A DNA stretch of 64,000 nt from Acidobacteriaceae bacterium (GTDB taxonomy: Bacteria > Acidobacteriota > Terriglobia > Bryobacterales > Bryobacteraceae): positions 1 to 64,000 of the forward strand of contig JAFAYL010000049.1 of assembly GCA_019240405.1 (NCBI GenBank). Direction: 5' to 3'. The notes below the pieces were generated by a model, which ran no database searches, had not been told where the DNA came from, and was given only the letters and a program-made list of their open reading frames with translations. A program made the translations under genes and the position numbers. Positions within the stretch are counted from its first letter, which is position 1; each line of letters opens with the position of its first letter. This document shows positions 1-64,000 of this stretch, piece by piece.

Positions 1-364
1 TCATCCCACCATGGAGCGCGCAAGCGAAGAGACCGAAAACATCAGCTTCGAAGCCGCGGCCCATCTACAAGCGGCCGGCATCCCGTACGCGCTCCAAAGC
101 GGCTTCGAATCCTACGTCCCTAAGACTCGCGTGATTCTTTTCGAAGCCGCTGTTGCTGCGGCGAACGGCCTGACATTCGATCAGGCGCTCGCGAGCATTA
201 CGATTAACGCAGCGAAGCTCATCGGCGTCGCCAATCGCGTCGGCTCACTCGAGCCGGGCAAAGACGGCGACATCGCTCTCTACGACGGCGACCCCTTCGA
301 ATACGCATCCCACTGCATCGGGGTTGCTATCGAAGGCAAAATGGTCAGCACCGCTAAGCAATAA
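1..364 (+). CDS. Amidohydrolase, C-terminal part (5' end outside window)
   Basis: The reading frame is open from base 2, so this is the last 120 or so residues of a longer protein. They match the end of the imidazolonepropionase-like amidohydrolase family: the stretch with ITINAAKLIGVANRVGSLEPGKDGD followed in short order by ALYDGDPFEY is the usual return from the TIM barrel to the small beta domain. Family members hydrolyse C-N bonds with a metal centre. Where relatives usually have an aspartate metal ligand (S-D-x-P context), this protein reads QSGFESYVP, so the site may be degenerate; acidobacteria often carry such secreted, possibly inactive copies (from memory). Substrate unknown. Confidence 0.75.
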   Translation, partial: HPTMERASEETENISFEAAAHLQAAGIPYALQSGFESYVPKTRVILFEAAVAAANGLTFDQALASITINAAKLIGVANRVGSLEPGKDGDIALYDGDPFEYASHCIGVAIEGKMVSTAKQ

Positions 365-375
365 CGATCAATCGC

Positions 376-408
376 AAAAAGGCCGCGCCCCTATCGGGGC
401 GGGGCCTT
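376..408 (-). terminator. Rho-independent terminator for the WXXGXW gene
   Basis: A strong hairpin has arms AAGGCCGCGCCCC (379-391) and GGGGCGGGGCCTT (396-408) around a 4-base loop, with one mismatch. Read on the minus strand the stem is followed by TTTTT. It overlaps the stop codon of the minus-strand gene (391-393). It could also slow plus-strand transcription leaving the amidohydrolase, where the T-tract is poorer. Confidence 0.65.
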
Positions 409-1563
409 CTCGTTCCTCTCCGGAGCCGCTGGACGCGCTTCCCGCGGAGCTGGGCGTTCAGCCGCCGGCCGCGCTGCCTGGTGATTTGCTTGCGGTCGCT
501 CTTGTGGAGCCGGCCGTGCTGCCTCGTGACTTACTTGCGGCCGCTCTTGTGGGACGGGCCGTGCGGGCTCCCGATTCACTCGCTCGGATTCCCGGGGAGC
601 GGGCCGCTCCACTGCGTTCGGGCGCGCCGGCTCTCGATTCACCCGTTCGCTCGGCCGCGGAGCCGGTCTCTCCGCCGGACTCGGACGCGCTGGTTCTCGA
701 TTTACCCGTTCTGCCTCTCGCGGGGCGGGCCGTTCAGTCGCCGGTCGAACCGGTCTCGCTTCGCTCCTGACATTGCCTTCACGCCGTCCCGCGTTCGCGT
801 TTTCACGTGCTCTTCCCTCAGCCGCTGGCGTCCTCTCTGCAACGCGCCCGGCACCGCCAATGCGCCGGTCATTTACAGAAGCTACCGCCGCCACAGACGG
901 CCGCCCGTGATTCACCGACGCCAGCAGCGCGCGGTCCTGACTCGCTCTCTCCTGATGCGAAACTTGAACCGCACTCGGCTGAATATGCCGCTCATTTGCC
1001 GCTGCCTGCTCGCGCGCAGTCGGTTGCGCTACGACACCACCCGGCCCGTTGAAACTCGCGCGAGTCGTCGTAACTCTGTTGTTGATCACGGTCCGGTCCA
1101 CATACACGTTCCGAATAACCGTCGTATTCACATTCATCACTGCCCTGTTATACATGAACACGCCGCCCGACCAATAACCGCCGCCAAACCCGAACCCCGT
1201 GTAGCCGAATCCATAATTCACGCCGCCATAAAAGCCGATGTGCGGCCCCCAATAGCCGGCATGCCAGGCATAGATTCCACCTACAAAGCCCCAATAGCCT
1301 GGCGTCCAAAGCAAGCCGACCTCAGGGGGTTCAACCCATACCCCGGGCACCCAGTAATAACCATCCGGTCCCCAAGCCCAATACCCAGGTGTCCAAAGCC
1401 AACCCGCTACTGGACACGGAGGCTGTACGTAAACAGGAAGAATTGGTGGCGCGATCGTGATCGACACCGCTACTTGCGCGCGTGACGGCGTCGGCATCGC
1501 GCACAAAAGAATTGCCAACAACACCGCCACGAAAAAGCTCCGAGTTACTGTCTTTATCTGCAT
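391..1563 (-). CDS. Secreted WXXGXW-repeat protein with Arg/Pro-rich tail
   Basis: A 390-residue exported protein of unknown function. Residues 1-29 form a signal peptide ending SRA|Q. Residues 55-105 hold at least four aromatic repeats of the WxxGxW type (WTPGYW, WVPGVW, WTPGYW, WHAGYW), the signature of the YXWGXW repeat family found in cell-envelope proteins. A glycine/aromatic stretch (about 106-140) and a Thr/Asn/Val region follow. From residue 271 to the end the chain becomes tandem repeats rich in Arg, Pro, Glu and Ala, probably disordered and strongly basic. Surface or envelope binding is an inference. It ends inside its own terminator. The opposite strand carries a long shadow frame caused by the biased repeats. 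Confidence 0.8.
   Translation of the reverse strand: MQIKTVTRSFFVAVLLAILLCAMPTPSRAQVAVSITIAPPILPVYVQPPCPVAGWLWTPGYWAWGPDGYYWVPGVWVEPPEVGLLWTPGYWGFVGGIYAWHAGYWGPHIGFYGGVNYGFGYTGFGFGGGYWSGGVFMYNRAVMNVNTTVIRNVYVDRTVINNRVTTTRASFNGPGGVVAQPTAREQAAANERHIQPSAVQVSHQERASQDRALLASVNHGRPSVAAVASVNDRRIGGAGRVAERTPAAEGRARENANAGRREGNVRSEARPVRPATERPAPREAERVNREPARPSPAERPAPRPSERVNREPARPNAVERPAPRESERVNREPARPVPQERPQVSHEAARPAPQERPQANHQAARPAAERPAPREARPAAPERNEKAPPR
394..753 (-). repeat. Tandem repeats encoding the Arg/Pro/Glu tail
   Basis: Residues 271-390 of the WXXGXW protein are built from imperfect units of 10-20 residues. Three contain ERVNREPARP preceded by ERPAPRxx, and later units are degenerate (QERPQVSHEAARP, QERPQANHQAARP). 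Copy number probably varies between strains, because similar units lie head to tail. Confidence 0.75.
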
Positions 1564-1817
1564 ACATTCATCTCCCGTCAGTCGTCCGCATTACCCAAGT
1601 GCAACTAGGATGTAAGTCGTCGGCTGCCAAAATTTCCTCCAACACTTTGTCAGACGCCATTACGCCCGAGAAGTGTACGCCCAGCCGATTAATTGCCTTT
1701 TAGGTTCAAGTCCGAGTACCTGGCCGAAATAACGCAGTACTGGCTATCATTCACCAGCTCACGGCAATTATTCGCTGCTCTGATCTAATGCGCTTCGCAG
1801 CGCAATGCTCGTCAGCT

Positions 1818-2222
1818 TCACTGCGCTAGGTGAAGCCCAGGAATCTTCCGAAATTCGTCATCAAAACTCAACACAAGCCCCTCTGCTCTCTGTTGAGCTA
1901 CGTAGGAAATCGCAGCATCCGTGAAGCTGAGCCTCGTGCCTGCTTGCCCAACGAACGTTCGTAGCGTTTCAGAAAAGAAATCGGAACAGGGTACAAACTG
2001 CAACTCCTGCGCTTGGAGCAAAACCTGCCCCACTCGTTCGGCGGTCGCCAAGTCCCGACGCATTAGCAGCACGCTCGTAACCTCCATGAAGACGTACTCC
2101 AAGAGCAAACCTCTGCCCCATCTGCCTGCGAGGAACTGCTCCATGAGCGCCAAAGCAGACCCGTGGTGCGCGTCTCGTTCGTTATGAAAACCAATAATGA
2201 AGCTGGAGTCCAGAACGATCAA
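1818..2222 (-). CDS. vapC: PIN-domain toxin, VapC type
   Basis: A 134-residue PIN-domain ribonuclease, the toxin of a type II toxin-antitoxin pair; VapC proteins cleave tRNA or rRNA in the cytoplasm. The acidic metal-binding residues are in place: D5 in LDSS, E47 in FMEV, D102 in FTDAA and D121/D122 in SFDDEF, so it should be active. The start is TTG, because a stop codon lies directly upstream in frame. This TTG overlaps the antitoxin stop in the 4-base TTGA, which points to coupled translation with antitoxin made first. Targets cannot be read from sequence. Confidence 0.88.
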   Translation of the reverse strand: MIVLDSSFIIGFHNERDAHHGSALALMEQFLAGRWGRGLLLEYVFMEVTSVLLMRRDLATAERVGQVLLQAQELQFVPCSDFFSETLRTFVGQAGTRLSFTDAAISYVAQQRAEGLVLSFDDEFRKIPGLHLAQ

Positions 2223-2458
2223 TCATTGAGACCGTATAGGAGGGAATCGATTTCTGCGCTCAATAGCTCGTTACCTTCAGGAAACGGCTCAGGTCGCAAA
2301 TCGCGGAGACTCCCTCGCTTCTGAATGTCATCGACCCTGATCAAATAACCGCGAATGGCTTCGCTGATCAACTCTCCAACTGCGCGTCCTTCGAGGACAG
2401 CTAGCGCTCGTAGTCTCTTGTAAACTTCGTCATCGATATTTCGCACGTTCGCGTCCAT
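2219..2458 (-). CDS. vapB: Ribbon-helix-helix antitoxin, VapB type
   Basis: A 79-residue antitoxin that should bind and silence the adjacent PIN toxin and repress its own promoter. Residues 1-45 fit a ribbon-helix-helix DNA-binding fold of the FitA/Arc type: a short beta strand (ANVRNID) and two helices (DEVYKRLRALAVLEG, VGELISEAIRGYL). The acidic C-terminal part (about 50-79, with PEPF and EIDSLLYG) is the likely toxin-wrapping segment. It is the first gene of the pair. AAGGGG lies a few bases upstream of its ATG, and a small inverted repeat upstream may be the operator. Confidence 0.85.
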   Translation of the reverse strand: MDANVRNIDDEVYKRLRALAVLEGRAVGELISEAIRGYLIRVDDIQKRGSLRDLRPEPFPEGNELLSAEIDSLLYGLND

Positions 2459-2469
2459 CTTTTTACCCC

Positions 2470-2480
2470 TTGTAACACAA
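2470..2480. promoter_or_regulatory. Possible VapB operator (inverted repeat)
   Basis: TTGTAACACAA has 4-base inverted arms TTGT/ACAA around AAC. It starts 12 bases upstream of the vapB start codon, where self-repressing ribbon-helix-helix antitoxins usually bind. The repeat is short and could be chance. Confidence 0.25.
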
Positions 2481-2621
2481 ATCTACGAAATACTCCATTC
2501 ACTAGTCCAAACACATTTCATCTCTGATCTACAATCCGGTAATTCGACTCGTAGCGCACCGGTCGAGGAACACTGTGGAAGCCGACTGCGTAGCATCTAA
2601 GCGGAGGCTTTCCCCCAAAGA

Positions 2622-3074
2622 ATGCGACATTTTCTGGCGCTCACACTCGCTTTTGCAGCATCGCTCTATGCACAAACCGCAGGCAACAGCGCGATCGTTG
2701 TCTCGCGACAGCAGATCGAGGCAACGCTGAAGCAGAAGCTGGCCGGCGCCCCGCACGAGTTCGGCGGCGGCCTCTTCGATGGAACCGGCTTTCGTATCGG
2801 CGCTCTGAAGCGGGCATTGCCGGGCGAAGCCGAGGTGCATCTCAAGGACACCGATATCTTCTACATGCTCTCCGGCAGTGCCACGCTGGTGACCGGGGGC
2901 GAAGTCGTCGGGGAGCATGCGATTTCAGCGATCGAGGAGCGAGGAACGTCCATTCGCAATGGAGTTCGCCATGAACTCGCTGCGGGCGACGTGGTAGTGA
3001 TTCCGAAGCAGCAGCCGCACTGGTTTCAGAACGTTTCCGCTGGGGTAAGCTATATCGTGATCAAGGTGGAGTAG
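2622..3074 (+). CDS. Secreted small cupin-domain protein
   Basis: A 150-residue exported protein. Residues 1-17 form a signal peptide (MRHFLALTLAFAASLYA). The rest is one cupin barrel: motif 1 around EVHLKDTDIFYMLSGSATLVTGG and motif 2 around GDVVVIPKQQPHWFQNV. The usual first-motif histidines are only partly kept (H in EVHLKD), while motif 2 retains the histidine of PHWF, so metal binding is plausible but not certain. Such proteins are common in acidobacterial periplasm with no assigned reaction. It stands alone between vapBC and an esterase. GGAGG at 2603-2607 is somewhat far from the ATG. Confidence 0.75.
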   Translation: MRHFLALTLAFAASLYAQTAGNSAIVVSRQQIEATLKQKLAGAPHEFGGGLFDGTGFRIGALKRALPGEAEVHLKDTDIFYMLSGSATLVTGGEVVGEHAISAIEERGTSIRNGVRHELAAGDVVVIPKQQPHWFQNVSAGVSYIVIKVE

Positions 3075-3190
3075 AGGAGCTGCCGCAGAGATGGCGCTCG
3101 TTCCCTAATCTGCCGTACCATCTCCTCTTACGAATCGGCTATTTCGCGCTCGAAGGAAATGCGTTCGATCTCATCGAGCGGCATTTAACC

Positions 3191-3202
3191 CTGATCTACA
3201 AT
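3191..3202 (+). promoter_or_regulatory. Possible promoter giving a leaderless esterase mRNA
   Basis: The 12 bases CTGATCTACAAT end in the -10-like hexamer TACAAT (3197-3202). A start 7 bases further falls on the A of the esterase ATG (3209), and no Shine-Dalgarno sequence is visible. A weak -35 match TCGAGC lies at 3174-3179. The same 12-mer also occurs at 2524-2535 upstream of the cupin gene. Confidence 0.35.
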
Positions 3203-3208
3203 CGCCTA

Positions 3209-4873
3209 ATGCGATTCGCAGCGCTCCTCTTCAGCCTCGGCGCCCTCGCCGTTGCCGATCCTCAATTTCAAATCCAGTTCTCTAGCTCCGCCAGATCCAC
3301 TCCCGCCGACGGTCGCCTCATCGTCATCGTCTCGAAACAACTCGATGGTGAGCCGCGCTTCCAGGTCGAATGGGGTATCGAAACGCAGCAGATTTTCGCT
3401 ACCGATGTTGATCAATGGAAACCTGGCGAACTCACACGCATGGATGCTGCCGCTATCGGTAGTCCGCTGCGCAGCTTGCGCGATCTCCCGCCCGGAACCT
3501 ACAACATCCAAGCGGTCCTGAATGTCTACGACACAGTCCATCGCGCTGACGGTCACACACTCAAGCTCCACATGGATCATGGCGAGGGGCAGCAATGGGA
3601 TCGTTCTCCCGGGAACATCTACAGCAAACCGCAGCGCGCAGAAATTGGACGCGATTCGGTAATTCGCATCGAATTGACTGACGTCATCCCTCCCATCACC
3701 CCACCTGAAGACACGAAGTTCCTCCGCCACGTGCGCATCGAAAGCAAACTGTTGACGAAATTCTGGGGCACACCCATACATCTATCCGCAACCGTCCTCG
3801 TGCCCGACGACTTCGATCAGCATCCCGACCAGCACTATCCCATCGCGTTTCTGCAAGGCCACTTCGATGAAGGCCGCAACATGCTTCGCGAGTCTCCCCC
3901 TCCTCCCGGCATGAAAGACCGAGAACGACGCAACGCCCAATTCGGGTACCGCTTGTACCAGGCCTGGACCACCGGCGAGCTGCCTAAAATGCTCATCGTC
4001 ATCACGCAGCATCCAACGCCTTACTATGACGATTCCTACGGCGTTAATACCGCCAATATGGGTCCGTATGGCGACGCACTTACACAGGACCTCTATCCCT
4101 ACATCGAACAAAAATTCCGTGCCATCGGCCAGCCTTGGGCGCGCGTTCTGTTCGGTGGCTCAACCGGCGGTTGGATGACGCTGGCCCAACAGATTTTCTA
4201 TCCCGACTATTTCGGCGGCGCCTGGGGCTTCTGCCCTGATCCCGTCGACTTCCACGTTTTCCAACTCGTCAATGTCTACGAGGACAAAAACGCGTACTTC
4301 GATGAAGGCCCCTTCGAGCGTCTCCCGAAACTTGTCGGCCGCTTACCGGACGATCACATCCTGGCCACCATGCAAGGCATGAGCCGGCAGGAAGCCGCGC
4401 TCGGCATCAAGGGACGTTCCGGCGGCCAGTTCGATGCATTTCACGCCACCTTCGGACCTACCGATGCCGAAGGTTATCCCGCCAAGCTGTGGAACGCGGA
4501 AACCGGCGCAATTGATCCCGCCATCGCGAAGTATTGGGAGCAGCACTACGATCTGACCGCGCTCCTCCAGCGCGATTGGCCCCGTCTCGGTCCCAAGCTC
4601 GTGGGCAAGCTGCACGTCACAGCCGGAACCAAGGACACCTTCTATCTCGATGCCGCCGCCCATCGCATGCAGGATTTTCTCGAAAGTACAAAACTGCCTG
4701 GCAAAGGCCCCTATTACGGTGGCTCCTTTGATTTCGGCATCGATAAGCCGCACTGCTACATCGGTGAAATTCCCGAAGGCCAGTCCATATTCACGCATTA
4801 CCTGCCCATCTTCGCGGAGCACATGAAAAATATGGCCCCTCCCGGAGCCGACATCAAAAGCTGGATGCCCTGA
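3209..4873 (+). CDS. Secreted esterase, alpha/beta hydrolase (esterase D/enterochelin esterase type)
   Basis: A 554-residue exported hydrolase. Residues 1-16 are a signal peptide. An N-terminal beta-rich region of about 170 residues precedes the hydrolase domain, which fits the putative-esterase family (enterochelin esterase, antigen 85 fold). The nucleophile elbow reads FGGSTGGW with the serine near residue 317, and a late histidine in DKPHCYIG (near 514) is the likely catalytic one. The stretch LYPYIEQKFRAIGQPWAR before the elbow is typical of the family. The substrate is not evident; polysaccharide acyl esters or siderophore esters are possibilities. It is monocistronic, with 100 bases to the next gene. 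Confidence 0.8.
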   Translation: MRFAALLFSLGALAVADPQFQIQFSSSARSTPADGRLIVIVSKQLDGEPRFQVEWGIETQQIFATDVDQWKPGELTRMDAAAIGSPLRSLRDLPPGTYNIQAVLNVYDTVHRADGHTLKLHMDHGEGQQWDRSPGNIYSKPQRAEIGRDSVIRIELTDVIPPITPPEDTKFLRHVRIESKLLTKFWGTPIHLSATVLVPDDFDQHPDQHYPIAFLQGHFDEGRNMLRESPPPPGMKDRERRNAQFGYRLYQAWTTGELPKMLIVITQHPTPYYDDSYGVNTANMGPYGDALTQDLYPYIEQKFRAIGQPWARVLFGGSTGGWMTLAQQIFYPDYFGGAWGFCPDPVDFHVFQLVNVYEDKNAYFDEGPFERLPKLVGRLPDDHILATMQGMSRQEAALGIKGRSGGQFDAFHATFGPTDAEGYPAKLWNAETGAIDPAIAKYWEQHYDLTALLQRDWPRLGPKLVGKLHVTAGTKDTFYLDAAAHRMQDFLESTKLPGKGPYYGGSFDFGIDKPHCYIGEIPEGQSIFTHYLPIFAEHMKNMAPPGADIKSWMP

Positions 4874-4973
4874 GTCACACGTTCCGAAGAAAAATTTTCT
4901 TCTGCTACATCCATAATTTCAGCGGATTTCCGACCGCATCCGGCTCGTCGGCAACTCCCGTCGTGCTACGTTC

Positions 4974-5714
4974 ATGCCCGTTATGACACCACGACAAATT
5001 CGTCGCGCCGCTGAGCGCCGACAACGAAAACTTGAAAGAAGAATGAATCACTCGCTCGCCGAACTCCCGACTGCGAGCCCGGAGCTAACCGACGGGTCAC
5101 CATCCCGCGCTGAAATCAATCGCGCAAACGCGCAGCACTCCACCGGCCCTCGCACCGATGAGGGCAAACGAATCTCCAGCCAAAATTCGTTCAAGCACGG
5201 CCTCTATTCCAAGCAGCTCGTGCTCCCGAACGAAAGCGCAGCCGAGCTAGATGAGCTGCGCGCCAAGCTCCGCTCCGAGCATCAACCCGTCAACACCACC
5301 GAAGAAATCCTGGTCAACGAAATCGCCGAAAATTTCTGGCGTCTTCGCCGCATGCGCAGCCTCGAAACCCACACCATGCAGCGCACCGATTTCTCGCAGT
5401 GGCTCGGCATGCTCCCGACCATTCACCGCGCCATGGCCTCCGCCGAACGCAGCCTCCACAAAGCTCTTTCCACCCTCCGCCAGCTCCAGCGCGATCGTGG
5501 CTTCGTTCCGCAACCGGTTTTCGAACAGAGCCGCGCGCAGAAGCAAGCGCCATCCGAAAATGGGTTCGTTTCGCAAAATGAGGCCGAAAATCCGCTCTCT
5601 GGCCTCGAAACTGGCTTCGTTTCGCAAGAAATTCCAGATTTTGCTTCTCCTGCGGCTTTCAGCGGCCAGTTTGTTTCGCAAAACGGACACGATTCGCTCG
5701 CCGAAGCAGCCTAG
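4974..5714 (+). CDS. RANAQ/STGP-family hypothetical protein, copy 1
   Basis: A 246-residue protein of unknown function. The centre carries INRANAQHSTGPRTDEGK followed by SSQNSFKHGLYS, the hallmark of a hypothetical family I know as abundant in acidobacteria. A predicted helical region (about 85-165) follows with SLETHTMQ and a Lys/Arg-rich LHKALSTLRQLQRDR segment. The N terminus is very basic (RQIRRAAERRQRKLERR), and the last 75 residues are low-complexity with four copies of a Phe-Val-x-Gln motif. No catalytic motif or signal peptide is visible; nucleic-acid binding is only a guess. A second member is at 54376-55047. Confidence 0.7.
   Translation: MPVMTPRQIRRAAERRQRKLERRMNHSLAELPTASPELTDGSPSRAEINRANAQHSTGPRTDEGKRISSQNSFKHGLYSKQLVLPNESAAELDELRAKLRSEHQPVNTTEEILVNEIAENFWRLRRMRSLETHTMQRTDFSQWLGMLPTIHRAMASAERSLHKALSTLRQLQRDRGFVPQPVFEQSRAQKQAPSENGFVSQNEAENPLSGLETGFVSQEIPDFASPAAFSGQFVSQNGHDSLAEAA
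5499..5684 (+). repeat. Four short repeats in the tail of RANAQ copy 1
   Basis: Near-identical 14-15 base units of the form GGCTTCGTTTCGCAA occur at about 5499, 5563, 5613 and 5669, spaced 50-65 bases. Each encodes Gly/Gln-Phe-Val-Pro/Ser-Gln. The repetition is sharper in DNA than protein need explains, suggesting duplication of a small unit. Confidence 0.6.
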
Positions 5715-5843
5715 TAAAAGAAAATTTGGCGAATTTTGACAACTGAAACTGCTCCATCCCCAGCGCTCGCGCGATACGTGTCTCAACCCGGGGCCGTTCC
5801 CGTGCTATCGTGCAACTCAAAGCCTCTCAATTCCCTACCGGCG

Positions 5844-6968
5844 ATGCCTTCCGTCGAAACATCTTTGATCGCTGAAACACAATCCGCAACGTTTCCCACT
5901 CTTGCGCTTGATTGCGGCGTCAGGCTGCGCGACGTAAGCGTCGCCTACGGAACATATGGCACGCTGAACACCGCCCGCAGCAACGCCATTCTGATTCTGC
6001 ACGCATTGACGGGCGACGCTCACGCAGCCGGCATCGGCAAGGAAAGCGGGAACACCGGCTGGTGGCCCTCAATGATCGGCCCAGGTCTCGCGTTCGACAC
6101 AAACCGCTACTTCGTCATCTGCTCGAACGTTCTCGGAGGCTGCCGCGGCACAACCGGCCCTGGTTCAATCGATCCCACAACTGGACAGCGCTATGCAATG
6201 CGCTTCCCGGTCATCACGATCGCCGACATGGTTCGCCTCCAAAAAATGTTGATCGATCATCTCGGTATCAATCGCCTCCTTGCCGTCTCGGGTGGCTCCA
6301 TGGGCGGCATGCAAGCTCTCGAATGGGCCGTCGCATATCCCGAATCCGTCGCCGCGTCGATCCCCATCGCCGCCACCTGCCATCACAGTGCGCAGCAAAT
6401 CGCTTTCAATGAAGTCGGCCGTCAGGCCATCATGGCCGATCCCGATTGGAACGAAGGCAATTTTTATGACGGAAAGCCTCCCGCTCGCGGTCTCGCCGTC
6501 GCGCGCATGATCGGACACATCACTTATATGAGCGACGCTTCCATGCGCGAGAAATTCGGCCGCCGCCTCCGCGATAAAGAAGCTTTCGGCTTCGATTTTT
6601 CTGTCGATTTCGAAGTTGAAAGTTATCTCCGCTATCGCGGCAGCCAGTTCGTGAACCGCTTCGATGCCAACTCGTATCTCTACATCACGAAGGCCATGGA
6701 CTACTTCGACCTTTCTTCCGGCCACCCCTCCCTTGCCGCCGCCTTCGACCGAGCTCGCGCCCGTTTCCTCGTCTTGAGCTTCACCTCCGATTGGCTCTAT
6801 CCCACGTATCAATCGCTCGAAATGGTCAATGCGCTCCAGAGTTCAAACCTCGATGTCGAATTTCATGAGCTCAGCTCAAACTACGGTCACGACGCATTTC
6901 TGATCGAAACAGACGAGCAAAGCGCCGTGGTCACAAACTTCCTCGATCGCGTATTCGGCGCTCTATAA
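5844..6968 (+). CDS. metX: Homoserine O-acetyltransferase
   Basis: MetX transfers acetyl from acetyl-CoA to homoserine, the first committed step of methionine synthesis, in the cytoplasm. The alpha/beta hydrolase fold is clear: nucleophile elbow SGGSMGGMQALEW (serine near 150), aspartate in SDWLYP (near 314) and histidine in YGHDAFLIE (near 348). GWWPSMIGPG and CHHSAQQIAFNEVGRQAI are family signatures. The frame is open from a TTG at 5736, but the ATG at 5844 gives 374 residues, the normal length. Some relatives use succinyl-CoA, so acyl specificity is by family only. I saw no SAM riboswitch upstream, and no metW follows. Confidence 0.92.
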   Translation: MPSVETSLIAETQSATFPTLALDCGVRLRDVSVAYGTYGTLNTARSNAILILHALTGDAHAAGIGKESGNTGWWPSMIGPGLAFDTNRYFVICSNVLGGCRGTTGPGSIDPTTGQRYAMRFPVITIADMVRLQKMLIDHLGINRLLAVSGGSMGGMQALEWAVAYPESVAASIPIAATCHHSAQQIAFNEVGRQAIMADPDWNEGNFYDGKPPARGLAVARMIGHITYMSDASMREKFGRRLRDKEAFGFDFSVDFEVESYLRYRGSQFVNRFDANSYLYITKAMDYFDLSSGHPSLAAAFDRARARFLVLSFTSDWLYPTYQSLEMVNALQSSNLDVEFHELSSNYGHDAFLIETDEQSAVVTNFLDRVFGAL

Positions 6969-7006
6969 TCACGACGGCGCAAATGCCTCGCCCGCGCCTC
7001 AGTCTC

Positions 7007-7012
7007 TATAAT
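7007..7012 (+). promoter_or_regulatory. Possible -10 box of the M20 dipeptidase gene
   Basis: A perfect TATAAT lies 30 bases before the TTG start, inside the 74-base gap after metX. A second TATAAT at 6964-6969 overlaps the metX stop. No good -35 hexamer is visible at the right distance, so this is tentative. Confidence 0.35.
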
Positions 7013-7042
7013 TGAAGTCGAAATCCGAATCGGAGAACCAAT

Positions 7043-8422
7043 TTGCCATCTACAGTCGAGCCTTTTGTACAAAAAAATGAATCGCGCTTTCTGGACGAGC
7101 TGACCGATTTCCTCCGCATACCCAGCGTCAGCACGCTCCCCGAACACAAAGACGATGTCGCGCGCGCGGCTCGATTCGTTGCGGGCAGCCTCAAGCGCGC
7201 TGGTCTCGAAAATGTCGAGATCATCTCAACCGCCCGGCACCCGCTCATCTACGCCGACTGGCTTCACGCTCCCGGCAAGCCCACCGTCCTCTGCTATGGC
7301 CACTACGATGTTCAGCCTCCCGATCCGCTCGATCTTTGGACCACTCCACCCTTTGAGCCAAGCATCCGCAACGGCAACATCTACGCCCGGGGCGCTTGCG
7401 ATGACAAAGGTCAAATGTTCATGCACATCAAAGCCGCAGAAGCCTTGCGCGATGTGCATGACGGCCGGTTGCCGGTAAATCTCAAATTCCTCATCGAAGG
7501 CGAAGAAGAAGTCGGCGGCGAATCCATCTCCGAGTACGTTCCCAAGCACAAAGACAAACTCAAAGCCGATGTCGCGCTCGTCTCCGACACCGAGCTTTTC
7601 GCCGACGGTGTCCCCACACTCTGCATCGGACTCCGCGGCCTCATCTACACCGAAATTGAAGCGCATGGCCCTGCCCGCGATCTGCATTCCGGCATGTACG
7701 GCGGAGCCGCGCCAAATGCCGTCTACGGCTTGATCGAGCTTCTGTCCAAAGCGAAAGACGCGAACGGCCACATCCAGATCCCCGGCATCTACGACGATGT
7801 TGTTCCGCCCGATCCCGCCGAGATCGAAAGCTGGAACCGGCTTCCCTTCTCCGAAGAACAGTTCCTCAAAGAAGAAGTCGGTTCAACTCAGCTCACCGGA
7901 GAGCCCGATCAATCCGTCTTTGCGCGCGTCTGGGCGCGACCCACATTCGAAGTTCACGGCATCGCTGGCGGCTTTACTGGCGCCGGTGCAAAAACCGTCA
8001 TTCCGGCCACCGCTACCGCAAAAGTCAGCATGCGTCTTGTTCCCAAGCAGGACCCGCAACGCGTCTTGAGCGCCTTCCAAAGTTGGGTCAAAGCAAACAC
8101 ACCGAGAGGCATTCGCACCCAGATCCGCCTTCTCAGCTCCGGCCCTGCCATTTCGGTCAACCCGAATCATCCTGGGATACAGATTGCCGCCCGAGCTTTC
8201 AGCGAAATGCTCGGTAAGCCTACGGTATTCATTCGCAGCGGCGGCTCCATTCCCATAGTCGGCGAGTTCGCCACGCACCTCGGCATTCCCACCGTGCTCA
8301 TGGGCTTTGGGCTCCCGGATGACGGCTTGCATTCTCCGAACGAAAAATACCGCATCAGCAATTACTATCAAGGCATCCTGACGATTGCCCATTTTTTGGA
8401 CGAATACGGGAAGCAGCAGTAA
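7043..8422 (+). CDS. M20 family dipeptidase
   Basis: A 459-residue zinc dipeptidase of the M20 (CNDP-like) family, cleaving dipeptides in the cytoplasm. Metal and catalytic motifs are all present: H in CYGHYDVQPPDPLDLW (near 88), DDKGQ (near 120), and the catalytic glutamate in EGEEEVGGES (near 154). SGMYGGAAPN marks the dimerisation (lid) domain, and RSGGSIPIVGEF with GLPDDGLHSPNE closes the metal site. The start is TTG: GGAGA at 7032-7036 sits 6 bases ahead and no in-frame ATG fits the N terminus. Its end overlaps murJ by 38 bases. Confidence 0.9.
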   Translation: MPSTVEPFVQKNESRFLDELTDFLRIPSVSTLPEHKDDVARAARFVAGSLKRAGLENVEIISTARHPLIYADWLHAPGKPTVLCYGHYDVQPPDPLDLWTTPPFEPSIRNGNIYARGACDDKGQMFMHIKAAEALRDVHDGRLPVNLKFLIEGEEEVGGESISEYVPKHKDKLKADVALVSDTELFADGVPTLCIGLRGLIYTEIEAHGPARDLHSGMYGGAAPNAVYGLIELLSKAKDANGHIQIPGIYDDVVPPDPAEIESWNRLPFSEEQFLKEEVGSTQLTGEPDQSVFARVWARPTFEVHGIAGGFTGAGAKTVIPATATAKVSMRLVPKQDPQRVLSAFQSWVKANTPRGIRTQIRLLSSGPAISVNPNHPGIQIAARAFSEMLGKPTVFIRSGGSIPIVGEFATHLGIPTVLMGFGLPDDGLHSPNEKYRISNYYQGILTIAHFLDEYGKQQ

Positions 8423-10106
8423 GCCCGGTGCGCGCCAGGACGCCGCATCCAGCAGCGCGCCATCATCTGAAGCTCAATCGGATCATGTCGCCCGTTCCGC
8501 TGGCATAGTCTCGAGCGCCATTCTGACGAGCCGTCTCACCGGCCTCGCCCGCGAGATGGTCATGGCGAACAAATTCGGCGCGGGCTTCTCCTACGACGCC
8601 TTTCTCCTCGCGTTCCGCATTCCCGGTGTGCTTCGAACGCTATTCGCGGAAGGCGCGCTGTCATCGGCCTTCGTCCCTACATTTGCAGTCGCGCTCGCTT
8701 CAACAGACCGCAAGCAAGCCGCGCAGCTCTCAAATCTCCTCGCCACCGCTCTGATCGTTGTCGTTGGGCCGCTCTGCCTTTTCGGCGTCATATTCGCCCC
8801 GCAGCTCGTTTGGATTCTCGCTCCTGGTTTCGCCGCCGTCCCCGGCAAATTTGAATTGGCCGTTCGCCTCACCCGAATCATGCTTCCATTTCTGCTTTTA
8901 GTGGCGCTCGCGGCCCAAGCCATGGGCATCCTCAATTCATGCGATAAGTTCGGTGTTCCGGCCCTCGCGTCCACATTCTTCAACATTGGCTCCGTCTGCT
9001 TCGGGCTCGCGCTCGGCTTTTGGCTCGGTCCATACATCGGCATCACACCCATAGAAGGCATGGCCTGGGGCGTTCTATTCGGCGGAACGCTGCAGCTTCT
9101 CTGGCAAATTCCGAGCCTCCATCGATTGGGATTTACGTTTCGCCCCGCCTTCAATTGGTCCCATCCCGGCCTGCGTCAGATTTTCCGGCTCATGGGTCCC
9201 GCCATACTTGGCAACGCAGCCGTGCAAATCAACGTGACAGTCAATACGAATCTCGCCTCGCGTCTCTCCGATCCATTGCGCGGACCAGATGGGCCCGTGA
9301 GCTGGCTCGCCTACGCCTTTCGTTTTATGCAGCTCCCGCTCGGGCTCTTCGGCGTGGCCTTCGCAGCAGCCTTGCTTCCTTCGGTTTCCCGCAGCGCCGC
9401 GCTCAACAACTTCGAACAATTCCGTAAAACAGTGTCCCGCTCGCTCGGCCTCGTATTTTTGTTGACCATCCCGTCGTCCCTCGGTCTGATCGCCTTGGGC
9501 CGCCCCATCATCGGCGCTATTTTCCAAAGCGGCCGCTTCGACGCTTACGATACGAAACAAACCGCTGTCGCGCTGTCTTGCTACGCTGTCGGACTCCTCG
9601 GCTACGCTGGATCGAAAATCCTGAATCCAGCTTTCTACGCGCTCTCCGACGCGCGCACGCCGATGTATATCAGTCTGATCTCTGTCATCGTAAATCTAGC
9701 CGTGGCTCTCTTGTTGCTTAATGTTTTTCATTTCGGCTTCGCCGCGCTCGCGCTCTCGACCTCGTCAGTTGCGATCGTCTCATCCCTCTGCTTATTCGAA
9801 TCACTGCGTCGCAAGCTCGGCGGAATCGAGGGCCGCTATTTGCTCGATCGCATCGCCCGCATCACCGGCGCATCTTTGCTGATGACCCTTGCTGTAACTG
9901 CTGCGAGCCATTTTCTTAGCGGCTTTCTTACTTCGACCCGCATCAGTTACTTAACGGAGATTGCGGTTTGTTTACCTCTCGGCCTGCTCGTGTTCACACT
10001 CGCATCGCAATTGTTCCAGATCAACGAAATCCAAGTCGCTGCCCGCGCATTCAGCGCAGCATTCCAACGAAGCACGCTCGGCCCGCATGCTAGAATCCGA
10101 AGTTAA
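8385..10106 (+). CDS. murJ: Lipid II flippase MurJ
   Basis: A 573-residue integral membrane protein of the MurJ/MviN family (MOP superfamily), which flips lipid II across the inner membrane for peptidoglycan synthesis. Signatures include SRLTGLAREMVMANKFGAG, FLLAFRIPGVLRTLFAEGALSSAFVP and a C-terminal run of hydrophobic helices, consistent with 14 membrane segments. The start is a TTG inside the end of the dipeptidase gene; no ATG or GTG in frame precedes the conserved N terminus, although the first 35 residues are poorly conserved and Ser-rich. It overlaps the next gene by one base (TAATG). Confidence 0.9.
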   Translation: MPIFWTNTGSSSKPGARQDAASSSAPSSEAQSDHVARSAGIVSSAILTSRLTGLAREMVMANKFGAGFSYDAFLLAFRIPGVLRTLFAEGALSSAFVPTFAVALASTDRKQAAQLSNLLATALIVVVGPLCLFGVIFAPQLVWILAPGFAAVPGKFELAVRLTRIMLPFLLLVALAAQAMGILNSCDKFGVPALASTFFNIGSVCFGLALGFWLGPYIGITPIEGMAWGVLFGGTLQLLWQIPSLHRLGFTFRPAFNWSHPGLRQIFRLMGPAILGNAAVQINVTVNTNLASRLSDPLRGPDGPVSWLAYAFRFMQLPLGLFGVAFAAALLPSVSRSAALNNFEQFRKTVSRSLGLVFLLTIPSSLGLIALGRPIIGAIFQSGRFDAYDTKQTAVALSCYAVGLLGYAGSKILNPAFYALSDARTPMYISLISVIVNLAVALLLLNVFHFGFAALALSTSSVAIVSSLCLFESLRRKLGGIEGRYLLDRIARITGASLLMTLAVTAASHFLSGFLTSTRISYLTEIAVCLPLGLLVFTLASQLFQINEIQVAARAFSAAFQRSTLGPHARIRS

Positions 10107-10855
10107 TGCTGCAGGACCTCGCGCTTGCGCTGCGTCTTCAAGCGCTTGATCGCAATATCGCGAGTCTCGAAAATGAGATCGCGACCCTCCCCAGGCACAT
10201 TGCCGAAATTGAAAAACGGCTCGAATCGCACACGCGCCGTCTCGAAGTGGATCGTGCCGCGCTGACTGCAAACCAGCGCGACCGCAAAAAACTCGACGAC
10301 GAAATTCAAATTCAGCAGCAAAAAGTCTCAAAGCTGAAAACGCAAATGCTCGAGGTCAAAACCAACGAGCAATACCGCGCCTTTCAAAACGAAATTGCGT
10401 ACGCAGAGGGCGAGATTCGTAAAGCGGAAGACAAGATTCTCGATCTCATGGAACAGTCCGAGCCGCTGGAGAAAAATGTCAAGGCTGCTGAAGTGAACCT
10501 CAAGCAAGGGCAGCAGCACGTCGAAAAAGAAAAAACGTCTGCGCGCGACCGCACGGCTGCCGATCAGAAGGAACTCGCCGACCGCCGCATCGAGCGCAAG
10601 TCCATCTCCAGCCAAATGGACCCTCAAGTTTACGCCCACTACGAGCGGATCCGCAAGAAGACGAAGGGCAGTGTCATCGCCGACGCGACTGAAGGACGCT
10701 GCGCCGCCTGTCAAATCCTGCTCCGCCCGCAGTTCTTCCAAGATCTCCGGCGCGGCGATCAAATCATGTTCTGCGAAAGCTGCGGCCGCATCCTCACCTA
10801 CAATCCGGTCATCGATATACCTAGCGACGTAGCAGCTTCTCAGCAGACCGCCTGA
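10106..10855 (+). CDS. Coiled-coil C4 zinc-ribbon protein (COG1579/CdsZ-like)
   Basis: A 249-residue cytoplasmic protein. Residues 1-175 are a long antiparallel coiled coil rich in Glu, Lys, Arg and Gln. The C terminus is a zinc ribbon with two Cys pairs, RCAACQILL and FCESCGRILTYNP. This matches the COG1579 family; related proteins have been linked to secretion or envelope machines and to RNA, but the role here is unknown. It is translationally coupled to murJ (TAATG). A TAGAAT at 10091-10096 just before the ATG could also give a near-leaderless transcript. Confidence 0.85.
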   Translation: MLQDLALALRLQALDRNIASLENEIATLPRHIAEIEKRLESHTRRLEVDRAALTANQRDRKKLDDEIQIQQQKVSKLKTQMLEVKTNEQYRAFQNEIAYAEGEIRKAEDKILDLMEQSEPLEKNVKAAEVNLKQGQQHVEKEKTSARDRTAADQKELADRRIERKSISSQMDPQVYAHYERIRKKTKGSVIADATEGRCAACQILLRPQFFQDLRRGDQIMFCESCGRILTYNPVIDIPSDVAASQQTA

Positions 10856-10972
10856 CGTTTCTGTACTTAAATATCGCGGCGTGTAACGTGCTGGCTTGCC
10901 CGCACAGCCCCGGCGTCCCGCACGGGCTAAAATCATGTTCGTCGGCTCAATGCCGGCCTGGAGACATACTTT

Positions 10973-13063
10973 ATGAGGGTTTTCGACAGTTCCGATATTC
11001 GGAACGTGGCTTTGATCGGACACGGGCATTGCGGAAAAACATCGCTCGCCGCGGGACTCCTGCACACCGCCGGAGTGACAGACCGCCTCCTCAGAGTGGA
11101 CGAAGGTAATACTGTGACCGATTTCGATGAAGAGGAAATGTATCGCAAGCTCACCATCACCTCTGCGGTGGCGGCATTCCCTTGGCAAAAGACCAAGATC
11201 AATCTCTTCGACACGCCCGGTTACAACATTTTTCTGAAGGACACGCGTTCTACCCTCACCGCTGCTGACGCTTCTGTGGTGCTCCTCGACGGAGTCGCCG
11301 GTATCGAAGTCTCTACGGAAAAGGTCTGGCAGTTCGCGGAAGAATTCAAGCTGCCGTGCGCCATCTTCGTAAACAAACTGGATCGGGAGCGCTCCTCTTT
11401 CGACCGGGTTCTGGAAAGCGTTCGTGAGATTTTCGGCAGAACTGCCGTTCCCATTCATCTCCCCGTCGGCTCGGAAAAGAATTTCAACGGCATCATCGAT
11501 CTCATTCGCATGCGCTCCTTCTGCTACAAGCCGGGCGGCGATGGAAAAGGAAAGGACTCCGAGATCCCCACCCCTTACGAAGAAGCCGCCGCAAAGGCGC
11601 GCGAAGCGCTGGTCGAGATGGTTGCGGAAGGCAACGACGAGCTGATGGAAGAATTTTTCGCCTCCGGGACGCTTCCGGCCGACCGCATCGTCTCCGGCCT
11701 GCAACAAGCCGTGCGCGAGCGTCGTATGTTCCCGATTCTCTGCGGCGCTGCGCTGCAGAACATCGGCTCCGACCTCCTGATGAACTTCATCGGCGAAACC
11801 TTCCCTTCGCCTCTCCAAAGCCACCAAATGCCCGCTTTCAAAGACGGCTCGGAGACATCTAAGGCGATTTCATCCACCGAACCGCCTTCCGTTTTCGTCT
11901 TCAAGACCTCCGCCGATCCGTTCGCCGGACGTGTTACGTATTTCAAGGTCATGTCGGGAACCGTCAAAGACGACGCGCATCTCACCAATATGCGTTCCAA
12001 CGGCGGCGAGCGGCTTGCGCACATCGCCACTCCCTTTGGCAAAACGATGCAGCCGGTAACAGAGCTCCGCGCGGGCGATATCGGCGTCGTGGCCAAACTG
12101 AAAGATACGCTCACCGGCGATACACTCTGCGAAAAGACCAACTGCGCTGTCTTCAAGGGCGTCGAAATCCCTGAGCCGTCCATCGCTTACGCGATCTCCG
12201 CGAAAACTCGAAACGATGAAGATCGCTTGAGCACGGCCCTCGCGAAAATGCTTGAAGAAGACCGTTCGTTGCGCTTCTATCGCGATCCGCAGACCAAAGA
12301 ATTTTTGCTCGCCGGCAACGGACAGCAGCACGTTGAAATCGTCGTCAGCCGCCTGAAGCGGCGCTACGGAGTTGAAGTCGAGCTGAAAGCTCCCAAGATT
12401 CCGTACCGCGAAACCGTCCGAGGTTCAGCCAACGTGCAGGGCCGTCACAAGAAGCAGACCGGCGGTCACGGACAATTCGGCGACTGCTGGATCAGGCTCG
12501 AACCGCTGCCCCGCGGCGAAAAATTCCAGTTCATCAACGATATCTTTGGTGGCTCAATCCCCAAGCAATACATCCCGGCAGTCGAGAAAGGAATCGTCGA
12601 GGCCGCCGAACAGGGCTTCCTAGCTGGCTATCCCGTGACCGACTTCAAAGTTACCGTCTACGACGGTTCCTATCACGAAGTCGACTCATCCGAAATGGCA
12701 TTCAAGCTCGCCGGGCGTAAAGCATTCCGCGCAGCCATGCAGCAAGCTAAGCCCGCGCTGCTCGAACCCATCATGAAGGTCGAAGTCGAAACACCAACCG
12801 AGTTTGCAGGCGATCTCATGAGCGACTTCAACGGCCGCCGCGGGCGCATTTCCGGCATGGACTTGAAAGGCAACATGCAAACCATTCGCGCCCAAGTGCC
12901 CATGTCCGAGATGCTCAACTATCAAAACGATCTGATCTCAAAAACGCAAGGCCGCGCATCGTTCCATATGGAATTCGATCATTACGACTACGTGCCCGCG
13001 CCCCAAGCCGAAAAGATCATCGCCGCCGCAAAGGCGCACTTGCATGTCGAGGAGGAAGAATAA
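10973..13063 (+). CDS. Elongation factor G-like GTPase (FusA2 type)
   Basis: A 696-residue translational GTPase paralogous to EF-G. G motifs are GHGHCGKT (G1), DTPGYN (G3) and NKLD (G4), followed by EF-G domains II-V, including TGGHGQFGDCWIRLEP of domain IV. The G3 motif carries Tyr where true EF-G has the catalytic His (DTPGH), which is characteristic of the EF-G2/FusA2 subgroup. Some members work in ribosome recycling or are slow GTPases, and their role varies. The canonical fusA is normally in the str operon and is not here. Its stop codon abuts the superoxide dismutase stop on the other strand without a spare base. Confidence 0.88.
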   Translation: MRVFDSSDIRNVALIGHGHCGKTSLAAGLLHTAGVTDRLLRVDEGNTVTDFDEEEMYRKLTITSAVAAFPWQKTKINLFDTPGYNIFLKDTRSTLTAADASVVLLDGVAGIEVSTEKVWQFAEEFKLPCAIFVNKLDRERSSFDRVLESVREIFGRTAVPIHLPVGSEKNFNGIIDLIRMRSFCYKPGGDGKGKDSEIPTPYEEAAAKAREALVEMVAEGNDELMEEFFASGTLPADRIVSGLQQAVRERRMFPILCGAALQNIGSDLLMNFIGETFPSPLQSHQMPAFKDGSETSKAISSTEPPSVFVFKTSADPFAGRVTYFKVMSGTVKDDAHLTNMRSNGGERLAHIATPFGKTMQPVTELRAGDIGVVAKLKDTLTGDTLCEKTNCAVFKGVEIPEPSIAYAISAKTRNDEDRLSTALAKMLEEDRSLRFYRDPQTKEFLLAGNGQQHVEIVVSRLKRRYGVEVELKAPKIPYRETVRGSANVQGRHKKQTGGHGQFGDCWIRLEPLPRGEKFQFINDIFGGSIPKQYIPAVEKGIVEAAEQGFLAGYPVTDFKVTVYDGSYHEVDSSEMAFKLAGRKAFRAAMQQAKPALLEPIMKVEVETPTEFAGDLMSDFNGRRGRISGMDLKGNMQTIRAQVPMSEMLNYQNDLISKTQGRASFHMEFDHYDYVPAPQAEKIIAAAKAHLHVEEEE

Positions 13064-13804
13064 CTAAGTTTTCGCGAGCCGCGCCTTGAGGCCGCTGTAG
13101 CGCTCGCTTACGAAATCCCAGTTCACGACGTTCCAGAACGCTTTCACGTATTCCGGACGCCGGTTCTGATATTTCAAATAGTAGGCGTGCTCCCAAACGT
13201 CGATGCCAAACACCGGGTACTTGCCCGTCATCAGCGGGCTGTCCTGATTCGGCGTTGTCGCGATTTCAATTGCGCCGTTCTTATCTAACAACAGCCAGGC
13301 CCAACCGCTGCCGAAAATGCCAAGCGCCGCCTTTGTCAACCGATCCTGGAATGCATCGAAGCTGGTGAATTTTTCGTCAAGCGCTTTGACCAGATCACCG
13401 GTAGGTCCGCTACCGCCGTTTTTCTTGAGCGATGGCCACCATAGCGAATGATTCGCATGCCCGCCGCCCTGATTGCGCACCGCCGGTCGAAGCTCCATCG
13501 GAATCGTATCTATATCCGAAACAAGTTGCTCCACGCTAAGATCTGTTAGCTTCGGCGTTTTCGCCAGCGCCTTATTCAGATTGTCCACATACGCTTGATG
13601 GTGTTTGTCATGGTGCAGCGTCATCGTTTGAGCATCGATGAACGGCTCTAACGCATCCGGCGCATAAGGCAGCGGCGGCAGCGTTTTCACGGGATGCGTA
13701 TCCGTCGGAGCATTTTGCGCTTCGACTGCCGTTGCAACGCTCCCCATCATGCTCGCCGTAACCGCGCATCCTGCAATAAACTCTCTTCTTGTCCTGATAT
13801 TCAT
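13064..13804 (-). CDS. sodA: Exported Mn-type superoxide dismutase
   Basis: A 246-residue superoxide dismutase converting superoxide to oxygen and peroxide. The N terminus is a twin-arginine-like signal ([16 protein letters not shown]...) ending near VEAQ, so the enzyme probably acts outside the cytoplasm. Metal ligands are in [25 protein letters not shown] and [23 protein letters not shown] together with NQDSPL fits the manganese (or cambialistic) type rather than iron. The ATG at 13804 is chosen because AAGGAG lies 8 bases upstream; the frame extends 7 codons further. It is probably the last gene of a minus-strand run after glnE. Confidence 0.9.
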
Positions 13805-13867
13805 GCGACGTGCTCCTTCCCGCAAACATCTTATAGCAGGCGGACAGCACGCCGCTCTAAAAAAACG

Positions 13868-16729
13868 TCATCGAGTGAAAATGTTTTCGAACAGATGCCG
13901 CATTTTGCTCTGCAAAGCAGAGAGTTCTGAAGGCAGCGCGTCGGCCTTCCGAGCTTCGCCGGTCCAACGGTGCATCAACTCGGCGAGCATTTCGAGCTCG
14001 ACATGCGAGCCAGGCACTTTCTCTTCCGCCCTTCCGGTAACAATGCGCGTACCGTGATCGAGAGCCCGCAAAAACGTCGTCGCTTTAAGCAGAAATTCAG
14101 CTTCCCCTCGCCCGAGGTGCCCCATTTTCTCGACCACGTCAATTCGCTCCGGAGTATTCAGGCTCTGATAAAACATCCCGGCGCCCTTCAACCGCAGATA
14201 CATCAAAATGAAATCCGCGTCATAGTAGCCGCCGTAACCCGCCTTCAGCGGCGTCGCCGTGCCTTGCTCGCGTTGCAGGCGCATTCGCATCTGGTGAAGA
14301 TCCTGTTTCGATCGCCCGCCCTGCCCATAGCGCCGCCAATCTACTTGTTGCAATTGACTCAGGAAGGCCGTCGCCCGATCGACGTCTCCCGCCACCCCTC
14401 GCGCCTTCATATAAGCGATTCCCTCCCAAGCTTCCGCTTTGCTCGAAAAGTAATCGACGTACGCCGATTCGGTCTGAACCAGCGTGCCTGCGCGCCCATT
14501 CGGCCGCAGCCGCGTGTCGAGCGAAAGAATTGTGCCGTCTCCCGTATACGTCGTCAATATCTCGATCACGTGTTCGGCGACGCGCGTCCAGAATTGCTGC
14601 CGTTGCGCCTCTGAATCGCGAATGATGAACAGCAAGTCCGCATCCGAGCCTAGATCGAATTCGCGCATCCCAAGCCGCCCCAGCGCAACCACCATCATTT
14701 CGCTCGCAGGTTCCTCAAACGGCTTTTTCGCCGTTGAATGCGCGCGCGCATGCGCGAGTGCCTGTTCCAACGCGATCCGGTATGCGCGGGCAATCACAAA
14801 TTCAGCAAGCGCCGAAGTGCGATCTAATGTTTGAAATACAGATTCGGCTAAGCAGATACTTCCCGCTTGTATGCGAAACATCTCACGACGGTAGAAGCGC
14901 CGCAGCCCATTGATGTCGTTTAGTGGCGCTGCGAGCGCTTCGAATGCTCTTCGCCGTGTCGGGTGATCGGCAATACGCCCGATTTCTTCGAGCAGTTCGG
15001 GATACCGCGTCAATTGCTCGGAAAAGAACGGGCTTAATTCGAAGATGCGAAGCGCATAGTCCGCCAGCACCGGATGGCTGTTTAGCACACCCAGATGAGC
15101 TGGATCATGCAAGAGTCTTTCCAGGAAAAAAGCCAGCCCGCGATTCGATCGATGAATGCTGCGCGAGCGAATCCGCCCGGCCAGCACGGGAGCGCTACTA
15201 TCGAGCGATTCGAGGAGCGCATCCGGTAAGACAATTGCCTCGAATTCTGCCTCGCGCACGGAGCCGTCACTCCCGGAGCTACCGGCGGGCGCAGAAGAAT
15301 AGTAAAGCGGACGTTGCGCGTGTACGATCCGATCGTAGATGGCGTGAACATTTTCGAGATGCCGGTTTAATTCCTGCAGAAGCTGGGCCGCGGAGCCGAT
15401 CCGAGTTTCATGCGGCTCGAATCGTGGCGGCATTCGGCGCGCGAGGCGTTCCAGGTCGATCTGGTTCCCGGGAAGCGCGTGGGTTTGCTTATCGTCTTCG
15501 AGCTGTAGACGATGTTCCAGATTGCGTAGAAACTCATAAGCAGTAACAAGGCGTGAGTATTCCGTGGTCGAAAGGAGATCCTTTTCAAATAAATGAGACA
15601 GCGCGAGCAATGTCCCGCCATGCCGGACCTCCGTCTCGCGAACGCCGTGCAAACGTTGCAGGCATTGGACGAGAAACTCAATATCCCGTATTCCGCCAGG
15701 AGCAAGTTTCACATCCAATTCGTGTTTCTTAAGCCGCTTGCGTGCGACCTTCTCGGCGATGCGCTCGCGTGTCGCCGACATCGTTTCAATAGTCGAAAAA
15801 TCGAGTGTCGTCGAATAAATACACGGCTCGACAAAATCGAGCAGCGCTCCGCCTACTCGCTCATCTCCCGCCGCAACACGGGCTTTAATGAGCATCTGCA
15901 ATTCCCAGTCGCGAGCGCGTTTCGAGTAATAATCCTGCGCGCCCGAAAGCGAAATACAGACGTCGCCAAGACTGCCCTCCGGCCGAAGTCTCAGGTCAAC
16001 GCGGTAACAGACACCCGAAGCCGTGTAAGTGGAAAGCAGATTCGTGAACTGGTTCGCTACTTTCTTGAAGAATTCCTTGTTGGTGATCTTCTCGGGACCG
16101 GATGTTTCTCCATTCGCGCTATACAGGAACATCAAGTCAATATCGGAGCTGTAATTCAATTCGCGCCCGCCGAGTTTCCCGAGCGCAACCACGGCGAATC
16201 GCGCGGGCGCTTCCATCTGCGCGGATTCACGTTCAATGGGAAACCCATGGCGCTCGCTCACTTGCAACGTGACGTCTTCAAGCGCGCACGCGAGAATGGC
16301 ACCCGCGAGATTGGAAAGCTCTTCTGTGATTTCCGAAAGCGTTCCGATTCGCAGCGCGTCTCGAATTACCAACCTAAGCAGCTCTCTACGCCTGAAAAGC
16401 GCGAGGTCCAAGGCCGTCACTCGCACAACTTCTCGCTCCTTCAGGAACGCGCGTAGACGCTGACTGTAGTCATTCCGCCGGAACGTCCGGTCAATGTCGG
16501 CAACGGTCCACAGCCACTCCGGTCGCAGCAGCAGTTCCTCTGATAGAAAACGGCTGAAGCTGAAAACCGCAACCAACCATTTCAGCCGCTCATCATCATT
16601 AGTGAGTAGCTCTGTTGTGTGGGGATGACGGGCGAGAAATTCGTTGAGATAATGCGACGCGCGTTCGGGATCGACCGACCCTTCACTGACACTCTGGATC
16701 GGCAGGGCAATGGACTGCGTTCTCGACAA
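13868..16729 (-). CDS. glnE: Glutamine synthetase adenylyltransferase/deadenylylase
   Basis: GlnE attaches AMP to and removes it from glutamine synthetase in response to nitrogen status. The 953-residue length is normal. Both nucleotidyltransferase halves are present: the N-terminal deadenylylase site with GGRELNYSSDIDLMFLYS and the C-terminal adenylylase site with LGMREFDLGSDADLLFIIRD, separated by helical linkers; DRLRPNG-like motifs (RLRPEGSLG, RLRPNGRAG) follow each. The start is TTG with an in-frame stop three codons upstream. No glnA, glnB or glnD is in the window. It sits 64 bases after the fucose-isomerase-like gene. Confidence 0.92.
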   Translation of the reverse strand: MSRTQSIALPIQSVSEGSVDPERASHYLNEFLARHPHTTELLTNDDERLKWLVAVFSFSRFLSEELLLRPEWLWTVADIDRTFRRNDYSQRLRAFLKEREVVRVTALDLALFRRRELLRLVIRDALRIGTLSEITEELSNLAGAILACALEDVTLQVSERHGFPIERESAQMEAPARFAVVALGKLGGRELNYSSDIDLMFLYSANGETSGPEKITNKEFFKKVANQFTNLLSTYTASGVCYRVDLRLRPEGSLGDVCISLSGAQDYYSKRARDWELQMLIKARVAAGDERVGGALLDFVEPCIYSTTLDFSTIETMSATRERIAEKVARKRLKKHELDVKLAPGGIRDIEFLVQCLQRLHGVRETEVRHGGTLLALSHLFEKDLLSTTEYSRLVTAYEFLRNLEHRLQLEDDKQTHALPGNQIDLERLARRMPPRFEPHETRIGSAAQLLQELNRHLENVHAIYDRIVHAQRPLYYSSAPAGSSGSDGSVREAEFEAIVLPDALLESLDSSAPVLAGRIRSRSIHRSNRGLAFFLERLLHDPAHLGVLNSHPVLADYALRIFELSPFFSEQLTRYPELLEEIGRIADHPTRRRAFEALAAPLNDINGLRRFYRREMFRIQAGSICLAESVFQTLDRTSALAEFVIARAYRIALEQALAHARAHSTAKKPFEEPASEMMVVALGRLGMREFDLGSDADLLFIIRDSEAQRQQFWTRVAEHVIEILTTYTGDGTILSLDTRLRPNGRAGTLVQTESAYVDYFSSKAEAWEGIAYMKARGVAGDVDRATAFLSQLQQVDWRRYGQGGRSKQDLHQMRMRLQREQGTATPLKAGYGGYYDADFILMYLRLKGAGMFYQSLNTPERIDVVEKMGHLGRGEAEFLLKATTFLRALDHGTRIVTGRAEEKVPGSHVELEMLAELMHRWTGEARKADALPSELSALQSKMRHLFENIFTR

Positions 16730-16793
16730 CGTGGTCTACGGCCTCGATTATATCGTTCAGCAAGGCTTCATTCCAAAACTGCGGCGGCCAGTT

Positions 16794-18389
16794 CTACATC
16801 CCTGTATCGCTGCCGCAGACGCTCACTTCGAGCCCTGCTTCTCGGAAGAATGCGGCCTTCGCAGCTAGAGCCTTATTTGCGCCGCCTGCGTCCGGAGCAT
16901 ACGCCACCTGAATGTGATTCGCTTTGTGCCGCGCCATCATCTGGTCTCTCGATATTCCGTGCAGCACAGCGTGCATAATCGGCCACTGCGGCGTGGTGAT
17001 GCGCCATCTCCGCTCGGTTTCTTCTCTTGGGAGCTCAATCGCGCGCGCTCGGCCTATATCCGCTTTCAACTTTCCCTCGTCTATAAACACTCGGCTCCAC
17101 ACAATCTCTCCAGGCTTGCTCACGCCCTTCAGAGTTCCTCCCCCCAAGCGGAAATACATCGGCGGTTGCCGCTCGCTCACAGTTCCCTTGTAGCCGCCAA
17201 TGTTATGCGCCGGAGGCACGGCTCCTGATATTTCGAATACCCACACAAATTCGCCGTCGAACGTTTCTCCGTACCGAAGATCGTGAAGAGTAGTTTCCGG
17301 AGGAAACCCAAGTGCGTTCCAAACGCGATTTGTGATGAGCGCATCGAGACCTGCGCACTCATCCACTTCATTGAAATGCGGCAACGGCTGACGTTCATAT
17401 AGAACACGCCCATCAACCGACTTCACCGGCGGGCGATCTGAGTTATTCAGAAGCCCTTCGGCGAGATCGGATGCTGGCGTCAAGTCCTTCAGCCCTTGCT
17501 GATACTGAATGCCGATTGCCGCGCATCCGAACTCGTCGGCAATGCGCAAAGCGGCAATGTACATCCGGCATTGATCGAGGATCTGATCGTCTGTCAAGTC
17601 CGTCTCAGGATTAGGTCCTGTCTTAAACATCAGGCCTTTCGCATCCAGCCATGAGCGAACAGCTTGCGCTTCCTGCTTCGAAACCTCTCGCATCGCCGCG
17701 TATAGCGCCGATTGGCTTAGCCGCTCTTTGTATACGCCGGTCGGATTCAGCAGATCATCCGGCACGATTGCGTTGAACATGCCCATGCAGCCTTCATCGA
17801 ACACGCCCATAATCGCCTTCTCACGTTTGAGCTTGCGAGCCAGTGCCGCACCAAGCGATTCAGCTTCGGTAGGGAGCTCTAGCGTACGTAGCGAGCGCAC
17901 ATGCGTTGTGTCGTGCTCGATAGGATTACCGCTGAGCCAGGTTTTTAATCCTGATAAGAAGTAATCGTCCGTGAATTCCTCGGACCACAAAGTTGAGTAC
18001 TTCACGCCCGCCTTGGTAAGCGATCCGTTCAGATTCAGCATGCCGACCAATCCCGGCCATCGCCCGCTCCAGTTCGCGATAGTCAGAATAGGTCCTCTGT
18101 GAGTAATCAGTCCGTGCAAAATGTGGTGGCTGTATTGCCACACAGCTTCGACGACAACAATCGGAACGTCTTCCCCGATATTCCTGAACACTCCCATTCC
18201 GTACTTTTGTGAATCGATGAACCCGTGTTGTTTCATCGAATCGTAAGGGTGGCCGCGCCTGACTCGCGCGCCAAAGCGTTCGGTCGCTTTCGTTACCGCT
18301 TCTTCGACTTTTTCCTGAGCGGGCCAGCAAACGCGATTGGCAGCAAGACGGAGATCGCCGTTTGCAATTAGAACGACCTCATCGAACAT
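16794..18389 (-). CDS. L-fucose/L-arabinose isomerase-like protein
   Basis: A 531-residue cytoplasmic protein resembling the fucose isomerase family, which interconverts aldoses and ketoses using a divalent metal. Family-like stretches include [34 protein letters not shown] and the C-terminal [16 protein letters not shown]. It is shorter than E. coli FucI (591 residues). No fucose kinase, aldolase or transporter is nearby, so a catabolic role is not supported by context; its neighbours are a radical SAM protein upstream (72 bases) and glnE downstream. Substrate uncertain. Confidence 0.7.
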
Positions 18390-18461
18390 TCCGACTATTC
18401 TGACAAATCAGCGTGTCTGACAAAATCAGCGTGGTACTGAGCCGGAGCGAAGGCCATGGCT

Positions 18462-19490
18462 TTATCGCTCGATCTGCACAAGCTCCGTCGCCGCAGGCTG
18501 CCATCTCAACCCATCGCGTTGATGAAAAACGCGGTTCATTGTCCGCCCGATAGCGAGAGAGCCGGTGACGAGATGACGCGCCCGCAATGGTCCCGCTATT
18601 TTCAAGTCGCTCAGCCAGTGCATCCCCATACTGATGGAACAGCCACACTCTGCGCAGTTCGGCTTCCCGCCGAACACGCATGGCTCAACGCGTGTCTTCA
18701 GATCGGCCGTATAGTTCATCGACAGTTTGGAAAAGAGGCATGCAGCCGGATCGCTAGGCGGCTGAAGAAATGCATCCATCAATCCGGAATGCATCGTTAG
18801 CTTCGGATACTGTCCTGCATTGGACTTGAAATATGCGGCGAGCCGCTGCCGGTCTTCTCGAGTCAGCCGCTCGGTTGACTCCTCGTTTATTTGCGGAGTG
18901 TAAACACTCACCCAGATCCGATTTACTTCCGGACGCGCGTTCCAAAAAGCAAGATACCGGTCCATGTAAGCGGATTCGATATTCCTCCTTACAACGGTCC
19001 AATGAATATTAACTCTCCGCCCTTCAATGTTCCTCAGAATGCGGTCGTACGTTGCGGGTTTACGGCGAACGTCGTGGTCTTCCGGGTTGCCGTCGACGGA
19101 AACCGCAACCGTAGTTTTCGGCAGGTTCGTCCATTCCACCGGAATCGGAATGACAGCGCTCGTGACCACCAGTGTGTAGATGCCGCGCCGGCTCAACTCC
19201 GGAAGCACACGGCTCAACTCCCGATGCCGAATTAACGGTTCTCCACCCACAAGCGAAACCTGCAGCGGCTGGTGCTCCTCAACGAGCTGTAAAATCCCGT
19301 TCACCAGATCATCTCCGCGGAAATCCCGCAAGGATCTTAGATTTACGCTGCCTTCTCCCAGATGTGAATCGCCGTAGGCGTAGCAACCTGGGCAGTGAAG
19401 CGGGCATTCGCGGGTGATTTCGATAGAAAGCATCGGAATTCTACCCGTGAGTATTTTTCCCCAGGATTGAAAAATGTTGAGTGGTTGCAT
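18462..19490 (-). CDS. Radical SAM protein with auxiliary cysteine cluster
   Basis: A 342-residue radical SAM enzyme. The SAM [4Fe-4S] motif CPLHCPGC lies near residues 29-36, followed by LVGGEPLIRHREL (SAM amino-group binding) and SVDGNPEDHD. A second cysteine set (ACLF, EPCVF and PNCAECGC, about 258-290) suggests an auxiliary Fe-S cluster, as in SPASM/Twitch-type enzymes. The reaction is unknown. I recognise the N-terminal pattern IEITRECPLHCPGCYAYGD from a family frequent in acidobacteria. Start supported by AAGGGG shortly upstream. First gene of the minus run leading to fucI-like, glnE and sodA, and divergent from lepB. Confidence 0.82.
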   Translation of the reverse strand: MQPLNIFQSWGKILTGRIPMLSIEITRECPLHCPGCYAYGDSHLGEGSVNLRSLRDFRGDDLVNGILQLVEEHQPLQVSLVGGEPLIRHRELSRVLPELSRRGIYTLVVTSAVIPIPVEWTNLPKTTVAVSVDGNPEDHDVRRKPATYDRILRNIEGRRVNIHWTVVRRNIESAYMDRYLAFWNARPEVNRIWVSVYTPQINEESTERLTREDRQRLAAYFKSNAGQYPKLTMHSGLMDAFLQPPSDPAACLFSKLSMNYTADLKTRVEPCVFGGKPNCAECGCSISMGMHWLSDLKIAGPLRARHLVTGSLAIGRTMNRVFHQRDGLRWQPAATELVQIER

Positions 19491-19632
19491 TTTGACCCCT
19501 TTTTTGTTTGGGACGCAGGTCGATTGCTGCCGGGTTCAAGCAACCGAAAGACTAACGAGATCGTCAAATAAAAAGAATCCAAGCGCAACTGCGCTCTGGT
19601 TTCATCTTTCTTGTTAACTTAGAGATAGTTCG

Positions 19633-20220
19633 ATGAGTGATCCAGCTCCTGAGACCACTACCAGTCCTTCGTCTCCCAGCGAGCCCACGCCGCGCCATTC
19701 CTCAATCATTACGGTGGTCGCTTGGTTTCGCGATTTGATGCTTTCTGTACTGGTCGCCGTTCTCTTGATTTTGTTTCTGTATCGCCCCGTGAAGGTCGAA
19801 GGGACCAGCATGATGCCGAGCCTTTACGATCAAGAGCGATTGTTTATTAATCAGTTCAGCTACAAATTTGGTCTCGGCGACATTAAGCGCGGCGATACGG
19901 TGGTTTTTTGGGCTCCCGACGACAACACGAAATCGTACATAAAGCGCGTCATCGGGGTGCCGGGCGATACAGTTTCGGTCGAGGACGGCTATGTCATTCT
20001 TAACGGCAAGAAGTTGGCCGAGAATTACGTTCCTCCCGAGTATCGTGACTACCGAAGTTACCCGGCCGTCGTAATTCCTCCCGGCGAATATTTTGTTTTG
20101 GGTGATCATCGAATCTCTTCGAATGACAGCCGCGCTTGGGGCCTGGTACCCAGGGACAACATCTATGGCAGAGCGGCTTTCGTATTCTGGCCGCCGGAAC
20201 GAATGGGTGTCGTTCGATAG
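19633..20220 (+). CDS. lepB: Signal peptidase I
   Basis: LepB cuts signal peptides from exported proteins at the periplasmic face of the inner membrane. The 195-residue protein has one N-terminal membrane anchor (about 32-53, LMLSVLVAVLLILFLY) and the Ser/Lys catalytic dyad: serine in VEGTSMMPSL (near 59) and lysine in SYIKRVIGVPGD (near 103). LGDHRISSNDSRAWG is the conserved box E. The window's many secreted proteins would be substrates. Convergent with the DUF2905 gene, with 13 bases between. Confidence 0.93.
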   Translation: MSDPAPETTTSPSSPSEPTPRHSSIITVVAWFRDLMLSVLVAVLLILFLYRPVKVEGTSMMPSLYDQERLFINQFSYKFGLGDIKRGDTVVFWAPDDNTKSYIKRVIGVPGDTVSVEDGYVILNGKKLAENYVPPEYRDYRSYPAVVIPPGEYFVLGDHRISSNDSRAWGLVPRDNIYGRAAFVFWPPERMGVVR

Positions 20221-20233
20221 AGTTCTTCTCAGG

Positions 20234-20452
20234 TCACGGTCGCCGGTTCAGAAACCATAGCAGCAGCGTACCGAGCAGACTTAGGATCAGGCAGGTTACC
20301 CAAGGAAAATAGATCGTCGTGTGCTTGCCGCGCCACACGATGTCACCGGGCATTCGGCCGAACGGCAAATTCAATTTGCTTGCGACCAAAACTAGAGCGC
20401 CAAGGCAGATAAGCAACGCTCCTGCCACGATAAGTAGGCGTCCCAAGTTCAC
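20234..20452 (-). CDS. DUF2905 small membrane protein
   Basis: A 72-residue inner-membrane protein with two hydrophobic helices (about 5-25 and 48-67) joined by LPFGRMPGDIVWRGKHTTIYFP, the signature of DUF2905. Its function is not known. It is short, alone, and convergent with lepB. Confidence 0.85.
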   Translation of the reverse strand: MNLGRLLIVAGALLICLGALVLVASKLNLPFGRMPGDIVWRGKHTTIYFPWVTCLILSLLGTLLLWFLNRRP

Positions 20453-20551
20453 GCTTTATTTGACGCCTATTATTCGAAAGAGTAGCGCGGTGAAACGCGT
20501 CTCCGGCGGTGCAGGCTGAGCTACACTGGCCGCTGAGAAGCCGATCTAAAT

Positions 20552-22510
20552 ATGAGCCAATCACAAACGTACGCTCCGAATCCTGAGTTCGCCGCGCGCG
20601 CCCAAGTAAAGAGCATCGAAGAATATCGCGCCCTGTACGAACGGGCCAAGACCGATCCTGAGCGTTTTTGGGCAGATTTAGCGTTGAAAGAACTCACTTG
20701 GTTTCGCCCTTTCGGGCAAACACTGGAGTGGCAAGCTCCGTTTGCAAAATGGTTTTCGGGCGGCAAAATCAACGCGTCCTACAACTGTCTCGATAGGCAT
20801 CTCACGACAGCGCGTAAGCAGAAGCCTGCGTTCATTTTTGAAGGCGAGCCGGGTGACCAGCGCGTGATCACCTATCAAGAGCTGCACCACCTCGTGAGCC
20901 GTTTCGCAACAGTTCTAAAACAGCTCGGATATCAGAGCGCCGATCGCGCGATTATTTACATGCCGATGATTCCGGAATTACCCGTTGCAATGCTCGCTTG
21001 CGCGCGGTTGGGTATCACTCATAGCGTCGTGTTCGGCGGGTTCTCGGCCGAAGCACTGAAGGCTCGCATCCTGGATCTAAACGCGACTGTGGTGATTACA
21101 GCCGATGGCGGGTGGCGCCGCGGACGTGAGGTGCGCCTGAAAGATGCAGTCGACGAGGCATTAGAAGACTGCCCAGATGTTCGGCACGTGGTCGTTTATA
21201 GGCGTACGGGTTCAGCAATTCCGATGAAGGAGGGACGCGACCATTGGTGGCACGAGCTTGATGCGCAACTTTCCAATGATCCGTTTATTCACCACGAAGC
21301 CGAAAACTGCCCGGCTGAAGAGCTCGATTCCGAACATCCGTTATACGTGCTCTATACGTCAGGAACAACCGGCAAACCGAAGGGCATTCTGCATACGACA
21401 GCCGGATATTTGCTTCAAACAGCGATAACGATGAAGTGGATATTCGATCTTCGCGAAGATGATGTCTATTGGTGCACAGCCGACATCGGTTGGGTCACCG
21501 GCCATAGTTACATCGTCTATGGGCCTCTCACCGCAGGCGCCACTTGCATCCTGTATGAGGGCGCGCCCGACTATCCGGCTTTCGATCGCTTTTGGCAGAT
21601 TGTCGAGAAGTACCGCGTCTCGATTTTCTACACCTCGCCCACCGCCATTCGAGCGCTCATCAAGCAAGGAGAGCGATGGCCCGAGGCACATGATCTGAGC
21701 AGCCTGCGCCTGCTTGGCTCGGTTGGCGAGCCGATTAATCCGGCTGCATGGGAATGGTACAACCGGGTGATTGGGAAAGAGCGTTGCCCCATCGTCGATA
21801 CATGGTGGCAGACCGAGACAGGCGCCATTATGATTTCGGCAATGCCTGGCGCGATCCCTACGAAGCCGGGTTCTGCAACGCTTCCACTCCCTGGAATTGT
21901 TGCCGACATCGTAGACCATAACGGCGCGCCTGTGCCCGCCAACCGCGAAGGTTATTTGGTAATTCGTCAGCCTTGGCCTTCGATGATCCGGAACATCTGG
22001 GGCGATCCGAAACGTTTTCAAGAGCAGTATTGGTCACGCGTTCCGAGTGCGTATTTCACGGGCGATGCAGCGAGGCGCGACGAAGATGGTTATTTCTGGG
22101 TGCTCGGGCGCGTGGATGACGTCATGAATGTCAGCGGCCACCGGTTGAGCACGATGGAGGTCGAGTCGGCGCTGGTCCATCATCCCGCTGTTGCGGAAGC
22201 AGCGGTCGTCGGCAAGCCCCACGAGATTACCGGCCAGGCGGTCTGCTGCTTCGTCACTCTGAAGCAAGGCGATTGGAATCATCAGGTCCTTGGAAACGAA
22301 TTGCGCCAATGGGTCGCCCATGAAATTGGCCCGTTTGCGCGGCCCGATGAGATTCGGATCACGGACGCGCTTCCAAAGACTCGCAGCGGCAAAATAATGC
22401 GAAGACTTCTGCGTGAGATCGTTACCACTCACGCAGTCACCGGCGATGTAACCACGCTCGAAGATCTTACGGTTGTAACGAAACTTGCTTCGCAGCAGGA
22501 TGAGGAATAG
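20552..22510 (+). CDS. acsA: Acetyl-CoA synthetase (AMP-forming)
   Basis: A 652-residue adenylating enzyme that turns acetate, ATP and CoA into acetyl-CoA, AMP and pyrophosphate, feeding acetate into central metabolism. Motifs: P-loop-like [19 protein letters not shown] (near 270), [30 protein letters not shown] and the C-terminal [14 protein letters not shown], whose lysine before IMRR is the conserved catalytic lysine that is acetylated in many bacteria. Length is typical of AcsA. Its stop codon is immediately followed by the stop codon of the OsmC gene on the other strand (TAG|CTA). Confidence 0.95.
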
Positions 22511-22936
22511 CTATTCTTCGAGCTTTGCGTCGAGTGTAATCTCTGTATCGAAAAGCTTCGAAACCGGGCAGCCTTCCTTCGCATTTTGTGTTGCGCGATC
22601 AAAAGCGTCTTGACTTGCACCGGGAATCTTCGCCCTGAGCTGTAGCGCGCTCTTTTTGATCGCAAAACCCTCACTCTCTTTTTCGAGCGTGACTCTGCAG
22701 GTTGTGTCGATGCTGTCCGCCTTCAGGCCCTCTTTCTGCAGCTCGGCTGACAGCGCCATCGAGAAGCAGCCTGCATGAGCCGCCGCGAGAAGCTCTTCAG
22801 GATTGGTCCCGTTGCCTTGTTCGAACCGGTCTCTGAACGAATAAGGCGTACTCGATAGAACACCGCTGCCCGTGGAGATCGTGCCGCCGCCGGATTTTAG
22901 ATCGCCCTTCCATTGCGCCTTCGCTGAACGTTCCAT
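22511..22936 (-). CDS. OsmC-family peroxiredoxin
   Basis: A 141-residue OsmC/Ohr superfamily protein that reduces organic peroxides in the cytoplasm using a cysteine pair. The two cysteines sit in AAAHAGCFSMAL (near 60) and AKEGCPVSKLF (near 125), with NPEELLAAAHA before the first, which points to OsmC rather than Ohr. AAGGAG just upstream of the ATG supports the start. Together with the exported superoxide dismutase it suggests exposure to oxidants. Confidence 0.9.
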   Translation of the reverse strand: MERSAKAQWKGDLKSGGGTISTGSGVLSSTPYSFRDRFEQGNGTNPEELLAAAHAGCFSMALSAELQKEGLKADSIDTTCRVTLEKESEGFAIKKSALQLRAKIPGASQDAFDRATQNAKEGCPVSKLFDTEITLDAKLEE

Positions 22937-23003
22937 TTCGTCTCCTTCGAATTGTCAGGTGTAAGACGCCGGGTGCCAGGAAATGGTCGCAAACAAAGTG
23001 ATT

Positions 23004-23672
23004 TCAGGCGAGGCGGGAAATCGCAGCGATCATCCTGCCGCGATTTTCAGGCTCGCGGCGGAACGAGAAGAATTGGGCGGATTGGCAGGCTGTACACAGT
23101 CCGCTATCGAAAATTCGGTCGGGATTCACGCCTGCCGTTTGCATTTGTCGGCGATTCGCTTCAGGAAGATCCATTTTGCGGCTCCCGGCGACACCTTCCC
23201 ATTCGGGAAAGAGCGGCTCGAACCGAGTTGCCACTTCCGCGCCGACTTCATAACAACAGCCCCGAATGCAAGGGCCCATCGCGGCGTAAACATTGGCGGG
23301 ATCAGTGTGGAAGTTTGCGCGCATGCTTTCGAGTGTGTGTTGAACCAGGTTTGCTGCTGTCCCGCGCCAGCCTGCATGCACCGCCGCAACAGCACGCGTT
23401 CGAGCATCGAGCAACAAAATGGCAACGCAATCGGCGGTTCGAACTCCGACGCTCTTTCCGATCTCGTCCGTGATCAAGGCATCGCCTTCAGTTTCGCGAT
23501 CGCTCAGCTCGCGAGCATTCAGCACACGATCGGAATGGATCTGACGAAGAGTTACGTCAGCGCGTGGGTTCGCATGGCGCGTTCCAAAGCCGTGTTTCTG
23601 CCAAACAAACACCTGAAATGCATCGCACCGGTAGATCCCATCCGGACCTAAGCGGAATGAACCGTCCGCCAC
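23004..23672 (-). CDS. pgeF: PgeF/YfiH laccase-domain protein
   Basis: A 222-residue YfiH/PgeF family protein. E. coli YfiH prevents misincorporation into peptidoglycan, and family members act as purine nucleoside phosphorylase/adenosine deaminase with a zinc or copper site. The site residues are visible: H in QIHSDRV, C in RTADCVAILLL and H in AAVHAGWRGT. GPCIRGCCYEVG and the late GLCTACQ...FFSFRRE stretch are also typical. The start is GTG. It lies 3 bases after the epimerase gene, so both are probably one transcript. Confidence 0.88.
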   Translation of the reverse strand: MADGSFRLGPDGIYRCDAFQVFVWQKHGFGTRHANPRADVTLRQIHSDRVLNARELSDRETEGDALITDEIGKSVGVRTADCVAILLLDARTRAVAAVHAGWRGTAANLVQHTLESMRANFHTDPANVYAAMGPCIRGCCYEVGAEVATRFEPLFPEWEGVAGSRKMDLPEANRRQMQTAGVNPDRIFDSGLCTACQSAQFFSFRREPENRGRMIAAISRLA

Positions 23673-23675
23673 AAG

Positions 23676-24647
23676 TTAACCGCGAGACGCTTTGGTGGAA
23701 ACCGTCTTGCGTTCGAGATCTGCGCGATACCAATCTAGTGTCAAACGCAGGCCTTGCTCGAAGGTAAATCTGGGTTTGTGTCCAAGCTCCTGCACCGCTG
23801 CACTCGTATCCGCTTGCGAATGGCGCACGTCACCCGGACGCGGCGGCCCGTATTTGGCTGGCAAGTCGATACCTTCGATCTTCTGAAGTAGCGCCCATGT
23901 CTCGTTAAGCGTGTAGCGATTTCCATTCCCCGCGTTGAACACTCTTCCCGAAACACCGCTCGCGTGCGCCGCTTTTAGCATCAATTCCACGACGTCTTCC
24001 ACGTAAGTGAAATCGCGGGTTTGCTCGCCGTCTCCGTAAATCGTCGGACTACGACGCTCGATCAGACAGGTCAGGAAAATGGAAAGCACTCCGGAGTACA
24101 CGCTTGTGGGATCCTGCCGTGGTCCGAACACGTTAAAGAACCTGAGAGAAACAGTCTCGAGACCGAAACATCCACAAAACGCAGTCGCGTAGTACTCTCC
24201 CACCAGCTTCTGCACAGCGTAGGGAGACTTGGGCCGTGGCGCCATCGTTTCGACTTTGGGAAGCACTTCGGTATCGCCATAAGCCGACGACGATGCTGCG
24301 TAGATGACTCTGCCCGCCTTGCCCTCAGTAGCTGCTCGGAAAACGTTGAACGTGCCGTCTATATTGCTCTCGTGACTTGGCACGGGATCGAGAATCGATT
24401 TCGGCACGGAGGGAAGCGCGCCGAGATGGAAGACTTGATCGGCTCCTTCGATCACGCGGGCGATTCGATCATAATGCCGGAGATCCACTTCGTGTACTGT
24501 GATCTCGTCTGCAACTTCCTCCAGATTGTCTAAGTTGCCCGTCGAGAGATTATCGATCACGTGGACACGGTGACCTTTCTCGAGCAGAGCTCGAACCAGG
24601 GCGGAACCGATGAACCCCGCTCCCCCCGTGACAATAGAACGATTCAT
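23676..24647 (-). CDS. NAD-dependent nucleotide-sugar epimerase/dehydratase
   Basis: A 323-residue extended short-chain dehydrogenase. The N-terminal GGAGFIGSALVRALL binds NAD, VIDNLSTG follows the second strand, and the catalytic set is AASSSAYGD (Ser) and YAVQK (Tyr and Lys). VSLRFFNVFGPRQDP and YVEDVVELML fit UDP-glucose 4-epimerase-like enzymes used in surface polysaccharide synthesis. Exact substrate (UDP-glucose, UDP-GlcNAc or UDP-glucuronate) cannot be told from motifs. It is the first gene of a pair with pgeF; no glycosyltransferases are nearby. Confidence 0.88.
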   Translation of the reverse strand: MNRSIVTGGAGFIGSALVRALLEKGHRVHVIDNLSTGNLDNLEEVADEITVHEVDLRHYDRIARVIEGADQVFHLGALPSVPKSILDPVPSHESNIDGTFNVFRAATEGKAGRVIYAASSSAYGDTEVLPKVETMAPRPKSPYAVQKLVGEYYATAFCGCFGLETVSLRFFNVFGPRQDPTSVYSGVLSIFLTCLIERRSPTIYGDGEQTRDFTYVEDVVELMLKAAHASGVSGRVFNAGNGNRYTLNETWALLQKIEGIDLPAKYGPPRPGDVRHSQADTSAAVQELGHKPRFTFEQGLRLTLDWYRADLERKTVSTKASRG

Positions 24648-24678
24648 ATAGTGAGTTTGGAAACGAAAAATCGAGTAT

Positions 24679-24711
24679 AAAAAAAGCGCCCCGTTGCACC
24701 GCGAGGCGCCC
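24679..24711 (-). terminator. Rho-independent terminator of csbD
   Basis: Read on the minus strand, arms GCGCC and GGCGC (24705-24709 and 24686-24690) enclose a loop that can pair further, followed by a run of seven T (24685-24679). It lies 30 bases past the csbD stop. Confidence 0.6.
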
Positions 24712-24738
24712 TAATGGCTATCTTAATTGAGGATGAAT

Positions 24739-24990
24739 TTAAAGCTTTGAACCGCTGGCAGTGCGCGCGCCGGTTTCTTGCTTTATCTCAGCGGCCGAGG
24801 CACGAGCCCATTCGTCCGCCTCCTTTTCGGCTTGTTCGCGCGTAATACCGTAGCGCTCCTGGATCTTCCCTACCAGCTCATCTTTCTTTCCGCTGAGCTT
24901 AGTGATCTCGTCATCTGTGAGCTTGCCCCAACGCTGTTTTACAGATCCTTTTAGCTGTTTCCACTTGCCTTCAAACTGATCCGAATTCAT
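24739..24990 (-). CDS. CsbD-family stress protein
   Basis: An 83-residue hydrophilic, helical protein of the CsbD family, often induced by general stress; its biochemical role is unknown. The N-terminal MNSDQFEGKWKQLKGSVKQRWGKL is a textbook CsbD start. The ATG at 24990 is chosen because AAGGAGAG lies 7 bases before it; the frame itself extends 15 codons upstream without family similarity. It has its own terminator, so it is monocistronic, and it is divergent from purC. Confidence 0.88.
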   Translation of the reverse strand: MNSDQFEGKWKQLKGSVKQRWGKLTDDEITKLSGKKDELVGKIQERYGITREQAEKEADEWARASAAEIKQETGARTASGSKL

Positions 24991-25149
24991 GTCGAGCCTC
25001 TCCTTCATCTTCATGGGGTGCAATCCATAGACCAAATCAGTTTTTAGTAATTTACGTTATGAATCAGACTAAATATGTGCAAATTCTTCCTACTCCAGCG
25101 CCATTTTTGCCAGGAGTCGGATTGGTACCCTTTGGGATACTCGGAGGTA

Positions 25150-26049
25150 ATGTGCCAGGACGAGGTTCTCCTCACGACGAGCCTTTCGCTTCCTCTTCTA
25201 CGTCGCGGCAAAGTGCGCGATGTGTACGATCTCGGCGACGCACTGCTCTTCATAGCCACAGACAGGATTTCAGCGTTCGACTGCGTGCTCGCGAGCGGGA
25301 TTCCATGCAAAGGGCGAGTGCTGAATCAAATGTCGCTTTTCTGGTTTGAATTTCTGCGCGATACCGTCCCTTCCCATCTTTTGACCGCGGATCCAGCGGA
25401 GTACCCTAGAAAGCTGACAAAACACCGGAGAATGCTCACGGGGCGATCGATGCTTGTAAGAAAAGCCCGCATGATCGAGTTCGAGTGCGTCGCGCGAGGC
25501 TATCTCGCAGGATCAGGATGGAAGGAATACACAGCGCAGGGGACGGTTTGCGGCATTCCATTGCCGTCCGGGTTGCGCGAGGGCGACCGGCTGCCGGACC
25601 CGATTTTTACGCCGGCCACAAAAGCTGACACCGGTCACGACACAAACGTTCCTTTTAAGTACGTCGCGAACGTATTAGGGCTGGAATTAGCAGGCCAGCT
25701 TCGTGATTTCACGCTGCAGATTTACGAACGAGCGGCAGCGTACGCATTAAAACGAGGAATCATACTGGCTGATACGAAATTCGAATTTGGCTTCGTTGGA
25801 GATGAACTGGTTCTCGGTGATGAAGTATTGACTCCTGACTCGTCGCGGTACTGGCCTGCGGATTCGCATCGTCCAGGTGGCCCGCAGCTCTCTTTTGATA
25901 AGCAATACGTTCGCGATTACCTCGAAACGCTGAATTGGAACAAGCAGCCTCCCGCGCCTGCTCTTCCGAACAATGTCGTTCACAAGACAAGCGAGAAATA
26001 TGAAGAGGCCTATACGAGACTGACAGGCCGGACACTTAACGAATCTTAG
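25150..26049 (+). CDS. purC: SAICAR synthetase (purine biosynthesis)
   Basis: PurC joins aspartate to CAIR with ATP, a middle step of IMP synthesis in the cytoplasm. Motifs: GKVRDVYDLGDALLFIATDRISAFD near the N terminus, ECVARGYLAGSGWKEY, and ILADTKFEFGF with VLGDEVLTPDSSRYW. The ATG at 25150 gives 299 residues, normal for the family; GGAGG at 25143-25147 is unusually close. A TTG at 25132 with GGAGTCGG upstream is an alternative, and the frame opens at 25075. It is followed after 8 bases by cvpA and heads a long set of closely packed genes. Confidence 0.92.
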   Translation: MCQDEVLLTTSLSLPLLRRGKVRDVYDLGDALLFIATDRISAFDCVLASGIPCKGRVLNQMSLFWFEFLRDTVPSHLLTADPAEYPRKLTKHRRMLTGRSMLVRKARMIEFECVARGYLAGSGWKEYTAQGTVCGIPLPSGLREGDRLPDPIFTPATKADTGHDTNVPFKYVANVLGLELAGQLRDFTLQIYERAAAYALKRGIILADTKFEFGFVGDELVLGDEVLTPDSSRYWPADSHRPGGPQLSFDKQYVRDYLETLNWNKQPPAPALPNNVVHKTSEKYEEAYTRLTGRTLNES

Positions 26050-26057
26050 AGGCTCAA

Positions 26058-26627
26058 ATGCGCTCCACGCAGGCGTTCAACTGGTTCGATGTCGTGCTGA
26101 TCTTAATCATGCTTTGGTCGGCGCTGGCGGGTCTACGAGCCGGGTTTGCACGAGTTATTGTCCACCTGATTGCGACGATTGTTGGCTTAGTCGCTGGTTT
26201 CTGGTTTTATCGGATGCTCGCAGCCGAATTGATTCCGTGGGTCAAAAATATCACGGCGGCAAATATTATGGCTTTTCTGATCATTTTCGTCGGGGTGCTT
26301 ATCATTGGATCGCTCGTATCGGCTCTTCTGTCCCGGCTGTTCCGGTGGGTGGGGCTTTCCTGGTTCAACCATGTTTTGGGCGGTGCTGCCGGAGTGATAC
26401 GCGGGGCCCTTGTCATTGCGGTGCTTGTCGATGTAATGATCGCGTTCTCGCCTTCTCCCACTCCGGCGTTTCTTGACAACTCCCGAGTCCTCCCCTACAC
26501 GCTGCAGATTTCATCTTGGATCGTTGATCTCGCGCCGCGCGAGTTGAAAGACGCGTTTACGGAACAGATGAAAAACCTGAAGCAATTTTGGGCGCCGCAG
26601 CAAGACGGCCACTCGCGGGAAGTCTGA
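26058..26627 (+). CDS. CvpA-family membrane protein
   Basis: A 189-residue inner-membrane protein with four predicted helices. The first carries NWFDVVLILIMLWSALAGLRAGFARV, the CvpA signature, and a conserved Gly-rich GGAAGVIRGALVIAVLVDVMI lies in the last helix. E. coli CvpA is needed for colicin V production and sits beside purF; association with purine genes recurs here (purC). The basic function is unresolved. AGAGG precedes the ATG. Confidence 0.85.
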   Translation: MRSTQAFNWFDVVLILIMLWSALAGLRAGFARVIVHLIATIVGLVAGFWFYRMLAAELIPWVKNITAANIMAFLIIFVGVLIIGSLVSALLSRLFRWVGLSWFNHVLGGAAGVIRGALVIAVLVDVMIAFSPSPTPAFLDNSRVLPYTLQISSWIVDLAPRELKDAFTEQMKNLKQFWAPQQDGHSREV

Positions 26628-26655
26628 TAATCGCAGGCCTTTAGGAACGGCTGAT

Positions 26656-27315
26656 TTGCTGATCATCTTCGATCTCGATGGCACTCTCATCGATTCCAGT
26701 ACCGATCTGGCAATTTCGATGAATGCCACCCGCGCGCATTTTGGTCTTGCGCCGCTCGATCCGAATCTGATTTATTCCTACGTCGGGAATGGAGCGGCGG
26801 TCTTAGTGCGCTGCGCGATGGGCCTGACCGCTCCTGAAGACAAGGTGCAGGAAGCGCTGCAATTTTTCCTGAAGTTTTATCGCGCGCATGCGCTGGAGCA
26901 TACAAAACTTTATCCCGGCGTTCGGGAAATGGTCGAAACACTTTACCGGGAAGAACATAAACTGGCGGTTCTGACGAACAAGCCCGTGCGCATCAGCTTT
27001 GACATCATTGGCGCGTTGCGGCTCCAAAAGTGTTTCTTCCACGTGTATGGAGGTGACAGCTTTCGCAGCAAGAAACCCGATCCGATCGGTGTCCATGAAT
27101 TAATGAGCGAAGCAGGCGTAGCTGCGTCTGAGACGCTGTTGGTAGGTGACAGCGCCGTGGATGTACAAACAGCGCGGAATGCGGGGATACGCAGTTGCGG
27201 AGTTAGCTGGGGCTTTCAACCCGAAGCTTTTCAGATCGAGCCGCCCGATATGCTCATTCACGAGCCGCGACAATTAATAGAGCAACTAAACTCGTTCAGC
27301 CGTTCGGGAATTTAG
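26656..27315 (+). CDS. gph: Phosphoglycolate phosphatase-like HAD hydrolase
   Basis: A 219-residue haloacid dehalogenase-type phosphatase. Motif I is FDLDGTLIDSS at residues 5-15, motif II threonine in VLTNKP, the motif III lysine in RSKKPDP and motif IV in VGDSAVDVQTARNAG. This fits Gph, which removes phosphoglycolate formed by DNA repair or carbon metabolism, though related phosphatases with other substrates look alike. The start is TTG directly before LIIFDLDG. It lies 10 bases from the VWA gene that follows. Confidence 0.85.
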   Translation: MLIIFDLDGTLIDSSTDLAISMNATRAHFGLAPLDPNLIYSYVGNGAAVLVRCAMGLTAPEDKVQEALQFFLKFYRAHALEHTKLYPGVREMVETLYREEHKLAVLTNKPVRISFDIIGALRLQKCFFHVYGGDSFRSKKPDPIGVHELMSEAGVAASETLLVGDSAVDVQTARNAGIRSCGVSWGFQPEAFQIEPPDMLIHEPRQLIEQLNSFSRSGI

Positions 27316-27325
27316 CCGAAGCAGT

Positions 27326-29593
27326 ATGTTCGAATTTCTCTTCAAATACCCTCCCGGCGTGTTTTCGAAGGGAACATTCGTGCTGCTGGGTTCATGGCCG
27401 CGATGGGTCTTCGGTTTGACGATCGTGGCCGCTGCTGCTCTACTCGCCTGGGTGACTTGGAGGAAATGGGCCCGCTCGGGATCTCGTCTCCCGGCTTCAA
27501 TGTGGCGTGGCCGGGCCGTGATTGTCTGGGCGCTGCAATCCGCGATGATCGCGCTGTTGCTTCTGCTTCTTTGGGAACCTGCGCTCAGTGTGGCTTCGCT
27601 GAAACTGCAGCAAAATGTGATCGCGGTGCTCATTGACGACAGCCGCAGCATGGGAATTAACGACGGCGGTGAATCACGGGAGCAGCAAGCGATCGGCCTG
27701 CTACGCTCCGGACTGCTGACCGATCTCCAAACCCGCTTCCAAGTCCGGCTGTACAGTTTGGATGCCGGTGTCGAGCGTATTCAAAGCGCGGAACAATTGA
27801 GGGCTGCCGGTAACGCGACGCAAATCGGAAAAGGGCTGCGGCAAATCGCAGATGAGGCGGGCACGTTACCCATAGGCGCAGTGATCCTGTTGAGCGACGG
27901 CGCGGATAATTCTAGCGGCGTCGATGCCGCCACTCTCGCCGAACTACGGCGGAGGCGATTGCCGGTGAACACGATCGGCTTTGGCAGAGAGAAGATGAGA
28001 CGCGATGTCGAGCTGGACGGGTTGGATTTGCCAAATCAGGCGTTAGCAAGCTCTCGCTTGGAAGCCCAGGTTACGATTCGCCAAAGCGGTTTCGGCGGAA
28101 AGCGCGCGCATCTTATTTTGGCAAGCGATGGACGCATGCTCGCGAGCCGCGATATCGTACTGCAGGACAGCGGTCAGCAGATTGAGCGTGTTGAATTCGA
28201 TGCGGGCGCTGCGGGTGTGAAAAACATTCACGCGAGAATCAGTGCTCTGCCGGGCGAGGAGAACACCGCGAATAATGAGCTCACTCGCGTGCTTCGCGTG
28301 GATGAAACGAAACGGCGCATCCTCTATGTGGAAGGAGAGCCGCGATGGGAATATAAATTTCTCAGGCGCGCGCTCGAAGACGACCCGGCGATACAGATCG
28401 TTTCGATATTGCGAACGACAGAAAACCGAATCTATCGCCAGGGAATCAGCCGCCCCGATGAGTTGGTCGATGGCTTTCCGAACAAACCCGAAGCTCTATT
28501 CGAGTATCACGGACTAATTCTCGGCAGCGTCGAATCGGCGTTTTTCACGGCAACGCAGCAAGAATTGATCAAGCAATTTATCGATGGGCGGGGAGGAGGC
28601 GTGCTGTTTCTCGCCGGGCGATGGGCGCTCTCGGACGGCGGCTACGATGTTGCGCCATTCGCGGAGTTACTCCCCGTGGTGCTGCCAAAACGCAAGAATA
28701 CATTTCACCAGCAATTGGCGGCTGCCGAAATCGCGGATGCAGGAAAGCAAAGCTTGATTTGCCGGATTGAAGACGATCCGGAGAAGAATTTGAATCACTG
28801 GTCGGAGCTACCGTATTTGGCAAATTACCAAGATCCCGGAGCGCAAAAGCCCGGAGCTGTTGTCCTGCTGCGAACCAATCTCAACGGCAATCGCATTCCT
28901 CTGCTGATTAGCGAAAATTATGGGCGCGGCAGAACGGCTGTGTTGGCAAGCGCAGGGACCTGGCGCTGGCGGATGCAGCAGCCCGTGAGCGACACCAGCC
29001 AGGAGAGATTTTGGCGGCAGCTCTTGAGATGGTTAGTAAGTGCAACGCCGTCGCGAGTTGTAGCGTCCACGGGAACACCGGGGCTCGAAGATGACGGCCG
29101 GATCGAATTTCGCGCCGATGTGCGCGACATGAGCTATCTTCCGACCGGCGATGCCGAAGTGGAGGCGCATATCATTCGGCCGGACGGCTCAGCCGATACA
29201 TTGCCGATGCGGCCTGAACCTTTATCGCAGGGGACATACTCACTGAGCTGGTTTGCAGCGACGCCGGGCTCCTATGTGGCAGAGATCACGGCCAAGATCG
29301 GGGCGCGGGAAGTCGGGAGAGATGTTGTGACGTTCCGCCGCGAAAACGGGGTAGCAGAAAATTTCCATCAAGAACAGAATCGCGAATTGCTGGAAAAACT
29401 CGCCTCCGAAACGGGCGGCAGTTATTACAAACCGGGCGAGGCGCGCAAACTTTCGCGAGAAATTTCGTATTCGGAGGCCGGAATCACTAGCCGCGAAACG
29501 AAGGATTTATGGGATATGCCGGCAGTATTTTTTGCGGTGATCGCATTGCGCTCCGCAGAATGGCTGCTGCGTAGGAAATGGGGCGCGATATGA
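27326..29593 (+). CDS. Membrane VWA protein with glutamine-amidotransferase-like domain
   Basis: A 755-residue inner-membrane protein. Two helices (about 27-47 and 62-82) precede a von Willebrand A domain with an intact metal site: DDSRS at 104-108, T in NATQIGKGL and D in LLSDGADN. A beta-rich region follows, then a class I glutamine-amidotransferase-like domain (about 330-560, starting RRILYVEGEPRWEYKFLRRAL) seen in bacterial VWA proteins without its catalytic triad. A last hydrophobic stretch (near 735) may be a third helix. Such proteins accompany MoxR ATPases, as here. Its stop overlaps the next start (ATGA). Confidence 0.8.
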   Translation: MFEFLFKYPPGVFSKGTFVLLGSWPRWVFGLTIVAAAALLAWVTWRKWARSGSRLPASMWRGRAVIVWALQSAMIALLLLLLWEPALSVASLKLQQNVIAVLIDDSRSMGINDGGESREQQAIGLLRSGLLTDLQTRFQVRLYSLDAGVERIQSAEQLRAAGNATQIGKGLRQIADEAGTLPIGAVILLSDGADNSSGVDAATLAELRRRRLPVNTIGFGREKMRRDVELDGLDLPNQALASSRLEAQVTIRQSGFGGKRAHLILASDGRMLASRDIVLQDSGQQIERVEFDAGAAGVKNIHARISALPGEENTANNELTRVLRVDETKRRILYVEGEPRWEYKFLRRALEDDPAIQIVSILRTTENRIYRQGISRPDELVDGFPNKPEALFEYHGLILGSVESAFFTATQQELIKQFIDGRGGGVLFLAGRWALSDGGYDVAPFAELLPVVLPKRKNTFHQQLAAAEIADAGKQSLICRIEDDPEKNLNHWSELPYLANYQDPGAQKPGAVVLLRTNLNGNRIPLLISENYGRGRTAVLASAGTWRWRMQQPVSDTSQERFWRQLLRWLVSATPSRVVASTGTPGLEDDGRIEFRADVRDMSYLPTGDAEVEAHIIRPDGSADTLPMRPEPLSQGTYSLSWFAATPGSYVAEITAKIGAREVGRDVVTFRRENGVAENFHQEQNRELLEKLASETGGSYYKPGEARKLSREISYSEAGITSRETKDLWDMPAVFFAVIALRSAEWLLRRKWGAI

Positions 29594-30513
29594 AAAGCGC
29601 CAAGCTGCTGTTGCTGGCTGCGCTTGCTCTGCGCGCTGAAACTTATTACGTGAATGTTGCGGGACTCGGAGGGAGCCCAGACTACGAAAAGCAGTTCACA
29701 GGCTGGGCTTCGGAACTGGACCGCGAACTACGAGCGAATGGACCGGCCTCTCACGTCATAACGCTGACTGGAACTTCCGCAACACGCTCGCACATACGCG
29801 AGGAGTTATCACGCTTGGCCGGCGAAGTGCGAGCCGACGATGCGTTCGCGCTGCTCCTGATCGGTCACGGAACGTTCGACGGAGTCGATTACAAATTCAA
29901 CATTCCTGGGCCGGATATTACGGCAAGCGAGCTGGCATCTCTGCTCAACCGGATACCCGCGCGGCGGCAACTGGTTGTAAATATGACGAGCGCGAGTGGC
30001 GCTTCACTCGCTGCGCTGGCAAAGAAAGATCGCATCGTGATTACAGCTACGAAATCGGGCAATGAGAAAAACGCCACGGTTTTCGCGCGGTATTGGGTAG
30101 ATGCATTGCGCGATCCAGCTGCGGATACAGACAAGAACGGCGCGGTTTCCGCGCTCGAAGCATACAGATATGCGGAACAGAAAACTGCCGCTTATTTCGA
30201 TACGGAAAAAATCATTGCGACTGAACACGCGATGCTCAGTGATGATGGGAGCGCAAACGGAGTACGCGATCCTAAATCGGAGAGAGCGCAAGGACTACTT
30301 GCTGCGGCATTCCCGCTAATACGCCCGCAGGCGGATATCGCAAAATCAGCGACACCGGAAAAGCAGAAACTTCTAGCAAAGAAAGAAGAGCTTGAGGCCA
30401 GAATCGACCGGCTGAAATATCAAAAGGCTGCGCTCGCGCCTGACGAGTATAAGCAGCAATTGACAGCGTTATTGCTGGAACTCGCCAGGACCCAAGCGGA
30501 GATCGACCGGTGA
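29590..30513 (+). CDS. Secreted caspase-fold (C13/C14-like) protein lacking the cysteine
   Basis: A 307-residue exported protein with a signal peptide (MKSAKLLLLAALALRA). Residues about 20-200 look like a clan CD peptidase fold: the block LLLIGHGTFDG supplies the histidine (H93). The block where caspases and legumains have Cys reads LVVNMTSASG (about 128-137), with Thr/Ser instead. It is therefore a pseudo-protease or uses serine. A calcium-loop-like DTDKNGAVSALEAY is near 180, and the C terminus (about 258-307) is a coiled coil. The ATG at 29590 is preferred to the one at 29578, because it gives the ATGA overlap and the signal peptide. From memory, acidobacteria hold close relatives. Confidence 0.7.
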   Translation: MKSAKLLLLAALALRAETYYVNVAGLGGSPDYEKQFTGWASELDRELRANGPASHVITLTGTSATRSHIREELSRLAGEVRADDAFALLLIGHGTFDGVDYKFNIPGPDITASELASLLNRIPARRQLVVNMTSASGASLAALAKKDRIVITATKSGNEKNATVFARYWVDALRDPAADTDKNGAVSALEAYRYAEQKTAAYFDTEKIIATEHAMLSDDGSANGVRDPKSERAQGLLAAAFPLIRPQADIAKSATPEKQKLLAKKEELEARIDRLKYQKAALAPDEYKQQLTALLLELARTQAEIDR

Positions 30514-32702
30514 AGGTAGCCGGCTTTCTCGCTAGGTTCGTCGTCCTTTTTGGCCTCGCAGCCCACTGCTTCGCGGCGCAGCTCAGTGATTGCCATGCAT
30601 TGCGCCATCACGGACACCTGACCGAGGCCCAAGCGTGTTTCAATGCTTTGCTTTCCGCTGCTGACGCTTTTACTCGCGCGGAGGGTTACTGGAGGATCGA
30701 TCACTACGACGAAGCTAACGAGCAGTTCCGAATTGCTTATAAAGAGGAGCCGACGTCTCCGGCAGTTCGAGCCGAATGGGGTCGTTTGTTTCTTGAGCGC
30801 TTCAACCCGAAAGAAGCTGCAACTCTATTTGAGGAGGCGATCAAAATCGATTCCAACTATGCACCGGCCTATCTCGGAATTGCGAAAGTTGGCGCGCAAG
30901 CCTACGACCAAAAGGCAGTCGAGTACGCACGTGAGGCACTTCGCCATGACCCAAAGTTAACTGAAGCGCAGGAACTGCTTGCGTATCTCGCTCTCGAAGA
31001 CAGTAATCCGGACGCGGCGGCGCAGGAGGCCCATAAGGCGCTCACCCTTTCTTCGGAAGCGCTCGACGCGCTTGCAGTATTAGCGTCGATTGATTGGTTG
31101 AATGGGCGGCAGCATTCCGAGTGGATGGACCGTGTCCTGAAGATCAATCCCGTTTATGGCGAGGCATATGCAACCGGAGCTCACTTCCTGGTGATTAACC
31201 GGCGATACGAGGAGGGGATCAAATATTATCGCCTGGCTCTTGAGCTGAATCCTCGCCTTTGGCCCGCGCGTTCGCAGCTCGGCGTTAACTTGATGCGGTT
31301 GGGTTTCGAAAGCGAAGCGAAACGGCAGCTTGAGGAGTGTTATCGAGGGCGATATCGAGACGCCGAAACCGTCAACTCGCTGCGGTTGCTCGATACAGCC
31401 AAGGATTACGAAACCGTTACGGCTAGCGCGGCAAGCATCGTGCTTCACAAAAAAGAAGCCGCGCTCTTGCGGCCCTACGTCGCGCCGGAACTTGAGCGCG
31501 CGATCGCCGTATATCAAACCAAGTACAAGATGAAACTGCCCGGCCCGGTACGGCTGGAAATGTATCCAAACCATGAAGACTTCGTGGTACGCACGCTCGG
31601 TCTGCCGGGGCAAGGCGGACTCCTGGGTGTCACATTCGGAATGGTTGTTGCCATGGACAGCCCTTCGGCGCGACCGCCAGGCGAAATCAATTGGGCCAGC
31701 ACGATGTGGCATGAGCTAAGCCACGTATACGTGCTCACGGCAACGAATCATCTTGTGCCCCGCTGGTTCACTGAGGGAGTCGCAGTGCATGAAGAGAGTG
31801 CTGCATCGCGCGATTGGGGCGAGCGCATCACCCCGGAAATCGTTTTAGCATTACGTGAGAAGAAATTACTGCCGGTTATGGAACTCGATCGTGGCTTTGT
31901 CCGTCCACAATACCCAGCCCAAGTGATTGTGTCGTACTTTGAAGCCGGGAAGATGTGCGATTACATCACGGAAAAATGGGGAAACGATGCGATTTTGGCC
32001 ATGATGCACTCATACGCGAATCGAAAGACGACGGAAGACGCGATCGCGGAGAATCTGCACGAAACACCAGCCGAGTTCGACAGAGCTTTCGAGGATTGGA
32101 TGGATAAACAGACTGGGAATACGACCCGCCATTTTGAAGAGTGGAAGCAGGGCATGAAAACCGCGGCGGCGGACCTCGAAAGCGGGAAACGGGATGCTGC
32201 GATTCATGAGCTTCGCGCAATCGAAGGTTTTTATCCCGATTACGTGGCCGCCGGAAATACTTACGAACTGCTAGGTCAGGCGTACATGGAACAAAACGAC
32301 AAAACCACAGCAATTCAAGAGTTGGAGCGGTTCCGCGATATTGGCGGACGAAATGTCGGCGCGCTAAAGAAGCTGGCAGCACTCGAGCAGGAATCGGGAA
32401 AACCAAGGGAGGCGGAGAATACGCTTCTGAAGCTGAACTATATCTATCCCGAAGACCAGGAGCTTCATCACAGACTTGGAGGGCTGCTGCTCGAAAAGGG
32501 AGACGCAGCAGGAGCTGTTCGGGAGTATCAGGCTGTGCTGGCACTGCAGCCTCAAGATCCTGCTGAGTCACACTACGATTTGGCAAAGGCCCTAAGGGCT
32601 GCTCACCGGATGAATGAGGCCAAGGACGAAGTGCTATTGGCGCTCGAGGCCGCTCCTGACTTCAAGCCCGCCCAGCAACTATTGCTTCAATTAAGCCAAT
32701 GA
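30510..32702 (+). CDS. TPR protein with HExxH metallopeptidase domain
   Basis: A 730-residue exported protein. A signal peptide (about 1-24) is followed by TPR-type helical repeats (about 25-290). A gluzincin peptidase core follows, with zinc motif HELSH near residue 401 and the third ligand probably the glutamate in PRWFTEGVAVHEE; this matches the peptidase-MA-like family. More TPRs (about 540-730) close the chain. It should be a periplasmic zinc protease or peptide-binding scaffold. The start is GTG overlapping the previous stop (GTGA), and its own stop overlaps moxR (ATGA). Confidence 0.82.
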   Translation: MKVAGFLARFVVLFGLAAHCFAAQLSDCHALRHHGHLTEAQACFNALLSAADAFTRAEGYWRIDHYDEANEQFRIAYKEEPTSPAVRAEWGRLFLERFNPKEAATLFEEAIKIDSNYAPAYLGIAKVGAQAYDQKAVEYAREALRHDPKLTEAQELLAYLALEDSNPDAAAQEAHKALTLSSEALDALAVLASIDWLNGRQHSEWMDRVLKINPVYGEAYATGAHFLVINRRYEEGIKYYRLALELNPRLWPARSQLGVNLMRLGFESEAKRQLEECYRGRYRDAETVNSLRLLDTAKDYETVTASAASIVLHKKEAALLRPYVAPELERAIAVYQTKYKMKLPGPVRLEMYPNHEDFVVRTLGLPGQGGLLGVTFGMVVAMDSPSARPPGEINWASTMWHELSHVYVLTATNHLVPRWFTEGVAVHEESAASRDWGERITPEIVLALREKKLLPVMELDRGFVRPQYPAQVIVSYFEAGKMCDYITEKWGNDAILAMMHSYANRKTTEDAIAENLHETPAEFDRAFEDWMDKQTGNTTRHFEEWKQGMKTAAADLESGKRDAAIHELRAIEGFYPDYVAAGNTYELLGQAYMEQNDKTTAIQELERFRDIGGRNVGALKKLAALEQESGKPREAENTLLKLNYIYPEDQELHHRLGGLLLEKGDAAGAVREYQAVLALQPQDPAESHYDLAKALRAAHRMNEAKDEVLLALEAAPDFKPAQQLLLQLSQ

Positions 32703-33736
32703 CTCTGCCCACTTCGAGCCCATCGTTAAGCATCGAGCCTGCCGAATTGAAGCTCGAGATCCGGCGCTTTCAAGATGTGCAGGACTCGATTAAGCGTGAG
32801 GTCGCGAAGGTGATCGTCGGCCAGGAGGAAGTCATTGAGCACGTATTGATCTCGCTGTTTGTCGGCGGGCATTGCCTCCTCACGGGTCTTCCTGGAACTG
32901 CAAAGACCCTGCTGGTTCGTACGATGGCGCGAACGCTCGGGTTGAAATTCAATCGAATCCAGTTCACGCCGGACCTGATGCCCTCCGATATCACCGGAAC
33001 CGACATCATCGAGGAGCACCCGTCGACAGGGCATCGCACCTGGACATTCGTCGCCGGACCGATTTTCTCGAACTTGCTTCTTGCGGATGAAATCAATCGA
33101 ACACCGCCGAAGACCCAATCGGCGCTGCTCGAAGCAATGCAGGAGCTTTCATGCACCGTGCGCGGCCAGCAATACTCCATCGCGCCGCCGTTCTTTGTTC
33201 TGGCTACGCAAAATCCGATTGAGCTCGAAGGCACGTATCCGCTGCCTGAAGCACAGCTGGATCGATTTCTGTTCAACACTGTACTGGATTATCTGCCCGC
33301 AGATCAAGAGCTGAAGGTAGTCGACCTGACCACCACAACACACGTGCCCGAAGCCGATCCAGTGACGAATCGTGAGGAGATTCTCAAATTCCAGCAGCTT
33401 GTCCGTATGACGCCGGCGGCCGAATCCGTCGCGCGTTACGCGGTAGAGCTCGTTCGAAGCACTCGTCCCGGACAGAACGGGAATGAGCCGGAGTTCATCG
33501 CGAAATACGTGAACTTTGGCGCGAGTGTGCGCGCCGCACAGTTCCTTGTGCTCGCCGGAAAGGCGCGGGCCTTGATGCATGGGCGCCTTCATGTCACCTA
33601 CGAAGACATCCGCGCGCTGGCGATTCCCATTCTGCGGCATCGCGTGCTGCTGAATTTTCACGCAGAATCTGACCGCCTCAATACGGACGCGATTCTCCGG
33701 CGGTTGCTCGATTGGAAGGCTGCGCCCCGTGCGTAG
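32699..33736 (+). CDS. moxR: MoxR-family AAA+ ATPase
   Basis: A 345-residue cytoplasmic AAA+ ATPase of the MoxR family, which acts as a chaperone helping VWA-domain partners mature or bind metal. Walker A GLPGTAKT lies near 63-70, Walker B LLADEINRTPPKTQSALLEAMQE near 128-150, and ATQNPIELEGTYPLPEAQLDRF carries sensor 1 and the MoxR signature. It sits between two peptidase-like genes upstream and the DUF58 and VWA genes downstream, the classic MoxR-DUF58-VWA order. Confidence 0.93.
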   Translation: MTLPTSSPSLSIEPAELKLEIRRFQDVQDSIKREVAKVIVGQEEVIEHVLISLFVGGHCLLTGLPGTAKTLLVRTMARTLGLKFNRIQFTPDLMPSDITGTDIIEEHPSTGHRTWTFVAGPIFSNLLLADEINRTPPKTQSALLEAMQELSCTVRGQQYSIAPPFFVLATQNPIELEGTYPLPEAQLDRFLFNTVLDYLPADQELKVVDLTTTTHVPEADPVTNREEILKFQQLVRMTPAAESVARYAVELVRSTRPGQNGNEPEFIAKYVNFGASVRAAQFLVLAGKARALMHGRLHVTYEDIRALAIPILRHRVLLNFHAESDRLNTDAILRRLLDWKAAPRA

Positions 33737-33742
33737 AGAAAA

Positions 33743-34642
33743 GTGCCGGCGGAACTCACAAAACGCTTTCTCGATCCTGCCGTGCTGGCCGAGATTTCGA
33801 GTCTCGATCTGGTTGCGCGAACCGTAGTCGAAGGCTTCATAGCGGGGCTGCATCGCTCGCCGGATTTCGGCTTCAGCCAGGAATTCGCGGAGTACCGCGC
33901 ATACACTCCCGGCGATGATCTACGCCACGTGGACTGGAACGTTTTCGCGCGAACCGAACGAGCGTATCTTAAGCGCTACCGCGGGGAGACAAATACAGAA
34001 GTGATGGTGCTGTTAGACGCCAGCGCGAGTATGGGTTTCGCTTCGGGCGCGGTGAGTAAATTCGACTACTCGAAGTTTCTGGCATCCGCGCTGGTTTACC
34101 TCGCCCATCTGCAGCGGGACAGTACCGGGCTCGTAGTGTTTCATGACGACGTGGCAGATTTTGTCCGGCCATCCGGGCGGCAGGGACAGCTCATGCGTTT
34201 GCTGCACGCGATTGATCGGGCGCGCCTCGGCAAACGGACTAATTTCAGCAAGCCGTTTTTCGAGCTTCAACAAGCTTTGAAACGGCGCGGGATCACGGTC
34301 CTCATCTCTGATTTTTTCGAGAGCGCAGAGAATATAGTCCGTACCGTGGAACCGTTGCGATTCCGTGGCAATCAGCTCGTACTGTTTCACGTGCTCGATC
34401 GAGGTGAGCTCGAGCCCCGGCTTCCCCAGGCCGCGCTTTTGATCGACATGGAGACTGATGAAGCCATTGAAGCTTCGCCGGAGTATGCGCGCACGGAATA
34501 TCGCGGCAGGATCGGCGCTCACCTCGACCATTTGCGATCCAAGGCGCACGCGGCAGGATTTGAATACTTCTTTCTCCCGACAGACCGGCCGCTGGATGAA
34601 GCGTTGCGCGAGTATTTCACGGTTCGGCGGCACAGGATCTAA
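33743..34642 (+). CDS. DUF58 domain protein
   Basis: A 299-residue cytoplasmic protein. FSQEFAEYRAYTPGDDLRHVDWNVFARTERAYLKRY is the DUF58 signature, and it is followed by a VWA-like core with LLDASASMGF (metal-site DxSxS) and LISDFFES. DUF58 proteins are the usual partners of MoxR. The start is GTG 6 bases after the moxR stop, and the stop is directly followed by the GTG of the next gene, so translation is probably coupled. Confidence 0.88.
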   Translation: MPAELTKRFLDPAVLAEISSLDLVARTVVEGFIAGLHRSPDFGFSQEFAEYRAYTPGDDLRHVDWNVFARTERAYLKRYRGETNTEVMVLLDASASMGFASGAVSKFDYSKFLASALVYLAHLQRDSTGLVVFHDDVADFVRPSGRQGQLMRLLHAIDRARLGKRTNFSKPFFELQQALKRRGITVLISDFFESAENIVRTVEPLRFRGNQLVLFHVLDRGELEPRLPQAALLIDMETDEAIEASPEYARTEYRGRIGAHLDHLRSKAHAAGFEYFFLPTDRPLDEALREYFTVRRHRI

Positions 34643-36631
34643 GTGGGTCTCTTTGCGCCATGGTTTCTGGCCGGCCTCATCGCAGCCGGGCTTCCTCTGT
34701 GGCTACACCTGCTAAGGCAATATCGCGAGAACCCGCAACGCTTCAGCTCGCTGATGTTCTTCGAGCGAAGGCTGCAGAGCTCAACCAAGCGCAGACGACT
34801 CCAATACCCGATGCTTCTCGCTCTCCGGCTTGCGCTGCTCGCGCTGCTGGTGCTCGCGTTTGCGAATCCGTTTGTGCGTCGAATGGAGAGGGAGACCGCC
34901 AGGCGAAAGCTGACCGTAATCGCGGTTGACCGGTCATTCAGCATGCGCTACGGAGACAACATGCAAAGAGCAAAGGCGGAAGCGCGCCGCATCATCGGGC
35001 AGTTGAATGGTTCCGATATTGCCGAGGTAATCGCGTTGGACTCCCGAGTAGAGGCTCTCACGCGCCCCGAGACGGACCGAAACATTCTCATTTCCGCAAT
35101 CGATTCAATTCAGGCCGGCGACCTCGCTAGCTCTTTCGGTGAGCTGACACGCGCGTTGCGCGTCATCGGTGAAAATGCCGGCATGCGCCTGGATGTTTAC
35201 TTCATTAGCGACATGCAAGAGAGCTCGATGCCGGCCGATTTTGCGGATTTGCGGCTTGGGGCAAATACTTTTCTGAAGCTCCACTGCATCGGCGATTCCG
35301 GCGCTCCGAATTGGGCTGTGGAAACAGTGAGCGCACCTACTCACATTTACGGCGCTGGGCAAGCTCGTGTGAGCGCGACGATCGCGGGATGGAACACACC
35401 GATGGCTTCGCGCAGAGTTTCGCTTCTTCTGAACGGAAAGATCATAGCATCGAAAGAAGTGAGCATTCCGGCGAACGGACGGGCGGGCATCGAATTTTTG
35501 TCTTTCGAAGCGCCGTATGGAGCAAACCGAGGCGAGATTCGGATTGAGCCGCACGACCCACTACCGAATGATGACGAGGTTCCGTTTTCTATAGAAAGGG
35601 CGGACCCGCGGAAGGTGCTCTTTTTGTATCAGGGGAGTCGTTCACGGGAAGCGTTCTATTACAAGGCAGCCATGGAATCTTCAACCGAGGCAGGATTAAC
35701 AATCGAATCCATGTTCGCGGAAAACGCGGCCGGGGCTGACTTGTCGAAGTACTCGTTTGTGGTGCTGGGTGATGATGGCGAACTCGATCAAGTGCTCGAA
35801 AGAAAACTCCGCGAGTATGTACGAAGGGGCGGCGGCCTCCTGATTTCGATAGGACCGAGTGTCGAGCGCGCGGGTCGAGTTCCAGTAACCGGTGATCGCG
35901 TTGCAGGGAGGCTCGACCAGCAGAGTCCTGGTTTCTTGGATGGTCAACATCCGGCCCTCGCCGGTGTAGGACGGCTCGAAAACGTGCAGTTTTTTGTTGC
36001 AGGCCGGCTCTCGTCGACTCCGGATGCACGGGTAATCGCGAGGTTTGCGGATGCATCGCCATTGGTACTAGAACAGCGGATAGGCGAAGGTCGAGTGCTT
36101 ACGTTCGATTCGACGCTGGATAATTCCACGAGCGATTTCTGCCTCCATCCTTCGTTTTTGCCGTTTGTGGTGCAAACCGGGCGGTTTCTGGCTGGTTCCG
36201 ACGACGCTAGCTTGAACGTCACGACTGGCACGCCGGTACAGCTTCGGCGCGGAGCCGACCAAGCCACGGCGGCGGAGGTGATCGGTCCGGATGGAAAGCA
36301 CGAATTATCCCTGGCTCAGGCCACGAAGTCGCGAGATTTTAATCTGGATCGGGAAGGGTTCTATGAAGTGCAACGCGCGGATGGAAAACGGCTGCTAATG
36401 GCTGTGCATTCAGACCGGCGTGAGTCGGATTTAAGGCGTGCGTCAGACGAAACCCTGGCGCTTTGGCGCAATACTGGAAGTACGGGGCAACCCGCGCAAT
36501 CGGGGCAAGCGAAGCAGGAAACTCGTCCATGGAACTTGTGGCGTTACTTCTTGTTCCTGGCGCTTTTGGTTGCTCTGGTTGAGTCAGTGTTCGCGAGCCG
36601 GTATTTGAGAGAGGGGCAGAAAGCAGCATGA
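34643..36631 (+). CDS. BatA-like VWA membrane protein
   Basis: A 662-residue inner-membrane protein. The N terminus (GLFAPWFLAGLIAAGLPLWLHLLRQ and SSLMFFERRL) is the aerotolerance-regulator (BatA) N-terminal domain with two helices (about 2-22 and 54-76). A VWA domain follows with DRSFS at the metal site and FISDMQES later; the usual middle threonine is replaced by serine in ASSFGEL. A second alpha/beta region resembling the amidotransferase-like fold and a C-terminal helix (about 632-650) complete it. Bat proteins are linked to stress and aerotolerance, but the mechanism is unclear. GTG start with no gap after DUF58. Confidence 0.85.
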   Translation: MGLFAPWFLAGLIAAGLPLWLHLLRQYRENPQRFSSLMFFERRLQSSTKRRRLQYPMLLALRLALLALLVLAFANPFVRRMERETARRKLTVIAVDRSFSMRYGDNMQRAKAEARRIIGQLNGSDIAEVIALDSRVEALTRPETDRNILISAIDSIQAGDLASSFGELTRALRVIGENAGMRLDVYFISDMQESSMPADFADLRLGANTFLKLHCIGDSGAPNWAVETVSAPTHIYGAGQARVSATIAGWNTPMASRRVSLLLNGKIIASKEVSIPANGRAGIEFLSFEAPYGANRGEIRIEPHDPLPNDDEVPFSIERADPRKVLFLYQGSRSREAFYYKAAMESSTEAGLTIESMFAENAAGADLSKYSFVVLGDDGELDQVLERKLREYVRRGGGLLISIGPSVERAGRVPVTGDRVAGRLDQQSPGFLDGQHPALAGVGRLENVQFFVAGRLSSTPDARVIARFADASPLVLEQRIGEGRVLTFDSTLDNSTSDFCLHPSFLPFVVQTGRFLAGSDDASLNVTTGTPVQLRRGADQATAAEVIGPDGKHELSLAQATKSRDFNLDREGFYEVQRADGKRLLMAVHSDRRESDLRRASDETLALWRNTGSTGQPAQSGQAKQETRPWNLWRYFLFLALLVALVESVFASRYLREGQKAA

Positions 36632-39600
36632 CGGCGGTTGAAAGCCTCAATTCGTATCTGCGCCGCATAGAAATTAGAGTCCGTCTGTTTGCGGCATCAC
36701 GCGGGGCGGCAATCGTCGGAGGCTCTGCGCTTTTCTTAACGCTCACGTTCATTTGGGTTGCGAACCGCTTCGAATTTGCTCAACCACTCATTCTGCCGTT
36801 GCGAGTTCTGCTCTTTCTGACCATCGCAGTTGCTCTTTCGCTTGGACTGTTGCTTCCGCTACTCCGAAGGAACCGGTATTGGGTGACTCGCTTCGCTGAG
36901 CGGCGTATTCCGGATTTCCAGGAACGGCTGCTCACTTTCTCAGAACGACGCGATTCCGCGAATCCGTTCATCGAGCTTGTCGCGCAAGACACGCTGCGCA
37001 TTGCGACGGCTCACCAGCCCCAGGAATTTGCGCCCTCGAATTCGTTCGGCGGATTTATGGCCTTCACCGTGATCACGTTTGGCGTGTTGCTCTGGATGAT
37101 CACAGCCGGACCGAGTTACTGGGGCTATGGCGCTTCCCTGCTCTGGACGGGCGCGGCCCATACCGGGACTCTCCCGCTTTATGACATTGCGGTTCAGCCC
37201 GGCAATAAAACCGTACGGCGAAACTCAGATCAGATCATTACAGCCCAGTTGCTTGGCTTTTCGGCAAAGGCGATTCTGCATGTGAGATATCGCGCCGCTG
37301 CGAAGTGGGAGGCAGTTCCCATGCAACCCGAGCGCAATGGAAATGGTTACGAGTTTCTATTTGCTGGTCTTTCTGACTCGGTAGACTACTTCGTCGAGGC
37401 AGGTGCGCGAGAGTCCAAACAGTATTCGCTCGCCGTTAAGGACCTGCCGGTGGTGAAACGCGTGCGGGTGACCGTCCATTTTCCCGCGCAGTTGGGTTTG
37501 AAAGATGCGGTTGAGGATCCGGGCGGAGATGTGCGCGCAGTTGAAGGAAGCCGGGCCGATATTTCGGTTCTGACTGACCGGCCGCTCGACCGTGGCGTAC
37601 TCGTTCTGAATAACAGCCAAAAAATCGAGCTTGGCCGCACTGACAGAGACTGGTTGAACGCGGAAATGCACATAGAAAGAGATGGCTCGTATTACATCGC
37701 GGCGCTCGACGGAGGAGAAACCGTCCGCATCAGCGACGATTACTTCATCGAAGCAAAAAAGGACGAGCCGCCTTCAGTGAAGATCCTTAGGCCGGGACGT
37801 GACTCGCATGTCAGCCCGATCGAGGAAGTGCCCGTAACCGTTCAAGCGACTGATGATTTTGGAATCGAAAGTCTGGAGCTGCATTATTCGGTGAATGGAG
37901 GCGCGGAACAGATTATCCCGCTTCTCAAAACCAAGCGTGTGAAAGAGGCGCAAGGAGAAACGACCCTTTATCTTGAGGATTTCAAGTTGGTCCCCGGCGA
38001 TTTGATCAGCTTCTACGCCACCGCGCGCGACGCAAGCAAAACATCACGAACATCGATCACCTTCGCGCAGGCTGAGCCGTTCGATTACAAGTTCCTGCAG
38101 TTGCAACAGATGAGCAGTAACGGAACGATGGGCGGCGAGAACGACCGAATTTCGGAGCGTCAAAAGCAGCTGATTGCGGCAACTTGGAACGAAATAAAGG
38201 ATGCTCCGGGCGAAAAGACGAAAGCTGCCGAGGACGCGCGTTTTCTGGCGGGTATGGAAACCAAATTAGGCGATCAAGCGAAGACGCTCGCTGAGCGCAT
38301 GGGAAATCGCGACCTCGTGGGAACAAGTTCCGAGTTTGAAGGATTCTCGAAGGCGATGCAAGCAGCCTCCGAGCAGATGAGTGAAGCGGCGAAGGAGCTG
38401 AAACCGGGCAGATGGCAAAACGCGCTCCCGCCTGAGCAGAAAGCATTGCAATCGCTGCTTCGAGCCGAGTCAATGTTTCGCGAAATTCAAGTCGGCTTTG
38501 GGCAAAGTGGGCGCGGGATGGGAAGCGGCGGCGCAGGGCGTGATCTGGAGCGGCTGTTCGATCTCGAACTCGACACTACAAAGAATCAATACGAAACGGG
38601 AGAATCCGCAGCGTCGGCAAGCGCTGAGCAAAAAGCTTTAGATCAGGCGTTGCAGCGGCTTCAAATGCTTGCAAATCGGCAGCAGGAGCTCGGGGCACAA
38701 CGGATGCAGCAGCAGGCATTCGAGCAGCGCTGGCAAGAAGAACAATTGCGGCGAGAAGCAGAGCAGCTCCGGCAAGAAATGGAGCAGTTGGCGCAGAATG
38801 GGTCGAACGCAGCAAGCGGCCAGCAGTCGGCCGCTCAACAGAATGCGTTGCGCGAAGCGATTCGAGGTTTGCAGCAGGCCGAAGATCAGATGCGAAAAGC
38901 GGTTAGCGAGCGCGGCAATGCGGCGCAGCAGCGCGCTTTAGATCAGCTTCGGAAGGCGCAGCAATTGTTGAGCAATGCGCAGCATCAGCAGACCGGCAAT
39001 TCAATTAACGAGTTGGCCCAACGAGCACAGCACATCGCGCAGAACCAGAGAGAAATTGCCAATCGCGTCAAACAGACATACGGCTCGACCGGAAGAAGCG
39101 ATCGGTCGACAGCGGATAGGGATTCTGAGGGTCTGCAGGGCAGCATGCCCGAAATGAATGACCCGCGATTCGGTGTCCGATATGGTCGCCAATTCTGGCA
39201 GCACTTCGAGTCGGAGCCGCCGAGCCCGGCAATTGGTCAAGAAAAGGCGATTGCGGATCAGAAGGAGAAACTGGCGCGGCAGCTTGAAGGTCTCGAACGT
39301 GACATGCAGGAGCAGTCACAAAATACGGCCGGCACTCAGCCCGGCACATCTTCGAAGTTGCGCGAGGCACTTTCGGAAGCGCAGGAAAAAGAGCTGGCGC
39401 TGCGAATGAAGAAGAGCGCCGAATGGATTCGGGATGGCTACGGATCGCGAGCTTCCGGGCTGGAGCAAAGTGTTACGAGAGGGGTCGAGCGGCTAAGCCG
39501 GCAACTCGGCGAGGCGCAACAAGCTTTCCAAGCCGGCAATCAAGCCGGCCAAAACGAAGACGCTGAGGCACGCGCGTTAGCGAACATAAGAATGCTGCGC

Positions 39601-39999
39601 GAGCAATTGCAACGCAGTCAAGAGAGAGGAGCGAATCCTCAAAGGAGCGCGGATGCTCCCCAGGGCGGAGGTGGCGCTGCGATTGCCGACCATGCGGCGA
39701 TTCGAGAATCGTTTCAGCAGCTTTCGGACTTGCGCCAGCAGATCGACCGAACAGACCGCGAGTTGCGCGAGGATCTGGACAAGGCCTTGCGATCGCTTGA
39801 TCGTGTATCCGGTGCACAGCCTGGCCTGCTCGAATCACGAATTAGCCATGAGGTGCTGCCGAATCTCGAGCGCCTGGAAATGGATCTCAACCGGCGCGCA
39901 GGCCGGAAGGATGGAAATGCGCGAACGGCAGCATCGGAACCAGCGCCCGAAAAATATCGGGATGCAGTCGCGGAGTATTTCAGAAGACTGAGCCGCTGA
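36628..39999 (+). CDS. Large DUF4175-like membrane protein with long coiled coil
   Basis: A 1123-residue protein. Three membrane helices lie within the first 180 residues (about 30-50, 54-78, 138-158), followed by two beta-sandwich-like segments (about 190-470). Then come roughly 600 residues of Gln/Glu/Arg/Ala-rich coiled coil with low-complexity runs such as QQQAFEQRWQEEQLRREAEQ. The layout resembles DUF4175/TIGR02302-type proteins found near MoxR clusters, but identity is by architecture. The C-terminal part probably extends into the periplasm. It overlaps the previous gene by ATGA and is the last of the overlapping run; a 70-base gap follows. Confidence 0.65.
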   Translation: MTAVESLNSYLRRIEIRVRLFAASRGAAIVGGSALFLTLTFIWVANRFEFAQPLILPLRVLLFLTIAVALSLGLLLPLLRRNRYWVTRFAERRIPDFQERLLTFSERRDSANPFIELVAQDTLRIATAHQPQEFAPSNSFGGFMAFTVITFGVLLWMITAGPSYWGYGASLLWTGAAHTGTLPLYDIAVQPGNKTVRRNSDQIITAQLLGFSAKAILHVRYRAAAKWEAVPMQPERNGNGYEFLFAGLSDSVDYFVEAGARESKQYSLAVKDLPVVKRVRVTVHFPAQLGLKDAVEDPGGDVRAVEGSRADISVLTDRPLDRGVLVLNNSQKIELGRTDRDWLNAEMHIERDGSYYIAALDGGETVRISDDYFIEAKKDEPPSVKILRPGRDSHVSPIEEVPVTVQATDDFGIESLELHYSVNGGAEQIIPLLKTKRVKEAQGETTLYLEDFKLVPGDLISFYATARDASKTSRTSITFAQAEPFDYKFLQLQQMSSNGTMGGENDRISERQKQLIAATWNEIKDAPGEKTKAAEDARFLAGMETKLGDQAKTLAERMGNRDLVGTSSEFEGFSKAMQAASEQMSEAAKELKPGRWQNALPPEQKALQSLLRAESMFREIQVGFGQSGRGMGSGGAGRDLERLFDLELDTTKNQYETGESAASASAEQKALDQALQRLQMLANRQQELGAQRMQQQAFEQRWQEEQLRREAEQLRQEMEQLAQNGSNAASGQQSAAQQNALREAIRGLQQAEDQMRKAVSERGNAAQQRALDQLRKAQQLLSNAQHQQTGNSINELAQRAQHIAQNQREIANRVKQTYGSTGRSDRSTADRDSEGLQGSMPEMNDPRFGVRYGRQFWQHFESEPPSPAIGQEKAIADQKEKLARQLEGLERDMQEQSQNTAGTQPGTSSKLREALSEAQEKELALRMKKSAEWIRDGYGSRASGLEQSVTRGVERLSRQLGEAQQAFQAGNQAGQNEDAEARALANIRMLREQLQRSQERGANPQRSADAPQGGGGAAIADHAAIRESFQQLSDLRQQIDRTDRELREDLDKALRSLDRVSGAQPGLLESRISHEVLPNLERLEMDLNRRAGRKDGNARTAASEPAPEKYRDAVAEYFRRLSR

Positions 40000-40069
40000 C
40001 GTTTCACCCAAGCTGCACCCTGCCCGAATGGCTGATGTGTGAATCGCTGAAGCGAAGCACACTGGAGCT

Positions 40070-40993
40070 ATGAGCAGCACAGTTATTCGAGATCTGACGG
40101 CGTTTTCCAGCGCCCTCGCGGAGCTCGTAGAGAAGACAGCAGCAGGAGTTGTGGCGGTGAAGGCAGCTCCTTATCGAGTGGTCAGCGGACTGATTCTTCG
40201 TCCGGATTTGGTGGCCGTGACGAACCACGCGTTACGCCGCGAAGGCCGGATTCCAATTCAAAACGCGGGCGGCCACGAGACTGTTGGAACAATTTTAGGG
40301 CGAGACCCGAGCGTTGATCTTGCTTTTCTCAAGCTAGAAAGCGGCGATTTAAAGCCGCTCCCAGCAGCAGATCCGGCCTTGATGAAGCCCGGCACACTCG
40401 CAGCAGTCGTGGGCTTGACCATTGACGCGGGCCCGTCGGCCAGTCTCGGGATTTTGGGCGCGGTGAGTGGAAGCCGCCGGACGTGGCGGGGCGGCACCTT
40501 GGATCACTTCTTCCGGCTCGATGTGAATCTTTATCCTTCGCAATCTGGGGCGGCGGTTGTTGACGCAGAGGGTCATTTGATCGGCCTGGCGACTCCAGCA
40601 CTACTGGGACATTCGGCGGTAGCGGTGCCGGTGACGACGCTGCATCGCGTGAGCGAAGAATTGCTGAAAGAGGGCAGAATTCGGCATGGTTATCTGGGCG
40701 TCGGTTTACATCCAGTCGCGATTGGCGGGCTGCGAGAGAAGCTGGGGCTTAGTACAGCATCGGGCCTGATCCTGCTGAGCGTCGAGCCCGACTCACCGGC
40801 GAACGCTGCCGGCTGGCTCGTCGGAGATATTCTGATTTCTCTCGATGGCCAATCGATTAGCGATGTCGACGAGCTTCAGACCGCATTGCGAGGCAATGCA
40901 GTGGGCAGGACGCTGAAGGCTTCTCTGTTGCGCGGAGGCGAGCTCGTCGAAACGCATGTCACGGTTGCAGAGCGGCCGAAGAGAGGGAACTGA
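40070..40993 (+). CDS. HtrA-like trypsin-fold protease with PDZ, degenerate active site
   Basis: A 307-residue protein with a trypsin-like core and one PDZ domain (about 215-305, GLILLSVEPDSPANAAGWLVGDILISLDG). The triad positions are filled: H53 in VTNHAL, D83 in SVDLAFL and S159. However, the usual GNSGGP around the serine reads SQSGAA, so activity is doubtful. There is no signal peptide, unlike most HtrA/Deg proteins, so it may be cytoplasmic. A GGAG lies just before the ATG. One base separates its stop from the next gene, a sister HtrA. Confidence 0.8.
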   Translation: MSSTVIRDLTAFSSALAELVEKTAAGVVAVKAAPYRVVSGLILRPDLVAVTNHALRREGRIPIQNAGGHETVGTILGRDPSVDLAFLKLESGDLKPLPAADPALMKPGTLAAVVGLTIDAGPSASLGILGAVSGSRRTWRGGTLDHFFRLDVNLYPSQSGAAVVDAEGHLIGLATPALLGHSAVAVPVTTLHRVSEELLKEGRIRHGYLGVGLHPVAIGGLREKLGLSTASGLILLSVEPDSPANAAGWLVGDILISLDGQSISDVDELQTALRGNAVGRTLKASLLRGGELVETHVTVAERPKRGN

Positions 40994-40994
40994 A

Positions 40995-41858
40995 ATGCCG
41001 ATTCCCGTCCCAGGGCGCGTTGCAGAAGCGCTTCGCAGGTCGACAGTAGAGGTGCGCAGCGGAGGTCGGCGGTGGCAAGGAAACGGCTCGGGAGTGGCTC
41101 TGGCTCGCGATCAGGTCATCACAAATGCGCACGTAATCCATGAGGGATCTTTGACGCTCGTGTCTTATGAAGGAGCCACCGTTTCCGGATCTATCGTGAA
41201 GATCGACCGTCGGCGTGATCTCGCGTTGCTGGCGGGTCCGGGATTGGGCGCGGCTCCAGCATCTTTGCGCGACTCTGACGAGCTTCGTGTTGGAATGCCG
41301 ATCATAGCTGTCGGGAATCCCTTGGGTTTTGTCGGAGCTGTTTCGACAGGGATTGTGCACGCGATCGGCCCTGCAGGACCTATCAGCGGGCAGACATGGA
41401 TTCAAGCCGATTTGCGCCTGGCGCCTGGAAATTCGGGAGGGCCGTTGGCGGACTTACAAGGCCGAATTGTTGGGATTAATACGATGATCGTCGCCGGGGG
41501 GTTGGCGCTCGCAATTCCAAGCCGCGCTGTTCAATCTTTTTTGAACCGGACGATCTCGCCGAGAAGCCTCGGGGTGGTGGTGCGCCCCGTTCAGGTGAAG
41601 GATCGCAGTATCGGCATGATGATACTCGAACTCGTGCCGGGTGGATCGGCAGAACGCGCATCACTCTTGCCGGGCGATATTCTTGTCGGCTCGAACGGAA
41701 AACAGCTTCGCTTCGTTGACGATCTCGAAAACGCGATCGATGAAGCTCCGGGAGCGTTGCTGCGGCTCGATTTCTATCGAGCAGGACAAGAAAAGTTGAG
41801 GAAAGTCGCAGTCCGGCTTTTGCCGGAGTCCCAGATTCAAACATCGAGCGCAGCTTGA
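40995..41858 (+). CDS. HtrA-like serine protease with PDZ
   Basis: A 287-residue S1C-type protease: H46 in TNAHVIH, D75 in RRDLALL, and S147 in the canonical APGNSGGPLADL, so it should be active. A PDZ domain follows (about 190-285). No signal peptide or membrane helix is visible, which is unusual for this group. The ATG at 40995 is preferred to the frame's earlier start at 40956 inside the preceding gene, because GAGAGGGA lies just upstream. Paired with the degenerate sister; its stop overlaps the regulator gene (TTGA). Confidence 0.85.
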   Translation: MPIPVPGRVAEALRRSTVEVRSGGRRWQGNGSGVALARDQVITNAHVIHEGSLTLVSYEGATVSGSIVKIDRRRDLALLAGPGLGAAPASLRDSDELRVGMPIIAVGNPLGFVGAVSTGIVHAIGPAGPISGQTWIQADLRLAPGNSGGPLADLQGRIVGINTMIVAGGLALAIPSRAVQSFLNRTISPRSLGVVVRPVQVKDRSIGMMILELVPGGSAERASLLPGDILVGSNGKQLRFVDDLENAIDEAPGALLRLDFYRAGQEKLRKVAVRLLPESQIQTSSAA

Positions 41859-42454
41859 TTCGAGTCGCTCTTCTCGCCAGCAGACTGGTTCGGGCACGAA
41901 GTCTGGCGGATTCACTCGCCGAGGATGAGCGATTTGAAATCGTAGACGTGCAGCCTCACAATCCCGCTGCCGAATTCAGCCCCGAGAATGTGGTCGACGT
42001 GATTGTGAGCGTAGGTTTGGCGCTTGATGAGATACCAGCCGGCGGTCCACCTGTAGTTGCGCTCGCAGATGAGCCGCTCGAAGAGATGCCCTTGCGTCAA
42101 GCTGTGCGAGCTGTTCTGCCGCTCAGCGCATCTGCAGGAGAGGTGGGAGCCGCTATTATCGCGGCCGCGAACGACCTGATCGTATTGACGCAGAGCCAGG
42201 CCCGTGACTGGCTCAACAGCGTGAGGTCCAGCCATTTCGATGATGGTTTTGAACTGGAGACGCTCACAGCTCGCGAGATGCAAGTACTGCGGATGTTGGC
42301 GAATGGGCTCGCAAATAAGGAGATTGCCGATCAACTGGGGATCTCGGATCACACCGCAAAATTCCATGTAGCGCAAATTTTGGCAAAACTGCGGGCGACG
42401 AGCCGGGCAGAAGCGGTGGCGATCGGGATGCGCCGCGGCTTGGTGCCGGTTTGA
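41855..42454 (+). CDS. LuxR/NarL-type regulator with pseudo-receiver domain
   Basis: A 199-residue DNA-binding protein. The C-terminal helix-turn-helix (about 138-195, LTAREMQVLRMLANGLANKEIADQLGISDHTAKFHV) is of the LuxR/NarL type. The N-terminal 110 residues have receiver-like length and pattern, but the N-terminal acidic pair and the phospho-acceptor aspartate are missing (VVDVIVSVG), so it probably does not receive phosphate. TTG start overlapping the HtrA stop suggests that it is made with the proteases and may control them or the upstream cluster (inference). Confidence 0.82.
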   Translation: MIRVALLASRLVRARSLADSLAEDERFEIVDVQPHNPAAEFSPENVVDVIVSVGLALDEIPAGGPPVVALADEPLEEMPLRQAVRAVLPLSASAGEVGAAIIAAANDLIVLTQSQARDWLNSVRSSHFDDGFELETLTAREMQVLRMLANGLANKEIADQLGISDHTAKFHVAQILAKLRATSRAEAVAIGMRRGLVPV

Positions 42455-42459
42455 TTCCG

Positions 42460-45102
42460 CTATTTTCCAGGCGCGCCGCTTTGCTGAAGCAGCTTCGCTA
42501 CGAGACCTGTCCATCCGGTCTGATGGCTTGCGCCCAATCCTTGGCCTGTATCTCCGTGGAAGAACTCGTAGAAGGTCAGGTGATTTCCGAAGTTGGGATC
42601 TCGCCGGAACAATTCGCTATCTCCGTAGATGGGCCGGCGGCCGTTTGCATCAGGAAGGAAGAGAGCCGCGAGACGGCGCGAAAGCTCCCGCGCAGCTTCG
42701 CGCAGATTGAGCTGCCGGCCGGAGCCAGTCGGGAATTCGACTTTGAGGGAATCGCCGTAGTAATGGTGCAGCCTCTGGAGCGCTTCGATAATCAGGAAAT
42801 TCATCGGAAACCACACGGGGCCGCGCCAATTAGAGTTTCCGCCGAAAGTGCCTGTCTCTGAATCGCCCGGCTCATAGCCGATACGAAAGGTCGCGCCGTC
42901 GAGCTCCAAGACGTAAGGATGATCTTTGTGGTAGCGCGATAAGGAGCGGATTCCAAATGGCGAGAGAAATTCGTTTTCATCGAAGAGCCGCCGAAGGATG
43001 CGCTCCAGGCGTTGACGATTGACGACCGATAGTAATCGTCTTTGCTCCATCCCGCACTCGGTCATTGAAGCAAGTCCTTCGGTCAGGTCTTTCCGGTTGT
43101 CGATAAACCATTGCATGCGGCGCTTAAAGCCTGAATGGCGCTCCACAAGCGAGGTTTCAAGCGTATCGGTAGCGAAGAGCGGCACAACACCGACCAGCGA
43201 TCGAACACGGAGCGAGATATGGCCATCATCACTAGTGCGGAGGCGATCGTAATAGAAGCCGTCCTCTTCATTCCATAAACCCGAGCCTTCGTGGTGATTG
43301 ATGGCATCGGCGATGTACAGAAAATGCTCAAAAAATTTGCTGGCAACATCTTCGTAAGTGGAGTCGGAATTAGAAAGCTCGAGCGCAATTTTGAGCATGT
43401 TGAGGCAATACATCGCCATCCAACTCGAGCCATCGGATTGCTCAAGAAGCCATCCGGAGGGGAGCTTGGCGTTTCGATCAAACAGACCAATATTGTCCAG
43501 ACCCAAAAAGCCGCCTTCGAATACATTCGCGCCTTCCGAGTCCTTTCGATTGACCCACCAGGTAAAGTTCATCAGCAGTTTGTGAAATGTGCGCTCCAGG
43601 AAAGCGAAGTCAGGCTTGCCTTTCAGGCGTTGGTCGATTTTGTAAACACGCCAGGACGCCCAAGCGTGTACAGGCGGGTTCACATCATCAAATGCCCATT
43701 CGTACGCCGGCAATTGGCCGTTCGGATGCATGTACCATTCGCGCAGAAAAAGCGAGAGTTGGGCTTTCGAAAAATCGGGATCCGCTCTTGCGATCGCGAC
43801 TGTGTGAAAGGATAGGTCCCAAGCGGCGTACCAGGGATACTCCCATTTATCCGGCATTGAGATAACGTCTTCGTTGAACAGGTGCCGCCACCGATGATCC
43901 CGGCCAGTCTTGCGCTGCTCGGGCGGTGGGGGCATGGTTTCATCGCCATTCAACCAATTCTCGACGACGAAATGGTAGTACTGTTTGCTCCAAAACAGAC
44001 CAGCGAAGGCTTGCCGTTGCACGCTGCGAGCCTCTTGGCTCAACCCGCGCGAAAGGCGGGAGTAGAATTCATCAGCCTCGCGAAGGCGAGACTCGAAAAC
44101 GGAATCCCACTGATCTCGTGAAATATCGGGAGAGCCGGCGCGACACAAACGGAAGCGCAAGACCGTGCCTTTGCCGACGTCCAAAGTAAGGCGGTAAACT
44201 GCGCAAGCTTTTGTGCCTTGATGCTGCGCATTCACAGATTCGCGGCGGCCCTCGATGAGGTATTGATGGAAAGCGTCTTTGTAAAAGCGATTTTGGCCGC
44301 GCCAGTTCCAAAACCGCTCAGTATTGGTGTCGTTCTCGGTGAAGAGCACGTCCGGAGCGCCATCGAGGACCAGAAGGAAGCTGCCGAGCGAAGGATGATC
44401 GGCTTGCAATTGCCCCGCTGAATTTGTCTGCAATGACGGTTTTTGATCTTGGTTTTTGTACCAGGCCCACGTATTGCGAAACCAAAGAGCCGGCAAGAAC
44501 GTGAGCGCTGAGGGTTCGGGCCCTCGATTCGCGATTGTGATTCTTATGAAAATGTCGTCAACATCTCGCTTCGCGTATTCGGCAAAAATATCGAAATAAC
44601 GGGATTCATAGAAGATCCCCGTATCGGCAAGCTCGAATTCCGGATCGTGGCGCGTGCGGCGGCGATTTTCCTGAACAAGCCGCTCGTAGGGGAACCGGGC
44701 CTGAGGGTATCGGTACAACCCCTTCAGATACGAATGAGTGGGAGTGGCATCGAGATAGTAATACACTTCCTTGACGTCTTCGCCGTGATTGCCTTCGGAG
44801 TTTGAGAGGCCGAATAAACGCTCCTTCAAAATCGGGTCGTTCCCGTTCCAAAATGCGAGGGCAAAACAAAGAGATTGGTGGTTGTCGCAAAGGCCGAGAA
44901 TTCCGTCTTCGGTCCAGCGGTACGCGCGAGACCTCGCGTGATCATGCGGGAAATAGTCCCAAACAGCACCGTCAGCGCTGTAATCCTCGCGGGGGTTTCC
45001 CCATGCGCGTTCGGCCAGGTAAGGACCCCAACGCTTCCAATGTTTGATGCGAGCTTCGGCTTCAGCGATGCGCTGCTGTTCCGCTGGTAGGCTGTTGGGC
45101 AT
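42460..45102 (-). CDS. Glucosidase of the GH63-like family
   Basis: An 880-residue cytoplasmic glycoside hydrolase resembling bacterial GH63-like (MGH1-type) alpha-glucosidases, with an (alpha/alpha)6 barrel in the C-terminal half. Typical stretches are WGPYLAERAWGNPREDYSADG near the N terminus, PDKWEYPWYAAWDLSFHTVAIA and TGWTGLVAKLL at the end. It probably trims glucose from oligosaccharides or glucosylglycerate-type solutes. ATG at 45102 chosen; a GTG at 45129 would add nine residues. It follows topA by 45 bases and is 5 bases from the convergent regulator gene. Confidence 0.82.
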   Translation of the reverse strand: MPNSLPAEQQRIAEAEARIKHWKRWGPYLAERAWGNPREDYSADGAVWDYFPHDHARSRAYRWTEDGILGLCDNHQSLCFALAFWNGNDPILKERLFGLSNSEGNHGEDVKEVYYYLDATPTHSYLKGLYRYPQARFPYERLVQENRRRTRHDPEFELADTGIFYESRYFDIFAEYAKRDVDDIFIRITIANRGPEPSALTFLPALWFRNTWAWYKNQDQKPSLQTNSAGQLQADHPSLGSFLLVLDGAPDVLFTENDTNTERFWNWRGQNRFYKDAFHQYLIEGRRESVNAQHQGTKACAVYRLTLDVGKGTVLRFRLCRAGSPDISRDQWDSVFESRLREADEFYSRLSRGLSQEARSVQRQAFAGLFWSKQYYHFVVENWLNGDETMPPPPEQRKTGRDHRWRHLFNEDVISMPDKWEYPWYAAWDLSFHTVAIARADPDFSKAQLSLFLREWYMHPNGQLPAYEWAFDDVNPPVHAWASWRVYKIDQRLKGKPDFAFLERTFHKLLMNFTWWVNRKDSEGANVFEGGFLGLDNIGLFDRNAKLPSGWLLEQSDGSSWMAMYCLNMLKIALELSNSDSTYEDVASKFFEHFLYIADAINHHEGSGLWNEEDGFYYDRLRTSDDGHISLRVRSLVGVVPLFATDTLETSLVERHSGFKRRMQWFIDNRKDLTEGLASMTECGMEQRRLLSVVNRQRLERILRRLFDENEFLSPFGIRSLSRYHKDHPYVLELDGATFRIGYEPGDSETGTFGGNSNWRGPVWFPMNFLIIEALQRLHHYYGDSLKVEFPTGSGRQLNLREAARELSRRLAALFLPDANGRRPIYGDSELFRRDPNFGNHLTFYEFFHGDTGQGLGASHQTGWTGLVAKLLQQSGAPGK

Positions 45103-45147
45103 CGAGCGTAGAGGCGCAGGGCTGAGCACCGCGCAGGCGAGCTTATT

Positions 45148-47577
45148 TTACGCGACGCTCGTTTGCGGGCCTTCCAAAGGATGCTTGTACTTGCACTCCG
45201 GATTCGGGCACTGAGCTACCGGACCCGATTTCAAGTATTTCTCGATAAGGTAGCTGCTGCCGCAATCCGGACATTTCTCAGGAACGGGCCGGCCCCAAGC
45301 GACGAAATCGCATTCCGGATAGCGACTGCATCCAAAGAACGTCTTTCCACGCTTCGAACGGCGCTCGACGATCTCACCTTCTGAACAATTCGGGCAAGGC
45401 ACGCCGATCGTTTTCTGCTTGACGTATTTGCATTTCGGGTAATTGCCGCACGCAATAAACTCGCCGTAGCGACCGAATTTTTTGACTAAATTGCTGCCGC
45501 ACTGCGGACAGGCCTCGGTCAGCGGGACATCCTTGCGCTGTTGGCCACCGATCTGCTTCGTGGTTTTGCAATCCGGGTAACCTGAGCAGGCATAGAACTG
45601 CCCGAAGCGGCCCTTCTTGAGAACCATGGGGCGACCACAGTTCTCGCAATATTCCTGCTCGTCTTGCTCGGTGAGATCAACGTTATCCACATCGGGCAAG
45701 TCCACGGTCAATTCGCGCGTATTAGTGCATTCCGGATATCCCGTGCAGGCGATGAAGCTGCCGTGCTTGCCCCACTTGATAACCATGGGCTTGCCACATT
45801 TTTCGCAGACGAGATCGGTCGGTTTTTCCATGCGCTTGATGTCGGTCATGTGTTCTTCGGCATGTTCCAAATCCCTTTGGAAACGGTCGTAGAATTCAGC
45901 CATGGCCGCGCGCCACTCCAGCTTTCCTTCCTCGATTTCATCGAGCTCTTCTTCCATTCGGGCCGTGTAATTCACTTCGAAAAGATCGCTGAAGCTTTCC
46001 AACAGCAGATCCGTTACGACCATCCCAAGCTCGGTCGGCATGAACTTGCCGCCTTCTTTGGTTACGTACTCGCGATCTTGAATAGTCGAGAGAATGGATG
46101 CGTACGTCGAAGGGCGGCCGACGCCATCCGCCTCGAGTTTTTTTACAAGCGTTGCTTCGTTGTAACGCGGCGGCGGTTCCGTGAAATGCTGCTCGGGGCG
46201 GATTTCTTTGAAGCGCAAACCTTCGCCTTCGGTAACGACCGGCAGCTTATGCTGGAGCTCCTCGTCGTCCTGGTCCTTTTGATCCTTGCCTTCCTCGTAG
46301 ACTCTCAGGAAGCCGTCGAATTTCGGGACCGTGCCAGTTGCACGGAAAAGGTAATCGACTTTGCTCTTGCCTGTGGCGCCAACTTCGATCGTGGTTTGGT
46401 CGAATACCGCAGGCGTCATTTGCGACGCGACGAAGCGGCGCCAGATCAGGCGGTATAGTTTCAGCTCATCTTCAGCCAGGAATTTTTCTAACGATTCAGG
46501 AGTGCGCAAGGCAGAAGTGGGGCGAATGGCTTCGTGGGCGTCCTGAATGTCCTTCTTGGTCTTGTAGACATTCGGAGAATCCGGCAGGTACTCCCGGCCA
46601 TAGCGATCCGTGACGAAACCTCGCACTTCGGCGAGAGCGTCGTCAGAAACGCGCGTCGAGTCCGTCCGCATGTAGGTAATCAGCCCGACGGAACCCTCTT
46701 CGGCAATCTCTTTGCCCTCGTAGAGGCCTTGAGCGAGCATCATAGTGCGCTTTACGCTGAAGCGCAGTTTGCGTGAAGATTCCTGCTGAAGGGTTGAAGT
46801 AATAAATGGCGGGACTGGGTTGCGCCGCTTTTCGCGCGTAACCACCGAGCGAACGACATAGGTTGCGCCATCGAGATCGTCGACGATGGATTTCGCGGCG
46901 GTTTCATCTGGGACCTGAGGTGTCTCTTCGCCACGCTTACTCAGCCGCGCAGTTAATACGGGCGGTTTTTTGGCATTCAGCGCGACGTCAATGGTCCAAT
47001 ATTCCTGTTTTTGAAAGGCGCGGATCTCGCGCTCACGATCAACGATCAGCCTCAATGCCACCGTTTGAACACGGCCGGCCGAAAGTCCCCGCCGCACTTT
47101 GTCCCAGAGCAATGGAGAGATCTTGTAACCCACCAAACGGTCCAGAACGCGACGGGCCTGCTGAGCTTCGACCAGGTGAACGTTGACCGGCAGTGGCCGA
47201 TCAAAGGCTTTTTTCACGGCATTCGCGGTGATTTCGTTGAACATCACGCGGAAAATCGCCGGCTTCTGCGATTTTTTCGGCTCAAGCTCCTCTTTGAGGT
47301 GCCAGCAAATGGCTTCGCCTTCGCGGTCCGGGTCGGCGGCTAGATAGACGGCGTCGACGGTCTTGGCGGCCTGCTTTAGCTCGGAAATCAGCTTTTTCTT
47401 GCCCTCGATCACCTCGTATTTGGGCGTAAAATCCCGCTCGATGTCGACGGCTAAGTCTTTCTTGGGCAAGTCTTTAATGTGGCCCAGAGAGGCCTTCACG
47501 ACGTATTGCTTGCCTAGATATTTTCCGATAGTTTTCGCCTTCGCCGGGGATTCGACAATGACGAGTGATTTGCTCAT
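45148..47577 (-). CDS. topA: DNA topoisomerase I
   Basis: A type IA topoisomerase of 809 residues that relaxes negative supercoils. The TOPRIM domain has SLVIVESPAKAKTIGKYLG and AADPDREGEAICWHL. The active-site tyrosine is in VGLITYMRTDSTRVS (near 300), and NEITANAVKKAF and GYKISPLLWDKV are further signatures. The C terminus carries five C4 zinc-finger modules (about 610-800). The gene lies 66 bases after dprA, a common bacterial pairing. Confidence 0.96.
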   Translation of the reverse strand: MSKSLVIVESPAKAKTIGKYLGKQYVVKASLGHIKDLPKKDLAVDIERDFTPKYEVIEGKKKLISELKQAAKTVDAVYLAADPDREGEAICWHLKEELEPKKSQKPAIFRVMFNEITANAVKKAFDRPLPVNVHLVEAQQARRVLDRLVGYKISPLLWDKVRRGLSAGRVQTVALRLIVDREREIRAFQKQEYWTIDVALNAKKPPVLTARLSKRGEETPQVPDETAAKSIVDDLDGATYVVRSVVTREKRRNPVPPFITSTLQQESSRKLRFSVKRTMMLAQGLYEGKEIAEEGSVGLITYMRTDSTRVSDDALAEVRGFVTDRYGREYLPDSPNVYKTKKDIQDAHEAIRPTSALRTPESLEKFLAEDELKLYRLIWRRFVASQMTPAVFDQTTIEVGATGKSKVDYLFRATGTVPKFDGFLRVYEEGKDQKDQDDEELQHKLPVVTEGEGLRFKEIRPEQHFTEPPPRYNEATLVKKLEADGVGRPSTYASILSTIQDREYVTKEGGKFMPTELGMVVTDLLLESFSDLFEVNYTARMEEELDEIEEGKLEWRAAMAEFYDRFQRDLEHAEEHMTDIKRMEKPTDLVCEKCGKPMVIKWGKHGSFIACTGYPECTNTRELTVDLPDVDNVDLTEQDEQEYCENCGRPMVLKKGRFGQFYACSGYPDCKTTKQIGGQQRKDVPLTEACPQCGSNLVKKFGRYGEFIACGNYPKCKYVKQKTIGVPCPNCSEGEIVERRSKRGKTFFGCSRYPECDFVAWGRPVPEKCPDCGSSYLIEKYLKSGPVAQCPNPECKYKHPLEGPQTSVA

Positions 47578-47643
47578 ACCTGCGTTAACCTAAGATCCGA
47601 TTCCGGGCCGGTCCGGGGAGCCCGCCAGGAAGACGTTACTCTT

Positions 47644-48876
47644 TTACCACACCTTGACAAAGCTCTTTCCGGGGAGCTGGCGGACCAACCCCGACATTTC
47701 GAGCTCAAAGAGCGCGCCGATCAACTCAGATGAAGAGACGCCCGCAAAAGTTTCAACAAGCGACTCAAGTTGCTGTGGCACATCAACTTGCAACTGATTG
47801 AGGAGTTTCCGCGCTAGCGCTTTCAGGGGCTCCTCAGCCGGTTCGGAAGTCGCCGAGGGCTTCAGTTCTCCGTTTTCGGATAAAACCTTCTGCTGCGCCC
47901 GGCTGACCAGTTCCCGGCGTACGGGGGCGGACAACTCATTTGTCACATCGGTCCATTCCTGGACGAGCTTCGCCCCTTGTTTTATAAGCAGGTTTGGTCC
48001 CCAGCTCATTTTGGAAGTAATGTTGCCGGGTAAGGCGAAGACTTCGCGGCCCTGATCCATCGCGAGGCGTGCTGTGATGGCTGATCCGCTGTGTTGAGCG
48101 CCCTCGACGATTAAAACGCCCAGGGAGATTCCGCTGACGATCCGGTTGCGTATGGGGAAATTCTGAGGGTATGCCGGGGCGCCCATCGGGAATTCAGAGA
48201 CGAGCAGCCCGCGGCTGGAAATGTCGTCGTAGAGCTTACGATTGTCTGCTGGATAGAGAACGTCCACCCCACACCCAAGCACGGCAACTGTATCGCCACC
48301 CTCCGACAGGGCGGCCTTATGCGCGGCTGTATCGATGCCCCGAGCCATCCCGCTCACAATCGCCAGCCCGGCTTTCGCCAGATCCGCTGCGATGCGCTCA
48401 GTGGCCGCGATTCCGTAGGGGGTGGGACGCCTTGTACCGACAACGCCAATGGAGTGCGCCTGTAATAAATCGGTGCGGCCCCGGGCGAACAGAAGTAGAG
48501 GTGGATCGAAGATTTCGCGCAGCCGTTGGGGATAGCGCGGATCATGGATGGAGATTAGCTCAGCCCCTGCGTTCATGAGATTTTGCTGCTGCTCGACCGC
48601 GTCGTCAAACGAACAACCCGTAGCTATGTTGCGGGCCTGGGCGGCAGAAATGCCACTCGATTCGAGCTCGGAGGCAGAGGCCCGAAAAATGGCCTGAGGC
48701 GATTTGAATTTCTCCAGAATTCTAAGAGTTCCGACGGTGCCTAGTCCGGGAACCATGCGCAGCGCAAGCCAGTGGAGCGTCTCCTCCTGAGTGACCAGGG
48801 CAGTTGCCACGAGGAATACGTGCCGCCGGATAGGCCGACTTCTCAGGGGCCAGATCGCTTCAGGGGATCGGATCAC
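47644..48876 (-). CDS. dprA: DNA processing protein DprA
   Basis: DprA/Smf loads RecA on incoming single-stranded DNA during natural transformation. The 410-residue protein has the Rossmann-like core ([72 protein letters not shown]-like [18 protein letters not shown]) and a C-terminal winged-helix-like tail. The GTG start at 48876 forms a GTGA overlap with the kinase stop; a later GTG at 48810 is possible, because the first 22 residues are not conserved. No other competence genes lie in the window. Confidence 0.92.
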
Positions 48877-51800
48877 CCAACTACGGAGTTAAGTGGAATG
48901 GATTCTTCAACGGTTGACTGAACGGGCAGGGGTAGCCAGCGGTCCAAAATTGCCTCGAGCGCATCCTTGCGGACTGGCTTGGGAAGATAATCGTTCATTC
49001 CGGCCGCAAGGCATTTTGCCCCTTGACCAGGTAGGACGCTGGCCGTCACAGCAATGATCGGAAGGCGTGCAAAGCAACTCCCCATAGAACGAATTGCGCG
49101 CGACGCTTCGAACCCGTCCATCACCGGCATCTGACAATCCATAAGCACAAGGTCGTAGCTGCGATCTTTCAGCATCCGCAAGGCTTCCGTTCCGTTGGTT
49201 GCTACGCCGCTCGTGCAACCTAACCGGGCGAGCAAGTGCACCGCAACTTTCTGATTGACTGGATTGTCCTCAACAACGAGGATTTCTCCACGGCTGCCCG
49301 CACGGTGTTCGATTTTGCTTGTTTCGGCGGAAGCACGGGGAGCAGACGGTCCACGGACGCTCACGGGCAGGTTAACCGTGAACCAAAACTGGCTACCGCG
49401 ACCCGGTTCGCTCTCGAGACCGATAGCTCCGCCCATGAGCTCGACGAGGCGTTTGGAAATCGCGAGGCCGAGTCCAGTTCCACCGTACTTGCGAGTGGTC
49501 GACGTGTCGGCTTGCGTAAACCTCTCAAACAACTTTGATTGAGCGGCGAGTGGAATTCCAACCCCCGTATCGCGCACGGTGAAACGTATCATCGCGCTCC
49601 CAGGTTCGTTGTGGGCTTCCCTTGACACACTTAGCGTGATGCTGCCCTTTTCCGTGAACTTTACGGCGTTCGAGAGAAGGTTAAGGAGGATCTGTTTGAG
49701 GCGAATCGGATCGCCGATTAACCATTCGGGCAAACCTTCTTCGAACTGCAAAGCGAGATTGAGGCTCTTGCGCCGGGCTGCTTCCGAGATCATCTCGAGA
49801 GAGTCGCGGACCAAAGCCTTTAGATCGATATCAACGGCCTCGAAGTCTAACTTGCCCGCCTCAATTTTCGAGAAATCGAGAATGTCGTTTATGATCGCGA
49901 GGAGGCAATTGCCCGACTCCTTAATTGTTTGGAGATAATCCCGCTGCTCCGGCGTGAGCGGGGTATCGAGCAACAAAGTTGTCATTCCGATAACGCCATT
50001 CATCGGAGTTCTGATTTCGTGGCTCATGATAGCCAGGAATTCGCTTTTGGCGCGATTCGCCTGTTGAGCTTCTGATTTGAGGAATTCTTCCTGGGCCAGT
50101 TTGTGGTCGAGTTCTTCCGTGCGCTCCGCGACTAAACGTTCCAACTCGCGCTGCTGCACCACGAGCGCCCGCACACGCCAGCGCCATATCGAAATCGCAA
50201 GTAGGATGAATCCCATGATCAGGCTTGCCGTGAATGATCGAGTCCACCACCAGGGAGGGATGACGCGGAAGGATAAGGTTTCTACCTGCGACGTTTTGCC
50301 TGTAGAGCTGTCGACCGCTACTACTTCAAAACGATAGGCTTGAGGCGAGAGGCTAGGATAACGTACTTCACGGCTCGCCGTTTCAATCCAATCGCGTTCG
50401 AGCCCGACAAGCCGGTATCGAAACCTCATGGCTTGCTCATCGCGAAAACTGAGCGATGCCAAGCCGATGGTGAGCGGAGCGGCGCTCCATTTGAATTCGG
50501 GATTATTTCCGGCAATGTTCTTGCTGCCATACTTCGCCCAGACCAGTAAAGGACGCGGAGGCGGCTTCGTCGAAACTGCGGAGGGGGTAAGGAGGTGAGA
50601 TAATCCGCCGCTTGTTCCGATCCAAATTGTGCCATCCGGATCAGCAAAGAAGGCCTTGTTATCGCAGTCATCCCAGACCAGACCGTTGCCCTTGGTATAG
50701 GTGTGCCAGTTTCGCCCGTCGTACACGTTGACGCCGTGGTCCTTACCTACCCAGATCCAGCCGCGGCTGTCGGCGGCTAAGATATCAACCTGGTCCGACT
50801 CGAGCACTGGCTTATGAAACCGATCCACTCGGACGATCTTGTCTCCGCTGAATTTGAGGCGCGCAAGTCCAGGAAATGAACCCGCAACCCAGAGGTTGTT
50901 ATCGGTATCGACGGCGAGATCCTCGAACTCCGACCCTAGCCCGCGGCTTGCCAAGTCGAGACGATTACGCGTTGAGCCGCTGAGTACAAAGACACCTTCA
51001 CTCGACGCCGCGAATACCTGGCCGTTGCGGTTTTCAGTGATGTCATAGAACACAGCGGCCGATGGAATCCCGTTTTGAACTGCGCGAAAGTGACGGGCCG
51101 ACGAGCTTTCTTCACTTACATATAGCCCGGCACTAGTGGCAAGCCAAACTCGATCTAACGAATCGACGAGAATCCGATGGATGCGACGAAATGCGAACTG
51201 TCGAGCTTGCAGCGTGGCAGGATCGACCTGGAATAAGTGACCCTCAGTAGTGCCAATCCAGATGAACCCGTCTTTTGACTGGGCAATGGATCGAAAATGG
51301 TCGGCTTCCATACCGGGGTAGTTCCAATGGTGGATTGCTGCGCTGCCAGGCTCCAGAAAACTAACTCCACCGTCTGTGCCAATCCAGAGACGGCTTCTAT
51401 CGTCGCGGAAGATGGCATAGACCAAGTTGCTTTGAAGCCCTTCGGCGCTCGTCCAGCTCTCCCATTCGCCATACGCGAACCACTTTTGTAGGCCGTGACC
51501 TGCCAGCCCAAGCCACACGAGTCCCTCGCGGTCGACAAGAATTGCTTGAACCGTATATTCGCTAAAGCCATTGCTCTGGGAAAGAATTCGCCAATGGCCG
51601 CCTTCGTACCGCGCTACCCCGGAATCAAAGTTCGCGAGTAAATGGCCGGCGGGATCCTCGGCAAGAGCAAGGTAATCGTCAGTGTGCGGCCGTCGCGGAA
51701 AATCCCGATTCTCAAAGCGGGACTCGCCGGGCGGCAACACAGCAACGTGGCGCGGACCGCGAACCCAAAGCTGCCCCTTACTGTCCCGGAAGAGCACTGT

Positions 51801-52445
51801 CCAAGCATCCGCCGGCAGACTCTGTTTGCTTCCCCAGAAAATGACGCGACCTGATGAAATTTGACAGAGCCCATCCCTACATGCGAACAAGACGGATCCA
51901 TCATCATTCGCCAGCACTGCTGTTGTGCCGTTCGGCACCAGCGCTTTTGCCTCTTCGGCGGACAACAGTGAGCGGACTTGCCAGGAGCGGCCATGATCGG
52001 GAGATGCGATTGTCAAGGGACCGAATTCCGTGGCGGCGACGATTTCACCATTACGGGTAGATGAAATAGTCGATCCTATTTTTATTGCGAGATTGTGACT
52101 GCGGTACGGGACATTCTTGAACCGCTCCCCTTCCGAGTAGAAAAGCCCTTCGTCTGTGCCCACCCAGAGGCGCCCAGAAGCATCCTCGTGAATTGCCTCA
52201 ATGAAGGTGTTAGTTAGACCCTCAGCGTGTCCGAAGTCTTTGTAATGAGAGCCATCGTAGCGGAATAACCCATTCTCCGTGCCAATCCACAGAAATCCTT
52301 GCCGGTCTTGAAGCAGGCAGTTGGGATTCAGATCTCCCAGTCCATCGACGTACTCCTTGAACGTATACCGTTGGCCGGCACAAAGAGACGTCAGGATAAG
52401 GAAACACAGAATCCTTGCGGACCAGCGTCGACCCACCACATGCAT
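48873..52445 (-). CDS. Hybrid sensor histidine kinase with beta-propeller sensor
   Basis: A 1190-residue membrane kinase. After a signal/anchor, about eleven two-component propeller repeats (W[IV]GT-x-GL type) form a large outside sensor (about 30-590). A Y_Y_Y domain follows (about 625-695), then a membrane helix (about 730-750), HisKA with [15 protein letters not shown] (His near 808), HATPase with [16 protein letters not shown] and GTGLGLAIS, and a receiver with [13 protein letters not shown] (Asp near 1101). Such kinases usually sense carbohydrates or surface signals. It follows the receiver-DUF3052 gene by 46 bases and shares GTGA with dprA. Confidence 0.92.
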
Positions 52446-52491
52446 GCTGATTGCTTATCGGCACCGCGAAAAAACAGCTTTAGGGTGGAGG

Positions 52492-53283
52492 CTAGGATTT
52501 TGGAGAAATCCTCTTTAGAGCGAACAACATAGCACTCCAAACTTCATTTACTGAGCAGATCTTGTAATCAACTAAGCCGAGCGCGATCGCCTGTTCGCGA
52601 AGAGACCCCTCACTGATTGCCCCGCGCTCTTTGGGGCCTCCCTTACGCCAGAGAATCCATAGCTTGGTGTAGGGCGCCAGTTCGCGGACCGCTGAAAGGG
52701 TAGATTGCAGCGTATTTGAATCCTGGACGAAGCAGAGGGTAACCTGAGCTTTTGCACCGGGTTCTTCCACTAGCTCGACATTCGGCGGCAATTGACCAAG
52801 CACTTTTGCGCAATCGCGCGGTGGATCAATCACCGCGACGATAGATGACTCCTTGATGCCGAGCTTTTGAGGCGCGGTTTTAGAAGCGTACCTGTCCATC
52901 ATGGCTTTCGGGGTGACGGGGTGCTCAGGCGGATTGGCAATTGCGCGCTTCAGCGCAGAGCGAAGCGTCGAGCGTTTAGAGTACACCGCATCGGGCAATT
53001 CAGTTTGAATAAGGCGAACTTTGTCTTCGGCTCCGTCGCAAAAAACAATTGGGATGCGCCGCGTAGCCGCGGATTGCCGGAGAGCGGTTGCGATTTCGCG
53101 CCCATGCGATGGCAGCCGTGATAAATCTATGACAAACGCATCGGGAGGCGATTCCCGCCAGGTTCGCATCATGCCTGGGCGAAACTGATCGTTATATTGC
53201 ACGTCGTAACCACTGGCGCGTAGAAGCTCGAGGTAGGCTCGCGCTTCTCCGGCGTTCCAGTGCAAGAGTTGAATACGTGACAT
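52492..53283 (-). CDS. Receiver-like domain fused to DUF3052
   Basis: A 263-residue cytoplasmic protein. Residues 1-118 resemble a response-regulator receiver, with the phospho-acceptor in FVIDLSRLPSHG (Asp near 52), but the N-terminal acidic pair is absent (HWNAGEA) and the switch Thr/Ser is Cys (IVFCDG). Residues about 130-263 match DUF3052 (KLGIKESS, TKLWILWRKGG, LGLVDYKICSVNEVWSAMLF). DUF3052 usually occurs alone. It lies just upstream of the hybrid kinase on the same strand and is likely its partner (inference). Function unknown. Confidence 0.75.
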   Translation of the reverse strand: MSRIQLLHWNAGEARAYLELLRASGYDVQYNDQFRPGMMRTWRESPPDAFVIDLSRLPSHGREIATALRQSAATRRIPIVFCDGAEDKVRLIQTELPDAVYSKRSTLRSALKRAIANPPEHPVTPKAMMDRYASKTAPQKLGIKESSIVAVIDPPRDCAKVLGQLPPNVELVEEPGAKAQVTLCFVQDSNTLQSTLSAVRELAPYTKLWILWRKGGPKERGAISEGSLREQAIALGLVDYKICSVNEVWSAMLFALKRISPKS

Positions 53284-53314
53284 TCGGGCATCGTAACAGC
53301 TTCACCCCACCTCT

Positions 53315-54364
53315 ATGAGGATCTCGAGCGCTGCGAGCGCGCTTCCTCGCAACTACTATCCGCAAGCCGTTTTGGTCGAAGCGTTCCGGAAATATTGGGG
53401 GCTAAAACTAGACCGTTTCGGTGTTCTGGAGCGGCTGCACTCTGCGACTCAAGTAGATGGCCGGTATCTCGCGCTGCCGTTGGAAGCCTATCCCCTTAGC
53501 AGTTGGGGCGAAGCAAATAATGCATGGATTGAAGCTTCGATGGATCTCGGGCAAAAAGCGATATGCCGGGCCATGCAGCAGGCGGGCATCAGCGCTGGCG
53601 ATATCGGCGCGTTCTTTTTCGTTTCGGTGACCGGAATATCGAGCCCATCGATCGACGCGCGCCTAATTAACAAGATGGGTTTGAATCGCAACATGAAGCG
53701 CATTCCGATTTTTGGGCTGGGATGCGTAGCGGGAGCGGCGGGGATTGCACGCGCAGCAGACTATGTGCGCGCATTCCCGAGAGAAGCAGCGCTATTGCTT
53801 TCGGTCGAGTTGTGCTCGCTAACGATCCAGCAGGATGATTTGTCGGTCGCGAACTTGATCAGCTCGGGTCTGTTTGCAGATGGCGCAGCGGCTGTTGTTG
53901 TGGCGGGCGACGAGCTCGAGGGAGCGGATGGGCCGCAGATTGTTGCGACGAAATCCGTGTTCTATCCGGACACCGAATACGTGATGGGCTGGGACATCTC
54001 AGAAAAGGGATTTCGGATTGTATTGTCGCGGGATGTTCCGGACGTAGTGCTTCGCAATCTTGGCCGAGATGTAGATGGATTTTTGGCCGAGCACGGGCTT
54101 AACCGGAGCGATATCGAAAGCTGGGTGCTTCACACCGGCGGCCCGAAGGTGTTGGAGGCGACGGAAGCCGCGCTCGAGCTTCCCCGCGGCGCGCTCGATA
54201 TCTCTTGGGAATGTCTGAGGCGCACAGGCAATCTTTCGTCTGCATCGGTTCTTTTCGTGCTGGAGAAAGTGATGGATACGCGACGGCCTGCGAAGGACAC
54301 GTGGGGCATGTTGGCGGCGATGGGGCCGGGGTTCTGTTCGGAGCTGGTGCTTCTTCGATGGTGA
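53315..54364 (+). CDS. Type III polyketide synthase (chalcone/stilbene synthase family)
   Basis: A 349-residue thiolase-fold enzyme that builds pyrones, resorcinols or related polyketides from malonyl-CoA. The catalytic triad of the family is present: Cys in FGLGCVAGAAG (near 146), His in ESWVLHTGGPKVL and Asn in RRTGNLSSASVLF. Product cannot be predicted; in many bacteria it makes alkylpyrones or lipid quinone-like compounds. Usual partner genes (methyltransferase, FAD oxidase) are not adjacent. Divergent from the receiver-DUF3052 gene by 31 bases; convergent with the RANAQ gene by 11. Confidence 0.9.
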   Translation: MRISSAASALPRNYYPQAVLVEAFRKYWGLKLDRFGVLERLHSATQVDGRYLALPLEAYPLSSWGEANNAWIEASMDLGQKAICRAMQQAGISAGDIGAFFFVSVTGISSPSIDARLINKMGLNRNMKRIPIFGLGCVAGAAGIARAADYVRAFPREAALLLSVELCSLTIQQDDLSVANLISSGLFADGAAAVVVAGDELEGADGPQIVATKSVFYPDTEYVMGWDISEKGFRIVLSRDVPDVVLRNLGRDVDGFLAEHGLNRSDIESWVLHTGGPKVLEATEAALELPRGALDISWECLRRTGNLSSASVLFVLEKVMDTRRPAKDTWGMLAAMGPGFCSELVLLRW

Positions 54365-54375
54365 GGCAAGTTGGT

Positions 54376-55047
54376 TCAGGCGGCGCGGGCGGAGATTTGG
54401 TCCTTGTCGGGGGAGCTGGAGTTTTCTCCGCTTGCTGACACGCGCGGTTCGGTTGTGTCGGGAGTTCCGGATGAAAAAACGAAGCCAATTTCGGACTTGG
54501 CAGGCTCAGGTGACGCATGCGTCGCCCCTACAGGCTTCTTGAGACGCGCTTGTTGTAGCTGGCGGAGTTCGGCTAGATCCTTCTGGTAGTACCGGCGAAG
54601 GCGAGATTCTTGAATGCTGAGATTGTTCAACTGCTTCTGCTGGGTGATGAAGGTATGAGCTTGAATGAGCGCTTCGCGGACGTCGGGCTGTTCTTCCTGA
54701 AACATATTTTTGAAATTCAGGCGCGCGAGGGCGTAGATGCCCATTTCCAAAGACGGAATGCGGTTGAGGCGCCATTGGGTATCGGCGAGAGATTGGACGA
54801 GCTCGGTTTCACGCTCTCCGACGGGATTGAATTGGGAAGCGAAACGGGCGACGTGGCGCTCGTAGAGAGCGGCGTCATCACTAGAAAGCAGGACGGTGCG
54901 GCCAGTCAAAGCGCTCTTAACCGCGTTCAAAGAGGATTTGGCTTTGCCTTCCGGCGTTTTCGGACCGGTGGAAAGTTGGGAATTCGCGCGGTTAGCGGTG
55001 ACACGCGCCGCGGAGGCTAATGAGTTGGCGGTGGAAGAGAATTCCAT
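54376..55047 (-). CDS. RANAQ/STGP-family hypothetical protein, copy 2
   Basis: A 223-residue member of the same family as the protein at 4974-5714. TANRANSQLSTGPKTPEGKAKSSLNAVKS near residues 15-45 is the shared signature, followed by a helical region with LVQSLADTQWRLNRIPSLEMGIY and a basic coiled stretch (LRRYYQKDLAELRQLQQ). The last 50 residues read through repeat-like DNA (VGATHASP, GFVFSSG). The frame is open far upstream to 55488, but the ATG at 55047 gives the family start, and the extension has no protein-like features. Function unknown. Confidence 0.72.
   Translation of the reverse strand: MEFSSTANSLASAARVTANRANSQLSTGPKTPEGKAKSSLNAVKSALTGRTVLLSSDDAALYERHVARFASQFNPVGERETELVQSLADTQWRLNRIPSLEMGIYALARLNFKNMFQEEQPDVREALIQAHTFITQQKQLNNLSIQESRLRRYYQKDLAELRQLQQARLKKPVGATHASPEPAKSEIGFVFSSGTPDTTEPRVSASGENSSSPDKDQISARAA
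54509..54526. repeat. Palindromic repeat element inside RANAQ copy 2
   Basis: GGTGACGCATGCGTCGCC is an almost perfect palindrome around GACGCATGCGTC, flanked by CCCCTACAGG. It resembles the dispersed GACGCATGCGTC repeats I know from some bacterial genomes and here encodes VGATHASP in the protein tail. Only one copy was seen in this window. Confidence 0.5.
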
Positions 55048-55213
55048 GGCGGCTACACGGTAGCACGCGAAAGGGCGAAAACGAACTCTGGATTCGAAAA
55101 ATTGGTTGTAAGTGGCTGTAAAGCAGGTAAAAGGAAAGTTTTGGAAATCTGTGACTCCTATTATTTGGTCACGAAGGAAACGCGGGGCCGGGCGGCGTGC
55201 ATCTTTAGTTTTA

Positions 55214-56524
55214 ATGCGGCGGCAGCTCGTTTCGGTAGTCATTTTTTCGGTTTGGATTCCTGTGTGCTTGGTAGCGCAATACGGCGCTCCAATTGGAGGT
55301 GGCGGGCTGCCTCTGCCGTGGCACCACAAGAAGAGCCAGAAGGATTCCACAGGGCTGCCGACGATTTCCGCCGATGGGAGGACCGTCTCAAACGACGGAA
55401 AGAAGCTGGTCGTTGCCACGGAGGATGGGCGCACGCTTACGCTAAAGGTCGAATCCAAAACCAAGTTCGCGCAGTCAGGAAAGGACATAGCCGCAGCGCA
55501 GATTGTGCCGCGAACCCAGGTCCACGTTGAAGCTGCCGAAGATGAAGAGGCTTATCTGACGGCAGTCCGCGTCGAGCTGGTTAAAGATGCCGGACAGAAC
55601 GTGGGGCAGACCGAAGCGCCGGCCAGCTCCGGAGCAGGCGACCAGCCGGACAGGCCGCGTTCGACAGTTTCAGAGAGTCCGGTGGATGCACCCGACCGGC
55701 CGATCCTCCGGCGGGGGAAACCCAAGACGGAGGAATCCGCGAGTCCGCCCCGGGCGGAGAGTCACAACAACGGCACAGACTTCACCATTACCGAGGATGA
55801 CGCCAACTCCGACGCGCGAAACAGGCCGGCTTACGACGCGCTGATTGGGCGGGCGAAGGACTGGGCGCTGAATTTCACGAGCGGTCTACCTAATTTCGTG
55901 TGCCAGCAGTCGACGACGAGATATATGGAGGAATCTAAGTCCTCGGGCTGGCAAGCGCAGGATGTGGTTACGGCGAAAGTTGTTTTTGAAGACGGGAAGG
56001 AGAGCTATAGCGAGATCACGGTCGGCGGGAAGCGAGTCAACAAGAGCATGCTCGAATTGGGCGGCTCAACTTCGATCGGAGAGTTTGCTTCTGTTCTGCG
56101 CAGCCTGTTCTCCGATGCAAGCCAAACGCAGTTCACGTTCTACCGCTCGGCGACGATACGCGATCTGCCGGCCGCAATTTACGATTTCAAGGTTGGGCTG
56201 CGGAACTCGGATTGGTTTACACAAGTCGGCGGACAGAGCCTGAAGCCGGCCTACAGCGGGAGTGTGTGGGTGGACCGGTCGACGGCCGAGGTCCGGCGGA
56301 TTGAGCTCGAGGCGAACAACATTCCCAAAGATTTTCCTCTCGATATGGTGCAGTGGGCGATCGATTACGACAAAGTCCGGCTTGGGACGGCGGATTTCCT
56401 TCTACCGGTGCATGCCGAGAATCTCGCGTGCTGGCGGGGATCCACGACGTGCGTCAAGAACGCGATCGATTTCCGCGACTATCACAAGTTCTCGGGCGAA
56501 AGCACGATCACGTTTGAGAAGTAG
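55214..56524 (+). CDS. Secreted protein of unknown function
   Basis: A 436-residue exported protein if started at the ATG of MRRQLVSVVIFSVWIPVCLVAQ (signal peptide to about residue 22). A small beta region (about 40-110, ISADGRTVSNDGKKLVVATEDGRTLTLKV) is followed by a disordered Pro/Ser/Glu-rich linker (about 115-205). A conserved C-terminal domain (about 205-436) has NFTSGLPNFVCQQSTTRY, then SIGEFASVLRSLF and SGSVWVDRSTAEVRRIELEANNIP. I recall such domains in acidobacterial secreted proteins, without function. A GTG at 55112 would extend the frame without a clear signal peptide. No ribosome binding site is obvious. Confidence 0.65.
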   Translation: MRRQLVSVVIFSVWIPVCLVAQYGAPIGGGGLPLPWHHKKSQKDSTGLPTISADGRTVSNDGKKLVVATEDGRTLTLKVESKTKFAQSGKDIAAAQIVPRTQVHVEAAEDEEAYLTAVRVELVKDAGQNVGQTEAPASSGAGDQPDRPRSTVSESPVDAPDRPILRRGKPKTEESASPPRAESHNNGTDFTITEDDANSDARNRPAYDALIGRAKDWALNFTSGLPNFVCQQSTTRYMEESKSSGWQAQDVVTAKVVFEDGKESYSEITVGGKRVNKSMLELGGSTSIGEFASVLRSLFSDASQTQFTFYRSATIRDLPAAIYDFKVGLRNSDWFTQVGGQSLKPAYSGSVWVDRSTAEVRRIELEANNIPKDFPLDMVQWAIDYDKVRLGTADFLLPVHAENLACWRGSTTCVKNAIDFRDYHKFSGESTITFEK

Positions 56525-56637
56525 AGCAGCTTACGCTCTGGGCTGCTGAAGCGGCTTGGCGGTTGGGATGCGGCTGATCGCCCCAATTCTAATCGTCCCT
56601 GTGAGAGTAAAAGCGAGATTGTAAAAATACGAGCGGT

Positions 56638-56643
56638 TATAAT
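56638..56643 (+). promoter_or_regulatory. Likely -10 box of the act operon
   Basis: A perfect TATAAT in the 163-base gap ahead of actA, which would start transcription about 35-40 bases before its ATG. A good -35 hexamer is not evident at 16-18 bases; TTGTAA lies at only 13. Upstream, AGCAGC...GCTGCT (around 56525-56546) may be a hairpin ending the previous gene. Confidence 0.45.
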
Positions 56644-56687
56644 CACGGCTTGGTTTGCATCAAAGAAGTTCGTGAGTAGTTCACGCT

Positions 56688-57347
56688 ATGCCACAACTCT
56701 TTCGGCCAGCCTCAAACACGATCGCCAAGGGATCGATCGCGGTTGTCGTTCTCCTGCTGGGAGGAACATTGGCCGTCGGTTACATCACGGACCGCGGATC
56801 GTGGATGACGTTCGTCCAGGTCGCGCCTGAGCAGCCGATTCCGTTCAGCCACAAACATCACGTCAAAGATGACGGCATCGATTGCCGGTACTGTCACACG
56901 AGCGTCGAGACTTCGCATTATGCAGGTCTCCCGCCGACCGAGACATGCATGACGTGCCACTCACAAATTTGGGCAAACGCTACGCTTACGCAGCCGATTC
57001 GAGATAGTTGGGCGACGGGAAGATCGATTGATTGGACGCGGGTTCACGATCTCCCGGACTTTGTGTATTTCGACCACAGCATTCATGTGAACAAAGGAAT
57101 AGGGTGCTCGACTTGTCACGGGCACGTGGACGAGATGCCGCTGACTTACCGGGTGAACACACTTTATATGAACTGGTGCGTGAATTGCCACCGGGAGCCA
57201 TACAAATACATCCGGCCGAGGTCGGAGGTCTTCAATATCGATTACGAGTATCCGGCGAACCAGGAGGTGCTGGGGCGGAGGCTCATGGCTGAGTACAAAG
57301 TTAAAGATGCGCGCACGTTAACGGATTGCTTTACTTGCCACCGATGA
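56688..57347 (+). CDS. actA: Alternative complex III pentahaem cytochrome c subunit
   Basis: ActA, the multihaem c subunit of the quinol:cytochrome c oxidoreductase alternative complex III, on the periplasmic face. An N-terminal helix (about 13-32) anchors it, and five CxxCH sites are visible (CRYCH, CMTCH, CSTCH, CVNCH, CFTCH). Histidines for the sixth ligands occur in SHKHHVKDD and FDHSIHVNKG. The 219-residue length is typical. First gene of the operon; stop overlaps actB (ATGA). Confidence 0.93.
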   Translation: MPQLFRPASNTIAKGSIAVVVLLLGGTLAVGYITDRGSWMTFVQVAPEQPIPFSHKHHVKDDGIDCRYCHTSVETSHYAGLPPTETCMTCHSQIWANATLTQPIRDSWATGRSIDWTRVHDLPDFVYFDHSIHVNKGIGCSTCHGHVDEMPLTYRVNTLYMNWCVNCHREPYKYIRPRSEVFNIDYEYPANQEVLGRRLMAEYKVKDARTLTDCFTCHR

Positions 57348-60300
57348 AGGAATCTTCGTTCGTCTCGTTGGAATCGCTGCTCGAGCCAAGGCCAAGAACC
57401 GCGCCGAACTTGCATGCTCTTCGCGAGAAGCTGGCTGCGGGACGCGGACCGGTGTTCTGGCGAACACTTGAAGAGGCGGCGGAAAGCGAGGAATTGCGCG
57501 AGTACATCGAGCAGGAGTTTCCGGGACTTTCCGGGCAGATTCCTCAAGGCGTGGATCGACGCAGCCTACTAAAGGTGATGGCGGCATCGCTTGCAATGGC
57601 GGGCGCTGCGGCGTGCACGAGACAGCCTAGAGAGGCGATTGTTCCGTACGTACGCCAACCGGAAAATGTCATCCCAGGAGTTCCGCTGTTTTACGCGACA
57701 GCCATGCCAGTGGCGGGTTACGCGCGCGGCCTGCTAGTCGAGAGTCATTTGAACCGGCCGACAAAGGTGGAAGGCAATCCGGATCATCCGGCGAGTCTTG
57801 GGGCAACAAGTATTTTCGAGCAGGCTTCTGTTTTGGATCTATATGATCCCGACCGCTCTGAGAGCGTGCTACACGAAGGGCGCGCTACGAGCTGGGCGGA
57901 ATTTACAGGGATATTCATCAACGAGTCGCAAAGTTTGGCTCAGCGGAAGGGAGAGGGCCTGGCAATCTTGAGCGGCGCAACGACATCGCCGACCTTGATT
58001 GATCAGATGAACAGGATTCGCGCGCAGTGGCCTGCGAGCAAGTGGTACATCCATGAACCGAGCGTAAATCCGGCAATCGCGAGCGCGGCGAAAAAGATTG
58101 CCGGGCGAGGTGCCCTGGTCGCTTACGATCTTTCGCAAGCCGATGTGGTCGTCAGTCTCGAGAGCGATTTCGCAAACGTCGGACCTGCGATGCTCGCCAA
58201 CGCCCGCCAGCTTGCGCGACGTCGAGCGGTAGATAACGGCGCGACACCGTGCCGGTTTTATGCTATCGAATCGGCGCCCTCGGTTAGCGGCTCGATAGCC
58301 GATCACCGGTTTGCCGTGAAGAGCAGCCAGATTCCCGTAATCGCCTATCAACTCGCAAAAGCGTGCGGCGTAGCGGCGCCGGACGCGCCGGGAGCAGCTC
58401 CGGAGTGGCTGGGTGCGGTCGCGAAAGATTTAACTGACGCAAGAGGCCGATCCGTCGTCATCCCTGGTGAATTTCAGCCCGAGAGTGTGCATCTGGCGGC
58501 TTACGCGATCAACGCAGCGCTCGGGAACACCGGGAAAAGCGCGCGGGTTCTTGAGGGTGTTGAGCCGGAGGAGACGCATTCGCTTGAAGAGCTCGCAAGC
58601 GATCTGAATGGCGGGCATGTTGAAACGCTAGTTATTCTTGGCTCAAACCCGGTCTACAACGCGCCTTCGTCGCTCGATTTCGCGAATGCGATCCGCAAGG
58701 CGCGGCTGGTAATCCGATTGGGTCAGTTTTTCGATGAAACATCATTACTGAGCCACTGGCATATACCGGAGGCGCACTATCTCGAGACTTGGTCGGATTC
58801 GCGAGCTTTCGACGGAACGGTAACGATTCAGCAGCCTTTGATTCTGCCGTTGTACGACGGGAAATCCGCTCACGAAATTCTCACGATTCTCGACGGCAAG
58901 CCGGACGTCAGCTCGCATGACATCGTGAAGGGATATTGGCAGGCGCAGAATAAGACGGGTGATTTTGGAGCCGTGTGGCCGAAATCCCTGCATGACGGTT
59001 TTGTGGCGGGAACCGCAGTGGCAGAGGTGAAGGCGGGAGGGTCTGTGGCACTTCCGCCGCTTGCTTCTCCAGCGACGGGCGGCGTGGAGGTGGTTCTTCG
59101 GCCCGATCCCACTATTGGCGACGGCACGTATTCGAATAACGGGTGGCTACAAGAATTGCCCAAGCCGCAGAGCAAGATGACATGGGACAACGTGGTGCTG
59201 GTGAGTCCGAAGGCCGCCACTGATATGCACATTGATAAAGGACACGTGCTGCGAGTGACGGTGGACGGCAAAAGCATTGAGGGTCCGGCGTGGATTTTGC
59301 CAGGACACGCAGAAGATTCCGTAACCATCACATTCGGATACGGCCGCAAAGGTTCAGGACGCGTCGGAAACGATATTGGATATAACGCGTACGCGATTCA
59401 GAATGCGGCTGCGCGCTATGTTGCCGCTGGATCAGTCGAGAAAACCGGCCGGACTTATCGGATCGCCGACATTCAAGAGACTCAGACGATGGCCGGGCGA
59501 GATCCGGTGCGCGCGGCGGAGCTGAGTGAATTCCGGGAGCATCCGGACTTCCCCACGCGGGAGGAGAAACCGCTACCGCCCGATCTGACTTTGTACCTTC
59601 CTCAAGAATTTCCATACACCGGCTACAAATGGGGCATGGCGATCGATCTGAATGTCTGCATCGGCTGCCACTCATGCGTCATTGCGTGCCAGGCGGAGAA
59701 CAATATCGCAGTGGTTGGCAAAGACCAGGTGGCACGCGGCCGGCATATGCATTGGATACGAGTCGACCGGTATTATTCGGGCAATCTCGATACTCCGGAG
59801 ATCTACAACCAGCCGATTCCGTGCATGCACTGCGAGAACGCGCCGTGCGAGCTGGTGTGTCCGGTGGCGGCGACAGTGCACAGCGATGAAGGAATCAATC
59901 AGATGGTTTATAACCGCTGCGTTGGTACTCGCTACTGTTCGAATAATTGTCCTTACAAGGTGCGCCGCTTTAACTTTTACTTGTATTCGGACTGGCAGAC
60001 GCCCAGCTTATATGGAGTGCGCAACCCGGATGTAACGGTCCGCAGCCGCGGCGTCATGGAGAAATGCTCGTACTGCATCCAACGGATTCAGGAAGTCAAG
60101 ATTCAAGCAGAGAAGGAAGAGCGGCGCGCGCGCGATGGCGAAATCCAAACCGCGTGCCAGCAAGTCTGTCCTACTGAGGCGATTACTTTTGGCGATCTCA
60201 ACGATCGAAACAGCAAGGTCGCAAAGCTTCAGGCGCTGAAGCGCAACTACGGACTGCTCGATGATCTGAACACACGCCCGCGCACAACGTATCTCGGCTA

Positions 60301-60355
60301 CGTCCGCAACTCAAACGAGGCATTAAGGGGGCAGCGTGCCAACAGAGAATCCTGA
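57344..60355 (+). CDS. actB: Alternative complex III molybdopterin-like/iron-sulfur subunit
   Basis: ActB, about 1003 residues, on the periplasmic side. The N-terminal three quarters resemble a molybdopterin oxidoreductase but belong to the ActB group, which lacks the cofactor. A twin-arginine-like signal DRRSLLKVMAASLAMAG with AAC lies near residues 71-92, rather inside the chain as in known ActB proteins. The C-terminal ferredoxin-like part carries cysteine sets CIGCHSCVIACQ (near 770), CMHCENAPCELVCP, CVGTRYCSNNCP and CSYCIQRIQ with CQQVCP for four clusters. The ATG at 57344 gives the ATGA overlap with actA. Confidence 0.93.
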   Translation: MKESSFVSLESLLEPRPRTAPNLHALREKLAAGRGPVFWRTLEEAAESEELREYIEQEFPGLSGQIPQGVDRRSLLKVMAASLAMAGAAACTRQPREAIVPYVRQPENVIPGVPLFYATAMPVAGYARGLLVESHLNRPTKVEGNPDHPASLGATSIFEQASVLDLYDPDRSESVLHEGRATSWAEFTGIFINESQSLAQRKGEGLAILSGATTSPTLIDQMNRIRAQWPASKWYIHEPSVNPAIASAAKKIAGRGALVAYDLSQADVVVSLESDFANVGPAMLANARQLARRRAVDNGATPCRFYAIESAPSVSGSIADHRFAVKSSQIPVIAYQLAKACGVAAPDAPGAAPEWLGAVAKDLTDARGRSVVIPGEFQPESVHLAAYAINAALGNTGKSARVLEGVEPEETHSLEELASDLNGGHVETLVILGSNPVYNAPSSLDFANAIRKARLVIRLGQFFDETSLLSHWHIPEAHYLETWSDSRAFDGTVTIQQPLILPLYDGKSAHEILTILDGKPDVSSHDIVKGYWQAQNKTGDFGAVWPKSLHDGFVAGTAVAEVKAGGSVALPPLASPATGGVEVVLRPDPTIGDGTYSNNGWLQELPKPQSKMTWDNVVLVSPKAATDMHIDKGHVLRVTVDGKSIEGPAWILPGHAEDSVTITFGYGRKGSGRVGNDIGYNAYAIQNAAARYVAAGSVEKTGRTYRIADIQETQTMAGRDPVRAAELSEFREHPDFPTREEKPLPPDLTLYLPQEFPYTGYKWGMAIDLNVCIGCHSCVIACQAENNIAVVGKDQVARGRHMHWIRVDRYYSGNLDTPEIYNQPIPCMHCENAPCELVCPVAATVHSDEGINQMVYNRCVGTRYCSNNCPYKVRRFNFYLYSDWQTPSLYGVRNPDVTVRSRGVMEKCSYCIQRIQEVKIQAEKEERRARDGEIQTACQQVCPTEAITFGDLNDRNSKVAKLQALKRNYGLLDDLNTRPRTTYLGYVRNSNEALRGQRANRES

Positions 60356-61763
60356 AGAAAAGCTGCTCGCGACTAACGTTCAGGTAATTGATCCGGGCCC
60401 GGCGAGTGTTCTAGCGCCGGGGCATACGTACGATAGCGTCACAGACAAAATCGCCGGGACCGTTTTTCTCAAGTGGAAAAACACGCCGAAAGGATGGATC
60501 ATCGGCGCGCTGATCTCTTTTGCAATCGTCAACGTGCTCCTGTACGCGGTGAGCGTGCTTTTTCTGAAGGGCGTCGGGATCTGGGGCATCAACATCCCGA
60601 TTGGTTGGGGCTTTGCGATTATCAATTTCGTTTGGTGGATCGGTATCGGCCATGCGGGCACACTGATTTCGGCCATCCTATTTCTGTTAAAGCAGGATTG
60701 GCGGACTTCGATTAACCGCTTTGCCGAAGCGATGACGTTGTTCGCCGTGGCTTGCGCCGCGATGTTTCCGATCTTGCATCTCGGGCGGCCTTGGCTGTTT
60801 TACTGGCTGATGCCTTATCCAAGCTCGATGTGGTTGTGGCCGCAGCCGCGCAGCCCGCTCGAGTGGGACGTGTTCGCGGTCTCGACTTATGGAACGGTTT
60901 CGCTTGTGTTCTGGTACGTTGGCCTGATTCCGGATTTGGCGACCATGCGGGATTCGGCGCCGAAGCTTTGGATGCAGCGCATGTACGGCGTGCTGGCGCT
61001 CGGGTGGCGCGGGTCAATCAAGCACTGGCACCGGTATAACAAGGCGTATTTATTGTTGGCCGGCCTCTCGACGCCGCTGGTGCTTTCGGTGCACACGATT
61101 GTGAGCTTCGACTTCGCGATCAGCGTCATTCCCGGCTGGCACACGACGATTTTCCCGCCCTATTTCGTTGCAGGCGCGATCTATTCCGGTTTTGCAATGG
61201 TGCTGACGCTAATCATTCCGCTGCGCTCCTGGTACAAGATGCAGGACATTATCACGATGCGCCACATAGAGGCATCGGCGAAGGTGATGCTGGGCACGGG
61301 GTTGATTGTTGCGTACGGTTATACGCAGGAGGCTTTCTTTGCGTGGTACAGCGGCGATCCCTACGAGAGCTTCATGTACTGGAACCGGATGACTGGCCCG
61401 TACGGTTTCACTTATCTGCTTTTGATCTTGTGCAATATCGCGATCCCGCAAGCATTATGGTCGGGCAAGGTGCGTAGAAATGTGCCGCTGGTGTGGTGCA
61501 TTTCGATTGTGGTGAATATCGGGATGTGGCTCGAGCGTTTTGTGATTGTCGTGGTGAGCCTTACCCGAGACTTTTTGCCTTCTCAGTGGGGAACGTATAT
61601 TCCGACGGGATGGGATATTGCGACGTATGTGGGAACGCTCGGATTTTTTGTTATGTGCATGTTCCTGTTCGTACGGCTGCTTCCCGCGATTTCGATTTTC
61701 GAAGAACGTGAAGTGGTGCATCACGGCGGACATGGACACGTGGAGCCTGCCTATGAACCATGA
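60336..61763 (+). CDS. actC: Alternative complex III NrfD-like membrane subunit
   Basis: ActC, 475 residues with about ten membrane helices, the NrfD-like subunit that binds quinol. VWWIGIGHAGTLISAILFLLKQDWRTSINRFAEAMTLFAV and LGRPWLFYWLMPYP are characteristic. The start is GTG after an AAGGGGG run, overlapping actB by 20 bases. It pairs with ActF as the second quinone-site candidate. Confidence 0.93.
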   Translation: MPTENPEEKLLATNVQVIDPGPASVLAPGHTYDSVTDKIAGTVFLKWKNTPKGWIIGALISFAIVNVLLYAVSVLFLKGVGIWGINIPIGWGFAIINFVWWIGIGHAGTLISAILFLLKQDWRTSINRFAEAMTLFAVACAAMFPILHLGRPWLFYWLMPYPSSMWLWPQPRSPLEWDVFAVSTYGTVSLVFWYVGLIPDLATMRDSAPKLWMQRMYGVLALGWRGSIKHWHRYNKAYLLLAGLSTPLVLSVHTIVSFDFAISVIPGWHTTIFPPYFVAGAIYSGFAMVLTLIIPLRSWYKMQDIITMRHIEASAKVMLGTGLIVAYGYTQEAFFAWYSGDPYESFMYWNRMTGPYGFTYLLLILCNIAIPQALWSGKVRRNVPLVWCISIVVNIGMWLERFVIVVVSLTRDFLPSQWGTYIPTGWDIATYVGTLGFFVMCMFLFVRLLPAISIFEEREVVHHGGHGHVEPAYEP

Positions 61764-62310
61764 TGTAGCTCTTAACGAGCTCGCGGCGGTTCACGGCGCG
61801 ATGGCGGAATTCAATACGCCGGAAGAAATCCTGGCGGCAGCTGAGCGAGCCTATGCGGCTGGTTACCGGCAGATGGACGCCTACACTCCATTCGCGGTGG
61901 AAGGTCTGGCGGAGACGATTGGTTTCAAGAAGAACTATGTTGCCTTGGCCGTTCTGATCGGCGGGATTTGCGGAGTGACGGGCGGCTATAGCCTCCTGTA
62001 TTGGATTACAGTCATCGCCTACCCGCATAATGTGGGCGCGCGACCACTGCATAGCTGGCCTTCGTATATTCCGATCACGTTCGAATGCATGATTCTGCTG
62101 TCGGCGCTGACCGCGCTGGTTTCGATGCTGGCGATGAATGGATTGCCAAAGCCGTATCACCCGGTATTTAACGTTCCTGAATTCGACAGAGCTTCTAAAG
62201 ACAAGTTCTTTTTGTGCATCGAATCATCCGACCCGAAGTTTCGGACGGAAGAAGCGCTCGAATTCTTGCGGGAGGTGGGAGGAAGCGAGGTGATGCTTGT
62301 TCCGGCGTAA
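61753..62310 (+). CDS. actD: Alternative complex III subunit D (DUF3341)
   Basis: ActD, 185 residues, a peripheral membrane subunit with DUF3341: ELAAVHGAMAEFNTPEEILAAAERAYAAGYRQMDAYTPFAVEGL, then two helices (about 60-80 and 100-125), and an acidic tail FFLCIESSDPKF. The ATG at 61753 overlaps the end of actC by 11 bases, although the frame is open from 61618. Its role is structural in the known complex. Confidence 0.92.
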   Translation: MNHDVALNELAAVHGAMAEFNTPEEILAAAERAYAAGYRQMDAYTPFAVEGLAETIGFKKNYVALAVLIGGICGVTGGYSLLYWITVIAYPHNVGARPLHSWPSYIPITFECMILLSALTALVSMLAMNGLPKPYHPVFNVPEFDRASKDKFFLCIESSDPKFRTEEALEFLREVGGSEVMLVPA

Positions 62311-62929
62311 AGCGCTCCGAGCCGTAGTAGTTCTGAGCGCGCTTTGCGCCACAGCGTGCCGGCAGGACATGCACAACCAGCCGCGCTATAAGCCGTATGC
62401 CGCGAGCAACTTCTTCGAAGATGGCAGGTCGGAGAGGCCGACCATTGAGGATACCGTCGCGCGCGGGCAGTTGCACTTGGACGAAGCTCGGTATACGGGA
62501 AAGCTTAACGGAAAAGACGTTGATTATTTCCCGATTCAAATCACTCGCGCTGACTTGGCGAGGGGACAGGAGCGCTTCAATATCTATTGTTCTCCGTGTC
62601 ATGGACGGCTAGGCGATGGCCGGGGGATGGTTGTTTTGCGAGGGTTACGGCAGCCTCCGAGCTATTACGATGAGCGACTGGTTACCGCGCCAATCGGGCA
62701 CTTCTTCGATGTAATGACGAATGGCTTCGGGGCGATGTTCAGCTATGCATCGCGCGTTCCGGTGGACGACCGCTGGAGAATTGCCGCTTACATTCGCGCC
62801 TTGCAATTGAGCCAGAATGGCCCGGCGGGAATAGCGAATACGAGCGAGACAACAACGAGCCCCAGCCAGGCACAGCGGCCGCCTGTGCGAGAGAAGATGG
62901 GCCAGCGGATGGGCGGAGGTCTGAAATGA
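62297..62929 (+). CDS. actE: Alternative complex III monohaem cytochrome c lipoprotein
   Basis: ActE, 210 residues. The signal ends in a lipobox-like LCATAC, suggesting a lipid-anchored periplasmic protein. One CxxCH (CSPCHGRLGDGRG) binds haem, with a methionine ligand likely further on. It would pass electrons from the complex to the oxidase. The start is TTG, because no other start is in frame before the signal peptide; it overlaps actD by 14 bases and actF by ATGA. The last 40 residues are Ser/Thr/Gln-rich. Confidence 0.9.
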   Translation: MFRRKALRAVVVLSALCATACRQDMHNQPRYKPYAASNFFEDGRSERPTIEDTVARGQLHLDEARYTGKLNGKDVDYFPIQITRADLARGQERFNIYCSPCHGRLGDGRGMVVLRGLRQPPSYYDERLVTAPIGHFFDVMTNGFGAMFSYASRVPVDDRWRIAAYIRALQLSQNGPAGIANTSETTTSPSQAQRPPVREKMGQRMGGGLK

Positions 62930-64000
62930 AGCTGCATCACGAAAATCCTCTTCCCGTGCCGGTTGAACGGCTTGGCGCACAGGCCAGCCGCATTCAGCAG
63001 ATTTGCGGGGTAATCGGCGTAATCGGGCTAGTGCTTTGCGTTATGGCGTTCCTGTTTAACCGCGAAGAATTTTTTCAATCGTACAGTTTCGCCTTCCTTT
63101 ACTGGAGTGGATTCGCGATCGGCGGGCTGGGCGTTCTGCTGATGCATCACACGGTGGGAGGCAAGTGGGGCGTTACGATCCGGCGCTTACTTGAAGCCAA
63201 GATGCGCACGCTCCGGCTCGTTGCAGTGCTGATTATCCCGATTCTGTTTGGGTTGCGGTACATCTACCCGTGGGCGAATCATCAACTCGTGATGCAAACG
63301 CCGGTGCTTCAGCATAAGCAGCCATACCTGAATACTCTCTTCTTTATTGGGCGCGTGATTCTGTACTTTATTGTTTGGTGGTTCTGGGGTTTTCGAGTGA
63401 ACCGGCTCGCCGACCGGCAGGACGAAACGGGTGATCCGACGCTCAAAGAACGTATGCGTGCATTCAGCGCGCCGGGCGTGCTGGTATTCACGCTAACCGG
63501 AACGTTCGCCTACATCGATTGGATTCTTTCGGCGGACGTGCAGTTTTATTCGACGATTTACGGGGCGATGATTTTAGTTGGGGATGTTCTGCAGACGCTC
63601 GCGCTTTCTATCGTCGTACTCGTATTAGCGTCGAGAGATAACAGGTTCGGCGGACGCATAGCTGCGCCTGTGTTGCACGATCTCGGCAACATGATGTTTG
63701 CATTCGTCATTTTCTGGGCCTACCTCTCAGCGTCGCAATTGATCATCGTTTGGCCGGGCAATCTTCCACAAGAGATCGGCTGGTATTTGGACCGGGTTCG
63801 AGGATTCTGGAAATATTTCGCAGCCGCGACGGCGCTTTCGATGTTCGCGATTCCGTTTTGCTTGCTGCTTTCACAAGATCGCAAGCGGCATCCCGACCGG
63901 CTGCTGAGAGTAGCTGTTTTTATATTATTCGCTCGATTGATCGACATGTTCTGGATAGTCGAGCCAACTCATCGCACAAAAGGATTTGCTTTGTACTGGA
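62926..64000 (+). CDS. actF: Alternative complex III subunit F, NrfD-like (3' end outside window)
   Basis: The frame runs from the ATG at 62926 to the window edge without stopping, giving 358 residues so far. Several hydrophobic helices are visible (about 27-46, 55-72, 95-115, 135-155 and others), matching ActF, the second NrfD-like, quinone-related membrane subunit. Conserved-looking stretches include MHHTVGGKWGVTIRRLLEA and TGTFAYIDWILSADVQFYSTIYG. GGCGGAGGT lies 6 bases before the ATG, which overlaps the actE stop (ATGA). In relatives a cytochrome oxidase often follows. Confidence 0.93.
   Translation, partial: MKLHHENPLPVPVERLGAQASRIQQICGVIGVIGLVLCVMAFLFNREEFFQSYSFAFLYWSGFAIGGLGVLLMHHTVGGKWGVTIRRLLEAKMRTLRLVAVLIIPILFGLRYIYPWANHQLVMQTPVLQHKQPYLNTLFFIGRVILYFIVWWFWGFRVNRLADRQDETGDPTLKERMRAFSAPGVLVFTLTGTFAYIDWILSADVQFYSTIYGAMILVGDVLQTLALSIVVLVLASRDNRFGGRIAAPVLHDLGNMMFAFVIFWAYLSASQLIIVWPGNLPQEIGWYLDRVRGFWKYFAAATALSMFAIPFCLLLSQDRKRHPDRLLRVAVFILFARLIDMFWIVEPTHRTKGFALYW

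Follow-up and report, generated by a model that had tools for sequence, protein, structure and literature searches.

The closest described relatives of the genes reported here are found in phage genomes, where HGG_STG proteins (NF041373, NF040601; phrog_9231) are encoded before TerL, as in vB_BboS-125 (AYP68434). The RANAQ/STGP family shares with these proteins the STGP core and some of the helical sequence behind it, but it is without the zinc knuckle and the neighboring TerL, is chromosomal and multicopy, and has a GF[EV]x/AA tail. In SaPI and PICI systems, a terminase small subunit (TerS) diverts packaging to its own DNA. This is an idea that may carry over to the present family, although the family unit is a single gene and no island, integrase, or other genes were seen. 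REP/RAYT and IS200/IS605 elements are dispersed, produce no target duplication, and are strand-biased; the family shows the same three traits and a conserved 5′ motif, CRNTCACAR, but it has no transposase gene in the unit, and paired terminal hairpins were not seen by eye. It differs from a DDE insertion sequence in that no transposase family is among the matches shown and no target duplication above shuffled pairs is found in 45 copies. Of gene transfer agents (GTAs), one study describes RcGTA TerS (gp1) as binding TerL through its C-terminal helix, with terS directly upstream of terL, and describes GTA terS genes as adjoining terL upstream and encoding 92-125 residues (PMC6854486). When set beside this account, our family is likewise helical and its own genome also has a compact head/tail cluster, whereas the family genes are orphans, occur in many copies, and mostly encode more than 200 residues. 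A search of the main text of PMC5900883 gave no mention of gene transfer agents, and no paper on the RANAQ/STGP family is among those listed by the literature searches.

The stretch of DNA that we analyzed, 64 kb in length and called the window below, contains two ORFs carrying RAN[AS]QxSTGP[RK]T[DP]EGK, in agreement with the original prediction, which had placed the shared motif in proteins at 4974 and 54376. Copy 1 (4974-5714, forward strand) has its core at about codons 44-170, followed by a GFVSQ motif and the C-terminus ...AEAA*. Copy 2 (54376-55047, reverse strand, with the start at 55047 and the stop at 54378-54376) ends in ...ARAA* and is recovered by copy 1 at E 3.2e-16 in a search of their own genome, far beyond chance. 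The true start of copy 1 is probably the second ATG, at 4983, because several family members begin MTPRxIRRAAER, and copy 2 most likely starts at 55047 rather than 55488, because in both closest paralogs a stop about 15 codons 5′ of the matching ATG closes the frame. The neighbors, named by eye, are a hydrolase-like gene (ending at 4873) and a metX-like gene for copy 1, and a FabH-like gene (ending at 54364) and an ORF at 55112-56524 with a probable start at 55214 for copy 2. At about 20000-28000 of the window, the GC skew, mostly negative at first, becomes mostly positive near 25-26 kb, and the two copies sit on opposite sides of this change and on opposite strands.

A helical region following the motif, and a lack of assigned function, had both been proposed for these proteins, together with structure prediction for the conserved center. 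In the AF2 model (mean pLDDT 81.5), copy 2 is all-helical, with helices at 7-24, 32-48, 59-73, 78-111, 121-135, and 137-170, which bears out the first point. As to the second, the two window proteins have no Pfam, NCBIfam, or PHROG match better than E 0.09. Eight columns, N, S, G, G, N, P, R, and L, are invariant in 48 aligned members. Searches of the family libraries with these 48 members gave no name, since no family was matched by more than six of them; the best isolated E-values were 0.001, for a tyrosine recombinase, and 0.004, and tyrosine recombinase matches were confined to 2 of the 48. HGG_STG (NF041373) is matched by four of the 48 members at a best E of 0.09, and its curated cutoff of 29 bits is not reached by either window protein (copy 2 scores 11 bits at E 0.27, and copy 1 gives no match). 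Foldseek with the copy 2 model gave no match at E 0.001 in the PDB or BFVD, and TerS is absent among the 50 rows listed for each; the VIA rows, all of mixed helical type, do not exceed Z 7.3. As modeled, the helices taken together with the conserved tail motif could fit the layout of TerS, with an N-terminal DNA-binding part, oligomerizing helices, and a C-terminal TerL-binding segment.

The lead to phage packaging proteins is provided by viral contigs in which STGPxTxEGK proteins are encoded close to apparent terminase genes. Copy 1 matches one such protein, from contig L025, at E 9e-10 in a single comparison (40 of 129 positions identical), and the family profile matches seven phage proteins at 97.9% and E 3.6e-13 (single comparison, 94 columns), the aligned part being the STGPxTxEGKxxSxxNSxxHGLYS core and some of the following helical sequence. 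All seven match HGG_STG, and three of the seven match NF040601 "TerS_not_xtmA", a phage terminase small subunit (best E 2.6e-5 among matches listed to E 1). One phage STGP protein matches phrog_6177, a group whose function is not known, at E 3.6e-6, and then phrog_9231, terminase small subunit, at E 1.9e-5. In Bacillus phage vB_BboS-125 (AYP68434), the STGP gene abuts that of a "terminase-like family protein", after which comes the portal, and in four IMG/VR contigs (L308, L309, L311, and L314) the gene has a homologue of the vB_BboS-125 terminase (E 4e-289 or lower) as its next large ORF. The STGP genes of phages Jayan and MVC_VPHSA1 lie 1.1 and 0.9 kb before TerL, respectively, with other genes between, and in PcaP2EGY and MACPNOA1 no annotated terminase occurs in the stretch around the STGP gene; the INPHARED surroundings that we inspected are those of four of the eight records of one search and of one record from the copy 1 search. 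In that copy 1 search of INPHARED, vB_BboS-125 comes up at E 0.02, besides a match of 23 residues at E 6; two distant members found no relatives in INPHARED or in the viral scans. When copy 2 alone is compared with the vB_BboS-125 protein, the match is limited to 22 residues.

Several observations bear on how far this relationship extends. In L028-type contigs from IMG/VR, a separate 87-residue HGG_STG/STGP protein is followed by a different TerS (phrog_1482, E 3.5e-19) and then by TerL; the STGP protein is distinct from TerS in these phages, and the shared motif alone therefore does not define TerS. In contig L026, the large ORF after the STGP gene has no terminase match. The zinc knuckle of the phage relatives (CGA..C..RC..HGG) is missing from the 48 aligned family members, and none of the ORFs in the 188 records around family members (median 3.7 kb, overlapping records counted separately) resembles the TerL set used or the resident TerL, portal, scaffold, or capsid. 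Because neither a zinc knuckle nor a TerL neighbor was found, we describe the family as TerS-like and not as TerS. Judged from the sequence comparisons, the core is probably, and with good confidence, related to phage TerS-region proteins, and a relationship to TerS itself appears fairly likely.

The original prediction had also proposed a large, expanded family from the two window copies, and counts of members per genome agree with it. The own genome, a 4.45 Mb MAG in 63 contigs, gives 24 matches with copy 1 and 28 with copy 2, some of which are pieces of one copy, at about 20 loci. From ORF frames and matches, we count about 14 whole or nearly whole copies, 4 broken copies, and 6 contig-end pieces; among the broken copies, C24 is interrupted, C11 and C30 are frameshifted, and C12:182061 is truncated. 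By DNA identity, subfamily A1 comprises about 10 copies in this genome (mostly 87-96% over 350-720 bp), A2 three (window copy 2, C32, and C57; 87-90%), B1 three (93-96%), and B2 two (90%); two contig-end pieces are 95% identical, and the remaining copies, window copy 1 included, are single. Family matches were obtained in 36 of 60 genomes, namely 17 of 17 of the genus, 16 of 19 others of the taxonomic family, and 3 of 24 beyond it. Far from being rare within the genus, matches number 6-49 in every member (the own genome and 16 genus-mates); up to 48 candidates were scored per genome, and for genomes with more than that the counts are lower bounds. In a sample of the phylum, 4 of 297 genomes have matches, the own genome among them, and absence here is weaker evidence because the scoring took in nine candidates per genome. 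Named genomes, when scanned, yielded at least 309 relatives among 577 stretches. The best 80 of these are mainly Acidobacteriota MAGs, several of them titled Bryobacteraceae or Bryobacterales, and include core-only relatives titled Planctomycetota, Armatimonadetes, Chloroflexi, Rubrobacteraceae, and others.

The paralogs are under purifying selection (omega about 0.1). Within A1, dN/dS is 0.04-0.27 and mostly about 0.1, at dS of 0.16-0.63, when four pairs of identical contig-end overlaps are left out. In G024, a near-complete relative (a 6.69 Mb contig plus one), 19 family matches, five of them partial, separate by strand into two arcs, and 18 of the 19 are codirectional with replication (away from the origin) compared with 90 of 186 ordinary ORFs from 20 sample stretches (p 2.5e-5), a result that comes from this one genome. 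The replication map takes dnaA, at 3.81 Mb, as the origin and its antipode as the terminus, since GC skew is too weak for placing the origin; the sole exception to codirectionality is a fragment 41 kb beyond the antipode. When the direction is assigned by GC skew in the own genome (G000), 18 of 24 copies agree with it compared with 150 of 279 control ORFs, which is suggestive (p 0.054). The GC skew of the flanks leans one way in 25 of 27 cases in G016, G011, and G012 and in 10 of 13 in G024, counts that come without a matched control.

Comparison of the flanks, which had been proposed as a way to look for mobility, shows that the site of copy 2 is empty in relatives, and simple vertical inheritance is thus not seen there. 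The FabH-like gene and the next gene are directly adjacent, with a short spacer and no family member between them, in 13 of 14 genus-mates that have the FabH-like orthologue (one further row is a paralog). The stretch at 54365-55175, between the stop of the FabH-like gene (54364) and the ORF at 55112-56524, is absent in the relatives, and the spacer sequence common with them (GGAAAC...) resumes at 55176 in the window, so copy 2 lies within an insertion of about 800 bp. At the metX locus, no family member is found upstream in the DNA examined from 15 of 15 genus-mates with metX, one of which offers just 48 bases upstream; the evidence on copy 1 is weaker because the conservation is limited to the metX side. 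The copies share DNA from the leader motif to about the stop codon, and their flanks are otherwise unrelated: across 431,675 bases around copies, nothing besides the gene and one 69-bp match repeats between stretches at E 1e-10. With high confidence, then, we regard the family as mobile. An uptake-signal-like hyperabundant k-mer was also considered and was set aside, as none is prominent in the 431,675 bases sampled.

A non-mobile host family, with a nucleoid, regulatory, or anti-phage decoy role, that was amplified by duplication and gene conversion and maintained by selection, would account for the low dN/dS and for the existence of decayed copies, and co-orientation with replication could itself be selected. 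We consider this explanation unlikely, however, as copy 2 is a clean single-gene insertion, the sequence shared between the sampled stretches at E 1e-10 is limited to the gene and the one 69-bp match, and the copy number ranges from 0 to 49 within one taxonomic family.

The unit has a defined 5′ end. The family leader, which recurs across genomes, consists of CRNTCACAR, then an AT-rich stretch, then TCAACMACTTAC, and both boxes jointly are found with three or fewer mismatches in 24 of 77 leaders compared with 0 of 77 reverse-complement controls. The leader of copy 2 (55048-55155, reverse strand) has GTCACAG at 55155-55149 and TTTACAGCCACTTACA at 55122-55107, and DNA homology between copy 2 and its C57 paralog starts at 55155. 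The region upstream of copy 1 (4874-4973, forward strand) is a weak match to the family leader, with GTCACA at 4874-4879, immediately 3′ of the stop codon of the hydrolase-like gene (4871-4873). In G024, ten copies are 85-96% alike, and the eight with an intact, unmasked leader have a common 5′ end at (T)TCACAG, about 110 bp before the ATG; similarity ends at the stop codon or a few bases from it, and two copies share more downstream DNA. An exact TCACA is present in 45 copies; of these, 34 have C at position -2 and 40 have a purine at position -1. The B1 copies have about 48 bp past the stop codon in common, and the 3′ end therefore falls close to the stop without always coinciding with it. 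No terminal inverted repeats were seen by eye in the alignment of the ten G024 copies, and no transposase family is among the matches shown from the family-library searches with 48 members. Target duplication shows no excess over shuffled pairs in 45 copies, and an ACCAA match at copy 2 was accordingly rejected as one.

Other repeats and inserts accompany some of the copies. A REP-like sequence, TGTAGGGGC/CGTAGGG...GCCC, lies directly 3′ of several A1 stop codons (L034, L037, L038, L043, and L046), and several G024 copies have another repeat, about 105 bp long (GGGGGACGGAGCACTCATTTCCCC...), nearby in their upstream flanks (L172, L175, and L178). The C24 copy (L105:6890-8400) is split by an insert that a palindrome adjoins; by eye, we take the insert to resemble an IS256-type transposase piece and the fragment beside it (IWQRGYWERIIRNEDELNRTRIYI) to be RAYT-like. 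On C14 of the own genome (L092:7007-7779), units of about 102 bp that are 85-91% alike are arrayed in tandem, on the same stretch as two family copies.

These features allow a second account of the mobility, in which the leader and ORF are a passenger that a Y1 HUH transposase of the RAYT or IS200/IS605 type would mobilize in trans, in single-stranded form, at the replication fork, with the protein serving the host or stabilizing the unit. The missing target duplication and the orientation bias relative to replication are what such a passenger would show, and the REP-like sequence 3′ of the stop in several A1 copies, the repeats in some G024 flanks, and the RAYT-like fragment seen by eye beside one broken copy point in the same direction; the nucleotides 3′ of the stop are, however, weakly biased, and end hairpins common to the copies were not seen by eye. 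We rate this account as rather unlikely. That the RANAQ protein is itself a new type of recombinase or mobility factor copying its own gene is quite unlikely, for although a one-gene unit with a defined 5′ end, strong purifying selection on dispersed paralogs, and bursts of similar copies that are not confined to a single genome would suit it, the eight invariant columns are by eye unlike a known recombinase site, the model is all-helical, and tyrosine recombinases are matched in isolated cases, by 2 of 48 members with a best E of 0.001.

Our preferred explanation, offered tentatively, is that the RANAQ/STGP genes are a dispersed, orphan, TerS-like mobile single-gene unit (a leader plus one ORF) with a putative packaging role; taken by itself, action of the family in packaging strikes us as somewhat unlikely. 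The protein would be laid out as an N-terminal STGP part, central helices, and a variable tail with GF[EV]x and often a C-terminal Ala-Ala. It may bind DNA, probably its own leader, and the tail may recruit a packaging ATPase, in which case phage or GTA-like particles would preferentially package the DNA around each copy, and the gene would spread along with that DNA. The orientation bias together with the lack of target duplications hints that new, non-homologous sites are entered at the replication fork. In its most specific form, this proposal is of a minimal "packaging-recognition cassette", a selfish one-gene element that combines a TerS-like protein with its own recognition leader, and which would be present in tens of copies in one orientation relative to replication, would mark the chromosome for directional packaging by the resident capsid/TerL cluster or by passing phages, and would travel with the packaged DNA; we hold this full form to be improbable. 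If our preferred explanation is right, genomes of soil Acidobacteriota contain dozens of unannotated mobile genes with phage DNA-packaging roots, and packaging-driven gene transfer in hard-to-culture bacteria could be tested by sequencing capsid-protected DNA. Even without a packaging role, a mobile gene tied to the direction of replication would be an unusual element, and one that is unnamed in current family libraries.

Packaging by resident machinery directs attention to the one Terminase_6N match of the own genome, at C43, after which come matches for portal, scaffold, major head, and minor tail; no family member lies beside this cluster. The cluster (C43:36000-45300, L344) is compact and has a domesticated or GTA-like look, with mostly one TerL match per relative. 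The order TerL-portal-scaffold-capsid is found in 10 of 10 further stretches long enough to show it, across which capsids are 69-91% and TerL 49-73% identical while the host genes alongside differ. In G020, a 101-residue ORF lies immediately upstream of the cluster TerL, and it is possible that the cluster has an unrelated terS. The cluster TerL occurs in 35 of the 60 genomes, a count that includes G002, G006, and G012, whose matches are distant or fragmentary and which may have another terminase, and G004, with a 93-residue end piece. It is present in 32 of 36 family-positive relatives compared with 3 of 24 family-negative ones (32 with both, 4 with the family only, 3 with TerL only, and 21 with neither); the Fisher value of 2e-9 for this co-occurrence ignores ancestry, which confounds the link. 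In the phylum sample, the capsid gene is found in G000, G335, and, remotely, G243, and the family in G000, G234, G069, and G148, so that 0 of 3 other family-positive genomes have the capsid gene. G234 and G335 belong to one genus, and the first has the family without the capsid, the second the capsid without the family. Three cluster stretches also give weak profile matches (E 0.03-0.08), none of them next to TerL and all taken as chance. The pairing of the family with the cluster is put forward as a hypothesis; co-occurrence in close relatives supports it, and the phylum sample contradicts it.

The tails of the two copies had been described as unrelated and rich in repeats, and the first part of this description is not supported. 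Of 81 distinct members, 62 have GF[EV][FCSP] in their later part, compared with 20 of 279 ordinary ORFs in which it was sought anywhere in the protein, so that the searched lengths differ. A C-terminal Ala-Ala is found in 46 of 81 members and in 3 of 271 ordinary ORFs; related copies are included in our totals of 77 and 81 members, and after similar tails are grouped, 28 of 57 groups are still mostly AA-ended. The tail of copy 2 is common to two other copies in the own genome (88% and 85% protein identity, residues 1-222). A DNA-level 3′ end motif behind the Ala-Ala can be eliminated because the terminal alanine codons, GCC in 30 of 46 at each position, match the body usage of 64% GCC; the ending is therefore a protein feature, and could be read as a ClpXP-type degron.

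The Phe-Val-x-Gln units of copy 1, which had been noted as nearly identical in DNA, are real at the DNA level but are not specific to the family, as they belong to a repeat dispersed through the genome. The units, [GQ]FV[SP]Q, lie at 5499-5683 on the forward strand, with copies of the DNA repeat at 5499-5512, 5562-5575, 5613-5626, and 5670-5683. With one mismatch or fewer, TTCGTTTCGCAAAA has three matches in this tail; with two or fewer, it has four in the window compared with 1.0 expected, a number reached by 0 of 100 shuffles. Across the own genome, GGSTTCGTTTCGCA has 44 matches at one mismatch or fewer compared with 5 for the reversed control, and in several of 18 inspected loci the unit lies between genes or within ORFs that have no relation to the family. 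This genome-wide dispersal of GGSTTCGTTTCGCA rules out a protein repeat family as the full account of the copy 1 tail. The tail repeats thus combine a short conserved motif with dispersed DNA.

The tail of copy 2 contains a palindrome-bearing stretch, GTAGGGGCGACGCATGCGTC (54512-54531, reverse strand), that is in frame and reads VGATHAS; it has a single match in the 64-kb window at three or fewer mismatches, and it may be a dispersed repeat elsewhere. The dispersed repeat of the copy 1 tail (window 5499-5683), around GGGTTCGTTTCGCAAAA (44 genome matches at one mismatch or fewer compared with 5 reversed), is clustered, occurs on both strands and sometimes as inverted pairs, and is found at loci L059-L088, for example, C4:43359-43568, C46:152638-152679, and C12:92321-92352. 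By eye, it also lies within housekeeping-like ORFs, including selD-, pyrF-, and ispE-like ones.
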